A stretch of 64,000 bases of DNA from Miscanthus floridulus (taxonomy: Eukaryota; Streptophyta; Magnoliopsida; Poales; Poaceae): positions 74,121,533 to 74,185,532 of the forward strand of contig NC_089584.1 in assembly GCF_019320115.1 (NCBI RefSeq). The letters run 5' to 3'. A model generated the notes under the pieces. It was not told the origin of the DNA, did not search any database, and was given only the letters and a program-made list of their open reading frames with translations. Below, in pieces: positions 1-64,000 of the stretch; position 1 is the stretch's first letter; each line of letters begins with the position of its first letter. A program made the translations under genes and the position numbers.

Positions 1-640
1 CTATGTTAAATTGAACATCCCTATTTGGTGGTAAACTGGGTAAATCCTTAGGAAAAACATCAGGGAATTCACAAACTACCGGGATATCCCTAATCTCCTT
101 CACAAAAGTTGCATAAACTCTTTCCACTGTTCTCCTTAAGGTTGGAAGTTGGATGAGAAGTTGAGAATTACTATCTAGCAAACTCACCCTTATAGTTCTA
201 TTCAAAGCATCTATAATAGCCTTATGCTGATACAACCAATTCATTCCCAAGATTACATCTATATCCTGATCCTTAAGGATAATCATGGTAGTGGGAAAAA
301 ATATGCCCACCTAGGTTTATGGGTACCTGGTATACCATTTCCTTAGTACACAGACGTCCCCCGGGCGACTATATAAAGAAACTTTTCTTTGTTTCCCCAA
401 TTGGAATTGCATGCTTTACGACAAAGGTTCTATTGATGAATGAATGAGATGCACCAGAATCAAAAAGCATAACAGCAGGGTGATTGGCGATAGGAAACAT
501 ACCCATCATCACCGGCTCCCTTCTGAAATTTCTGTAGCTTGAATATAGAACACCCGTCCTGTCTTCCTTTCATCTTTGCCTTTCTGAGCATTCTGATTGT
601 GGTTCTTGTTCTGTGCTTGACCTAGTTTAATGGGGACGAG
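1..640 (-). pseudogene. Chromovirus I protease and start of the RT region (broken)
   Basis: Aspartic protease that processes Gag-Pol. The active-site motif DSGASHSF reads near 445-461 and the flap-side motif ILGMNW near 228-250, both on the minus strand. Toward position 1 the frame continues into the linker before RT (FPDVFPKDLP, then NRDVQF), as in Ty3/gypsy Pol. The frame is shifted near 500-515, between a segment just N-terminal to the protease and the active site, so no intact protein is made. The upstream side joins the foreign insertion at about 640. RT and the rest of pol would lie beyond the left edge. Confidence 0.8.
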
Positions 641-644
641 GGTC

Positions 645-1800
645 CCGATCTTCTGTTCGATCTTCTGTCAGGTTCAAGATAAACAACGATTTGTTCGGAG
701 AGCGACACACCGATCCAGTTTCAGATCACAAAGACCCAAACCCTGCAACCTTAGCACCACGTCTCCTCTGGTTATCAACCATGTCACAATCCGGTTGACC
801 TTGCCAAGAAGGCTAATCCCTACTGCGAATCGAAGAACACAAGTAAGAACAAGATAAAAAAAACAACTCAATGAAAGTGATAATTGCAAATGAATGATTA
901 AGCACTCGAAGTTAGGGTCTTGCAAACCGATAACGGCGACTGTTCAATGATAGATTGATCTAAAACAAAACTCAAAACCTAAAGTAGGTGGTGGCTACTG
1001 ATTATATAGCCTAAGGGACGTCCAAGGATCCCTCTTCACATCCTAAAGGTGTCCCAACACGTTACAAGGCCCAACGGCCCAAAAGACGATGACGCAGCGC
1101 CGTGACAGATTCTAGATGTCAACTTGTTTCGATGATTCCCATTGATTCTGATGGAATTTTGATGTGAGACCACTTCTATTGCTTTCCTTATGAAATTATC
1201 TTTCCATCCATATGTGGATCATCAAAAACGGAGTTCGTATGCGACCTGGACGTCCATTTTACTACACACTGGTCCTGGAGCCTGAGATGGACTCGAACTC
1301 AAGTTGGACTGGGCCTCCGGCTTGGCTTGGACGTCCTTGCTGGCCTCCTAAGGTGGTGGCCAAGGAGGAGGACGTCCAAGGGCTTTCTTGATGGGTTCTC
1401 CAAGTCCTTGGGGTGTGCTCCCACTTGGGCCAGGGTCCCAAGGATGAATAACAAGCCCATAACGATAGTGTAGCTCCCAGCAGAAACAGTGACAGAATAT
1501 CTTGATGGTTTGGAGGCCTTGCTGATGTGATATTGAGATGAGACTAGATCTATTTGAAATTTTATCAAACAAGCTTTCCATCAAGTGCTCATTGACCTTG
1601 ATCGCACTCCAGATAGCTGAGTTATGGCCTTCCCAATGAAGCACTGTCGAGCTGCCGATGAACCAAAAATTCAACTTTGATAAACTTGCACGTTGAGACA
1701 TATTTGTATCTACATTTAAATAACAACATGTACATGTGGAACCAAGTGAATTGTACAAAAAATCACTATGCAAATGTAGGAACGAGCTCACCTTATAAAC
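645..1800 (-). mobile_element. Unidentified insertion (possible solo LTR) between gag and protease
   Basis: Gag coding stops making sense after the zinc knuckle and spacer (about 1800) and protease-linker coding resumes at about 640, so about 1.15 kb is extra. On the minus strand it contains a TATATAAT box near 995-1005 followed by an AT-rich leader, the layout of a promoter-bearing LTR. I could not identify matching TG...CA ends or a target duplication, and no coding domain was recognised. The 215-codon ORF at 1348-1995 crosses its boundary and is probably accidental. A solo LTR is the best guess; a degenerate non-autonomous element is the alternative. Confidence 0.4.
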
Positions 1801-1891
1801 AATGGTCGTATCCGATGGTGTCATGTCCTCATCACTGTTGTTGATTGGCAGGGGCCTTCTGGTAATTTTGATTAGCCTGCCTAGGATACAG

Positions 1892-2908
1892 ACATTCCCT
1901 GGAGAAATGACTGGTCCTTCCACAATTGTAACATGGATAATTGTGACCCTAGGACGTTGGAGCATTGCCACCAGGAGCATTGGTCTATTGTGCACTCGGG
2001 TAAGTTATAGCAGGACGGACGTTTGACTGTTGCCCGGCTTGGAATTGCGGTGGACAATGAGGACGATAATGGTTGACTGGATGATATATTATCTTTTGCC
2101 TCTTTTGATTTCCACCAAAAGATCCAGATGGCACACTCTTGTTTTTCTTGATCTCCTTATGCTGTGGATACTTTTCCTTAGAAGCAATTGCAATATTCAC
2201 TGCCTCATGATAAGTAACATTGGCACATGCAGTCATCATTGTCTGTAATTTGGTATTCAGTCCTCTCATGAACCATTTTTTTTTCTTGACATCTGTATTG
2301 ACATGTTAAGATGCATATTGTGACATAGGATTGAATCTACCCACATATTGCATAACCGTTTGGTCCCCTTGCCTCAAAGCAAGGAACTCATCCAACTTCA
2401 TGGCCATCACCCCTTCTTGAATATAATGAGCTCTGAAGGCAGTACGGAACTCAACCCAAGTTATTGGAATGCCAGCTGGCTGCATAGCCACTAGATTTGC
2501 CCACCAGGCACCTGCTGCACCTCTAAGTTGTTGGGCAGCAAACATAGGTTTCTGCATCTCCATGCATGGAATAAGGTCAAATTTCTGCTCCATGGTCCAA
2601 AGCCAGTCATCAGCCTCCAATGGTTCATCTACCTTAGTGAACACTGGGGGTCTTGTATCTGTAAAATCAACATATGTAGCCTCTTGCCTATTATAATTGC
2701 GGCCATGATTTCCTTGCACCATATTCTGATTATGCACCATATTCTGATTACTCTGAGCTATCTCTCGAAGCAGTCGAGCATTCTCTACGGTCACATGGAC
2801 TAGTGCTGCTATAGCATCAGCTAAAGTTGGTGGAACTGGTGGTGGCTTAGGAACACCATCATCTTCATGCGAAGAACCAGCAATATCCGAAGCATGAGTA
2901 CGAGGCAT
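1892..2908 (-). pseudogene. Chromovirus I Gag (capsid and nucleocapsid), broken
   Basis: Structural protein of the virus-like particle. I chose the ATG at 2908 (MPRTHAS...); the open frame runs a little further upstream without another ATG. The capsid region shows the usual retrotransposon gag features: DDWLWTMEQKF, then AAGAWWANL, then TWVEFRTAFRAHY and the run ending MQYVGRFN. A stop near 2306 separates it from the next open piece (1985-2269), which continues the capsid C-terminus and a basic stretch. A CCHC zinc knuckle (CYNCGRTSHFSREC) lies at 1892-1933 in a shifted frame. At least one stop and one frameshift inactivate it. Confidence 0.85.
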
Positions 2909-3113
2909 CTGTTCATAATAAACCAAACTTTACTCTCAAGCTTTTATTGAAATAAACGAGCTTACTTCAATACATTACACTGGGTTCACTTATTTAAGTA
3001 CAAGTCCACACCTACACAAGACTACTAAACTTAACCAGATCTCCTATTTTACAACACTACTCTTCTCCTCAACCACATCAAACTTTGTGATCGGTATCCA
3101 TGTCGGAAACATT

Positions 3114-3512
3114 CTAGCCTTCATCATCACTTTCATCAACCATCACTAATTCTTCGAGATCTTCTTCTTCTTCCTCCTCAAGTTCATCAAGCTCATGCGT
3201 TCTAGCTCTAGCTACATCTTCCCTATGACAAGCCTCATTTCTCCCCTCCACCATACGAACTAACATACGTTCACAGTTCTTGTGAGCAGTGGTGCGACAC
3301 TTCAATTGCTCCTTTAACTTGCCCAGCCGGATGGTATCCAAGGCTCTATCCCTAGTAGCCTATGCTAACTCTGTTGAAAGCCTTTGTATCTCTGCTTGGG
3401 GATCAGGCCTAGAGCTGCTACTGCTAGCACTGTCATTTCTAGGGGCAAGCTGGTGACGAGGAACTCCTTTAGGTCCAGCAGACTTACGGGGCATTACCTT
3501 GGTGCGAGTCAT
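3114..3512 (-). pseudogene. Chromovirus I ORF0, with a histone-H3-tail-like N-terminus
   Basis: Extra ORF between the PBS and gag. The ATG at 3510-3512 opens a protein starting MTRTKVMPRKSAGPKG followed by VPRHQLAPR. This lines up with the H3 tail: after Met, 13 of about 23 positions match, covering RTK, RKS, the G and K that follow, PR and QLA. A serine-rich linker follows, then a TAG stop at 3360-3362, then in the same frame a charged helical stretch and a strongly acidic C-terminus (EEEEEEDLEEL, ending DESDDEG). About 132 codons in all. An orf0 of unknown function upstream of gag is known from RIRE3/RIRE8-type elements (recalled, not checked). The role is unknown; see findings. Confidence 0.7.
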
Positions 3513-3898
3513 ATTGTAGGAAGCAAGATTAATCCAATTAAGACCATCAAATCAAAATCTAAAGAGCAACCAGGATGGATTACATAATTCAACCCAAACT
3601 CACTACCCAACCCAGACTCAGGGTGAAGGAAGTAACAAGTGAATTATTCATGATGCATGAATCGTTCTTACGGACAAAAACATCAAAGCTATAAGGTACA
3701 TAACCACAGTTATTTATATATAGGGCATAATAAGATTACTACTCCACCACACAAAACCTTTCTAATCAATTAAGGAATGGTGAGAATGAAATAAGATAAG
3801 TCAGAAGCAATTTGGACCAAATTAACAAGTTATAGCTATTTGTCCCAAATCATTTTGAAGTTTTTGTAAAACAATACAACAAAGACTTTGTAACAATC
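3513..3898 (-). other. Untranslated leader of chromovirus I
   Basis: AT-rich stretch between the ORF0 start and the primer-binding site. It contains a TATATATA run near 3715-3722 but no coding signal on either strand. It is interpreted as the 5' leader of the genomic RNA. Confidence 0.6.
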
Positions 3899-3910
3899 GC
3901 TCTGATACCA
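3899..3910 (-). other. Primer-binding site, chromovirus I
   Basis: The minus strand reads TGGTATCAGAGC, the complement of the 3' end of plant initiator-Met tRNA, placed 5 bases inside the LTR edge at 3916. This fixes the LTR at 3916-7475 as the 5' LTR and the element as minus-strand. Confidence 0.9.
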
Positions 3911-3915
3911 TTCTA

Positions 3916-6900
3916 TGGCAGAACCTCCTAAGTTATAGGACACATATGCACCTGCCACTGTCCAACGACCATTGACAACTATGCATATGTTCCTAGTAAC
4001 TTAAAAAGTCTGTCGGGTGTCCTCAGGGAACCCTAAATCATCCATGATTTCCGAGCAGGATCACATTACAGAGTCATTATAGTATTACAACATTTATTCA
4101 AATATATACATCAGAGTAAAATAGCGGAAGTCTTACGATAACATAGTTTACAAACCAGTTGTTTCAAACCTTACAAACTAAGTTCGATAAGTATTACAAA
4201 CCATAGTAGAAGTGGAGTTCATAATTAACATAAACATAACACACAAAATAAGCATCCTGCCCAAGGATCACACATTCACTTATCGTCATCGACCTGAATA
4301 ATAGTCATATAGCAAGGTCCAAAACAGACCTGCTCATGAGGCTCACCTGCAACAAGGGTCAACGAACCCTGAGTACAAAAGTACTCAACAACACTTAACC
4401 GAAATAAAAACTAAGAAGACTCAGGAATGCAGGTTTAGGGATTCAAGGTATGGCTTTAGCAGTAATCAAGTTCTTTTGCGTAAAAGCTCTTTAACAAAAT
4501 TTTAGTATTTCAACATTTAAACTTCATCAGAACCATATATGAATCTGCCATGATCCGTAATGAGATCATGAACTTCATATCAAACTCCTTCTCAAATCCA
4601 GCTCAAGTTTCAGTTATTAACTACGATGATGTATAGTGAGTTGAGTCTCCATAACCAAGGAGCAACGACGATTCAAACTGATTAAAAACCCAACTAGGGA
4701 TTCTAGACCACATGACATATACAGGTCCCCAACTTACATATATCAACCTACCCTCGGGTCTTCTAAAATAAGAACGGGTCCGCGCCACCCGAGAATACAG
4801 TACTCCACCAATCCGGCCCATTGCCACGTGGGTACATGCTATTCTCGCCATCTCTCCACTCCCAGTGCGCGATTAGCCATTCTCGTAATAGAATCGCCAA
4901 GTTAAGGCTTACTAGAGTATGTGGTTAGTACTACAAAGTCTCATCTCATGCAATTCAACAACGGATGGACCTTAATCGACATAGGCGGAAAGAAGCCGCT
5001 CACAAGACCTCCATGTCTTATGGCTCTCACACACCAAGTCCACCCAGTCTAGATTTATTACTTCCATGCTCATATCTCATGATAACATAAGTAACCAAAG
5101 ATCCATTTAAAACTCGCAGGTGACAGGTAATCACCCGACTAAGCATGACTAAGCATAACTAGTCATTTACAAATAAAATAAGTAATCAAGGTAGATATGG
5201 AAAAACAAGGTTGGTAATACACCAATTAGGTTTCCACTTGACTCCCAATCACTTAATGCAGTAGAGAAAAGCAAAAGCGATAAAATTTGTAAAACACAAG
5301 GTAGGGTTAAATGCATCCGGGCTTGCCTTCGTTGACGGAAAGGTTAGGTTCCTGCGACGTTCCACAGGTATCCAATCCAACCTCAATAGGTAGAATAACC
5401 TCCTCCGTAACTTAATTAACTACCACATGTTCACCTTTGTTCACTACACGTAGTAACAATGCCATGTTCAACATGATGCGGAATACAAAATATGATGCTT
5501 GATGATGAATACAAAATTAACAATTCGAATACCACTTTCCTTCGCGGTACAGTTGCAAGTCAAACGAACTAAATCTTTTTCATAACATATACATCAATTG
5601 CCAAGGATCATTATCAACTAATGACCCAAGGTCATCACTCAATCCAAAATTTCAAACAAAACCTAAATCATTAAAGGTTACTATTTGCTTTTATGAATTA
5701 ATTATTTAATTCAAAATTATGAAATAAATCAACTTATTCAAATTGAGCTCAAAATTTTAGTAAAGATTCATCACATGATAAGTAAGTGACAAAACAAATT
5801 TCATAATTTTTGGATAATTAAATAAGCCTAGAAAAATCATGGAAATCCATTTATTAATTAATTGAGCAATTTTCATCACATTCAAAAATTACTGTAATTG
5901 AATATTTAATATTTGTCCTAAATAATATTCATCACAGAGAGGCCACACAAAAAATTTCATAATTTTTGGAGCTCTAAATAAATCTACACAAAAATAACAA
6001 AAACAGACACTATTCATTCAATTCTGAAAAAGGAAAAATCATTTTCAAACTACACAGTCGCTGACATATGGGACCCACTTGTCATCCCTAACCTTTAGCT
6101 TTGACTTCGATGGTGACAACGCTGACCGACACAAACTCGCCGATGGTGAGTACAACGGCGACGGCCAAGGTACCAAAACAATCACCATGACTAGGCGCAT
6201 CGATTGAAGGCATTAACTTAAGCTATTACATCATGATTCAAGGCTGACGCCGGCCATGGTGGATGCAATGGCACGGCGGTGCTACACCGATGAAACAAGG
6301 CCGGTAGAGATCAAACAAAAGGCACAGAAAGGTTCAACAGCTCACCACGAACACGTTGGAGCAAAGAACGAGACCGAAGAAGCTACAATGACACGGGTCG
6401 ACGTTGACAATGATCATATCGACGGCGGCGTTCTGGCGACTGCAGTGGGCAAAACGAGCAAGCAACAGGTCATAGAGCATCACGGGAACAAGACGAAGCT
6501 GACGGCATACCAAGCACGAGCAGAGACAGGCCGTGGAGCTCTGGGCACGGCGAAGCGCGCTCGACGGAGATGCTGCCAACCGCGAGGAAGAAAGGCTGCT
6601 AGCGGTGGTTCCCGGTGGACTCAGGCAACCACAGTTGGTGGGATGGGTTCACAAGGAGAAGACTGAGCTAGAACACTACTTTGCCGAGGCTGGTTTGCAC
6701 TAAGGAGGCGAGGTGAGCTCGACGGAGCTGAGGCAGCGGCGTCGGGAAACAGAGGAGACAAATGAAGGTCGACGACGGCGTCTAATCTTTAAAGCACGGC
6801 CAAAAGAGCGAGGAGACGACACGCAGTGACCTTCATCGCGCTAGTGCGAAGCCAAGGGCAGCCACTGGCACGTCTAGAAGACCAAAGAAACAACGCTGGC

Positions 6901-7475
6901 GGTGGGGCGGTGGTCGTGGTACTATTCCTCTAATTTACAGAATTGCCATCCGTTTTAAAATTCAAATTACTCCCAAATTTGTATAACAACTCAAAATTCT
7001 CCAAAAAATAAAAGTTGCTCAAAATCCAAAGTTCTACAACTTTACTTTTATAACCACCCCCTAATTCAGTCTACATTTTGAAATAAACTTTTGAATTCAA
7101 ATAGGGGACATTTAACGAATTACGCCTTTTCAATTTACTTCAAAATTTTCATAACAATTTTGAAAACCCCAAAAACAAACTTTGTATAACTTGTCAAGCT
7201 CTACACTTTTGCTTTTAGACTCAACCCCAAAATATGCTTAGATTTTGAAATGAGTTTTCAGGGTAGGATTTAAATACTGAAAATCAGGGTTTTCTTGAAA
7301 ATTCAAATTCAAACCACATTTTGAACTTGATTCAAACAATACCATTCAACACATACCACATAAATGTAAACTTGTTTTAGTGTATGCATATCAAAGTTTT
7401 CACCAAATACCAAATGCTTTGCAATGCATATGATGACATGTTAGGTTTTAATACTTAAACACCCGAGGTGTTACA
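3916..7475 (-). repeat. 5' LTR of chromovirus I (3.56 kb)
   Basis: On the minus strand the LTR starts TGTAACACC at 7475 and ends in CA at 3916. The outer portion (about 6950-7475) is AT-rich; the middle (about 6050-6950) is GC-rich and holds chance ORFs (for example 6256-6666) that I do not regard as genes. A stretch near 5110-5160 (GCAGGTGACAGG...ATCACCCGACT...AAGCATG) is also found in the LTR at 57653-62278 near 58914-58970, so the two families are related. The partner LTR is outside the window. Confidence 0.85.
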
Positions 7476-7499
7476 CATCGGCACTTAAAGGCTTTATTT

Positions 7500-7988
7500 G
7501 TAAAAGGTTTTGTTGACGGGAAGCCAATGAACAAGATGTTGGTGGATGGAGGTGCTTCTGTCAATCTTATGCCTTAGACCACTTTTCATAAACTTGGCAA
7601 GGGACCAGGAGATCTGATTGTGACCGACTTGATGCTTAAGGACTTTGGGGTTAATGCATCTAAGACCCGGGGGGCAATGAACATTGAACTAACAATCAGG
7701 AGTAAGACTCTATGCACCACGTTCTTTGTCATTGATGGAAAAGGGTCATACAGTTTACTCCTTGGTCATGACTGTATTCATGCAAATTGTTGTGTGCCAT
7801 CAACCATGCATCAGTGTTTGATTCAATGGCATGGAGATGATGTCGAGCTGGTTCGCGCCGATGAGTCTGTGAGTATCGCAATAGCCGATCTAGTCTTTTG
7901 GGAGCTAGAAGACTTTGAGTGTTTTTCTAGCAAGTTATGGGAAGGAGGCTTCATTAAAATCAGTGATGAAAGCCAACATCTGATCTAA
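7500..7988 (+). pseudogene. Tat(+) protease region
   Basis: Aspartic protease of the Tat Gag-Pol. The active-site segment is DGGASVNLMP near 7545-7576, a D-x-G-A variant also present in the minus-strand copy as DRGASVNLMP. A TAG at 7576-7578 replaces the Tyr codon of the other copy (TAC to TAG). Beyond it a frame stays open to 7988 with GSYSLLLGHDCIHANCC, equivalent to the ILGxDW motif, where Trp has become Cys. The N-terminal boundary is set by the chromovirus I insertion. Confidence 0.8.
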
Positions 7989-8014
7989 GAAGTCGGCTTT
8001 GAAAATTTGTTTTA

Positions 8015-9550
8015 ATGGATAATCCAATAGATGATATAGATGGCAAACTAGGACATGGCTTCACGTTGGTTGATGAGTTAGAAGAAGTAGATATTGGTTC
8101 TAGAGATAGGCCCGGGCCAACGTATGTAAGTGCCAAGTTAGATCCTGAGTATAAGCAAGAGTTAGTCGATTTATTAAAGGAATTTAAAGACTGTTTCACT
8201 TGGGAATACTATGAGATGTCTGGTCTAGACCGATCGATTGTTGAACATCAATTGCTAATCAAACCTAGACATCGATCATTTAAACAAGCTCCAAGGAGAT
8301 TCAACCCAAATGTGCTTGATGATATCAAAAAGGAGACTAAAAGGTTACTAGAAGCAAAGTTTATCCGACCATGCCGATATGCAGAGTGGATATCAAATGT
8401 TGTCCCTGTGTATAAGAAGAATGGAAAATTAAGAGTTTGTATCGATTTCAGAGATCTAAACAAGGCTACACCCATGGATGGTTATCCGATGCCAATAGCC
8501 GATATGTTGGTAGATGCAGTAGTCAGGCACAAAGTTATTAGCTTCATGGACGACAATGTAGGATATAATCAAAATTTCATGGCTAAGGAAGACATAGCAA
8601 AGACCGCTTTCAGGTGCCCTACCACAATCATTTTATTTGAGTGGGTTGTGATGACCTTTGGTCTAAAGAATGCTAGTGCAACTTATTAGAGGGCAATGGA
8701 TTATATTTTTCATATATTGATTAGCAGGATTGTTGAAATCTACATTGATGATGTGATGATAAAATCCAAGGGGTATTAGGAGCATCTAGCTGATTTACGG
8801 GAGACTCTGGAAGGCACAAGAAAACATGGTCTCAAGATGAATCCTAATAAGTGTGCTTTTGGAGTGTTAGCTGGACAATTCTTGGGTTTCATGGTCCATG
8901 AGAGAGGAATCAAAGTTGATCAAAAAAGCATAAAAGCAATTGATGAGGCAGTTCCCCCGACTACTAAAACAGAGTTACAATCTTTGCTTGGTAAGATTAA
9001 TTTTATAAGAAGATTCATTTCAAATTTGTCGAAAAGAGTTCTGCCGTTTTCTCCCTTGTTGAGGTTGATAAATGATCAAGAATTTAAGTGGGGTGACATA
9101 CAACAAAAGGCGTTTGAGGAGATAAAAGAATATATGAAATGTCCACCTATGCTGGTCCCTCCTCAGCAAGGTAAGCCTTTTAAGTTGTACATATTGGCTG
9201 ATGATAGAACAATTGGATCGGCCTTGATGCAAGAGTTTGAAGGAAAAGAGCGAGTTGTTTTCTATCTGAGTAGAAGACTCCTAGATCCAGAGACAAGATA
9301 TTCTCCCACCGAAAAGTTATGCTTGTGCTTATATTTCTCTTGCACTAAGTTGCGACATTACTTATTATCGGTCGAATGTACGGTTGTTTCCAAGGCTGAT
9401 GTGATTAAGCACATGTTATCAATGCCAATACTAAATGTGTGAGTGGGAAAGTGGATTCTCGTGTTATCGGAATTTGACTTGAAGTACGAATTGGCTAAAG
9501 CAGTCAAAGGACATGTAATGGCTGATTTTTCACCCAGCATCATAAGCCAA
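8015..9550 (+). pseudogene. Tat(+) reverse transcriptase and RNase H
   Basis: Copies element RNA into DNA. In order: the pre-RT linker (GPTYVSAKLDPEY), the fingers (RHRSFKQAPRRFNP; KKNGKLRVCIDFRDLNKATP), the first catalytic Asp region (FMDDNVGYNQ), the motif VVMTFGLKNASATY, a TAG where Gln is expected (8686-8688), and the catalytic YIDD near 8737-8750. A further TAG follows in SKGY*EH. From 8837 the frame is open to 9442 through the thumb and the first RNase H (KLYILADDRTIGSALMQ..., then RRLLDPETRYSPTEKLC). The connection after 9442 (KYELAKAVKGHVMADF) continues past another stop. Stops are mostly Gln to TAG. Confidence 0.85.
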
Positions 9551-9554
9551 GCAT

Positions 9555-11245
9555 TGAATATGTAGAGCCGGTACCTTGGACATTATTCTTTGATGGATCA
9601 TCATGCAAGCAAGGTGGTGGCATTGGTATTGTTATTATTTTGCCTTGGGGGCAAGTTTTGAGTTTGCTCTTCCAACTGAACCAATGATTACCAACAACCA
9701 AGCAGAATATGAAGCTATTCTTAAAGGACTTCAACTTCTTCATGAAGTAAAGGCCGAAGCAATTGAAATATTTGGAGATTCATAGTTAATTATTAATTAG
9801 TTGATCAGCCTATATGAGTGCAAAGAAGATACTTTGAGAGGATACTATGATGAGTGCCAAAAGATGCTCAAGGAATTTCTTCATGTCTCTTTTCAACATA
9901 TTCTGAGAGCACATAATTAAGAGGCTAATCGTTTAGCTCAAAGTGTGTTAGGTTATCAAGTGTTTCAAGAAGTCTTGAGTAGTGAAACCTCAAATAATGA
10001 TTGGAGAGTTGAAATAGCCGATTACCTTAGGAATCCGTCATAGAAAGTTGCTAGAAAGCTAAGATATAAATCGACTAAGTATGTTTTACTGGATGATTGG
10101 CTATATTACAAAACAGTCGATGGGGTGTTGCTCAAATGCTTAAATCAAGAGGAAGCTAAGGTGTTGATGGGCGAGGTGCATGAAGGAATATGTGGAGCTC
10201 ATCAATTGGCTTATAAGATGAAATGGATTATTCACAGAACTGGATATTTCTGGCCAATAATATTGGAAGACTGTTTTGAATATTACAAGGGGTGCCAGGA
10301 CTGTCAACGTATTGGTAATGTCTAAAAATCGCCTGCATTGGCTATGAATCCTATAATCAAACCATGGCCGTTTGAGGCTGGGGAATTGATTTAATTGGCC
10401 AGATTTTTCCGCCCTCAAGTAAAGGACATAAGTTCATATTGGTAGCAATGGACTACTTCACTAAGTGGGTTGAGGCAATTCCTTTAAAGACAATAACTTC
10501 AAAGAACATGGTTGATTTTATCAAGGAGCATATTGTGTATTGTTTTGGGATTCCTCAGACTATCACTACCGATCAAGGAATAATGTTCACATCAGAAGAA
10601 TTTAAAGATTTTGCTGCCAGTATGGGAATTAGGCTACTAAATTCTTCTCCTTACTATGCTCAAGCTAATGGCCAGGCAGAGGCATCCGATCAGATTATGA
10701 TTAAGCTGATCAAGAAAAGATTGAGGAGCAGCCAAGGAAGTGGCATTCAACGCTCAATGAGGCATTATGGGCATATAGGATGGCTTGTCATGGATCGATT
10801 AAAATGTCACCATATGAACTTGTGTATGGCCATAATGTAGTCCTTCCTTGGGAAGTTCAAACTAGATCGAGGTGTGTTACATTGCAAAATGATTTGTCAG
10901 TCGAAGTCTACAAGAATCTTATGATAGATGACTTAGAGGACTTGAGTTGCCATCGGCTGCATGCTCTTGAGAATATTGAAGCCAATAAACTAAAGGTTGC
11001 AAAATATTATAATAAAAAGGTCAAGAGCAAGCAATTTTCTGAAGGAGACTAAGTCTGGAAAGTGAAATTGCTAATCGGGTCAAAAGACAGCAAGTTTGGC
11101 AAATGGTCACCTAATTAGGAATGACCTTATCGGATTAAACATTGTGCGTCTAGCAATGCTTATATTTTGGAGACAATAAGAGGAAAGGAAGAATTTGGCA
11201 GAGCAATCAATGAGAAATATCTAAAGAAATATTACCCTAGCATTT
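9555..11245 (+). pseudogene. Tat(+) second RNase H and integrase
   Basis: The stretch FFDGSSCKQGGGIGIV (9580-9640), then NNQAEYEAILKGLQ and IFGDS is a second, archaeal-type RNase H, characteristic of Tat elements. After several stops (9783, 9796, 9918, 10039) the integrase starts: a zinc-binding segment with H...H then GCQDCQRIG (to 10318), a TAA, a frameshift near 10377, the core with AMDYFTKWVEAIP, TTDQGIMFTSEEF and NGQAEA (DDE triad; the last residue is E in QAEA), and a C-terminal tail ending about 11240. It would insert the cDNA into the genome; as it stands it cannot be translated. Confidence 0.85.
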
Positions 11246-11476
11246 GGATTAATACTTAAACAACCGATTTGTTCGGTTGTGGGCTCTAATAGCCGATACC
11301 AGAAGGGTATCACCTCTAGTACAAAAATAAACCTAAAGGGGTAGAAGCCGGTATGATGTGTATCACCTATAGGAGCAAAACAAACACGGACAGATTGATG
11401 CATGGAATATGAAGTACAAAGCAAAAGAAAATCACTCAAGATGAAGAACTTGTTTGCTAATATCACCTATTACAAA
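11246..11476. other. Spacer after Tat(+) integrase
   Basis: Short linker after pol. The segment AGCCGATACCAGAAGGGTAT is matched in the minus-strand Tat element near 40200-40260, directly beside the pre-RT region there. That match is what shows that the other copy lost its RT-integrase block. Confidence 0.6.
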
Positions 11477-12250
11477 CTATAGGCTGGGAAACACCTTATT
11501 TACTATATCATTGGCCGGGGAAGTAAGGGCTACAGAGTTGGCGGCGTCAAAGAAATCCTCAACCAAGCGCTCATGATCCCTAGGGTGTGTCATGGCTGGA
11601 AAACCATGGGGAAGAAGCCGAAGCTCATGGCCGAAACAGGCTTGCGCAACAGCCAACGCCATGGCAGCACCATGATGGATGCCATGCAAAGCAACCTCCC
11701 TAACATGGTTCGGGATGTTGTGCAAATGAACCACTGGAACGATGCCTCTGGCATTGATAAATCCCACCACATACTTCATAGCTGATCGGATGCTTTCTGG
11801 CTGAGTCGATAGGTCTAAAGAGATTCAAAGGGGAGATGATCAGGATCTTGAAGATAAAATTAAGAGGAGATGGAAGGTTATGGTAGACATCTCACCCGTG
11901 ATTCTGGCCTTAGCCTCGGCCAACTTGTCTTCCACTAGATCAACCTTGGGAGGCTATCAACACTAAACCATGGCCAGAGCCGATTTTGTGAGGGAGTGGC
12001 AGTCGGTGAGGTTCTGGCTAGCCCGATCAATGGAGGTGAGTATATCATCATTATCGATCCATCTCCTCGAATAGTAGAGGAGCTGGCGGTGAGCTATTGA
12101 TGAAGAGAACCCTAAAGGATGAATAGAGTTGGCCCTATGCTCTGAGGTAGTTGGGGCATCAAAAGTTGCACCTTCCTAGTGACGAAGGTGCTGGCATGAT
12201 GACGCTGCTCTATTGAGGGCCTCCTTAGTAGACCTCTTATTGTTCTCCAT
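11477..12250 (-). pseudogene. Antisense gene b of Tat(+)
   Basis: Gene on the strand opposite to pol, lying between integrase and the 3' LTR, the position of the aORF described for Tat elements. The ATG at 12250 opens MENNKRSTKEALNRA. The last exon is open at 11477-11779 (ALHGIHHGAAMALAVAQ, ..., ANDIVNKVF) and is clearly homologous to plus-strand 39760-40023 of the other Tat copy (IALHGVHYGAAVTL, ..., AQDVVNKVF). The middle is not continuous in one frame; by analogy with the other copy introns are expected there. The conserved C-terminal piece is intact in this copy. Function unknown. Confidence 0.65.
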
Positions 12251-12341
12251 GATCTCAAACCTATGAGAAAGCAGAAACCGCACTGAAGACATGAAAGGTT
12301 TGAGACAGAGCAGGTTGTTTTTCGATCCATAGCCATGGCCC

Positions 12342-12351
12342 ATATATATAT
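12342..12351 (-). promoter_or_regulatory. Candidate TATA box of antisense gene b
   Basis: The minus strand reads GATATATATATG about 95 bases upstream of the ATG at 12250, a plausible plant TATA box for the antisense gene. Inferred from position only. Confidence 0.45.
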
Positions 12352-13251
12352 CCTGGGAAGGTGAGAAGATAGATTTCATCGGGGTTATGGAATTGAAGTC
12401 AGATACAGAAACAGATCGACACTCTGGAAATTTAGGGGACGGATAATGAAGAGATAATAGATTCAGACTTATTGCTTCCCATAATCACAAAATATCATGG
12501 GATGGATATGAAAGGTTTACATTGACCAGTGATCAACCCACCAAGGCTTCTTTGGATTGAAGGGAGTCCAGATCCCCACAAGGCCAATGGTCATCGTGAA
12601 CCGAGTCACATTGGCCCATTGATAAAATTATGCTAGGAGAAGGGGAAAGGCTGCCTGCTTAACTAATGCCTAGCTGATTTCTTGGTGACTGGGAAACTAT
12701 GGGAAAGAAGTCTATGGCTTTCCCGATGGGCATTTGATGGAGTGAACAAGGGAAAGGTGTCCACACATTTTAGCCCTTGCAAACACTAGAACAGCTCTAC
12801 GAGTATGGAGAGAAGACTCAGGTGATATCATAAGAATTCTTCTAACTGTAGTAGCTAATCCTCTTGCTTGACAAGGCGCTAAGATGAGCGACACAATTAC
12901 CCTATGCACAAGAATTCTTCTAACCACTCAAGATGTTCATGGAAAAAAGATAAACCATGGAGGGTTTGGTGGAGTCAGAGGCACTTGAGGAAGCAGATAG
13001 AAGAGAAACATAGCCAAATTGTTGAATTGCTCTCGCCAGAGTCAGATAGACATTTTATATTTGGCCTAGAAAGATGGATCCAAGCGCCCATGAAGCAATG
13101 ATGCTCTCATAAAAGTTTTGAAGCATGGGCTCATAAGCTGACATAGACAGTGACAAACAGTAGACCCAAGATCAAGATTCTCTACCCATGAATGCAGGAC
13201 CTATCAGGGGTACAGACGTGATAATTTTGGAATAAAATTACTTTTATCCCA
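12352..13251. other. Tat(+) spacer between antisense gene b and PPT
   Basis: About 900 bases with no coding signal I trust. In the minus-strand Tat copy the equivalent interval is about 2.9 kb and holds antisense gene a, so that gene appears largely deleted here. Confidence 0.5.
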
Positions 13252-13266
13252 AAATTTGGGGGCATG
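13252..13266 (+). other. Polypurine tract, Tat(+)
   Basis: AAATTTGGGGGCA immediately before the LTR start TGTTTACAC. It primes plus-strand DNA synthesis. The same arrangement occurs in reverse at 36253-36268. Confidence 0.8.
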
Positions 13267-15184
13267 TGTTTACACTAAAATTTGGAAGAAGGATTGCAGG
13301 AACTCAAAAGCTCCCTAGATCATGTCATCAAGGAATTAATTGCATAAAGGTCGGTATCAGCTGATTCGAATGCAACACTAGAATCGGCTCTCTTTAGATA
13401 GCGTCCACAGATAACTATAAAAGCCACAATTGGTGCTAGGAAAAACATGTTGGACTCTACAAAAAGGGAAAGATTAGGGTCCAAGTTATCTTAAATTAGG
13501 AATATTGTCTCTTAGGCCAAAAATTGTAATGAGTCATGCTTAAGTAGGATTCATGTGTAGGTTCTAGGTATAAATATTGGACCCCAGCTATTGTAAAGGA
13601 CACAATCAATCAAATACAAGTTATTTACTTTTTCGGCGCTGACCACCCCTTAGGAGTAGGAGTAGAGTAGATCTCGGTGAGTTCTTCAATGAGCAGGGCT
13701 GCATCGGTCCGTCCAACCTCTGGCTTGTCTATAAGTACCGTCATGGATTATACTTCTGTTCATATGGCTGCATCGATCCGGTTGACCTCCACTATGACTC
13801 TAGTATGAGCTAGTTATCAACTCTTGTCTAGTTCAAGTACAGCTGCATCGATCCGGTTGACCTCCACTACACGAACTAGATTAAGGTCAAGTTATCAGCT
13901 CTATCTAAGGGTGGTGTCCTTCGGGTAGATTCATTAAGTTACCAATCTTGCTGATGTTTTCATTATTATTTGTTTACAGCAACATCAATTCACTCAGTCG
14001 AGATCGAATTAGATCGGCCTCATATCGTTTAGATCCGTCGTTTGTTTGTTACAACACGACATTATCTACCTTGAACGACGGTTTATGTTTCATTGACTGT
14101 TTTACTTCGATCTTGATTGTGCATAGTATGGGGTTAAGGCATGCTTAATCTTGAAGAGGTCTGGTGGCTAGTTGAATCTGGTTTATGGTTCACCATTATG
14201 GCTGTAATGATTCGGTCGATCCCCACTGATGGCACTATAGATTGGAGGACGCCAGCTAGTAGATATGTTCCTAGTTAGGCGTGACCTTAGCTGTTTGCTA
14301 TGCTTGCATCAGCTAAATAGTTGATCGCCTATGCGTTAATGCCTATGGTGTGCATCCATGATTCTGTTAAGCGTGAACAGATCCATGTGCTTTGAGGGCT
14401 TGATTCATTGTCTTTTTCACGGCTGCATCGATCTGGTCGAACCCCACTATTAGAGATAGCGGGTTGAGTCTGTGGAGTCCATAGGTTTGTTTGTGTGAAA
14501 CAGTCGATTGTTCACACACTGTAGTCCTTCTTACCTGAATCGGCTATTTTAGCTGATTTATCCGAGCCTTCACATATAGCATGTCTTTCGAAAAGCCTGT
14601 TGAAGTACGGATGTGTTTGTAGATTCTTTGGTTTTAGTTTGTTACTATCATCATAGCTACGATCGATCTAGTCGAACCTCACTGTTGGTGGTAACATATT
14701 AGATTTAGAGCGTTTATAGATCTGTTCGCATCAGATAGTCAATTCATTCGTGTGCTATATCTTTTCCTGATTAGATTCATTGGCTTAATGGTTTACACTA
14801 GCAATATCTATCTAGTTGATGATCTCATTTACATATACATGTACTGTACCTGTGAACTTAAAATCAATCGCTACTCATAAGCTTTGCAGTCCATAACAGC
14901 CAATTTATGTGCGGATCGGCTATTTAATCGCTTTTCCCATATGGCTACTCCTGAAGCGGCACACTTGGAACTGTCTGGGCATAGACCGGCATGTTCCACC
15001 TTAAATTACTAATAAACTTTCTCTCCTTGACAATTGCATGGTCAAATTGACTATCACGTCTCAGGAGGAGTACATAGGATCAATCATCCCTGCGTTGAAG
15101 CCAGGCAGATCTCCAGCTCCATCGAGCAAACCCTTCTGGCTTGCTCGTGTGCCTCGACACGATTGACACATTTTTGTGTCGACA
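13267..15184 (+). repeat. 3' LTR of Tat(+) (1.92 kb)
   Basis: Starts TGTTTACAC and ends GTGTCGACA. It is homologous in reverse orientation to 34460-36252 and to 43836-44816 plus 57288-57652. A TATA-like GTATAAATATT near 13568-13578 may be the promoter. ORFs inside it (for example 13948-14148) are not conserved with the other copies and are not annotated. Confidence 0.85.
13698..14690 (+). repeat. Six spaced copies of a 28-base motif in the Tat(+) LTR
   Basis: Copies of GGCTGCATCGATCCGGTCGA followed by CCCCACT, with variation, begin near 13698, 13762, 13842, 14200, 14419 and 14654. They occupy roughly the same distances from the LTR start as the six repeats in the minus-strand Tat LTR at 34981-35822. 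Each has short self-complementary TCGA arms around CCGGA, CCAGA or similar. Confidence 0.7.
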
Positions 15185-16772
15185 AAGGGGGAATTTTTAA
15201 TTGCAATGGTTATCTTGTGCCACTAAGTGTGAGTCTCATTTGCATATATATTACACTTAGTGACGTAGTAAGATGTATGAGAAAAGCCTAGGAAAATTCT
15301 TTGTAAAAAACTATCTCTAGTGCTAAAATTGGTTTGGTGCTTTTTGGGAAGAGAGCACTTGTTTTGGGCGTGTTGAGAAGTCTGGACAAGAATTTTTAAG
15401 ACAACTCGGTTGAAATTCTAGGCAGGGGCTCTATGTTTGGTTGGTGTATTTAACTGGAAATTCTTGCTCAGCTATGCTGAATTTTCAGGAAGACCCCCTC
15501 TGTTGTGTTGCGCTTATTTAACTGAAAATTCATTATGCCCGAACTGAAATTTCTAGTGCGGGAGGCCAACGGCCGTGAAGAGCGTCCACCCAAGAATTTC
15601 TAGGCCGCGTTGGCTGGAATTTCCAGAGCGGGAGTCCTCCGCACCAATGGTCGAGAGGAGCGTCCACCCTGGAATTTCCAAGCCGCACCAGCTGGAATTT
15701 CCTATGTGGGAATGGAGCACCTATACAACAATGGTCAAGAGGTTGGCTGGCTGGGGAGAAGGCTGGTTGCCTCCCCTTCCCTTCTTCTTCCTCCCAACCA
15801 TTCCCCATTCTTGCTCTTTTTGAAACCCTAAGGAAGGACAAGCTCTCTCCTCTCTCAACTCTCTCACTCCCAAGGATTTGTGCTCCATTCAAGTGAGAGA
15901 TCGAGCTCTAGTGTTGATCTTGGGAGCTTCAAGAGCATCTCCTCCCTTTCCTCTCCTCTCCAAGCTTAGTGATCATTCATGAGAGGATTTGGGGGAAACC
16001 CTAGTGTGTGCATTTGAGGTTGCATATTTGGTGGCACTAGGTGGTGATTGTGATTGTGGATTTCTTATTACTCTTGGTGATTGCCATTACCTAGATGGTT
16101 GGTGACTTGTTGATTGGTGAGGGGATTTGGTGATTGTATCCGCCCCCAATCAAGGTGCTTGTGAGGGGTTCTTGTACCTTCCTCGTGGGAGATCACTAAA
16201 GGCAACTCTAGTGGATTGCGCATAGCTTGTGGATCTCCATCTTGTGTTGGTTGTGCGGCACCCGATTGTGGGTTAGGTGTGTGATGCCCATTAGCGTATG
16301 AACCTCCAAGTGGGTGTATCGCTACAAGCCTACAATAGGGACTAGCTTGCCAGCAAGCAAGTGAACCTCAAAGGAAAAATCATTGTGTCACTTTGTCTCT
16401 GGGATTCATTGATATTATTGTGATTGATCTCTTGCCACAATAGTATAACCTTTCTACTCACTTGCATTTACTTTTCTAGTGTAGCTAAGCTCTTTAGTGT
16501 AATTAGTTTTGAGAGCTAGCTTTCTTGCTTGTGTAGTTTGGTTAATGAGGCTCTTTAGCTAGTCTTTGAGAGCTCACTAGCTTAGAAGTAGTGACTTAGC
16601 CTTGTGTGTGATATAGAGAATAACAACTAGAATTGTGGATAGATGGCTTGCTCCTTTAGTAGGCTCGCACAAAACTTGCTTATGCCATTTAGTTGTCTAA
16701 CCACTTGGCTCTAGTGTTGTTGTAGAAATTTTTATAGGCTATTCACCCCCTCTATCCATTTAGGACCTTTCA
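15185..16772 (+). repeat. 5' LTR of the copia element, 5'-truncated
   Basis: Corresponds to 23516-25069 of the 3' LTR and ends CTTTCA at 16772. The copies differ by many substitutions and some small indels, so this is an old insertion. ORFs at 15533-15892 and 15575-15831 overlap on both strands of the GC-richer part and are not credible genes. Confidence 0.85.
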
Positions 16773-16774
16773 AG

Positions 16775-16786
16775 TGGTATCGGAGC
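16775..16786 (+). other. Primer-binding site, copia element
   Basis: TGGTATCGGAGC two bases after the LTR end. It matches the initiator-Met PBS except A to G at one position. Confidence 0.85.
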
Positions 16787-16829
16787 CATGGTCACCATGA
16801 TTTGAGGCTTAACAACCTACGGCGTTAAA

Positions 16830-18695
16830 ATGGCTCAAATCAATAACACCAAGAAGCCACCCCAATTTGATGGCACAAATTATCCCTTTTGGAAGTCAAA
16901 GATGGCAACTCATATCAAGTCAATCAATAGGAAGATATGGAAGGTGGTAGAGACCAAGATTGAGGCTGCTAATCTAGAGGCACCCACCGTGGCTGAAGAA
17001 TTATTGCTCAAATACAATGACATAGCTCTTAGTGCAATTCTAGATGCTCTTGATGAGAAGACATTTGAGCAAATCAAGAACATTGAGATGGCTCATGAGG
17101 CTTGGAAGAAGTTGGAGGAATCATTTGAGGGCACTCAAGCCATGAAGGGAGCCAAAGCTTGCATTCTTAAGGAGAAGTTTACAAGTTTCAAGATGAAAGA
17201 TGATGAGAGTGTGCCGGAGATGTTCCATAGGCTCCAAGTGCTTGTCAATGATCTCAAAGCGCTTGGTGAGGAAGTGAAGGACAAGGACTTCTCTCATAAG
17301 TTCTTGAGATGTTTACCATCAAGATTTGGCATGTTGGTCACTTTGCTAGTGAGGAGTGGTTTGGACACAATGACACCAAACCAAGTGTTGGGAGATGTGA
17401 TGACTGATGACACATATAGAGACGATGATGAGAAGGAAGAAAAGAACAAGGAGAAGAAAGATGAGAAGAAGAGTGTGGCATTCGAGGCCGCATCTTTATC
17501 CAAGGGCAAAGCCAAGCAAGACACATCAAGTGAAGATGAAGGCTCATGTTCATGGGATGATGAGAATGATGAGAAGATGTCTCTCTTTGTGAAGAGATTT
17601 AGCAAATTCATGGTGAAGTAGGGCTATCATGCAAGACGGAAGAAGTCATCATCCAAGAACAAAGATAAAGCAAGAAGGTGCTTCAAGTGCAATAGCAAGG
17701 ATCATCTCATTGCAGAATGCCCATACAATAGTGACAATGATGATGACAACAAGAAGAGCAAGAAGAAGGACATGAAGAAAAGAAAGAGAAGAAGGACAAG
17801 ATGACTTTCAAGAAGAAGAAGAAGGGTGGTTCATATGTGGCCACTTGGGATAGTGATGCCTCCTCAAGTGATGATGATGATAGTGATGATGACAAGACCA
17901 CCAAGAAGAAGGCTCTTGCAAGCATTGCTATTAATGAGAGGTCTTCTCTCTTTGACACTCCATCAACATGCTTCATGGCTAAGGCCACTAAGGTATAATC
18001 CAATGATGAGTGTGATGAGGAACATGATAAAAATGAAAGTGAAAGTGATGATGATGATGAACCAACTAAAGATGAACTATTTGGCATGTTAGAACATGCT
18101 AAAGAACACTTTGACATTAAGAGAAGGGAATGCAAAGTCTTGACTAAGGAAATTAAAGCCCTTAGGAAAGCCTTTGATGAGCTCAATGCTACTCATGAGA
18201 GTCTAAAGGAAGACCATGAGGAGCTTGGCAAGGCTCACAAAAAGCTTGAAAAAGCATGTTGTAACATGTGAAGTGGGCTTATCATGTGACATAATTGAAG
18301 AATCATTCTATAAGCCTATTGTTGTTGCTCCCACTAACTCTTCTTGTAGCTCATCTAGCACTTCCACTACTACTTCACCTATGAGTGATGGTTTCACTTG
18401 TGATGCCTCACTTATAGTTGAGAATGAGACCTTAAAGAAGGAGGTCAATGAGCTCACTCGTGCCTTAGGCAATGCCTATGGTGGTGAGGCCCGATTGCTA
18501 AAGTGCTTAGGTAGCCAAAGATTTTCTCTCAACAAAGAGGGATTGGGCTATATCCCGAAGAAAGGCAAGGTGACCTTTGCTCCTCACAAGACTAGTTTTG
18601 TGAAGAACAATGTTTGGTTTTGCAATAGATGCAAGCAAGTTGGGCATGTAGAGCAATATTGCAAGAACAAGAACAAGTACTCTAATGTATCCTAA
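16830..18695 (+). pseudogene. Copia Gag (capsid, charged linker, two zinc knuckles), broken
   Basis: The ATG at 16830 is the first after the PBS. Open for 263 codons: capsid region (PPQFDGTNYPFWKSKM, AHEAWKKLEESFEGT, SVPEMFHRLQVLV, DLKALGEEV) followed by a Lys/Asp/Glu-rich tail. A TAG at 17619-17621 stops the frame before a first knuckle (CFKCNSKDHLIAEC, 17680-17721). Further frames carry a Lys-rich and Asp/Ser-rich stretch, a helical charged region (18086-18271) and a second knuckle (CNRCKQVGHVEQYC, 18620-18661). Two knuckles and a long charged C-terminus fit SIRE-type Gag. At least one stop and two frame changes are present. Confidence 0.85.
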
Positions 18696-20112
18696 ATAAA
18701 GTTTGATTCTTGTTATTTGCTTACAAAGAGAGTGAATGGAGTGAAGGCTAAGTTTGTTGGTACACTAATTGTGGGCTCAAAGAAGAAAACTATTTGGGTG
18801 CCAAAGAGCTTGGTCACTAACCTTGAAGGACCTAAGCAAGTTTGGGTACCTAAAAAGAATTGATCTTCTTTTGTAGGTCAATTATAAAGCCAGAGGAAGG
18901 CATTGGGTTCTTGATAGTGGGTGCACACAACACATGACCAGTGATGCTAGAATGTTCAACTCAATCAATTCCAATGAGAATGATGGTTATGATAGTATTA
19001 CATTTGATGACAATGGCAAAGGCAAGGTCAAGGGGCTTGGTAAGATTGTAATATCCAATGTCTTGAGCATATCCAATGTGTTGCTAGTAGAGAGCTTGAA
19101 CTTCAATTTGCTATCTATGGCTCAATTGTGTGATCCTAGGTTTAAGTGCATCTTTGGAGTAGATGATGTAGAGATCATAAGTGTAGATGGCTCAAATTTG
19201 ATCTTCAAAGGCTTTAGATATGAGAATCTATACTTGGCTGATTTCAATGCTAGTGAAGCTCAATTGCCAACATGCTTGTTCACTAAATCTAGCATGGGTT
19301 GGTTATGGCATAGAAGGCTTGGTCATATTGGAATGAAACAATTGAATAGATTGATTAAGCATGATCTTGTTAGAGGCTTGAAGGATGTGATATTTGAGAA
19401 GGACAAACTTTATAGTGCTTGTCAAGCCAGGAAACAAGTTGGAAACACCAATCCTAAGAAAAGTATAATGAGTACTAGCAAAGTATTGGAGTTATTGCAC
19501 ATGGACTTATTTATGCCAACAACATACACTAGTATTGGTGGAAGCAAATATGGCTTTGTGATAGTGGATGACTTCACTAGATACACATGGGTTTTCTTTC
19601 TTGTGGACAAAAGTGATATGTTTGCAACTTTCAAATTATTTTTCAAAGGCATTCATAATGAGTTTGAAACAACCATCAAGAGAGTTAGAAGTGACAATGG
19701 TAGTGAGTTCAAGAACACTAGAATTGATGAGTTGTGTGATGATTTTAGAATTAGACATCAATTCTCGGCTAAGTACACTCCACAATCAAATGGCTTTGTT
19801 GAGAGGGAGAATAGAACACTTATTGATATGGCAAGGTCTATGCTTAGTGAGTACAATGTGAGTCAATCTTTTTTGGCTGAAGCAATCAACACCGATTGCT
19901 ACTACATCAACCAATTGTATTGTCATCCATTGAAAGAGAAGACACCTTATGAGCTCTTGAATGGTAGAAAGCCCAACATTGCATATTTTTGGGTTTTTGG
20001 TTGTAAATGCTACATATTGAAGAAAAGCACTAGATTGGGCAAGTTTGACAAGAAATTTAATGAAGGATTCCTAGTTGGTTACTCCACTACAAGCAAAGCA
20101 TATAGAGTTTAG
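18696..20112 (+). pseudogene. Copia protease and integrase
   Basis: Protease active site HWVLDSGCTQHMTSD with Asp at 18913-18915. The frame is open to 20112. Integrase follows: pre-integrase motif WLWHRRLGHIG (His residues of the HHCC zinc site), then LYSACQARKQ, where only one Cys remains; the position normally Cys appears to be Tyr. Core: LHMDLFMPT, VRSDNGSEF and NGFVERENRTL supply the DDE triad. The C-terminal portion runs to VFGCKCYILKK and NEGFLVGYS before a TAG at 20110-20112. Separated from RT only by that stop. Confidence 0.88.
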
Positions 20113-20115
20113 AAT

Positions 20116-22098
20116 TTGGATAATGGTACTCCTGAGGAGGTACATTATGTTGAATTTGATGAAACCAAGGGTTCCCAAGATGAGAATGAAAATCTTGATG
20201 ATGTTAGAGGTGTTCAACTTTCAAATGCCATGAAGAACATGGATGTTGGTAAATTAAGGCCAAGACAAGTGGTAAATGATGAAGATGACAATGTGCAAGT
20301 GTTCTCTAACCCAAATGTGCAAGATGATACAAATCAAGCTAGTTCATCATCTCAAGTGCAAGATCAACAACTGGCTAGTACATCATCTCAATCCAATGCA
20401 AGTAATCAAGTGCAAGTTCTCCAACTAACACATATTGCAAGAGATCATCCATTGGACACCATTACTAGAGATATTTCTAGAGGTGTACAAACAAGATCAA
20501 GATTGGCATCATTTTGTGAGCATTTCTCATTTGTATCATTCATTGAACCAAACAAGATAGAAGAAGCCTTGAGGGATGTTGAGTGGGTAAATGGTATGCA
20601 TGAAGAGTTGAACAACTTCACAAGAAATCAAGTATGGGAATTAGTTGAGAGGTCAAAGGGACACAATGTAACTAGAACCAAATGGGTCTTTTGCAACAAG
20701 CAAGATCAAGATGGGATAGTTGTAAGGAACAAAGCAAGATTGGTAGCACAAGGTTACACTCAAGTAGAGGGTCTTGACTTTGGAGAAACATATGCCCCGG
20801 TTGCAAGATTGGAAGCAATTAGGATCTTGTTAGCCTATGCTTGTGCCCACAACATCATACTCTATCAAATGGATGTCAAGAGTGCATTTCTTAATGGCTA
20901 CATCAATGAAGAAGTTTATGTTGAGCAACCGCCTGGTTTTGAAGATGACAAGAAGCCCAACCATGTGTACAAGTTGAAGAAAGCTTTGTATGGTTTGAAG
21001 CAAGCACCTAGAGCATGGTATAAGAGATTGAGGGACTTTCTCCTCTCTTAAGGGTTCATCATGGGTAAGGTTGACACCACTCTTTTCACCAAGAAGATTG
21101 GAATGGACTTATTTGTGTTACAAATCTATGTGGATGACATTGTCTTTAGATCAACCATTCAAGACTATTGTGAAGAGTTTGGGAAGATGATGGCTAATGA
21201 GTTTGATATGTCCATGATTGGAGAATTGAGTTACCTCCTTGGTCTTCAAATCAAGCAATTAAAGAATGGTACATTTGTGAGTCAAGGCAAGTACATCAAA
21301 GATATGCTCAAGAAGTTTGGAATGAATGAGAGGAAATCCATTAGTACATCAATGGGGACATATGGTAACTTGGATAGTGATGCAAGTGGCAACATGGTGG
21401 ATAAAAGGTTGTATCGCTGTATGATTGGAAGCCTACTCTATGTGATCGCATCAAGACCAGATGCCATATTTAGTGTATGCATGTGTGCAAGATTTTAAGC
21501 CTCTCCAAGAGAAAGTCATTTGAAGTCTATAAAGACAATATTGAGGTACTTGAAGCATACACAAAATGATGATTTATGGTATCCCAAAGGTACAAAGTTT
21601 GAGTTAGTTGGTTATTTCAACTTGGATTATGCGGGATGCAAAGTTGAGAGAAGAAGCACATCGGACACATATCAATTATTAGGAAGATCACTTGTCTCTA
21701 GGTCATCAAAGAAGCAAAATAGTGTTGCACTCTCAACTGTCGAAGCTGAATACATAGCCGCTGGTAGTTGTTGTGCACAAATACTTTGGATGAAGGTTAG
21801 TTTGAATGATTTAGGAATCAAGTTTAAACAGTGCCATTGCTATGTGATAATGAGAGTGCTATCAAGCTCACCAACAACCCTGGTTCAACATGCAAGGACA
21901 AAGCACATTGATGTCCGCCACCATTTCATAAGTGATCATCAACAAAAAGGGGACATTTGCATTGAGAGTGTGGGCACCGAAGATCAACTTGCCGATATAT
22001 TCACCAAGCCACTTTATGAGAAAAGGTTTTGCAAGCTAAGGAATGAGTTGAACATATTGGATTTCTCAAATATGTGTGATGCACCCCCACTTATATGA
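20116..22098 (+). pseudogene. Copia reverse transcriptase and RNase H
   Basis: Segments in order: Gln/Ser-rich linker, [78 protein letters not shown] (first catalytic Asp), [17 protein letters not shown], a TAA at 21049, then YVDDI (21127-21141) with the paired catalytic Asp residues, GSLLYVIASRPD, a TAA at 21496, RNase H with YAGCKVERRSTS, SSKKQNSVALSTVEAEYIA, a frameshift near 21830 within the region normally reading KLTNNP, and the conserved end HARTKHIDVRHHFI...DIFTKPL. Synthesises cDNA; now inactive. Confidence 0.9.
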
Positions 22099-23215
22099 CA
22101 TGCCTCTCCTTTGAGCAATCCAAGGTAAAAGTTGTTTGGCATAGAATACATTCTTTGTTAAGGACTTGCTTAGCGCATCTAGTCATTTCTCATGTTTATA
22201 GGCTCATTCATGAAAATGAAATGAATTTGATGCTTGTATGGTACCACTATTGATTCTATGCTTGACTTAATCTAGTGGTAGCATATGACATGTTTGTGGG
22301 CTTGTGAACCTAGCGTTTAATCTAAAAAATGAACTATAATTGTTTAACTCAACATGGTCAAGATAACCCTTGAAATGAGGTGTGAAGAAGCTTGTCCTTG
22401 GTTCAAACCGAGTTAAATATCTTTGGCAAGTATTCTAAATTGAACCAAATTTTGGGAAAATGATCCTCGCCCCATTGATTGACATTAATAATCTTAACCT
22501 ATCTAAAATTAAACCTTTGTGGTCATTGATGACAAAGGGGGAGAAATAATGCACAAAGATAGTGAAAAAGATGACAAAGGGGGAGAATTTGACATAAAAG
22601 GAGAAATATGAATGTAAAGGGATCAATTAAAATTTGAGCACACAAGTAGGGGGAGCAAGCTCATGAACTTGGTTGATGCATTAGAATGTGCATTTACATA
22701 TGCTTGCTTGCATTTGTCGAGTTTAATTTTGATATACTTGCTTGTGTGGTGTATGCTAGTTGTAGGTTTGAATGATGAAATGAAAAATTAGCATGCATAG
22801 GATGATAGTTAGACGTGACTTGCATTTGTTTTCACAAGTGGTACTAGAACCTTGCTTATAATGTTGATCTCATGGGGTATCTTGTTCTTTATTGTGCCTT
22901 GCAAGTGGTATCTAACTAATGATGGTGCTAAGGATGGTATATTTGGTGTACTCTGATTGGTATCACGCTTCAAAGGTCCATATCTTATACCTTAACATCA
23001 TTTGGTAGACATTGACTCCTATGTTTCCTATCTAAGCATATGTGCAAGCTTTCAAGCCAAACTCTTATCACATATGTAGGGGGAACAATTGCTACCAATT
23101 CAGGTTCATGAAACTTGTCCAAATCCTTTACACATGGTAAAAATGCTTGGACAAGTAACATAGATTCAAAATTATTTCAATTCATATCTTTGTCAAAGGG
23201 TTGTCATCCATTACC
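22099..23215 (+). other. Copia 3' spacer with repeated PPT-like tracts
   Basis: 1.1 kb without a gene. Four purine tracts resembling the true PPT occur at 22534-22546, 22576-22587, 22646-22656 and 23077-23086 (AAAGGGGGAGAA and variants). SIRE/Maximus elements often carry an envelope-like ORF here; I see none, only short frames on both strands. Confidence 0.7.
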
Positions 23216-23227
23216 AAAAGGGGGAGA
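23216..23227 (+). other. Polypurine tract, copia element
   Basis: AAAAGGGGGAGA one base before the LTR start TGAAAGC at 23229. Confidence 0.9.
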
Positions 23228-23228
23228 T

Positions 23229-25069
23229 TGAAAGCTCTAGTTTGGTTTTAGTGAATTGATGAAACCCTAAGTGCTAACCCTTTGCTCTAAGTGAATTTGA
23301 GATAGGGGTAGCACAATCCAAGTGATGGAGCAAATGGTGAAGATCATGATGATGGTGGAAGGCCATGGTGATGGTCAAGTGCTTGGGCTTGAAAAGAAGA
23401 AAGAGAAAAACAAAATGGGCTAAAGGCAAAGGTATAATTCCTAAGGCCATTTTGTTTTGCCGATCAAGATGCAATAGAGTGCGTGATCAGGTTTAGGATA
23501 GATAACCATACTATAAAGAGGGAAAATCTTTAATTGCAATAGTTACTAGTGCCACTAGGTGTGAGTCTCATTTGCATATATATTATGCTTAGTGACATGG
23601 TGAGATGCATGAGAAAAGCCTAGGAAAATTCTTTGTAAAAAGCTATCTCTAGTGCTAAAATTGGTTTGGTGCTTTTTGGGAAGAGATAGCATTTTGTTTT
23701 GGGCATGTTGAGAAGTCTGGACAAGAATTTTTAGGACAGCTAGGTTGAAATTCTAGGCAGGGGCTCTCTGTTTGGTTGGTGTATTTAACTGGAATTTCTC
23801 GCTCAGCTGTGCTGAATTTTTACGAAGACCGCCTCTGTTGTGTTGTGCTTATTTAACTAGAAATTCATTGCGCCCGAAGTGTAATTTCAAGTGTGGAAGG
23901 CCAATGGTCAGGAAGAGCGTCCATCGTGGAATTTCTAGTGCAGGAGTCCTCCGCACCAACGGTCAAGAGGAGCGTCTGCCCTGGAATTTCTAGGCCACAC
24001 TAGCTAGAATTTCTAGTGCGAGAATGTAGCACCTGCACAGCAATGGTCGAGAGGTTGGCTGGCTAGGGATAAGGCTGGTTGCCTCCCTTTCCATTCTTCC
24101 TCCTCCCATCCATTCCCCATTCTTACTCTTTTTGAAACCCTAAGGAATAAGAAGCTCTCTCCTCTCTCAACTCTCTCACTCCCAAGGATTGGTGCTCCAT
24201 TCAAGTGAGAGATCGAGATCTAGTGTTGATCTTGAGAGCTTCAAGAGCATCTCCTCCCTTTCCTCTCCTCTCCAAGCTTAGTGCTCATTCATGAGAGGAT
24301 TTGGGGGAACTCTAGTGTGTGCATTTGAGGTTGCATATTTGGTGGCACTAGGTGGTGATTGTGATTGTGGATTTCTTATTACTCTTCGTGATTGCCATCA
24401 CCTAGACAGTTGGTGATTGGTGAGGGGATTTGGTGATTGTATCCACCCTCAATCAAGGTGCTTGTGAGGGGTTCTTGTGCCTTCCCCATGGGAGATCACT
24501 AAAGGCAACTCTAGTGGATTGTGCATAGCTTGTGGATCCCCATCTAGTGTTGGTTGTGTGGCACCCGGTTGCGGGTTAGGCGTGCGATGCCTATTAGTGC
24601 GTGAACCTCTAAGTGGGTGTATCACTACAACGAGGACTAGCTTTCTAGCAAGCAAGTGAACCTCAGAGGAAAAATCATTGTATCACTTTGTCTATGGGAT
24701 TCATTGATATTATTGTGATTGATCTCTTGCCACAGTGGTATAACCTTTCTACTCACTTGCATTTACTTTTCTAGTGTTGCTAAGCTCTTTAGTGTAATTA
24801 GTTTTGAGAGCTAGCTTTCTTGCTTGTGTAGTTTGGTTAGTGAGGCTCTTTATCTAGTCTTTGAGAGCTCACTAGCTTAGAAGTAGTGACTTAGCCTTAT
24901 GTGTGATACAGAGACAATAGGAACTAGAATTGTGGATATATGGCTTGCTCTTTTAGTAGGCTAGCCTAAAACTTGCTTATGCCATTTAGTTGTCTAACCA
25001 CTTGGCTCTAGTGTTGTTGTAGAAATTTTATAGGCTATTCACCCCCCTCTATATATTTAGGACCTTTCA
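23229..25069 (+). repeat. 3' LTR of the copia element (1.84 kb)
   Basis: Begins TGAAAGCTC and ends GACCTTTCA. From 23516 onward it matches 15185-16772. Short ORFs inside (23772-23993, 24449-24659) are chance frames shared by neither copy intact. Confidence 0.9.
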
Positions 25070-26503
25070 ATAGTAGACTGATGGTGGCCATTCTCCTTGG
25101 GTGTTAGAGGAAGTTCCACAAAGATGGGGAGGAACAATACCATTGCTAGCCTGGGTCACTGAAGATGCGGTGGCTAGGCTTACCGATGGTCGGCGCTCGG
25201 GAGCTTCGCTGGTTAGGATATCTGTAGCAAATTCTGGAGAAGAAAGGGTAGCTTGTTGTTGCTAGGAAACCCTTTAACCCATAGATCTTGACCTAGGTGC
25301 TCTCGTGTATCGATCCAGAGGCTTGATGCCACCGAGTTGATGCCATTTGCTCCTCCCTGACACCACAGAAGATGGCGCATGCTGCCCACCTCATGGGGCT
25401 TCTCCTCCTCTTGGATGTTAGAGGAAGATCCATGAGGTGGGACTCCCGGAAGCATCTTCTAAGCGTTGTTTGGGCTTGTGAAGGTTGAAGGCGGGGTGAG
25501 GGTCACGGTGCACCTTCGTCTAACTTCTACACTTCATGAGATGTCCATCGCTTGAGTGGCGAAGTCAAACCTGTACTCTTAGAAGGTTTATCATAACTAT
25601 AACAGTTTCTGATAGATTTTGGTTATTATAAGAATGATGATGTAAGAGGCAACAGAGTTTAATTAAAAAAGAATGACTTTTGCTATTTTGAACACTACTA
25701 CTATTTCTCGGTTAGATCGGGTGGTTCAAAGATGTTCGTCCAGTCTTGCATTTTTATGGGCCCCCCTTCTCGACTCGATGGGTAGTTAGTGTAACTACGT
25801 GTTATGCAAGGCCACTCGATCTGAAATTTTACTCTAACCAAATTGTTCGTGGCTCTAGAAGCCAGCAATCTTGAGATATCAAGGATTACTTGGGCGAATA
25901 GCAAACACATGTAGGCCTCTGGGGCTGTGGTGTATGCTATTCTGTTTAGTTAACAATGGGTAGAACAGGTGACGTCCGCTATCCGAAAGTGGCAGGACAA
26001 AGGCTGATTAGCTAGGGCACATCATGGAACACATTTTCTAGATTTTAGGAGCTCATACTTTGGTTGCAGCCATGGGCTAACTAGTTTTCTAGTTCCCCCA
26101 GAGGGGCACACATCCGATGAAATAAGGTACTTGGAGCCTATCCGAACATTCAAAGGATTTACTTAGCCCTAAGGCCAGAGGTTTTAGGCTCGGCTAGTGA
26201 CCCCCCTGAACATCCCCCTCACTCTAGAAATGGCAGGGTTCAACTTTTTTTTTCACAATTCCGAGCTAGAATCACTGACTACACCTGCCGCTTTGGTGGG
26301 CTACGCCAGGCTTTGGTGGGGCCCAAATGTAGGTCCACCCGGTTTCACCAGCAATTTTGGGCCTCAAGCCCAGGGTCCATAAGTGTTTTTGACTAGTATT
26401 AGCTACCCTTATAGGTTAGCCAAGGGTGGAGACGGTCCATCCCTTTGCCGTCGCTGACAAAAGCAGTAGTGGTCACTCCTCTACTTACCTTGACCTAGCA
26501 GAC
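25070..26503. other. Unclassified spacer between copia and Athila elements
   Basis: 1.4 kb between the copia 3' LTR and the Athila LTR, the only DNA here outside a recognised element. Two short similar segments (GTGTTAGAGGAAG near 25099 and ATGTTAGAGGAAG near 25416) are direct repeats. A minus-strand frame at 25701-25910 is open and protein-like in composition but matches no family I know. It may be a fragment of an older transposon. Confidence 0.4.
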
Positions 26504-27878
26504 TGTTGGCGCTTCTTAGCATCACTCTTTACTAAGTTGTCATCCCTAATAATAATGCTAGAAATGCGTTGTTGGTAATTATTGAGAACACTTGTAAATT
26601 TATATATATATATATATATTAAGTAATCCATAAGCGCACATATAATATACCATTGTAGCATTTCACCCGGGAGTATACTAGGTATCGTTATTTATATTTT
26701 AAACACATGGAGGAGTGATGGGGTGGCAAGAGATATTGACAAATATGCATACTTATGACAAGATCATTTACTCTCTTGCTGTATCAGGGTAAGCAAAATG
26801 ATAAATAAATGATAAGTGTAAGGCATTGATAGTAATCCATAGATAGAAATAGATACTCATAAATATAGTATGGCTAGGCAGGAGATTAGTTAAGAGTAAA
26901 AGATTCCTAAGTCATTCCTTATTTACTAAGTATTTTGTACACCCAAGTATATACACTCTCATCTATAGCATAATTAACTTTGGATCTATGTATAAGGAAT
27001 ATTACTAAGGAAGATCAAGAACAAAGCTTGACTCCCTTCGCAACTGGGTTCTACTTGCTCTACAAACGGAGAGTGGACTACAAAGGACTCAAGGGGAGTG
27101 CCATATCCATGATCTACCACATGACCTAGAGTCTAGAATGCATTCATAGGTAAACAATATTTAAGCACCATGCTTACATAGTGTCGACCACTTATCTCAC
27201 TCGAGTACTGAGCTAAGCGCTTTACGAACATATGCATAAATTCATCATAAATCATAACTATGTCATGCATATAACTACAACAAACTAGGAACATAATAAA
27301 TAGCAACATAGTATTGAAGTAGCACAAAGTCATAAATAAGAAGGATACAATGGATATACCAGCCTCCAGACGGTGAATCCAAAATCCTAAGCAATAGCCC
27401 AAACTCTACTTGAACCTTGCTAGCTAGCCTATACTAGAACTTGAAGAGTTGGAGCTCTATATGCAATTCTACCTGAGGGAGGGGGTAGGGGCTGGTATAT
27501 ATAGGTCAGGGCATCAATTCTGAACCCTTGGATCAAACTGACTTGAATAAATGGCATAGATGCAATCTAGGAGGTGGTGAAGAACCAACATATGAATGGG
27601 GGGCTGACAGGTGGGCCCTAGGGACCGACCGGCCTATAGGTGGGGGCGCCTCGGCCTCCGCTTTGGTGTGGTGTCTTCTCGAGTCTTCTAGAACCTCCTG
27701 GGGTAGTTTTTGCTACAGATAAGAGTGATTTACTTTGACAATTTGATCCACCTTGATGGTTTTCTTGATAAACACTGCTAAAAACATAGATTCATGAAAA
27801 CTCTATGTTGGTGATCATTTTCATGTATGATTTCAAGTTATATTGATGGTTTATGATGGATGGTAACTACCGTCAACA
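26504..27878 (-). repeat. 3' LTR of Athila-like element (1.38 kb)
   Basis: On the minus strand starts TGTTGACGG at 27878 and ends at 26504 with CA. The first 155 bases at the left match the stub at 34302-34459. ORFs inside (27133-27402, 27528-27722) are not supported. Confidence 0.8.
26600..26619. repeat. (TA)n microsatellite in Athila LTR
   Basis: Run of about ten TA units. The equivalent run in the 5' LTR stub at 34399-34415 is two to three bases shorter, so the tract has changed length since insertion. Confidence 0.9.
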
Positions 27879-27890
27879 AACTCCCCCAAG
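27879..27890 (-). other. Polypurine tract, Athila-like element
   Basis: The minus strand reads CTTGGGGGAGTT directly before the LTR start TGTTGACGG. Confidence 0.85.
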
Positions 27891-29584
27891 CTTAACCTTT
27901 GCTCATCCCTGAGCAATGCCAAACTTAGCAATGGATCAGGGGTTGCTACAATATTTTCACTCCTTAAAAGTACACATGCGTTCAAACAATAATTCTCCTT
28001 CGAATTAGAACCAACTGATCTGATTTTTAAACTTACTCATATTACCTTCAACCATGGGGCTTGTAGCCTTCACTTGGGTCTTGAGCAATTGAAAGACAGG
28101 ACTATCAAGTCAAGCACTATATCTCAAGTTCTTTGCTCAACCATTATTCCAAAGTTTTTGTAATTTTTAAAAATAAAACTCAGAGATTCCATTGTATGAC
28201 ACTCTCAAGTCTCTCAATATATGTGGTATTTGTGGATCCTCACCAAGGCAAAAGTGATGTTATGTCTTTCTTTCTTCCTACAACTAAAGCTTATGTGGAG
28301 CTCATAGGAGTGGAAAAAGCATGAAAGAGCATACTTGCAATGCATATCTTGTAAACTCAAACCATGGATTCAAAGAGAGTTAAGTCATACAATCAAATCA
28401 ATATGTGCATGTGTGTGAAATATATGGTGGATATATATGGTGGCTAGCCTAATTCTACTATGCTTCTTGAAAACATATCTCTTTTGAACTTGGGAAATAT
28501 TTTGCAAGGGAACATGGGTATCTTATTCATCTCTCCTTTTTTCAGGCGGGCATCTAAGTATCCATTGTTTTAATAATTCGAACACTTGTCTATTTTTCAA
28601 TACTTTCTCTTTTTTCTCTCTCTTTTTTATGAATAACTTTTGCATAGCCTAATGTTTCTTTTTTGCAACAAAACTTTTGAAAGATAGTAACAAGAACTTG
28701 GAGCATTTATTTGGTGGATATCCTATCAAGAATATTTTTGGTGTTTACTCCCAGTGTAGGAGTAAAATATTTTTGGTGGATCTAGATGGAAAGCATGTTT
28801 TTGCACCTACCCCTAGTTTAGGAGTAGTGCATATGTGGGTGGTGTGTACATGATCTTGATTTTAAGAGCATGATAAACCTTTCATAAGGGTCAACAAAGC
28901 TTGACCAAACTCAATGCAAAACAAGTAGCATATAAGAGTAAAAGTTTTTCCTAGCCTAAATATCATGTTTGGCTCTGGTAGGAATTCAAGTTTTGTCATA
29001 TAGGAACTCATCATGTTTTATTTTTATGTTTTTCAAAAGAAATCTCCAAAACTTAGTATCACTTGGAACAAGATAAATAACAGCTCAGACCTTCTCATAT
29101 CATATCCGTCAATTACCTAGACTTAGATCAAGTATTGCTACCCACAGTTTCAAGTTCAGAACAAATTCTCATTTCAAAATAGTCATATCCAAAACTCGAG
29201 AGAATTCAAGGCTAAAAACTAGGTACTTGAAAGGAATTACAATAGAGCAACTATTTATCATTTCCATTGTGAAAATTCATCTTCAAGTTCATTTATTTAT
29301 TGGCTCTTAAAAACATAAATTAAAGCAAACTTTATACACACTATTTTTATTTGGTTTTTTAGATCACACCTTACTAATATATAAAAGACGAAGACAAAAT
29401 TTTATTTTATTTTTTTAGTATAATTATAAGACAAACTCGAAAAATAAAAGGAAAAGGAAACAAAATACTAGAAAAGAAAACTTACCTTACATAATGGGGA
29501 ATCCTCCTCCCCAAGTTGGGTGTTGCTGTAGTTGATCATAATGGTGGGTCAAAGTTGAACTTCTAGAACAGATAGCTCCAGTTC
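27891..29584. other. Athila 3' spacer
   Basis: 1.7 kb of AT-rich sequence, no gene seen. Two near-identical segments (TTTTTGGTG...ACTCCCAGTGTAGGAGTA at about 28733-28765 and CACCTACCCCTAGTTTAGGAG at about 28803-28825) hint at local duplication. Confidence 0.5.
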
Positions 29585-31070
29585 TCATTCTCCTACTGCT
29601 GGTGTTGCTAGATGTTGGTGACGCGGTCTCCCATTTCTGCTTGCCACTAGAAGTGCTAATGAAGTTGGTTCTAGATGTCGTGCTGTGTCTCCTCGATGGT
29701 GGTCAACCTGGTGTCGAGGCAGGAATGCTTGCTGGTCATGGTAGCCCATTGGCTGATCATGATAGCCACAGGCAGAGAAGGACATACGTCCTCCCTGGTG
29801 GCCACTCAAAACTTCTTTATAGGGCTATTGTTGATAGTAGTCAAAGTTGCCATCCTGCCATTGCTCTCTTGAGCCTTGCTACCAGGAGCTCTCAGAGTGC
29901 TGAGGAGCGGGCTACTCCCAACCAGCATGCTTGAGTTGGTATATGCGGGAGGACCTCGGCTGATCCCAACCTGCATAGCTGGTGAAAGCCGGTCCCTCTA
30001 GAATTGGATCATCACCATGGTACCAGGGCTGCGGGTTGCGAGTCAATCTTGTAGAGGCACTTCTCAGAGGTGCTGCCTCCTTGACCTATAAATCAAAGAT
30101 AAAAGAATCCACAGCATACAAACTGAGGTTCTAGTCTGGTAACGGAATCTTAGTTTTATAATCCATGTACATCATGACAAGTTTCCCATCCTTATTCCTT
30201 TTTTAACATGTGTGCTTGAACAAAATATTCATAGTCGATATACCTATAGGGAATGTCATCGATGTAAACAACAAAAGCATTTTCCAAAAGACCCAATTTT
30301 TTGGCTATGCAGGTGACCAGAGAAGTACACCCAACATCTCCCTTAAGTTCAAGAATTTTTTTCCATTGTTTCATCATAAATTTGATCGGTGAAACTTTTC
30401 TTCTTTTAACCATGGCATAGAGCAGCTTAAGTTCATCATTCCTTACAGTGCAAAAAACATTTCTAGGAAATAAAGAAAATCCTAGCCATTTATGCATAAA
30501 GCACAGGGTAGGATGATGAATTTCATTTGTACGAGGATGGTAACAAGTAAGCTCTTTAGATATTTCTCTCCAAAATCTTGTATAGCGGTGCCTACATCAA
30601 TTACACACCGAGCATGGAATCCTAGAAGCTCACTAAAATTCTTCTAGGGAATAGAAAAGTCTAAATGTGACTTTAGAATTAGTGGTATGCAAGGTGCATA
30701 AAAATTCCACAGTTAAAAGCTTTGACCCCAGCTCATCAATTTCCCAAACATTCTCCCACCCAATAGTTTTAAAAATGATTTTGAACTCAACATTCATAGC
30801 TTTCGACTGCAGGAGGGCTAGATCATAAGTGGGAGTGAGAATAAACCTTCGGGTCTTCAGCTTCATGTAGGTGTCCTTCTCCGTCTTGTTCTAGAACTTC
30901 AGGTGCTTCTTCTCTAGGAGAATGTTCTTCTTAGTGGATGATGACCTAGATGACGCTCCGACAGCGAGAGATGGAGTATCAATCTGCATGTCGGTGCTCG
31001 CCCAGGATGAAGAGCTTCTCATCGAACAGAACGATACCGCCCGCTTGAGATTGCCCAAATACTTGCTCAT
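29585..31070 (-). pseudogene. Athila env-position ORF (function unknown), broken
   Basis: Minus-strand ATG at 31070 (MSKYLGNLKRAV). Pieces in order: a Ser-rich start, KLKTRRFILTPTYDLALL, TIGWENVWEIDELGS...TVEFLCTLHTT, a stop near 30633, ELLGFHAR, then frames at 30192-30497 containing ELKLLYAMVKRRK and CIAKKLGLLENAFVVYIDD. Further downstream a His/Gln/Tyr-rich tail (GYHDQPMGYHDQQ) ends at 29585. The layout and the globular middle resemble the ATHILA ORF-1-type protein that sits downstream of integrase in Athila. I see no convincing signal peptide or membrane span, so I do not call it an envelope. Several stops. Confidence 0.6.
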
Positions 31071-31989
31071 CTTCCTACAAAATAAACCCAAGACAACACA
31101 ACTTGTGGAATGGGTTAGAAAAAGAGAAATGTTAGTGGTTAGAAGTCCAGAAGTCAGTCATCCAAGGGTTAGTCATCCGAGATTGCCTAATGAATTTTTT
31201 AATCAAGATTTTGGCAAAACTCCCCCCTTAATTCTATTGATTTTTCCTCTCAATTTTAATAGCACTTCCACTCTTAAACCTTCTCACTTCTACTCTTAAT
31301 TTCTCTCACACTTGCTCAAAATTTAGCAAGACTTTCACTCTAAAACTTCTTCCTCTTTCCTAATTCAAAAATCACTTCTACTAAGTGAATTTTCAAACTA
31401 TGAAATTGGAGTTTGGAATTTTGAACTTGGGATGCTTGATTGCAGTTGTGGTTGTGCGGAGAGCAGCCAGGAGGGGTGGTATTTATAGGTGGCATTGGCA
31501 TAGGATGGCTAGCCAAGTGGTGGGGCTGGCCGGCCCCACATAGTGGCTAGATGTCCTCCCCTTCCTCTTGATGCTTCTTTACTTCATGTTTAAGCAAGTG
31601 TTGGTGCCCTTTTAGTGAAAATGTGCTTTGGACGGTGCAGAGTGGAGATGAAAGTGGAAATGGAGGTGATGGAAGTGATGGATGGTGGTTGAGTGGGTCC
31701 CAAATGTCTATACTTCTAACATACACACACGTATATATATGCTATACAAATATTTTATAATACTATGAAATATAAGAAGATGAATGAATGGTATTTTTAG
31801 ATTTTTATGTCTCCACGGTAAATATTTATTATGAGTTTTTATGCTCCATAAAAATTATTTACATGGGGCTTGGATTTTATAATGCCATGATGAGAATTTT
31901 TATTTTATAAGTGTTGGAAAGTAAATATGCTAAGGTAAAATGATTAATGCAATGTAATAAGTAAATATGGATAACTACCGATTTTACCT
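31071..31989. other. Athila spacer at the site of the missing pol
   Basis: AT-rich and non-coding on both strands as far as I can see. RT and integrase should lie between protease and the env-position ORF in a complete Athila; no trace of their motifs is visible here. The 125-codon plus-strand frame at 30922-31299 is a shadow of the env-position gene plus chance sequence. Confidence 0.55.
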
Positions 31990-32520
31990 CCTAGCGAGGG
32001 TTCGGGATTTTAAGTCCACCGAACTGGACTTCTCCAGTTGTATTTATTCTTTGGGTGCATCAGTCAGTCTCAGAGATGGAGACCTTGATGGTTGTATTTG
32101 CTTCTCACGCCACTCCAAATTAGAGCATTGTTCTGGTCTTGGCTTGAAGGCGAATCGCTCTTCCTTCCCATTGATATGGAATTTAATTTCTTTAGCTCCG
32201 ACATCAATGTGTGTATTTGTAGTGCTCAGGAAGGGTGTCCTAAGGATGAGGGGTGTCTTCATGTCCTCCTACATGTCAAGTACTACAAAATCCACTAGAA
32301 CAAAGAAGTTTCTTATTTTTATCAGAATATTTTTGGCAATTTTTGTGGGGTAGCAGACCGAATGGTCAGCTAGTTACAGACACACCGATGTTGGGCTTGT
32401 CGAAAACCTTCTTGGGCATGACACCGATGCTTGCTCAAGATGGCATAGCGTGTTCACAAAATTTGGTTTCTGATCGAACAATTGATAATGGGACATCATG
32501 GATCCTTCTTCTTGAAAGGT
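31990..32520 (-). pseudogene. Athila protease region, degenerate
   Basis: The minus-strand frame 32262-32044 contains KTPLILRTPFL (usual form ends GRPFL) followed by IDVGAKEIKFHINGKEERFAF, the hallmark C-terminal half of Athila protease. Upstream the N-terminal half with the D-x-G site is broken by frameshifts and stops and is not readable as one frame. The segment ends in SPVRWT and NPEPSLGG, the usual linker after protease. Confidence 0.65.
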
Positions 32521-32549
32521 GATGTGTTTAGGATGGCCACACTACACTC

Positions 32550-34069
32550 CTATGTTAACTTGATTACCTTAGTGGTGGGCAGTGGTCTCTTGTTGTTTAG
32601 AATATCTCTGAGGTACTTCACATAGCTAGGTACCTGTATGGCATCTAGCAAAGGAATATTGATATATAACTTTTGAATTACCTCTACGAACTTACCAAAC
32701 TGCTCATCCATTTTAGCCTTTTGATTTCTACATGGAAACGGTAGGAAGGTGGTGTCATGAAAATCTTTCATCATTTCTTGTGTTTGTGGCTCAACTTCTT
32801 CAACTTCATTGTTCTTCTTGTCCTCTTGTGCTACTACTGGTGTCTTACCTGTACTCATTGTATATGGCGGATCACAAGTAGTCTTGCCACCTCTTGTGGT
32901 TATGGCATTGACCTTCTCAAGGTTAGTAGCAATAGGAAGAGCAGTAGCCAACTAGGCTAATTGTGATTCTATCTTTTTGTTATAGCTAAGTTGGTCTTTC
33001 ATGGCAGAAGAAAAACTATCCATTTTAGTATTTATGTTTTCTAGGACCTTATCATTAAAAGCAAGCTTTTTAAAATATTTTCATTAATCCTGGCTTGTTC
33101 TAAAATCAAGTCTCTCAAGGATGGTTGCTTAGAAGGATAATTATGTAGGTACTTACCTCGGTAAGTTGACCATTCTTGTTGTTGACTCCACCCTTGTCTC
33201 TGTTGTTCTAGAGCAGAATTGTTGATGACGATGTTTGCATCTTCTTGAAATTCAGGGAAATCAGCCCCCAAATATTCTCCACATGTGTTTTGGGAATTAA
33301 AGGCATCTTGAATGGCCTGATGATCTTTCTTGTAATTGGCTCGCTGTTCAAGCTAATTCAACAGTACATCCATCTTGGTTGACAGTGCACACACCTCTTT
33401 TGGTACTTCTTCGCTCTTATTGCATGCTTGAATATTGCATTGAGCCCAACCTTGATTAGAGGCTATCTTCTCCATGAGAGTTTCAGCTTTTCCAAGGGTG
33501 AGTGACATAAATGATCCTATAGTAGTAGTATCAAGTTGTTCATGAGCTTTCTAAGTTAATCCATGGTAAAATTTTTGCATGAGCAACCAATCCTCCATTC
33601 CATGATGAGGACAATTTGAAATGTATTCTTGAGAACGTTCCCATGCCTCTAGAATGGTTTCTCCTTTCTGCTACTGGAAGTTGGAAATCTTTCCTCTTAA
33701 GGCATTGGTCTTGCCTATAGGGAAAAACTTTGCTAGAAAGGCTTTTGAACACTTTGCCCATGTATTGATGTCATCTTTGTTGGTATAGAACCACTGCTTC
33801 GCCCTTCCCACTGATGAGAATGGAAATAGATGGAGTAGTATGATGTCTTGAGCAACGTCCTTGATGGTGATTGTGCTGCTTATCTCTAGGAAATTCTGAA
33901 GATGAGCACTAGTATCTTCATATTCCTTTGTACTGAATGGAGTAGCTTGCACCATGTTGATGAGGCTTGGCTTGAGTTCAAACTCAAGGTTGTTAGTTTG
34001 GAGTGTTGGTCCAATGTGAATGTTTTTAGTGCTTAGAGCAGAGAATTCACGTAGAGTCTTGTTAGCCAT
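32550..34069 (-). pseudogene. Athila Gag, broken
   Basis: Minus-strand ATG at 34069 (MANKTLREFS). Capsid: FELKPSLINMVQ, EDTSAHLQNFLEI, DIILLHLFPFSSVGRAKQW, TWAKCSKAFLAKFFPIGKT; this order is diagnostic of Athila Gag. Stops divide the C-terminal part. Frame 33041-33271 holds RDLILEQARINENILK and frame 32550-32951 holds LPFPCRNQKAKMDEQFGKF then LYINIPLLDAIQ, the conserved gag-protease junction. Assembles the particle; inactive. Confidence 0.85.
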
Positions 34070-34275
34070 GGCTTCAGAAACTAGTGTTGAGCTTCCTTTT
34101 TGATTGGGTTGATTCTGATTGATGGAATTTGTTAGCGAATCACAACCAATCCTGCAATACCCTATATAAGATATGAACAAAGACAAACAAGGGTAAGCCT
34201 GCTAAAGTAGAGGTATAAAGTTATGATCTTGTCTATTTGCATTTATTTGATCAATTCTCTATAGCCATGTGCCCC

Positions 34276-34293
34276 TCCCCAGCAACGACGCCA
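34276..34293 (-). other. Primer-binding site, Athila-like element
   Basis: The minus strand reads TGGCGTCGTTGCTGGGGA, close to the tRNA-Asp-type PBS used by Athila elements, 8 bases inside the LTR edge at 34302. The segment 34070-34275 is the leader. Confidence 0.85.
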
Positions 34294-34301
34294 GAAATGC
34301 T

Positions 34302-34459
34302 TATTGGCACTTCTTAACATCACTCTTTACTAAGTTGTCATCACTAGCAATGATGCCAGAAATGCGTTGTTGGTAATTATTGAGAATAGTTGTAAATTTA
34401 TATATATATATATATTAAGTAATCCACAAGCGCACAGATAATATACCATTATAGCATTT
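34302..34459 (-). repeat. Stub of Athila 5' LTR
   Basis: 158 bases matching 26504-26660, starting TATTGGCAC where the other LTR has TGTTGGCGC. It stops at CATTT, where the Tat(-) LTR begins. Confidence 0.85.
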
Positions 34460-36252
34460 TATCAACATAGAATTTTTGTCTTCATGCCGAGGACACATGC
34501 AATAAGCCGGAAGGGTTCGCTCGATGGAGCAGATCCGCCTAGCTTCAGCGCAAGGGTGGTCGATCCTGCGTAATCTTCCCGAGACGTGCCAGTCAATTTG
34601 ACACTACAATTGACAAGGAGAGAAAGCTCATCAGTAATTAAGGGGGAAACGTGCCGGTGTTGCCAGACAGTCCTGAATGTGCGGCTCTGAGAGCCGATAT
34701 GAGAAGAGATCGACTAAATAGTCGATTCCAGCATATTCATAAGAATAAATCGATTATCTCATGGGGTTGTATACGAAGAATCGGTTATCATTCAGGATAA
34801 ATATTATTTAAGCAAATATTAATCAATGGCAATAAGATATCAATGATGATCGGTTTATACTAAGCCAATGATTACAAGTAACCGAACTCCTTTTTATATA
34901 AAGAGACAATTCAACACCACTTAACCATTTAATAAAGATAAATCTAATGAACATGTTAGATCTCTTCCATCACCATGACCAGTGGGGCATGAGGTAGAAT
35001 CATACAGGCTATAGTAACAACAATAGACTCGATGACCCTAACTCATTACTAATATCAGTGGGGCATGAGGCAGAATCATGCAGGCCATAATACAATAATA
35101 AGATCATGGGGCTAACATATCTTTCAACTTATCTCTACTTCAATAATCTTGTAATGTGAACTATTTGTGAAAGCACTCAATATCAGCTAAACAGCCAATT
35201 CAGGCATAGCACACAGTTAAGGTCATGGCTTCTTAGGAACGGGTCTACTAACTAATGATCCCCACTCCATGGTGCCAACAGTGGGGTGAGAGGCAGAATC
35301 CCACAGACCATGATGACGGGCCATGGAACGGTTTTCATTAACTAATAGATCTACTCAAGATCGGACATGCCTTTACCGCACACCATGCACGATTAAGATT
35401 GATGCAAAACAGCCTATAAAAACATAACTCATCGCTTAAGATGTAGATTAGATCAATTTTAAATTAGCAAATGATGAGTTAAACAAGATATAAGGTTGAT
35501 CCAGATCAATCTCAATCGGGTAGAGTGATATTGCTGTAGTTAGATAAACGATGAAAGCAATAAGCAATATTGGTAACTTAATGAATCTACCAAAGACTAC
35601 CATACTAAGGTAGAGTCGATAACTTGGCCTTGATCTAATTCAAGCAGTGGGGTGTGAGACAGAATCACACATGCATACTTGAATTAGACAAGAGTCGATA
35701 ACTAGCATATACCAGAGTCACAGTGGGGGTCGACCAGATCGATGTAGCCATACGAACAGAGGTATAAACCATGACGGTACTTATAGACAAGTAGTGGAGG
35801 TCGACCGAATCGATGCAGCCATACTCGCTGAAGAACTTGCCAAGATCTACTCTACTCCTACTCCTAAGGGGTGCCCGGAGCCAAAAAAAGTAATTAACTT
35901 GTATTTGATTGATTGTTGTTCTCTACAATAGCCGGGGTTTGGTATTTATACCCAGAGCCTAAAATGAACCCTACTCGAGTACGACTCAATACAATTCTTT
36001 GGTATGAAGAAAATATTCCTATTTTAAGATAACTTGGACTCTAATCTTTCCCCTTTTGTAGAGTCCGATATGTATCTTCTTGGTGCCAATCATATCCTAT
36101 CATCGTTATCTGCTGACGTCATTTGGAGAGAGTCGATACAGTGTCGCATTTGATCCAGCAGGTATCAATCTTTACTCTATAGACTCCTTGATTGGCATAA
36201 TTTTGGAAGCCTGCGAGTTCCCACGCTCTTTTCCCAAATTTTGGTGTAAACA
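34460..36252 (-). repeat. 3' LTR of Tat(-) (1.79 kb)
   Basis: The minus strand starts TGTTTACACC at 36252; the far end (34460) reads TATCAACATAG in plus orientation where the partner LTR has TGTCGACACAG, so the terminal dinucleotide has mutated. In one 120-base sample near this end I counted about 14 differences from the 5' LTR, indicating an old insertion. Confidence 0.85.
34981..35822 (-). repeat. Six hairpin-forming repeats in the Tat(-) LTR
   Basis: In plus orientation copies begin at about 34981, 35038, 35279, 35646, 35722 and 35793. Each starts AGTGG(G/A)G, then a short arm, a loop (GGTAGAA, GGCAGAA, GACAGAA, CCAGA or CCGAA), the complementary arm and usually CAGGCC or CAGCC. Arm pairs differ between copies: GCATGA/TCATGC, GTGTGA/TCACAC, TCGA/TCGA. 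The same copies recur in the 5' LTR. Confidence 0.7.
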
Positions 36253-36268
36253 CATGCCCCCCAATTTT
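36253..36268 (-). other. Polypurine tract, Tat(-)
   Basis: The minus strand reads AATTGGGGGGCATG before TGTTTACACC, mirroring 13252-13266. Confidence 0.8.
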
Positions 36269-36372
36269 GGGATAAAATGATTTTATCCTCAAATTCCGGT
36301 TTACTAGTTTACCATGCCACAACTACACCATCCAAGATATACGCGCGACTCCTGACTCCCCAGTCTGAGTTC

Positions 36373-36379
36373 TATATAA
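36373..36379 (+). promoter_or_regulatory. Candidate TATA box of Tat(-) antisense gene a
   Basis: TATATAA on the plus strand, 121 bases outside the LTR edge and 179 bases before the first in-frame ATG (36558). Its position suits a promoter driving the plus-strand gene; not tested. Confidence 0.5.
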
Positions 36380-36557
36380 CATCCCAACAGTATATCTTGC
36401 AACTTACTTGGCCTATTCACTTTCTCCTTTCTTCTTAAGCCAACTTCAAACAACCGATGCCGTCATCACCGAGGCCTCAAACCCTAGCAGATCATCCGTT
36501 CCAGTCGAGCCATCGTCCAAGCGATCCTCGCCAGATCCAAACCAATTTTTGACTGTG

Positions 36558-38773
36558 ATGGCAACCATCGACCACGTCCCTGAGGTATATCCCCAAGTTT
36601 CCATTTTTCGAGTATCGGCCGCCACCCCATATCTTCTTTCTTTTTGAATTTATTTTATCCAATTTCTAGGAAATGAGGAACGAGATCTTGATTCCATCAG
36701 CTACCATCCCTAATGCTTACTTTCTCGGGCCTATGGGTGATTCTGATCCATCCAATTTTATCCGTCAAGAAACCAACCAGATCCCCTTTAAACAGTCTGT
36801 AGTGGATTCATCCTCCTGGAACAAAACTTCCTTCAGAAACTGGCCTAACACACCCAAGGGATGGAGAGATTGGTTCTATAGGGTATCTACGAAGAAAGGC
36901 AGAGACTAGGAGCTTTATGATCTGAACCAATGCTTAACACTTTTGTTTTCCAAACTGGAGAGGAATGATTCACTCTTGATCTCTGCTTCTTTTTCCTTGC
37001 ATGGCTGGGTCAGGGCCAGCTTTTCTTCCAATCTCTTTGACTCCTGGTGGCAAGAATGGCATTCCCATCTCTTCTGTGGGCCGGTCTACCCTCTGTGCAT
37101 AGCTCTAGATGGGGAATTTGCTTCTAATAGTGAGGTAATCCCTTCATTCTCTTTTTGAAGAAATTACTTGGCGAATCTTCTTGCCAACTGCCCTAGCCAA
37201 CCCTTTCAGGATATTGAATTCGAGCCTCCAAGCTAGGATAGGAGAGGGCGTCCGATAGATTACCAGCCGTCATGCCCAATTTCAAGGATGGGATCAATCG
37301 CACCTTCTTTGAAGAAGTTGATGAGAACCCATGCTGGTCCCATGATCATGACATGTCAATCTCCAAAGCGCAAAGTGGTTACAGGGGAAACTCAGAAAGC
37401 CACTCCTAGAAAAAGACTCCATAGGATAAGACCATCAGCTGCTCAGGTGAACGGTTCACACTCTCCTCAAACTGATGTTCAATTTTTTGATCCCAATTTC
37501 TTCATAGTTATCGAGCATCGCGTCTTAGTCTGCTTTGGGCGCGGGACGGTTATCTCAGGCACTTGATCCACCATAAACCGAACCTTCATCTCAGGAGAAG
37601 CCGATTTCAGTGGAGGCACCCAATGCTTTCACAATGGTAGAAAATGTGAGTTTTATCCTTGATTTTCTGTTAACTTCTTGATTTACCTAGTTTTCCAACC
37701 TTTATTTAATCATTTGTCATGCTAGACATCTTCTAAGGAAATACCCGTGCAAGAGCAGGGCCTGGCAGTTCTCCTATTGACAATGATCCCATTGACGCTG
37801 GGAACAATCCTGTTATTGATACTCATACTGCCAATTCCCCAATTTGGCATACACCTAATGGTAAGGAAATCGTGTGCTTGGCCTATTCCTTTGCAATAAA
37901 CATGAATAAAAATCTCCCCTTGCCATTGCAGATATCAGCGCTAGAAATCTAGAGCCGATTCAACCAGATGCTATTGGTGCATCACTAGCTGCTCCCCCTC
38001 TTTTGATAGAGGCTACTACAGAGAAGGTATTGTATCTTCTCACCATCCATTTTGTGACAAACTGATTCAAACCTTTTAATCAAGATTTCCCCTATATATA
38101 GGCACTTGATCCTCCAGCATAGAGTTGTTCTTTCAATCTTGAGGAGTATTTTGATGAAGATGAAATTAGATCATTAGCCACTTCCTCTACTGAATCCTTG
38201 CCAGAGGAGACCAGAAATCGGTTGAAAGATATACTATCTGTATTCGAGAAGAACATAGTCGATTTGGTCCAAGATACTGAATCAATGCAATGAGTTTTCT
38301 TAGCTATTTAGGGTGATCCATCCCCAGCTCTCTCTAGGGTCTTATCATATTTGCCTATTTTCAAAGATTAGGCCTTGAAGGTGAAAACAATTCAGAGGAA
38401 CTTGTCCAACTGTGAAGCTTTGCTGACTAAAAGGGACTCCAACAGGCAAGAGGTAAAAGAACTAACACAATCGATTGATGCTCTGAAGAACTCTTCCCTC
38501 AGGACCGATCCAGAGTTGTCCCAATTGGAAGCCAAACATGTAGAGCTTAAGAGGGAGCTAGAAAACGTGAAGGCCGCCATTGATCATCGCAAGTCCACTC
38601 TGGCTCAAATACCTGATGCCATCAAACAGAAGAAATGGGAACTGTTGGCTAAAGTGAAAGAAAGTAGAACTATCTATAGCAGCCTTGAGAATGCCCCTGG
38701 AACAACTGAAGAACGTGAGCACAAGATTGCAAAGGATAATGTTGTCCGGTTTGCAATACTAAAAATCATTTAG
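36558..38773 (+). pseudogene. Tat(-) antisense gene a: spliced, plant-mobile-domain-like, coiled-coil end
   Basis: Plus-strand gene opposite to gag-pol. Likely start ATG 36558 (MATIDHVPE). Five GT-AG introns of 71-85 bases are proposed: 36585-36669, 37135-37209, 37646-37725, 37861-37931, 38027-38101. Introns 1, 2, 4 and 5 join exons in frame. Exon 2 (EMRNEILIPSATIPNAYFLG, ..., GWRDWFYRVS, ..., LERNDSLLISASFSLHGW) resembles the plant mobile domain found in Tat antisense ORFs (moderate confidence). Exon 3 is basic. The last exon has a long charged coiled coil (about 38370-38770). In-frame stops: TAG in exons 2, 3 and the last exon, mostly where CAG or TGG is plausible, and TGA at about 37564 and 38291. 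Function unknown. Confidence 0.65.
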
Positions 38774-39180
38774 GATGTTCTGAACATGTAGTCTATAGGT
38801 CAACATACATATCTTGTTGTATTTCTTTCTTCGGCCGAAGAGCCGATTAGAAACAGCCGATTCCAGATTTATGATCTTGATCTTAATTGAATCTGAAAAC
38901 ATGGCTTTTATTTAGAGAACCTTTTGATCTTCTACCTTCAGTCGCCTAACGCTGCATCTTTCTCGGTATTAGTGAGGTGGTGCTTTGCCTTCTATTAATT
39001 GCAGTTGCCTTTTGTACTTCCCCAAGGCATTCATCTCTTCGCTCTATGACTTCAAATACCAGCCAAGGGCTCCAGCCTCGAACACATCTACACTTGCAAC
39101 TGCTCCTATTCCTTTGCACTTCTCCGCCTTCACAACCCTATAGTGGTTTTTCTCCCCTTCCAATAGATCCAAAAAACTTC
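38774..39180. other. Spacer between the two Tat antisense genes
   Basis: About 400 bases with no coding signal. By analogy with Tat(+), where a TATA box precedes gene b, a promoter would lie near 39080-39150; the homologous stretch here (CCCTATAGTGG) is a poor TATA. Confidence 0.4.
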
Positions 39181-40023
39181 ATGGCTGGTGAGGACAACTG
39201 CGGCAAGCGCATGTCAAAGGAGACTCTAGAGGAGAACATGCCGGTGAGCCAACGCCTTCAATGCATGAGGTGAGATTGGTGCCTTCTGCTCATGGTAATG
39301 ATCTATAACTTTCTGTTCATAGGGGTAAACTCTTGTTTCTAGGTTTGTTGTGAATGACAGGCTTCGTCCTCTTCCTAGGGTTGGTGAACCCTCTGATGTC
39401 GTATCCTCCACGCCATCCTCATTATTAGATTCCTCTGATTCATACAATGGCAACAATGCTCGGCGTTTCCTCCGGGTGTGGAGGGCGGCTCAGAACCGCT
39501 ACTCCGAGGTGACTCGAGAAAATGGCCAGCTTGAGATCCACCTTGGGGCTTCTCAGGCCACTCTTCATGCGGCTGAGGAGGAGGCCAGTGCCGTCCAAGC
39601 GTGGCTAGCCAAGTTTGATGCTGCGGTAATAGGTAAGACGATCTTCAGAGATGTTTCCATTCCAATTTCTCACTACCTTTATCTTGATAGTTCCCCCTTT
39701 TCTGTGATCATCAGCCCTGACGATGCAGTTGGAGTCTCTCCAACTGGCGGCAAACACGGTTGTTGACACCGTCAATGCCCATGGCTCCCTTATCAATGCT
39801 CGTCTCCATGATTGCCCTCCATGGTGTTCATTATGGTGCGGCGGTGACACTGACCGCGACACAAGTTCAGACTGGCTATGAACTCCACGCCATGGAGACT
39901 AGTTTCCAACATGGCGACGGCCCTGAAGAACATGAGGACCTGCTGGTAGAGTTTGTCATGGCAGCGGAGGCCATAGTGGACATCACATCCGCTCAAGATG
40001 TAGTGAACAAGGTCTTTGATTAG
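39181..40023 (+). pseudogene. Tat(-) antisense gene b: spliced, coiled-coil protein
   Basis: ATG at 39181 (MAGEDNCGKRMSKETLEE). Introns 39270-39342 and 39633-39714 (both GT-AG, 73 and 82 bases) join exons in frame: QCM-R-FVVNDR across the first, FDAAVI-A-LTMQLE across the second. The product would be a Ser-rich start, a coiled coil (RYSEVTRENGQLEIHL, ..., EEEASAVQAWLAKF) and a C-terminal domain (LHGVHYGAAVTL...VVNKVFD). A small deletion near 39808-39812 shifts the frame inside the last exon relative to the homologous minus-strand ORF at 11477-11779. The homology across two copies in opposite orientation supports a real gene. Function unknown. Confidence 0.65.
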
Positions 40024-40270
40024 TTGTACTTAGGGTAATCTAATGCACAAAAGACTCATGTTCTTTTCACGAATATGCTTCAATGTGATGCCTTCACGCA
40101 TGACTGTGAATGTTTCTTGCTCTTTTGTTTTTTGCTCTGTAGGCGATACATATCGTATCGGCTTTTATTATCTTTGAAGATTTTTACTTTTTGAACTAGA
40201 GGTGACACCCTCCTAGTATCGGCTATTGGAGCCGAGAACGAATCGGCTATCAAATTTAGATGTCAGGATA
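40024..40270 (-). other. Deletion joint replacing RT-RNase H-integrase in Tat(-)
   Basis: On the minus strand the pre-RT linker (RPMYVNAELKCKCDLELMDF, frame 40256-40441) runs directly into sequence that in Tat(+) follows integrase (AGCCGATACTAGGAGGGTGT). About 3 kb is missing; the joint is near 40255-40262. Confidence 0.8.
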
Positions 40271-41212
40271 ACATCTCTTCATACATTTTTCATTCCAAAG
40301 ATCAAACGATCGATCAATCCAAGTCAAGCATCCTATTAAGTGAAACATAACTTCTCTTAAGAAATCCATTAACTCTAAATCACACTTACACTTTAATTCA
40401 GCATTCACATACATCGGCCTAAACCCATTTCCAAGACTCAATGTTTATTCTTCCTTAACTCAATGGCCGACACGATGCCATGATTATTGATTAAAACAAA
40501 CTTTCAGAGCTAATTGCTTGAACCGACTATTGGCCTTCATTATTAATCCTGATGAAGCCTCCTTCCCATCTTTTGCCAGAAAGGCATTCGAAGTCTCCTA
40601 ATTCCCAAAACACTGGATCGACTGTTGCGATGCTCACAGACTCATCAACACGAACCACCTCGACATCATCCCCATGCCATTGAATCAAACATTGATGCAT
40701 GGTTGATGGCACACAACAGTTTGCGTGAATCCAGTCATGACCAAGGAGTAAACTATATGAGCCTTTTCCATCGATGACAAAGAACATGGTGAGCAGAGTT
40801 TTACTCCCGATTGTCAACTTGACGTTTATTGCCCCACGGGTCTTAGATGTATTCCCTCTGAAGTCTCTAAGCATCATCTTGGTCTCAAGCAAATCTCCTG
40901 GTCCCTTGCCAAGCTTACGAAAAGTAGTGTAAGGCATAAGATTGACAGAAGCACCTCTGTCCACTAACATTTTGTTCATTGGCTTTCCATCAACAAAACC
41001 TTTCATGTATAAAGCCGATGTTTGACTGGCTTATCAAATATCACTTGGTGTGTAACCATCAACTTAGCAACCATCACTTCATACTCTGATTCATCGAAGT
41101 CTGAGTAAACTTCCTGATCTATCAGAGCTCTGAATTCTGATGGCAACAGAAAAGCCATTTGGATATGAGCCAATGGTTGCTTCTTATCAGCTATTTGCTT
41201 GGTATGCCACAC
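40271..41212 (-). pseudogene. Tat(-) protease region
   Basis: Minus-strand frame 41006-40527 is open: KGFVDGKPMNKMLVDRGASV (active site D-x-G-A), then KLGKGPGDLLETKMMLRDF, INVKLTIGSKTLLTMFFV and YSLLLGHDWIHANCC, followed by QWHGDDVEVVRVDESV. The neighbouring frame 41212-41003 carries the gag-protease linker. This is a near full protease segment interrupted only at its start (41003-41006), and it guides reading of the plus-strand copy. A pre-RT linker follows to 40271. Confidence 0.8.
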
Positions 41213-43689
41213 TTGAGTTTTACCGGATGGCTAAGCCTATTCTATCTCCTTATTCCTTAGGCATTGCACTCTTCTCTTCTAGCTTTTTGTTAAACCTCTG
41301 GGAAACCATTGGCCTTCCTGGCAAACATGTTCCCTCTAGTTGCTTCATTCTTCATGATTAGCCCAGTCTTGGTTAACAACTCTTTTTCCTAGCTGATCAT
41401 GAATACTTTTATTTTTTAAGCGCCTATCCATGTTATTATGATGATATGCATCCTAGGCATCGATAGACCGGCGGTTGACTTGAGATTGCCTAAACTCCCA
41501 ATATTGATTGCTGCATTCTAGACAGTTATGTCTGGTAGGCAATTTCAAACCTTCATTCCAGCAGTATCTGAAGAAAGGACAATTCCAATGTGATTCGGCT
41601 TGCTTCCTTTTATACCTCTCTTCTTCTAGTTGACGTTGTTATTCTTGATCCTCTAACCATCAATGATAATCTTTTTCTTTCTGCCACTGCCACTTGTTTA
41701 ATAGGATCTGAGATGTGATTCGCGGCTTTGTCGCTCCATCCTTTGATGTTTCCCCCTGTTCATATCGGCTCCTCTATTGATTACGACGTTTTCTAATCTC
41801 TCTGTATTCATCAGCCGATATTTGCATCTTAGGATCAACTGTTCTAGCTTCTCTCGATTTGGTCGATGTTAGGACCTTAGTTTTTCCTTTGAATAGCCCA
41901 ACATCAACCATATTTTGATCTCCTGGGAAAGGATTATCATCCACCTTCATCTTCCGAGGTGTATCAAACTTAAGCCTCCCTTGCTGAATAGCCGGTATAT
42001 GCTGCCAAAAAATTCTACATTCATTGGTGGAATGAGAAGTAGCATTATGGAACTTGTAGAACTTATTCTTCAACTGTTCAGGGGGCAACATAACATGATT
42101 GTCCGGCAATTTGATCTGGCCCTTCTCAAGTAAGAAGTCAAAGAGCTTGTATGATTTTGTGACATCAAAGTCATAGCTCTCCTCGACTCCTCTTCCCTAA
42201 GGATTTGGCACCATTACTGTCTTCTTGCCCCAATTCCATTTAGCTACAGCAACCTCCTCTTCTTTATCTTCATAGCCATATCTACTAAGTATGGATCATA
42301 AGCTTCGGCTACGGTGATACTCTTCTAGAATCGGGTATCTCTGCGCATACTCTGGAATTGGCTATTGAGCGTTGCTACTCGTTGAGCCAATTGACCCAAG
42401 TTGTCAAATTCTTGTCCTAGCAGCTTTTCTTTCCACATTGGCAGCATTTCTTGGACAGCTAAAGCAGCTAGCTGATCATCGGCCAAGTTTAATGAGAAGC
42501 ACAAGTTCCTAGTCTCTCGAAATCTCTGAAGAAACTCAGTGCCCAATTCATTAGTCCTCTATCTCATGGTTGTCAAATCGGTTATCTTCTTTTCTCCAGT
42601 CCCAGTGTAAAAATATGTATGAAACTTCTTTTCTAGGTCAGCCCAATTGGCAATGGAGTTGATTGGTAGTGACAAAAATCAAGTGAAGGCTGGCCCTGAT
42701 AGGGACAAGGAGAAGAAACAAACTCGATGGGCATCCTCAACTGATGCTTCGCCCAATTGCATAATATACCGACTGACATGTTCTATTGTGCTTGTACTGT
42801 CTTGATCGGTGAACTTGGCGAACTCTGAGAGCCTATAATTTATAGGAAGAGCGACCAAATCATACCATTCTAGATACGGGCGTTTGTACAAAAAGGTCAG
42901 CCCCTTTGGCTTCAGACCAAATTGATTCTTCATCATCTCAGTCACCTTCAGCAGCAACTCGTCAGCTTGCGGATTTGGGTTTCTCGGTACTTGCTGAACC
43001 ATCTATGGATTGAAATCCCATGTGTCTTGATATCCTGGATTTGGCATCATGTGGAGGGTGTTATAATACGTACCATAGTGATAGCCTTGTGGAATCTCAA
43101 TCTGTTGGGTCCTTTGCTGGCTCGCTACTTGAAGTCTTTGATTATAGACATAAGGATCTATATCTCTATGGATCCTTTGAATTGATGGTGCTATTTTTTG
43201 AGCCAACGATGGTATGTGGCCTGATGTGCCAAAATTGATTACCTGATTCTAACCTTGCCCCGCCGGCTGTTGCACATGCTATATTGACGGTCTAGGATTA
43301 TGTTGTATCTGATTTGTAGTAGTACCTAGAGTTTGTTTAGATGAACCTTGAAGTGTCTAGACGTCACCATTACCAGCTGGTGCTGCTTCTTGATGGCTGG
43401 TACTAACTTGATTAGTCCCTTGAGTCAACAGATCTAGAATGTTGTAACAAGTCGATCTAACCTGACCAACTGGAATTCCATGAATCGTCTCTTTCATGGC
43501 GTTGTGAAATGCATCAATGAAAGCTTCATTACGGCTTGATATGGCATCACAAACAGATTTGTCTATGGCTTTCATAAAGAAACACCTATGTTCAGCTTTG
43601 ACTATATCTATCTGCCCATGTAGTAGAACTCTTGGTAGTGGAAATTTCTGAATAATTATGCTGTCACGTGTTTTGGTGTAGGACAACAA
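41213..43689 (-). pseudogene. Tat(-) Gag, broken
   Basis: Long Gag typical of Tat. Open pieces on the minus strand: 43689-43357 (N-terminal region with DAFHNAMKETIHGIP), 43206-43003 (QRIHRDIDPYVYNQRLQVAS), 43002-42679 (NPQADELLLKVTEMMKNQFG, LPINYRLSEFAKFTDQDST, a capsid core), 42546-42325 (LGTEFLQRFRETRNLCFSL), 42109-41774. Around 41500-41600 a Cys/His segment typical of RIRE2-type Gag is recognisable in a shifted frame. At least six stops or shifts. It would form the particle and bind RNA. Confidence 0.75.
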
Positions 43690-43805
43690 ACACTTCTTCT
43701 AAAATTCTTCTATAGCTTTCCTGATGGTATCCTTATCTTCATCAGGTAGGTCTTCATAATGTACCATAAGGATGTTGTTTTTGTTGTGAGCCACCATGAT
43801 GATTG

Positions 43806-43835
43806 TGGTGTCTCACCGGGCATGCCAAAAATGTG
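43806..43835 (-). other. Probable primer-binding region, Tat(-)
   Basis: Just inside the LTR edge the minus strand reads TTTTTGGCATGCCCGGTGAG. This is the expected PBS position; I cannot assign the tRNA with confidence. Confidence 0.45.
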
Positions 43836-44816
43836 TGTCGACACAGCATTTTCGTCTCCGTGCCGAGGACACACGCAATAAGCCAAAAGGGTCCGCTCGA
43901 TGGAGCAGATTCGCCTAGCTTCAACGCAAGGATGGTCGATCCTACGCAATTCTCCTGAGACATGCCAGTCAATTTGACCCTGCAATTGACAAGGAGAGAA
44001 AGCTCATCAGTAATTAAGGGCGGAACGTGCCGGTGTTGCCAGACAGTCCCGAATGTGTGGCTCTGAGAGCCGATATGAGAGGAGATCGACTAAATAGTCG
44101 ATTCCAACATATTCATCAGAATAAATCGATTAAAGCTCATGGAGTCGTATATGAAGAATCGGTTATCATTTAGGATAAATATTATTTAAGCAAATATTAA
44201 TCAATGGCAATAAGATATCAATGATGATCGGTTTATACTAAGCCAATGATTACAAGTAACCGAACTCTTTTTTTATAAAGAGACAATTCAACACCACTTA
44301 ACCATTTAATAAAGATAAATCTAATGAACATGTTAGATCTCATCAATCGCCATGACTAGTGGAGCATGAGGTAGAATCATGCAGGTCATAGTAACAACAA
44401 TAGACTCGACGACCCTAACTCATTACTAATATCAGTGGGGCATGAGGTAGAATCATGTAGGCCATAATACAATAATAAGATCATGGGGCTAACATATCTT
44501 TCAACTTATCTCTACTTCAATGATCTCGTAATGTGAACTATTCGTGAAAGCGCTCGATATTGGCTAAACAACCGATTTAGGCATAGCACATAATTAAGGT
44601 CATGCCTTCTCAGGAATGGGTCTACCAACTAACGATCCCCACTCCACGATGCCAATAGTGGGGTGAGAGGTAGAATCCCATAGGCCATGACGACGGGCCA
44701 TGGAACGGTTTTCATTAACTAATCGATCTACTCAAGATCAGAGATGCCTTAACCGCACACCATGCACGATTAAGATTGACGCAAAACAGCTTATAAAAAC
44801 ATAACTCATCGCTTAA
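43836..44816 (-). repeat. 5' LTR of Tat(-), first part
   Basis: Starts TGTCGACACAG in plus orientation and matches 34460 to about 35435 of the 3' LTR. It is split at CTTAA (44812-44816) by chromovirus III and continues at 57288. Confidence 0.9.
44812..44816. other. Target-site duplication of chromovirus III (left copy)
   Basis: CTTAA here and at 57288-57292. The uninterrupted LTR at about 35433-35437 has it once (CGCTTAAGATG), which proves the insertion. Confidence 0.95.
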
Positions 44817-47800
44817 TGTCGCACCCAATTTTGCAAAGCAAAACCAAGTACTCATATATGTGCGCCCAGGATGTCCAAACACACACATATATCACAAATT
44901 GTAATAGTATCAAAGTAAAGTACTTATTACATCGCATATCTCATCATAAAGTTAAATACAAAGTTTGCTCGAAGGCAATATTATTACAAACATAGCGGAA
45001 AAACTAGCCCAACTGCCACAGGGACTCCAACTGGTGAACGTCTTCCTAGTAGTCCTAGACATCCTCCGGAAACTCTTCATACCCATTATCTGTTACCCAT
45101 CCGGGATTTTCATTGGATGTAAAGCAAGTGTAAGCTCACCATGCTTAGCAAGTATAACAAAGGGATCTATGAGGCTCAAATAGGCTTGACACTGTTTGAC
45201 TGCGGTTCGCAATTTTAGTTGATCAATTTTTTAGCAACCTGAATTACTACTTTAATGAACTATCCCAATTCCCAAGTGGTATTAAAGTATCATCAAGCTT
45301 TGTCTCAATTCCCAACCATCCATCATCCACAGTAACCACTAATCTCGAAGGATCCAGACCGCTCGTATCCGTGAGCACGGCTGTTATAACAGGTTAATTA
45401 TTTCTGCAGAAATTGTACATCTTTACCCACCGAGCCATGATTCCCACTGCCGGGGTTCGTGAGACCCACTACACCTCTTCCCAGGAAGTGTGGCAGAGTT
45501 TCACTATGAAACCCTTAGCTAGTTGCACTAATAAATTGTAGCTACAAAGGAATGGCACACATGGGCATCGCAGCACGGTGCACACCCTAACAGAAAAAGG
45601 AAAGATACCCTCTTACCCCTTACTGGAGCTACAGACGAGCTAGTACAAACTAGATAATAGGTTAAAGTTAGAGTCATTTGACACTCGGGGTTGTACAGTC
45701 CCTCCTGGGTTGCCGCTTCAGGATAAAGTCCTTATGGAGAGGCACTAGAGTACTCAACCCCGTACTCCAGCCCCCTATCTGTTGCTAAAAAGTTCCATTT
45801 TATCACATTGCATATAGTCTTTAAATATGTTTAACAATTACTTCATGTTAAGCACTGCAGCATCTATCCAAAATGCCTACCCAATAAACCCAGGTATCAA
45901 GGATATGTGGTACAATGAATCATCTGGGTAAAGTCCTTAAAGGCAATTCAAATTAAACTCATGCATGAATGTAAGTGGTAGTAGTTCATAGGTAACAAGG
46001 GGCCTTTGGTACACTTGCCTTCTTCAAAGTCATCCTGGGAATACTGCTGATCCTGCTGGGGGTCCTCAGTCACCTCGAATGGCTCACCCTCTAATCGTGA
46101 TCCAATCATCAATCAAGCATCATTCCAATCATTACATGCATACAAGATAGAACTCTATTAGAACAGTACACCAAACAGTGAAAACATATGTTGAAAAGCT
46201 TACAGATCTGTTCTACGCATTTCTACGAACACATGAGCAAAAGAATCACTCAAATCGGACTTAAAACGTGAAAGTTATGCATGAAATAAGATGTAATGGC
46301 AATTCTATAAATAAACTAACCTATTTTCGAATTAAAATAATTAAAAATCTGAATTTAAATGAAATCTGGACCGGGCTTACTATTTATGGAAACTTCAGGG
46401 ACTTGAACGAATAAAAACAGGACTAAATAAAAATTAGTTTGAACTGGACTGGACCGCGGGTTGATTTCTGGAAAAAGCGGGGGCTTTTCTGTAAAACACG
46501 CTCGGTTGACTGGGGTTTGACCCGACGACTGACTGGGCTACTGACTCATCGACACGCGGTGGCTGTTCATTAGGCGTGGTGCACCACATGGGCGTGGGCG
46601 CGCTGACGTGGCATGGTGCGCCGGGTCCACGAGTCTATGGTGGACCGGCCGCTTAAACCCAACCAGTACCTAATCCTAGCCATCCACGCTAGATCCAACG
46701 GTGCAGGGCGAAAACCGGGCGGTGGCTCGCCGAGGAAGAAAGGGAGGCCGGCGGCGCCATGGCCGGTGCACCCAGACCTTGGGCTACGGCTTCCCAGGGC
46801 ACCAAAGCGAGATCTGAGGGCACAGGAAGGTGGAGGGGCTCACCGTGAGTCGCTTGGAGGGGAACGCGGCGTCCGGGAAGGCTCCGAGGCTGGTCATCGA
46901 CGGCGGCCGTGAGCTAGAGAGAGAAGAGGCGCGCGGGTGAGGGTGTAGCTAGGCAAAACAACGCTAAAACGCGAAATGGGGAGTACCTACGGGCGCGGGG
47001 AGATCTGGCGGTGCTTCGGGTGGCCTTGGCGTCGGCGTTCGCGCTCGGAAGGGGGGGGGTTCTCACCGGCGGCGGTAGCTCTCTGTAGCGGGCAAAGATG
47101 GAGAAGGGCTGAGGGGAGGCTTGGCCTTTATAGGCGAGCGGCTGTGGCAAGAAAGGAAGGGAAGCAGGGAGGGGCTTGGCACCTTCCAAACGGCGCCGGT
47201 GGCTTTCCATCGGTGCCGCGCCATGGCCGGGCAATAGAAGGAAGGGGAGCGTCAGGGAAGGAAGGTGGACGACGCGGCTGACGAGTGGGTCCAGACGCGC
47301 AGCGAGAGAGAGAGAAGGGCAATGCGCTTGCGGTGAAGCCGAGCAGGCCGCAGTAGCGTGCCGTCGCACGAAGCGGGCCGCAGCGAAGCAGCAGCTGGGC
47401 CGCCGAGTTGGTGCGCGTGCGCGGGTGGCCAGCCGGGCCGCGCGGGGTGCGGGCCAACGTGCGGTGCGGGCCGGTGAGACAGGCCGCCGAGACTGGCCAG
47501 CGGGGGAAAAAATGAAGGAGAAAGGGCTGGGCTGATTCGGTTGGGCTGAAAAGGGAAGGAGATGAATTTTTTTCAAAATCAAATCCTTTTCCAAATCTAT
47601 TTTCTCCATTTTAAATTTTAAGCCAATTTCAAATGGAATTTGAATTCAACTTCAAATCAACTAGCCCTACACTCAACCAAAAACAATATGCTTCGACATG
47701 AATGCAACAAACATGTTTCTAAACCTTATAGTTTATTTTATTTAACCAATATTTATTATTTGGCCTAAGTTAAAAATACTTAGAAAATGTAATAAAGGCT

Positions 47801-47843
47801 AAGAATTAATTGCTAATTTGTGGTAAAAATTTTGGGTGTTACA
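44817..47843 (-). repeat. 3' LTR of chromovirus III (3.03 kb)
   Basis: On the minus strand TGTAACACCC at 47843 to GGGTGCGACA at 44817. The GC-rich third (about 46440-47560) gives long accidental ORFs on both strands (46613-46912, 46914-47609, 47128-47535) that are disrupted or rearranged in the other LTR, so I do not annotate them. Confidence 0.95.
47126..47132 (-). promoter_or_regulatory. TATA box in the 3' LTR of chromovirus III
   Basis: The minus strand reads CCTATAAAGG within the GC-rich part. The same box is at 56554-56560 in the 5' LTR, where it would start the element's RNA. Confidence 0.6.
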
Positions 47844-47858
47844 AACCTACCCCCCTTA
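47844..47858 (-). other. Polypurine tract, chromovirus III
   Basis: The minus strand reads AAGGGGGGTAGGTT before TGTAACACC. It overlaps the stop codon of pol (TAA at 47856-47858). Confidence 0.85.
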
Positions 47859-48985
47859 GGATGAATCTCGTCCTTGAGATTCGGATGGTTCAAAGAGATT
47901 GGGATAGTCAGTTCTCAGATCTTCCTCTCTTTCCCACGTTGCCTCATCCACTGAGTGTCTGTTCCACTGAACCTTGCACATTCTTATTATTTTGCTCCTT
48001 GTGATTCTCTCTGCTGTTTCTAGGATTCTTACTAGATATTCTTTGTATGATAGATCCCCTTGGATATCCAGTTCTTCCAAAGGTAGTTGTTCCTCAGGTA
48101 CCCTCAAACATTTCTTAAGTTGTGACACATGGAAAACATTATGAACACCTGAGAGCTGCTCTGGTAACTCTAACTGGTAAGCAACTTCTCCTCTCCTGTT
48201 GATGATCTTGAATGGTCCCACATACCTGGGTGACAACTTTCCCTTGGTATGGAATCTCTTTACTCCTTTCATAGGTGAAACTTTGAGATAGACAAAATCA
48301 CCAATTTCAAATGCCAAATCTCTTCTTCTTATGTCCGCATAGCTTTTCTGTCGGGACTGTGCAACCTTTAGGTTTTGCCTTATTGTTTGCACTTGTTTTT
48401 CTGCCAGTTGCAAAACATCTGGTCCAAAGACTTGGCTTTCCCCCGTTTGATTCCAAAACAATGGTGTTCTGCACTTCCTGCCATACAATGCCTCAAATGG
48501 TGCCATTTTAAGACTCTTTTGGTAGCTATTATTGTAGGAGAATTTGGCATAAGGTAAACTCTTATCCCAACTTGTCCCATACTATAGAGCACAAGCTCTT
48601 AGCATATCCTCTAAGATCTGATTTGTCCTTTCAGTCTGTCCATCTGTTTGAGGATGGTAAGCTGAGCTGAAGTTCAACTTTGTATCCATTGACTCATGCA
48701 ATTTCTGCCAAAAATGTGATGTGAACTGTGTACCCCTATCTGAAACGATCTTCTTTGGTACACCATGTAAACATACAATCCTTTCCATATATAACTCTGC
48801 TAACTTTGCACTCGAATAAGTTACCTTGATCGGAATGAAATGGGCCACTTTTGTTAGTCGGTCAACAATCACCTAGATAGAGTCAAATCCTCTCTGTGTA
48901 CAGGGTAATCCAACTATAAAGTCCATTCCAACTTCTTCCCATTTCCACTCGGGTATCTTCATAGGTTGTAGTAAACCTGCTGGCC
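47856..48985 (-). pseudogene. Chromovirus III integrase core, C-terminus and chromodomain
   Basis: Inserts the cDNA. Minus-strand reading: after HPGS zinc-site residues in the upstream piece, a TAG at 48987-48989, then a short frame to a TAG at 48873-48875 (expected Trp in the segment before VIVDRLTK), then the core 48872-48582: IVDRLTKVAHFIPIKV, VSDRGTQFTS (catalytic Asp) and HPQTDGQTERTNQ (catalytic Glu). A TAG at 48582-48584 replaces Gln. Frame 48506-47856: [32 protein letters not shown] (GPY/F region), SPRYVGPFKI, HVSQLKKCL, then a chromodomain (YLVRILETAERITRSKIIRM, KVQWNRHSVDEATWE). Chromodomains bind methylated histone H3 tails in other proteins; this one lacks an obvious full aromatic cage. 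Confidence 0.9.
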
Positions 48986-48986
48986 T

Positions 48987-50369
48987 CTAATGTTCTGCTT
49001 TCACTCTTTGGCACGTGTCACATATAGCCACATGTTCTGCTACGTCTCTCTTTAGTCCATACCACCAATACCTCTCTTTAAGATCAAGATACATTTTAGT
49101 ACTTCCTGGGTGTATGGAATAGGCTGAGTCATGAGCTTCCCTCAAGATAGACTCCCTAATAGATTTTACTTCTAGCACACAAATCCTTTTACCGAACCAT
49201 ACTGTCCCTTGATCATCCATATGGAATCCTGGGGCTTTACCAATCACTATACGCTCTGCAATATCCTTGATCCTCTCATCACCCAACTGTCCTTTATGAA
49301 TCTCTTGTTCCAGAGTGGATTCTACCTCTAACTCCATGGTATTGGCCACAATACCCAAATTCAAGTATTTGAACTCCTCGCACAACTCTTCAGGTAGTTG
49401 AGTTGTATAGGCCATGTTCACATAACTCCTTCTACTCAAGGCATCAGCTACAACATTAGCCTTACCCGGGTGATAGTGAATATCCAAATCATAATCCTTG
49501 ATTAACTCGAGCCATCTTCGCTGCCTCAGATTCAGATCTGATTGTGTGAATATATACTTTAGACTCTTATGGTCCATATAGATCTCACACTTATGACCAA
49601 TCAGGTAGTGCCTCCATATCTTAAGAGCATGCACCACGGCTGCCAATTCCAGATCATGAGTCGGATAATTTAGCTTGTGTTTTCTCAGCTGTCTAGATGC
49701 GTAGGCAACAACTCTGCCTTGTTGCATAAGAACACCTCCTAAACCTTGCCGTGAGGCATCACAATAGATAGAGAAACTTTTGGTGAGATCAGGTAAGATG
49801 AGCACTGGAGCAAAAGTCAGCCTCTTCTTCAACTCCTCAAAACTGTCCTGGCATTGTTTAGTCCATACAAATTTGGCATTCTTCTCTAACAATGTAGTCA
49901 TGGGCTTGGCTAACTTAGAGAATCCCTCGATGAATCTCCTATAATACCCAGCCATACCTAGAAAACTCCGAATCTCACTAACATCTTTAGGTGGCTTCCA
50001 ACTTAACACATCTCTAACCTTCTTGGGATCTACTGCTACTCCTCCATTAGAGATTATGTGACCAAGGAAAGATACTTCTTTTAACCAGAACTCACATTTG
50101 CTGAACTTGGCATAAAGTTGATGTTCTCTAAGCTTTTGCAACACCAATCTCAAATGTCCTTCATGTTCTTCTTCATTCTTAGAATACACTAGTATGTCAT
50201 CAATGAACACGACGACAAACTTATCAAGGTACTCCATGAATACTTTGTTCATCAGATACATGAAGTAGGCAGGTGCATTAGTCAGACCAAAAGACATGAC
50301 TGTGAACTCATACAGTCCATAGCGGGTCACAAAGGCGGTCTTGGGGATGTCAGTACGCCTTATCCTCAA
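48987..50369 (-). pseudogene. Chromovirus III RT (palm to thumb), RNase H and integrase zinc site
   Basis: 460-codon open stretch between two TAG stops. [22 protein letters not shown], then catalytic FIDD (residues 55-58 of this stretch) in [12 protein letters not shown], then [18 protein letters not shown] and [18 protein letters not shown]. RNase [50 protein letters not shown], then VADALSRRS. Integrase N-terminal zinc site: [15 protein letters not shown], then CDTCQRVK. All catalytic residues of RT and RNase H that I can check are present. It is separated from the RT fingers by a single TAG at 50370-50372. Confidence 0.9.
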
Positions 50370-51275
50370 CTAATGGTATCCAGATCGAAGATCAATCTTG
50401 GAAAACACACAAGCCCCTTTCAATTGGTCAAATAGGTCATCAATTCTAGGTAATGGATACTTGTTCTTAATTGTGACCTCATTAAGTGACCTGTAGTCTA
50501 TGCACATCCTTTGTGTACCATCCTTCTTTTCTACAAATAGTACTAGTGCACCCCATGGTGATGAACTAGGTTGAACATAACCCTTATCTAACAATTCCCT
50601 TAGTTGTTTCTTAAGTTCTGCTAATTCATTCACTCCCATTCTATAGGGTCTCTTAGCTATGGGTGCAGTTCCAGGTAAAAGTTCAATTATAAACTCGATG
50701 TCTCGGTCAGGTGGCATACCTGGCAATTCCTCAGGAAAGACATCTGGGTACTCATTTGCTATTCTTATATCTTCTAAGGTTGTGCCCTCCAACTGATTAA
50801 CCTGACAGATTTTTGCAGCAGACTGAGTTGCCACAAACACCACTTCTTCTCCAGTTGAAGTGATAAGATTCACCGAGCTATTACCACAATTAATAACTGC
50901 TTTCTGCAACCTTAGCCAATCCATACCCAAGATGACATCGATACCGGTGGAATTTATGACTACAAGATTTGCTTGAAATTCTATCCCCCTTATGCTGAGA
51001 CTAGCAGCTAAGCATATCCACTCTGCTTTCATTACCCCACCAGGTGAGCTTACTAACATGTGTTTCTTCATAACACTTACTAGAATACCATGCTTCTTTA
51101 TGAATGTATATGTTATGAAGAAATGCGAAGCACCAGAATCAAAAAGTACTGTAGCTGAGTTTGAGTTGACCGGAAACGTACCGATCACTACATCTGGTGC
51201 CTCCTGAGCTATTTCAGCAGTAACATGGTTCACCTTTCCCCGAACGTAGTTCTGCTGTGAGTTAGTCTTCTTGGG
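50370..51275 (-). pseudogene. Chromovirus III protease and RT fingers
   Basis: Continues the open frame that starts with the nucleocapsid. Protease active site [10 protein letters not shown], then [15 protein letters not shown]. Linker [100 protein letters not shown] with the first catalytic Asp. It ends in the TAG at 50370 where the conserved next residue is Gln (GYHQLR in relatives), so CAG to TAG. Confidence 0.92.
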
Positions 51276-52276
51276 GCATCTATTAGAGTAATGTCCCGGC
51301 TCTCCACAATTGAAGCACTTGTTGTCATTAACTGCATTTGGCGCTTTTGGTGCGCCATTCCTCTGCGGAGCATTGGGGGCATTATTCCTCACTGGTACAT
51401 TGTTGGGTTGCTGCTGGCGCTGAGCTGGTGCCTTATACTGTTGTTGCTGCTGCTGGTTGCGGTTGGGACCTGTCTGACCTTGATAGCGCTGCTAAGGTTG
51501 AGTTTGTTGAGGGTTGGTATGGAAGCGAGAGTTGCTCCCAGATTGCTGTCCTTGAAATTTTCTCTTCTTGTCCTCCATCTGGCGGCGCTTGTTCTCAATC
51601 ACTAAAGCTTTGTCCACCAGCTGCTAGAAGTTAGCAAAGGTATGGGACAACAGCTGGTACTGGAGACCATCATTCAAGCCCTCCATAAACAGCTCCTGCC
51701 TCTTTCCATCCTTGTCTACCTCAGTAGGTGCATACCGTGACAATTGTATAAACTTGTCACGATATTCAGCAACAGTCATGCTCCCCTACTTGAGAGGCAA
51801 GAACTCCTTCTTCTTCAGCTTCATCAGTCCTGCAGGCACGTGATGAATGCGAAAGGCACTGTGGAACTCAGCCCAAGTGATGGGATTAGCTTCGGTGCGG
51901 CCGAAGTGGAATGAGTCCCACCAATCCTGTGCAGCTCCCTGCAACTGTCCAGAAGCATATAGAACTTTCTCCCTATCATCACATTGGGCAATCTCCAGTT
52001 GCCTCTCAATGGCACGTAGCCAATCATCAGCTTGGAGTGGATCGGCAGAGTGCTTGAATACAGGTGGGTGTCCTTTCAGAAACTCTCCCCTCTTATCCCT
52101 GACATGAGGGGTGCATTTCCATTCCCTTGCCCCATGTTCTGCATATTCTGGGCCATCTGCTGAAGCAACTGGGTCTGCATCATCATCAGCTGCTCCATGG
52201 AGACTGGGGGTGGTGGTGGCGGTTCCTCGCCTCCCTGGTTGTTCCTCCTGGTGTTCACCATCTGTAGAGGCATCAT
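51276..52276 (-). pseudogene. Chromovirus III Gag (capsid, nucleocapsid), broken
   Basis: Minus-strand ATG at 52276 or 52261 (MVNTRRNNQG); Pro-rich and Gln/Met-rich N-terminus. Two extra bases (AG doubled) near 52087-52092 shift the frame. In the next frame the capsid reads DPLQADDWLRAIERQLEIA, GAAQDWWDSFHFG, ITWAEFHSAFRIHHVP and MTVAEYRDKFIQLS, with TAG at 51787-51789 and in the segment NF*QLVDKALVIE (about 51625). A third TAG sits in QP*QRYQGQ (about 51493). Nucleocapsid CCHC knuckle [14 protein letters not shown] at 51276-51317. Confidence 0.9.
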
Positions 52277-53002
52277 ATAAGTCTCACATGTCCAAGCATA
52301 TAACTCTTACAAGATACTGGTGTAACAAGAGTAGGTATAGACAAGAGATATATGTAGGGTATGCAAGAAGATATTTGTTCTGAATTTTTCCAGCGAGTTG
52401 GATAGCAGCAGTGCTGTAAAACGAGCATATCTCAGTCTCTGTTTATCATATGATTGCGTAGCATACCTTTCTAGAAAGCTTATGAAATTCTCTACAACTT
52501 TCATTTAGAACACTTTTTCAGATTCCAACGTTTACTTAGTCAAATTCAGACGATAAGAAGTACTGTTCTGGAATCCTGACAGCACAGAAACCTCGACTTA
52601 CAATAGTTGTATCTCACAATTTATAATAGCTATTGAGGTGATTCCAGAGCCAGAAGAAAGATGTTGAAGTCTACTTATCTTCATAAAAATTTCATGACCT
52701 TTGGTATCTAGATTATGAGATATGAACTGATAAAGACAGACTGTTCCGAAAGATACAGAATGGACAGCATGATAAAATGAAACCCAATTATTTATTCATA
52801 ATATCCTTAAACCTTAACCTTAACTAAATGACCGTGGACATGCCCACAAGTCATCACAATCATATCAAAGATCCAAATCAAACATTATTCATAATGATAA
52901 ACATCCAACCATGCAACTATCACTTGTCCAACCATTAAAAGAAAGAAACTAAATACTCTCTCGCGTAGCTACGCGTGCTTATTACATATTTTTAAGACTC
53001 TC
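52277..53002 (-). other. Spacer between ORF0 and gag, chromovirus III
   Basis: About 725 bases of AT-rich sequence without a convincing ORF. Translation of gag downstream of ORF0 would need re-initiation, splicing or an internal start; I see no clear signal for any. Confidence 0.5.
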
Positions 53003-54064
53003 CTATGGGTATGGGTCGATGGTGGTGCTGGTGCTGGGGTCTCCAGACTCTCCTCTGGTCCTCGGGGGTGACTGAGCGGGTACTCCTGAATCTTCCACAT
53101 CTAGACCTCCTAGCTGTTGCTTCAGTGTAGCGTTCTCACGAGCCAGCTGCATGTAGGCCCTCCCCATGACATCGAGCTCATCCAGGGCCTGATCCAAGTC
53201 AGTGTGGGTCTCAGCCAAGCACAACAGGGTAGGCCTCAGCCTTAGGTTCGCCTCTCCAAGTGGTGTAGCGATGTTGCACGTAGACTGTCCCCTCCGACGG
53301 CGGGGAAGATAGCGGTCATCCTCCCAGGCGATGTCGTCGAAATGATGGTCGCGGTTGACCATCAATGCCTGTCGAGCTGCATCCCTGATGACGGCCGCAC
53401 GTGTGAGCCATGCAGTGGTGGCGCGGTGGATGTAGCGCACCTGAGTCCCCTCTCGGATGTACACTTCTGTCTCCCAAAAGCCAATGTAGTCGGGGTGGGT
53501 CCAATGCTCCGTCCTATACTGAACAGTGCCTCCAGGGTGGTAGCGATGCACAAGTGCGAGAAGCCTAGGGTGGTAGTAGCCATCACCCTCCAAGTCGTAG
53601 TGGATCTCTACAATCCATCCCTGAGCCAACGGTGCATTGTGATCATCATCATTGTCATCATCCCCATCGTCTCCACCATCTCCATCATCTCCACCATCTC
53701 CACCGTCTCCACCATTACCATCATCACCTCCATCAGCATCAGAATCATTAGAACCATCTCCATCATCGGGGTCACCAGCTCCCTCCTGGCCACCTTGTTC
53801 CTGTACTTCCTCGAGATCTTCCTCAGACTCCTCTATCTCAATGGGTCCCTTGAACATGGGTCCCTCCTCTGTTTCTTCATCCATCGGATCCTCCAACAAG
53901 TCCTCTAGAGGTTCCCCCATGGGTACCTCCACAGGCGGTTCCTCCTCTTGGTTCCTTAGAGCTTCCACAAGGTGTGCCGGGACACGCTTGCCCAAAGTGA
54001 ACCTGGTCCTCCTAGTGGGCATCAGAATGGTCCTCTTGCGTGGGGTCTGCTTGGTACGGGCCAT
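53003..54064 (-). CDS. ORF0 of chromovirus III: intact 353-residue protein with histone-H3-tail-like N-terminus
   Basis: First ORF after the PBS, with ATG at 54064. Starts MARTKQTPRKRT. H3 begins MARTKQTARKST, so 10 of the first 12 residues including Met are identical, with both H3K4 and H3K9 equivalents kept. Then a basic stretch (RRTRFTLGKR, possible nuclear signal), an acidic region (residues about 38-92), an Asp/Gly repeat (about 97-148), a Tyr/Trp/His-rich globular part (about 150-235, WIVEIHYDLEGDGYYHPRL, HWTHPDYIGFWETEV), a helical C-terminal part (LDQALDELDVMGRAY) and a Pro/Ser tail. No stop or frameshift, unlike gag-pol beside it. Elements of the RIRE3/RIRE8 kind have an orf0 of unknown function here (recalled). 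No enzyme motif was recognised. The H3 resemblance is direct; its function is inference. Confidence 0.8.
   Translation of the reverse strand: MARTKQTPRKRTILMPTRRTRFTLGKRVPAHLVEALRNQEEEPPVEVPMGEPLEDLLEDPMDEETEEGPMFKGPIEIEESEEDLEEVQEQGGQEGAGDPDDGDGSNDSDADGGDDGNGGDGGDGGDDGDGGDDGDDDNDDDHNAPLAQGWIVEIHYDLEGDGYYHPRLLALVHRYHPGGTVQYRTEHWTHPDYIGFWETEVYIREGTQVRYIHRATTAWLTRAAVIRDAARQALMVNRDHHFDDIAWEDDRYLPRRRRGQSTCNIATPLGEANLRLRPTLLCLAETHTDLDQALDELDVMGRAYMQLARENATLKQQLGGLDVEDSGVPAQSPPRTRGESGDPSTSTTIDPYP
53620..53775. repeat. GAT/CAT-rich low-complexity tract inside ORF0
   Basis: Imperfect repeats of CCATCATC, CCATCTCC and similar encode the Asp/Gly stretch of ORF0. This tract also creates spurious ORFs in the other frames (53342-53908, 53652-54092, 53608-53793), which are shadows. 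Confidence 0.8.
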
Positions 54065-54231
54065 CTACAAGAATGAAAAGGTTGAGTATTAGAACAAAAT
54101 AATTTTGGCAACAGATAAAGAACAGGATATAAGAAAAAATTTTATAGCAAAGTAAAAGTAGTAAAATAAAGATAATGAAATCCTAAAAACGTCCATTTCT
54201 ATCTAGGTTGTTCATCCTACAGTCAGTTATA

Positions 54232-54243
54232 GCTCTGATACCA
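54232..54243 (-). other. Primer-binding site, chromovirus III
   Basis: The minus strand reads TGGTATCAGAGC, an exact initiator-Met-type PBS, 3 bases inside the LTR edge (54247). Confidence 0.92.
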
Positions 54244-54246
54244 ATT

Positions 54247-57200
54247 TGTCACACCCAATTTTGCAAAGCAAAACCAAGTACTCATATATGTGCGCCCAGG
54301 ATGTCCAAACACACACATATATCACAAATTGTAATAGTATCAAAGTAAAGTACTTATTACATCGCATATCTCATCATAAAGTTAAATACAAAGTTTGCTC
54401 GAAGGCAATATTATTACAAACACAGCGGAAAAACTAGCCCAACTGCCATAGGGACTCCAACTGGTGAACGTCTTCCTAGTAGTCCTGGACATCCTCTAGA
54501 AACTCTTCATACCCATTATCTGTTACCCATCCAGGATTTTCATTGGATGTAAAGCAAGTGTAAGCTCACCATGCTTAGCAAGTATAACAAAGGGATCTAT
54601 GAGGCTCAAATAGGCTTGACACTGTTTGACTGCAGTTCGCAATTTTAGTTGATCAATTTTTTAGCAACCTAAATTACTACTTTAATGAACAGTCCCAATT
54701 CCCAAGTGGTATTAAAGTATCATCAAGCTTTGTCTCAATTCCCAACCATCCATCATCCACAGTAACCACTAATCTCGAAGGATCCAGACCGCTCGTATCC
54801 GTGAGCACGGCTGTTATAACAGGTTAATTATTTCTGTAGAAATTGTACATCTTTACCCACCGAGCCATGATTCCCAATGCTAGGGTTCGCGAGACCCACT
54901 ACACCTCTTCCCAGGAAGTGTGGCAGAGTTTCACTATGAAACCCTTAGCTAGTTGCACTAACAAATCGTAGCTACAAAGGAATGGCACACGTGGGCATCG
55001 CAGCACGGTGCACACCCTAACAGAAAAAGGAAAGATACCCTCTTACCCCTTACTGGAGCTACAGACGAGCTAGTACAAACTAGATAATAGGTTAAAGTCA
55101 GAGCCATTTGACACTCGGGGTTGTACGGTCCCTCCTAGGTTGCTGCTTCAGGATAAAGTCCTTATGGAGAGGCACTAGAGTACTCAACCCCGTACTCTAG
55201 CCCCCTATCTGTTGCTAAAAAGTTCCATTTTATCACATTGCATATAGTCTTTAAATATGTTTAACAATTACTTCATGTTAAGCGCTACAGCATCTATCCA
55301 AAATGCCTACCCAATAAACCCAGGTATCAAGGATATGTGGTACAATGAATCATCTGGGTAAAGTCCTTAAAGGCAATTCAAATTAAACTCATGCATGAAT
55401 GTAAGTGGTAGTAGTTCATAGGTAACAAGGGGCCTTTGGTACACTTGCCTTCTTCAAAGTTGTCCTGGGAATACTGCTGATCCTGCTAGGGGTCCTCAGT
55501 CACCTCGAATGGCTCACCCTCTAATCGTGATCCAATCATCAATCAAGCATCATTCCAATCATTACATGCATACAAGATAGAACTCTATTAGAAAAATACA
55601 CCAAACAGTGAAAACATATGTTGAAAAGCTTATAGATCTGTTCTATGCATTTCTACGAACACATGAGCGAAAGAATCACTCAAATCGGACTTAAAACGTG
55701 AAAGTTATGCATGAAATAAGATGTAATGGCAATTCTATAAATAAACTAACCTATTTTCGAATTAAAATAATTAAAAATCTGAATTTAAATGAAATCTGGA
55801 CCGGGCTTACTATTTCTGGAAACTTCAGGGACTTGAATGAATAAAAATAGGACTAAATAAAAATTAGTTTGAACTGGACTAGACCGCGGGTTGATTTCTG
55901 GAAAAAGTGGGGGCTTTTCTGCAAAACGCGCTCGGTTGATTGGGGTTTGGCCCAATGACTGACCGGGCTGCTGACTCATCAACACGCGGCGGCTATTCAT
56001 TGGGCACGGTGCACCACGCGGGCGTGGGCGCACTGACGCGGCACGGTGCGCCGGGTCCACGAGTCTATGGTGGACCGGCCGCTTAAACCCAACCGGTACC
56101 TAATCCTGGCCATCCACGCTAGATCCAACGGTGCAGGGCGAAAACCGGGCGGTGGCTCGCCGGGGAAGAAAGGGAGGCCGGCGGCGCCATGGCCGGTGCG
56201 CCCGGACCTTGGTCTATGGCTTCCCAGGGCGCCAAAGTGAGATCTAAGGGCACGGGAAGGTGGAGGGGCTCACCGTGAGTCGCCTGGAGGGGAACGCGGC
56301 GTCCAGGAAGGCTCCGAGGCTAGTCGTCGACGGTGGCCGTGAGCTGGAGAGAGAAGAGGCGCGCGGGTGAGGGTGTAGCCGGGCAAAACAACGCCAAAAC
56401 ACGAAATGGGGAGTACCTACGAGCACGGGGAGATCCGGTGGTGCTTCAGGTGGCCTTGGCATCGACGTTCGCGCTCGGAAGCGGGGGTTCTCACCGGCGG
56501 CGGTAGCTCTCGGTAGTGGGCAAAGATGGAGAAGGGCTCAGGGGAGGCTCGACCTTTATAGGCGAGCGACTGCGGCAAGAAAGGAAGGGAAGCAGGGAGG
56601 GGCTCGGCACCTTCCAAACGGCGCCAGTGGCTTTCCATCGGTGCCGCGCCATGGCCGGCCAATAGAAGGAAGGGGAGGATCAGGGAAGGAAGGTGGACGA
56701 CGTGGCTGACGAGTGGGTCCAGACGCGCAGCGAGAGAGAGAGAAGGGCAATGCACTTGCGGTGAAGCCGAGCAGGCCACAGCAGCGTGTCGTCGCGCGAA
56801 GCGGGCCGCAGCGAAGCAGCAGCTGGGCCACCGAGTTGGTGCGCATGCGCAGGTGGCCAGCCGGGTCACGCGAGGTGTGGGCCAGCATGCGGTGCGGGCC
56901 GCGTGCGGTGTGGGCCGGTGAGACAGGCCGCCGAGATAGGCCAGCGGGGAAAAAAATGAAGGAGAAAGGGCTGGGCTGATTCGGTTGGGCTGAAAAGGGA
57001 AGGAGATGAATTTTTTTCAAAATCAAATCCTTTTCCAAATCTATTTTCTCCATTTTAAATTTTAAGCCAATTTCAAATGGAATTTGAATTCAACTTCAAA
57101 TCAACTAGCCCAACACTCAACCAAAAACAATATGCTTCGGCATGAATGCAACAAACATGTTTCTAAACCTTATAGTTTATTTTATTTAACCAATATTTAT

Positions 57201-57287
57201 TATTTGGCCTAAGTTAAAAATACTTAGAAAATGTAATAAAGGCTAAGAATTAATTGCTAATTTGTGGTAAAAATTTTGGGTGTTACA
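54247..57287 (-). repeat. 5' LTR of chromovirus III (3.04 kb)
   Basis: Starts (minus strand) TGTAACACCC at 57287, ends GGGTGTGACA at 54247, and is collinear with 44817-47843. It contains about 20 extra bases near 56890-56920 (a short GTGCGG-type duplication). Confidence 0.95.
56554..56560 (-). promoter_or_regulatory. TATA box of the chromovirus III promoter
   Basis: TATAAAG on the minus strand in the 5' LTR. Transcription would run leftward from about 56525, giving an R-U5 region of more than 2 kb before the PBS. Confidence 0.6.
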
Positions 57288-57652
57288 CTTAAGATGTAGA
57301 TTAGATCAATTTTAAATTAGCAAACGATGAGTTAAACAAGATATAAGGCCGATCTAGATCAATCTCAATCGGGCAGAGTGATATTGCTGTAGTTAGATAA
57401 AAGATGAAAGCAATAAGCAATATCGGTAACTTAATGAATCTACCAAAGACTGCCATACTAAGGTAGAGCTGATAACTTGACCTTGATCTAATTCAAGCAG
57501 TGGGGTGTGAGGTAGAATCACACAGGCCATACTTGAATTAGATAAGAGTCAATAACTAGCCTATACCGGAGTTACAATGGGGGTCGACTGGATCGATGTA
57601 GCCATACGAACAGAGGTATAAACCATGATGATACTTACAGACAAGCAGTGGA
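57288..57652 (-). repeat. 5' LTR of Tat(-), second part
   Basis: Begins with the right copy of CTTAA and continues the Tat LTR, matching about 35433-35796. It includes two of the hairpin repeats (57499 and 57577). It is cut at GTGGA (57648-57652) by chromovirus IV. Confidence 0.88.
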
Positions 57653-60600
57653 TGTTGCAGAACTGACCAATTTATAAGAGTACAAGTACAATGGCAGCCC
57701 GCAAGCGGTCGCACTGTCATACTTGAACCCATATAAACCCGGTAGTCTATCGAGTACCATGACGGGTCTCGATAAACAATTTACAACAACCAAGATCGTA
57801 CATGATTCAACATACATGTCACATATTACATAAAGTTCACAGATACATTTTCATCATTAGAGTATGAAACCAAGTTATTACAAACCGAGTTTGATAGATA
57901 AAAGCGGAAGCAAAATAAGTTTGAAAGTAAAGTTGCCAACATAGTTTAGTACAGTGCCAAGTAGGATCACAATCCATAAAAGCAAAGATAGGGATTACTA
58001 AAGAAGCCTACCAAAGGCTTACTCCTCATCCATGGCGGGATAGAAGCAACTCTTGTAGTAACCATGACACACAGTGCCATCTACAACAATGAGAAATAAA
58101 ACCCTAAGTACGAGAAGGTACTCAGCTAGACTTACCCATCATAAACCAGAAATAAAATGACTCCAAGGATTATGCAAGGCTGCATAAGTGGTGATAGCTT
58201 GACAACATTTTGTATAAAAGTGATTAACTCAGTTATATCATTACCATTCCTTTATCAAGTTAATTATAACTATCCATCTCTAGATTAGCTACTATCATGT
58301 GCCAAACATGTGGTATATCAATTTAAAAGCATACAATAGTAACCATAGCAGGTATTGTAATTCCATATTCATTCGAACCATCATGTTCCATAACACAGTT
58401 ACTACGATGTTGGGACTAGCCAAGTTTCTCACTATCCGGGAGACACGGCAATTCGACTCATTTTCAACCAGCTAGGAATTTATTCCTAACACAAACCCAG
58501 GCATACCACGTGAAGGCAACCTTAGGTCACCTTTGGTATAACTCAAGTACACATTTCGCGGGTCTGTACCATGCCGCACAATCTAGGACACCAAATGCCA
58601 GGACGTTCAGGCCTAGCCTGCCCTTAGGCTCAGTCTGATCACCACCCACAAGGAGCGCACAACAGAATGGGGCCCGGCCTGAGTTGAGCTACTCGGCTTC
58701 GCGGTCAGAACGAGCTATCCGGCCAGCTAAGTGATAGGCATGCGTTCAATCTTGTCAGAAGCGCCAACAATGGTACGGTCCTTAATCAGCACAAATGGAA
58801 TCACATGAGTCATCCTACGCATAGACTCCACCCGGCCTCAATTTTCTTTTACCCCATGGTTCTGTTCCATGATAGCAAATATAGCCAACCATGCTCTGGT
58901 ATCCACCAATATCTCGCAGGTGACAGGACATCACCCGACTTCTACCGGTCTAAGCATGGCTAAGCATATATTCGATCCTGGACCTATACCGATTAAAGGT
59001 GTAATATCTGGACAAGGAACTTATATGCATCAAGTGGTTCCATTCAACTCTTATAACTTAATGCATCAATCATAAGTACTGAAGTAATCATTTGTAAAAT
59101 GCTGGGAGACTTAAAATGCTCCGGGGCTTGCCTCGTAGAAAGGAAGTGGGGCGGTGGTCAGGGCACTCCGGAAGCTCTTCAGGATTCTGCTCCTCACCTT
59201 CGGGAGTTGTGACTGGAGGATTCTCCTGCTGGTCCCCTTCCTCTACTTCATCGAATTCCAGCAACGTTATTTCTTCCTCTGATCCTAGATGCATGAATAT
59301 GGCATAAGATATCGCGAATGCATATATGTTAACAAGTGTGGTATGATGATACATGAAGAATGCATTCTTGCAATATTCTTAACATCATGGTGCTGAAGTA
59401 ATAACAAGTGCATCATGTTCTACTGAGTAGGTGCATATCTCTTCTTGATTATTTAATTAACTACTTCAACCTTTCGGTTACTACACCTAAAACAGCAGCT
59501 ACTTATTTTTCTCATAACCGGAGTTATACTTATCAAAATGTTGTGATCCTGGACTTTCTGGAAAGCTTATAAAATTTCCTACAACTCTTTTTTAATCATC
59601 AAAAGCTAGTTCAAACTTTATCTTAACCAAAACAGACAATCAATCCAGTGCTGTCCAGAAATTCCAGAGAGCAAGCAATTCAGAAATACGAACTTTAAAC
59701 AGCTGTAACTCCTAAACTGTTTGACCTATGGTCCTGAAATTTTAACACAAAACATATGATGAAGTGATCTACAACTTTGTTATTAACCATTTTTACAGTA
59801 AACATAATTTTTACCATGGAAATTATCAAACTACGGAATCTATCCGAAAACCTGCTCAATTCGAATTATAAAGCAACAATACTTCTACTTCATATAAGTA
59901 TTCAAATTTTTACAACACAAAGCCTACCAACAGTTCAAGCATACCAAAAACATTCAAGAACACTTAATGGTAAAGCCAAAACTATTTATTTAAAAGCATT
60001 TATCATTTTATTTATGTACTTAGGTTAAATAATAAACATATACTAAATATGCATCATAAATTCCCCAAAATTTACAGTGCCTTTCTAATGCTACCAAAAG
60101 ACTACTGTAAACATTTTATGCAATTTTACTAAGTAGAACATTCTATATAAAAATAACAAGATAGAAAGGCTTACAATAGCAAAAATAGAAAACCTTAGTG
60201 AAAAGTGTCAAGCAACAGATTTCCTATTTTTCTTGTCATCCTTATGGTACTAGGATAACCTCCAACAAATTTCATGAATATTGGATTCATAAATAATTTA
60301 TAAAAATTCATACAAGGATTACCTATTTATAAAAGAAAAATCTATAACTATAAATCTATACATGCACTGATCCTCAAATGTTTACCAGAGCTCATACATG
60401 TCAAGAATAGCTTACCACAAAAATTTCATAATTTTTGGACCACAGGAACTCTAGATATAAAATAAACAAGTTTGCATGCACTCAAAAATACATTTCAAGT
60501 TTCAATTAAAATCCTCCAAAATTTATACTGTAAGTGTCAAGATCATATTTTTCTTAAATACTGCACTTCCTAAGGAACACTACCAAATTTATTTCACAAT

Positions 60601-62278
60601 TTTTGAAGCTATACAACTGGAGATCTAAATATTACAAAACACATGAAATCTGGAATTCAAATGAACTATCCTACTCCCTCTCTGCCGCTAACAGCTAGGT
60701 CCCACCTGACAGGGGACCCCACACGTCAGTGACCCAGAAGCAGAGTAGCGGCGCTGCACGCTGCTGGTGCAGCTAGAGCTCATAGACGGTGAGTTCGCCG
60801 GCAGTGACATCTACACGGTATGACCCCCACGACCTCCTAGACCCATTGACCTACTTGGCTGAGCCTCTCGACGGAGCTACGCATGGTGGCGGCACTCATG
60901 GTGGCACGGCAGGGCGGGACAATGGCAGTACGCCGGTGATGACCTCGACGGCCCAACCTAAAGCTCGGATGAGCATCTATGAACACTGGAGAACCTAGCG
61001 CACAAGCTAGCGTAGCAAGAGGTGGACTGTGGCCCTCTAGCCACGGTGACGGACTCGTCGATGGGACTCCGGCAAGCCTACGCACGATGCTGTGGCTTAC
61101 CGAGTGCTATCAGCGAGCACAGGTGGAGGCAGCGAGTCACTAGTGAGCTGGTGGAGCTACTGCGGTGACGGAGGAGCGGTGAGGCACGCTGGTGACCGGC
61201 AATGGCAATGGCAGACTCTCAACGTGGTGGCGGCTACGGTGGTTGCGCATAAAGGCGAAGGAGGGAACCAGAATGGGAAATGAGGGCGCTGGTTTGGAGC
61301 GGGCGGTGCTAGGGTGTTAACGCCGGCTCAGGCCTAGCTCTACCGCATGGGGCAGGATGTGCGGCCACTGTTGGCCTCCATGCGGCGTGCGAGTCCTGTT
61401 CGGTGTCAGCCACTGAAACAATGTTTCAATTCGTCAGTCACCCGATGCCAAGGCCTGACAGCGAGTTTTCACGTCGATGTATCATCTAAACCGTGGCTCC
61501 AAAGCGTAAATGATCTAAATGACTTTTGTAGCCCGAAGTACCAGCTCCAATTCTTGTTCAATGAACTCATGCTAATTTGCAACCAAAACCAAGTTATATC
61601 ATCTCAAAGTTGGGCTGTCAGCACTGTCAGTTAAAAGAACTTAGAAGATTTCGCTAGATGATGAAATGTTTGTTTTGCTGATTCTTGTGAGTCAATTTCA
61701 AGCATGTTAGGAGATAAACCAGTTAATGACCCAAACATAAAAGTTGTTCCCTATATCAAATACTACAACTTTGCTTTAGTGACTACCTCCATGCAAGGTC
61801 TCTAACACATAGTTCAAACTTGGTCAAACATGTCACATTTAAATGGTGGTACACTTCAAACTAGGGCTTAATGATCCATTTACCCCTAACCCTGAATATC
61901 AAAGTTGTTCATAATGATACTCTAAACATGTTTAAGCTAAATGCAAGGTCACACCATCATTTCATGTATTAGTCACACATAAGGCTATCTAGGTCAACAC
62001 ATGTAATCTTAAGTGTTTGGTCATGAAAGGTGACCTTCATGAACAATGTCCTATTTGCTAACCTAAGTGTTGCTACATGTTTTTATGACTCACATCCACC
62101 AAGTGCATGTTTACACTCATGATCATATGCCTATACACATGGAAACATGAAATAATAAGAAATGTTGCATATGTTTTAATTAAATGTTTCAAGTGTAAAT
62201 GCTTATATATGAATGCTTGATGATCATGCTCATGCTATGCAAGTCAAGTTATGCAAGGCTAACACCTAGGGTGTTACA
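57653..62278 (-). repeat. 3' LTR of chromovirus IV (4.63 kb)
   Basis: Minus-strand start TGTAACACCC at 62278; left edge TGTTGCAGAAC at 57653. The middle (about 60660-61340) is GC-rich, like the other two chromovirus LTRs; the rest is AT-rich. Long for an LTR but known for Tekay/Del elements. No gene inside; small ORFs (58869-59075, 59088-59354, 60837-61085) are not conserved in the related LTR. Confidence 0.8.
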
Positions 62279-62292
62279 GCCCCTCCCCCTTA
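62279..62292 (-). other. Polypurine tract, chromovirus IV
   Basis: The minus strand reads TAAGGGGGAGGGGC before TGTAACACC. Confidence 0.85.
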
Positions 62293-62309
62293 TAAAAATC
62301 TCGTCCTGA

Positions 62310-64000
62310 GATTTGCAAGACCTACCATTCTTGGAAAAAGGCGGGATAAACTTATCGTAAATAATCTTCTCTTTCCCACGTAGCATCTTGTTCACTGTGA
62401 TTGTTCCACACCACCTTATAGAACTTAATAATCTTACTCCGTGTTACTCTTTCCATCTCCTCTAATACTCAAATTAGCTTTTCTTCATAGGTCAAATCCG
62501 ATTGAAGCTGCACATTGGTGGGTGCAATAGCTGCTTTAGGTACTCGAAGACATTTCTTCAACTAAGAAACATGGAAGACATCAAATATTTCACTCATCTC
62601 AGGTGGAAGTTGTAACTTATAAGCAACATTTCCCTTTCGTTCCAGAATCTTGTATGGCCCTACATATCTAGGTGAAAGCTTCTTCTTCATTCCAAATCTC
62701 TTCACCCCTTTCATGGGTGATACTTTCAAGTACACATAGTCACCCACTTCAAAAGTCAGTGGTCTCCTTCTTCTATCAGCATAACTCTTTTGTCTTGATT
62801 GAGCTGCCTTCATATGCTATTGGATAACATGTACTTGCTCTTCAGCTTCATTGACAAAGTCAGTACCAAAGTATCTCCTTTCACTAGGCTCAATCCAATT
62901 CAACGGAGTTCTACATTTTCAGCCATACAAGGCTTCAAATGGAGCCATCTTGATACTCGCTTGATAACTATTGTTATAGGAGAACTCAGCTAAAGGTAAC
63001 CATTTCTCCCATGAACCTTTTGAAGATATAACACAAGCTCTAAGCAAATCTTCTAGGATTTGGTTCACTCACTCTGTCTGTCCTGAAGTTTGTGGATGGT
63101 ATGCCGAACTTCTGATCAATTTAGTTCCCAAAGCCTGGTGCAAGTGCTCCCAGAAACAAGCTATGAACTGTGGTCCTTAATCTGAGATTATGGTCTTGGG
63201 TACTCCATGTAGTCTCATGATCTAGGAAACATATATCTTAGCATATTTCCCTACTATAACCTTGTGTTCACGGGTATAAAATGTGCTAACTTGCTGAGAC
63301 GATCTACAATGACCCATATCGAATCATGACCTTGTGGTGTCATTGGAAGGCCTGTGATAAAGTCCATACTGATTTCTTCCCATTTCCAACCTGGGATAGG
63401 CAATGGCTAAAGTAATCCAGTAGATTTCATATGAACAGCTTTTACTCTACTGTAGTTATTGCACCTAGCAACATAGGCTATGATCTCTTTCTTCATCTTA
63501 GTCCACCAAAAACGGGTTTTCAAATCTTATTACATCTTACTACTAGCCGGGTGAATAGACAATTTGGACGAGTGAGCTTCATCTAAAATTTGGTTCCTAA
63601 GCTCATGGTCTTTTGGTACCACAAGTTGGTCCTCAAACCATAACATGCCTCTTTCATCCAATTTGAAATGCTTGGTCTCTTGCTCTTGCATTTTTCTCTT
63701 GATGTGACTTATTCCTACATCTGTCTCCTGCAGCTCTATGATTTTGCTCTCAAGTGAACAATTGATCGTGATATTGTGTAGTACAGCAGGGTGTAACAAG
63801 TTGAATCCATCTTCCAATAATGCTTCCATAGTGTTGCAATGAGATTTTTGACTGAGTGCATCTGCTACTACATTAGCTTTGCCCGGATGGTAGTGCACTT
63901 CTAAATTGTAGTCCTTAATTAGCTCTAACCACCTTCGTTGTCTCATGTTCAGCTCTGGTTGGGTAAAGATATACTTGAGACTTTTATAGTCAGTATATAT
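62310..64000 (-). pseudogene. Chromovirus IV RNase H end, integrase and chromodomain, broken
   Basis: From the right edge: end of RNase H ([20 protein letters not shown], then [10 protein letters not shown]), a spacer, [18 protein letters not shown], and the integrase zinc site ([14 protein letters not shown]) before a TAA near 63528. The integrase core between 63480 and 62990 is broken by many stops. Frame 62813-62562 has YADRRRRPLTFEVGDYVYLK, SPMKGVKRFGMKKKLSPRYV and YKLQLPPEMSEIFDVFHVS. After a stop a chromodomain follows (LEEMERVTRSKIIKF, KVVWNNHSEQDATWE). Similar throughout to chromovirus III but clearly a different, older family. Confidence 0.85.

Follow-up and report, generated by a model that had tools for sequence, protein, structure and literature searches.

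An H3-tail-like N-terminus on the ORF0 protein of a Tekay/RIRE8-like retrotransposon of Miscanthus floridulus

The Tekay-type chromoviruses RIRE3, RIRE8, Retrosat2, ZMsat2, and Sorsat2 carry an ORF0 between the 5′ LTR and gag, and the available sections of PMC3485330 and PMC11728184, which describe it, assign no experimentally tested function to the ORF0 of these abundant grass elements. The LTRs of Retrosat2, RIRE3, and RIRE8 are given in the available excerpts as about 3 kb long, and the same excerpts report disordered stretches, a long C-terminal helix, and a weak likeness to the DRBM fold for the ORF0 proteins of maize Tekay and sorghum Sb7. Mimics of the H3 tail are found among viral and cellular proteins, as non-histone proteins with a short ARTK-like peptide; influenza NS1 and G9a are examples.

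We analyzed a 64,000-nucleotide stretch of the Miscanthus floridulus genome (hereafter, the window) containing an ORF0 with similar features, which the original prediction had described as beginning with a tail like that of histone H3. As in the known mimics, a short ARTK-like peptide is carried by a non-histone protein; the ORF0 differs from them in that the peptide appears to form the true N-terminus, combines K4 with K9, and belongs to a plant LTR-retrotransposon protein. Relative to the previously described Tekay-type ORF0s, which we compared by their descriptions, the H3-like tail is a new point. We saw no such report among the top-listed open-access papers on retrotransposon histone mimicry, on ARTK or ARTKQT in connection with transposons, and on ORF0. 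Three papers on extra ORFs (PMC3485330, PMC7264820, and PMC11728184) nowhere use the term "histone" in their main texts.

The element and its open reading frame

The ORF0 belongs to a 12.5-kb Ty3-type, Tekay/RIRE8-like element with 3.0-kb LTRs, a target-site duplication, and a broken gag-pol. The features of the element and of its ORF0 are as follows (positions in the window).

57288–57292, no strand: target-site duplication CTTAA, right
54247–57287, minus strand: 5′ LTR, 3041 bp, from the LTR alignment
54232–54243, minus strand: primer binding site TGGTATCAGAGC
54065–54084, minus strand: pyrimidine-rich stretch ending in TAG and abutting the ATG; it has the look of a 3′ splice site and closes the upstream frame
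53003–54064, minus strand: ORF0, open frame of 353 aa
54029–54061, minus strand: H3-tail-like residues 2–12 (ARTKQTPRKRT) of ORF0, from the sequence, relatives, and genomic copies
53639–53938, minus strand: acidic Asp/Gly-rich linker, residues 43–142, net charge −42
53327–53584, minus strand: predicted dsRBD fold (alpha-beta-beta-beta-alpha) without KKxAK, residues 161–246, from a model
53114–53239, minus strand: predicted long C-terminal helix, perhaps a coiled coil, residues 276–317, from a model
51624–52306, minus strand: gag region, split across several frames
47856–51491, minus strand: zinc knuckle, protease, RT, RNase H, and integrase pieces, interrupted
47892–47981, minus strand: weak chromodomain match at the integrase C-terminus (PF00385, 20.4 bits, under the cut-off of 25.1)
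44817–47843, minus strand: 3′ LTR, 3027 bp, from the LTR alignment
44812–44816, no strand: target-site duplication CTTAA, left

The primer binding site is one that we take to be of the initiator-Met tRNA type. Both the LTR length of about 3 kb and the presence of a separate same-strand ORF between the 5′ LTR and gag agree with Tekay/RIRE8/Retrosat2-type elements; here, ORF0 lies just inside the 5′ LTR, between the primer binding site and the gag region. Aligned over 3025 sites, the two LTRs show 120 differences (K2P 0.041), which corresponds to an age of about 1.6 million years at a substitution rate of 1.3e-8 per site per year. According to the part of PMC3485330 available to us, RIRE8 and Retrosat2 share identical LTR ends, TGTCACACCC…GGGCGTGACA; the 5′ LTR in the window ends in TGTAACACCC…GGGTGTGACA, each end one change away, and the outer end of the 3′ LTR carries one further change relative to the 5′ LTR. 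The intactness originally noted applies to the ORF0, which is open; the gag-pol of the element is broken in several frames. Other retroelement pieces in the window include Copia-type gag, integrase, and reverse transcriptase at 16830–21051 on the plus strand (PF14223, PF00665, and PF07727), gag (PF03732), RT, and RNase H pieces identified by Pfam at 2306–2926 (minus), 8015–9442 (plus), and 33671–34186 (minus), and a stretch at 63530–63946 (minus) that reads like a Ty3 pol fragment and has no Pfam match.

ORF0 runs from 54064 to 53003 on the minus strand, and its protein begins with MARTKQTPRKRTILMPTRR. Within the N-terminal residues MARTKQTPRKRT, those following the Met match the H3 tail (ARTKQTARKST) at 9 of 11 positions, which confirms an open frame starting with an H3-like tail. 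When the frame was read from stop to stop, the first residue was the same Met, and the ATG was immediately preceded by TAG in all 79 genomic copies with upstream sequence (81 copies examined, two lacking it). The H3-like residues thus stand at the very N-terminus as predicted; the TAG fixes the start for the unspliced frame, and an N-terminus extended upstream is ruled out for that frame. In these copies the TAG sits in a conserved pyrimidine-rich stretch, TTCATTCTT(G/A)TAG or a near variant, which together with the TAG resembles a plant 3′ splice site; a transcript spliced there would lose the upstream AUGs of the leader. A free Ala1, as the original prediction assumed, would arise through removal of the Met. 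One Miscanthus floridulus protein (P0013) joins an NBS-LRR gene model, named RGA3-like, in the same frame to a piece of ORF0 that begins with MARTKQTPRKRT; this fusion is either an annotation artefact or a genuine exonised retrotransposon piece.

For one protein at a fixed place, and without correction for the number of proteins or motifs that could have been noticed, the 9/11 match has a probability of 4.2e-10 under a plant-like amino-acid composition. The same score was reached in none of 1,000,000 permutations of ORF0 residues 2–28 and in 11 of 1,000,000 permutations within residues 2–12. These values share the lack of correction, and the relatives are therefore the stronger test. A PDB search with the tail alone returned no match at E ≤ 1. 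Chance resemblance was rejected on the fixed-position and permutation tests together with the conservation in relatives described below.

Relatives and genomic copies of the N-terminus

A full-length homology search, in which the 7993 candidates with the most words in common were scored, gave 15 matches, and a second search that used the globular domain only, and so was blind to the N-terminus, gave 78. Together these yielded 83 proteins, of which 39 were read; 11 of the 39 include the N-terminus, as follows.

MARTKWTARK: P0001, P0003
MARTKCTPRKSTGG: P0004
MARTKLTARK: P0008
MARTKQTPRK: P0013
MARTKMTPRK: P0065
MARTKLTPRK: P0080
MFRTKWTARK (A1 replaced by Phe): P0009
MAHTKLTARK (R2 replaced by His): P0011
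MASTKLTTRK (R2 replaced by Ser): P0014
MACTKLTARK (R2 replaced by Cys): P0015

Only the blind search found P0065 and P0080, only the full-length search found P0011, P0013, P0014, and P0015, and the other five were found by both; P0008, P0013, and P0015 are named as Miscanthus floridulus proteins. TK-x-T-x-RK is kept in 11/11 of these sequences and ARTK in 7/11, so these ORF0 relatives do not show the unrelated N-termini that would have refuted the original prediction. Of the features that the original prediction considered kept, K4, K9, and the RK stood, whereas the complete ARTKQT did not: relatives carry Q, L, W, C, M, or K at position 5, and ARTKQT was rejected as the conserved core.

P0004 reads ARTKCTPRKSTGG and equals H3 at 11/13 and 12/16 positions (per-protein P 2.7e-12 and 4.0e-12); Pro16 of H3 falls within the alignment as well. 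This protein is represented by one database entry, on a contig of 1.2 kb; a database search with its residues 1–40 returned P0004 itself as the sole candidate, and its PDB match to an H3 peptide had an E-value no better than 0.56. Scanning viral contigs with P0065 turned up no relative.

Compared with the window ORF0, P0065 is 43% identical in the globular domain, 6/30 in residues 13–42, and 10/12 at the N-terminus; the corresponding values for P0004 are 71%, 8/30, and 10/12. N-terminal identity exceeded the globular rate for P0065 (p 0.011), the sole such case among six tested, and did not for P0001, P0003, P0004, P0008, and P0009 (p 0.26 to 0.90). In a four-way alignment of the window ORF0, P0001, P0004, and P0065, the only invariant residues among positions 1–62 were M1, A2, R3, T4, K5, T7, R9, K10, and P16. 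In H3 numbering, those in the tail are the Met followed by A1, R2, T3, K4, T6, R8, and K9, and each of these invariant residues equals that of H3. Positions 1–10 were invariant at 8/10, compared with 1/52 in positions 11–62 (Fisher p 1.2e-7) and 72/343 in the rest of the protein (p 1.6e-4). Among 343 eleven-residue segments ranked by conservation, those starting at residues 1 and 2 came fifth to sixth (tied) and 17th; the top ranks were taken by the dsRBD-like helix and the RYLPRRRRGQ stretch.

We also examined genomic copies. From 100 loci (L001–L100), five whose start was not recognised (L038, L056, L060, L081, and L098) were left unscored and 14 duplicates over the first 240 nt were dropped (in most cases the same place sampled twice, in some cases separate places of identical sequence), so that 81 copies remained; 12 from later searches brought the scored set to 93. 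Among the unscored loci, RTK-x-T-x-RK was kept in L038, which had lost its ATG (ATA), and in L056 and L060, which had Val for A1. L098 has Cys at R2 followed by TK-x-T-x-RK, and its sequence piece, like that of L081, begins past the ATG. The copies are a non-random sample, with 30 loci each forming the top of two similarity lists and the others picked from three lists, and come from the best 115 of 4593, 115 of 5254, 123 of 3920, and 121 of 3839 candidates.

Because full-length queries, tail included, ranked these similarity-picked copies, the following counts overstate conservation: T3, K4, and T11 were kept in all 93, A1 and K9 in 92 each, T6 in 89, R2 in 86, and R8 in 78. Where R2 (His 5, Tyr 1, Cys 1), R8 (His 9, Cys 6), T6 (Ile 4), or A1 (Thr 1) had been replaced, the cause was a C-to-T or a G-to-A change or both; the single loss of K9 (Asn) was neither. 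At the remaining H3 positions, Q5 was Leu in 48, Gln in 41, a stop in 3, and Lys in 1; A7 was Pro in 45, Ala in 41, and others in 7; and S10 was Arg in 91 and His in 2. The stops arose at codon 6 by CAG to TAG (3/93). Together with the His, Cys, or Tyr codons that have replaced those of R2 and R8, they give codons 3, 6, and 9 the pattern that decay of methylated cytosines would be expected to leave.

Ten older copies (L106–L115) were compared with the window ORF0. Codon 3 differed synonymously in nine and had changed to Cys in one, codon 7 was synonymous in eight and Ile in two, and codon 11 was synonymous in eight, His in one, and unchanged in one. The Arg of codon 9 was lost in four, one of which had also lost the Lys of codon 10, and the amino acid had changed at codon 6 in 10/10 and at codon 8 in 9/10. 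Pairwise pN/pS ratios among the 81 copies, which are descriptive given that the copies share decay history and were picked by similarity, were 0.11 for codons 2–5, 0.45 for codons 2–12 (0.23 without codons 6 and 8), and 0.19 for codons 13–42. The value for codons 2–12 is above that for 13–42 because Q5 and A7 vary, so that protein-level constraint would spare H3 positions 5 and 7. Neutral decay of the match was not seen, amino-acid changes in the tail being fewer than synonymous ones. Within this genome, constraint on the tail does not exceed that on the 30 codons that follow it, and its conservation appears outstanding only against distant relatives.

The remainder of the protein

Beyond the tail, the original prediction of an acidic Asp/Gly-rich, globular, helical, and non-histone protein was upheld by charge, structure models, and Pfam. 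Residues 1–42 are basic (charge +7) and precede the acidic linker. A structure model of the whole protein had low confidence (mean pLDDT 50.4), so the globular domain was modelled separately; the AlphaFold2 domain model has block pLDDT values of 69–85 over residues 150–239 and shows a beta-sheet flanked by two helices. Proteins with a dsRBD made up the majority of the 50 VIA-align rows shown, which are drawn from Foldseek's top 1000. Foldseek itself returned nothing at E ≤ 0.001 with this model; its best E-value rows, none of them below E 0.03, were a mixture with numerous beta-lactamases, and we drew no conclusion from them. Pfam searches gave 0 families for the dsRBD-like domain fragment and no family at E ≤ 10 for the window ORF0 and P0004. 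We rejected a histone identity for ORF0, as no Pfam histone family was matched and the modelled sheet with two helices has no histone fold.

The KKxAK RNA-binding motif at helix 2 is absent in all four aligned ORF0s, which read TRAA-x-I-x-DAARQAL (three) or TQAAGIADAARQAL (one) there. In having no KKxAK, the ORF0 domain differs from the Dicer-partner dsRBDs of HYL1, DRB4, DRB7.2, TRBP (dsRBD3), and Loqs (dsRBD3). Given this absence, the modelled domain, if it is a dsRBD at all, would be nearer to the protein-binding type B dsRBDs (classification from the available part of PMC5716075).

Candidate explanations of the H3-like tail

The explanation we consider best, and would place slightly below an even call, is that the tail is a selectively kept mimic of the H3 tail, mainly of its K4 side, and that ORF0 is an accessory protein encoded by a chromovirus of Tekay/RIRE8-like type. 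Of the readings considered, a role as H3 mimic leads, although it is unproven. Positions A1, R2, T3, K4, and T6 are those used by K4-side H3 readers, H3 Q5 is usually solvent-exposed in PHD complexes, and H3K9 chromodomain reading involves a pocket for A7. The mimicry originally proposed is supported by the kept ARTK-x-T-x-RK; on the other side, Q5 and A7 vary, P7 and R10 would suit K9 readers poorly, A1 is lost in P0009, and R2 is lost in P0011, P0014, and P0015. Because of P7 and R10, H3K9 chromodomain reading of the tail is probably unlikely, and the K4 side makes the better case for mimicry than the K9 side. The likeness at family level appears stronger than the original prediction knew, given the distant conservation and P0004, and also weaker, given the freedom of Q5 and A7, a K9 side unlike that of H3, and no extra constraint within the genome.

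Under the mimicry reading, selection would keep the N-terminus as ARTK-x-T-x-RK, the Met would be removed, and the tail would be presented on the flexible acidic linker to host proteins, where it would mimic chiefly the K4 side of H3. Its putative partners would be readers or modifiers of unmethylated H3K4; the dsRBD-like domain and the long helix may provide protein contacts and oligomers, and ORF0 may be located in the nucleus. The likeliest benefit would be to decoy or recruit silencing H3K4me0 readers, such as SHH1 and ZMP, or H3K4 writers or erasers. According to the available part of PMC7617993, both proteins work with Pol IV in the RNA-directed DNA methylation of plants: SHH1 recognises H3K4 in its unmethylated state together with methylated K9, and ZMP, which has a PHD, recognises unmethylated H3K4. 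A decoy at the SHH1/ZMP–Pol IV step would presumably help the element. If true, this would add plant retrotransposons, which are silenced through H3 marks, to the known cases of histone mimicry, and the conserved H3-like N-terminus gives ORF0 function a concrete, cheap test. Antibodies against the H3 N-terminus may cross-react with ORF0. An elaboration that we consider unlikely is that the element captured a host H3 tail and fused it to a Dicer-partner-like dsRBD, giving a two-armed anti-silencing protein whose tail would decoy the SHH1 and ZMP that bring Pol IV, while the type-B-like dsRBD would disturb DCL/DRB partners.

Possible, if on balance doubtful, is a conserved basic motif that resembles H3 by accident and serves a different purpose, for example as an NLS, in nucleic-acid contact, or in binding of the element's own Gag or integrase. 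It fits the charge of +7 beside the −42 stretch, the nuclear prediction for grass Tekay 5′ ORF proteins (PMC11728184, available part), and the positions Q5, A7, and S10, which are not H3-like across the family. Such a motif would, however, be expected to tolerate K/R swaps and loss of T3 or T6, whereas K4 and T3 are unchanged in 93/93 scored copies, and the invariant island is limited to the first ten residues, all of whose invariant positions equal H3. We give little weight to a tail that is the remnant of a captured host H3 first exon whose H3 function was lost or never used. The sequence ARTKCTPRKSTGG of P0004, 11/13 to H3 with Pro16 aligned, would suit it, as would an ATG placed right after the 3′-splice-site-like TTCTTGTAG, as if an intron end had been co-captured; yet a functionless tail would not hold 8/10 residues while positions 11–62 diverged.

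Constraint on the RNA at the 5′ end of ORF0 (a splicing enhancer, packaging, or translation start), with the protein likeness as a by-product, seems very improbable. Although pS over all pairs is somewhat lower in codons 2–12 (0.16) than in 13–42 (0.27) and the region adjoins both the splice-site-like motif and the start codon, subfamilies show synonymous differences at codons 3, 7, and 11 with the encoded residues largely unchanged, and divergent proteins retain the tail residues. Mimicry of CENH3 rather than H3 is just as improbable. Grass CENH3s start MARTK, which would be compatible with it. A Lycoris CENH3 peptide, ARTKQTAQNHPSKRRR, likewise starts ARTKQTA (PMC8483392, available part), but it is missing the H3 spacing R8-K9 that ORF0 has. 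Moreover, the available part of PMC11728184 describes sunflower Tekay group 2 insertions, which have 5′ extra ORFs, as not centromere-biased. The Lycoris sequence also points to CENH3 as an alternative template for ARTK-type mimics.
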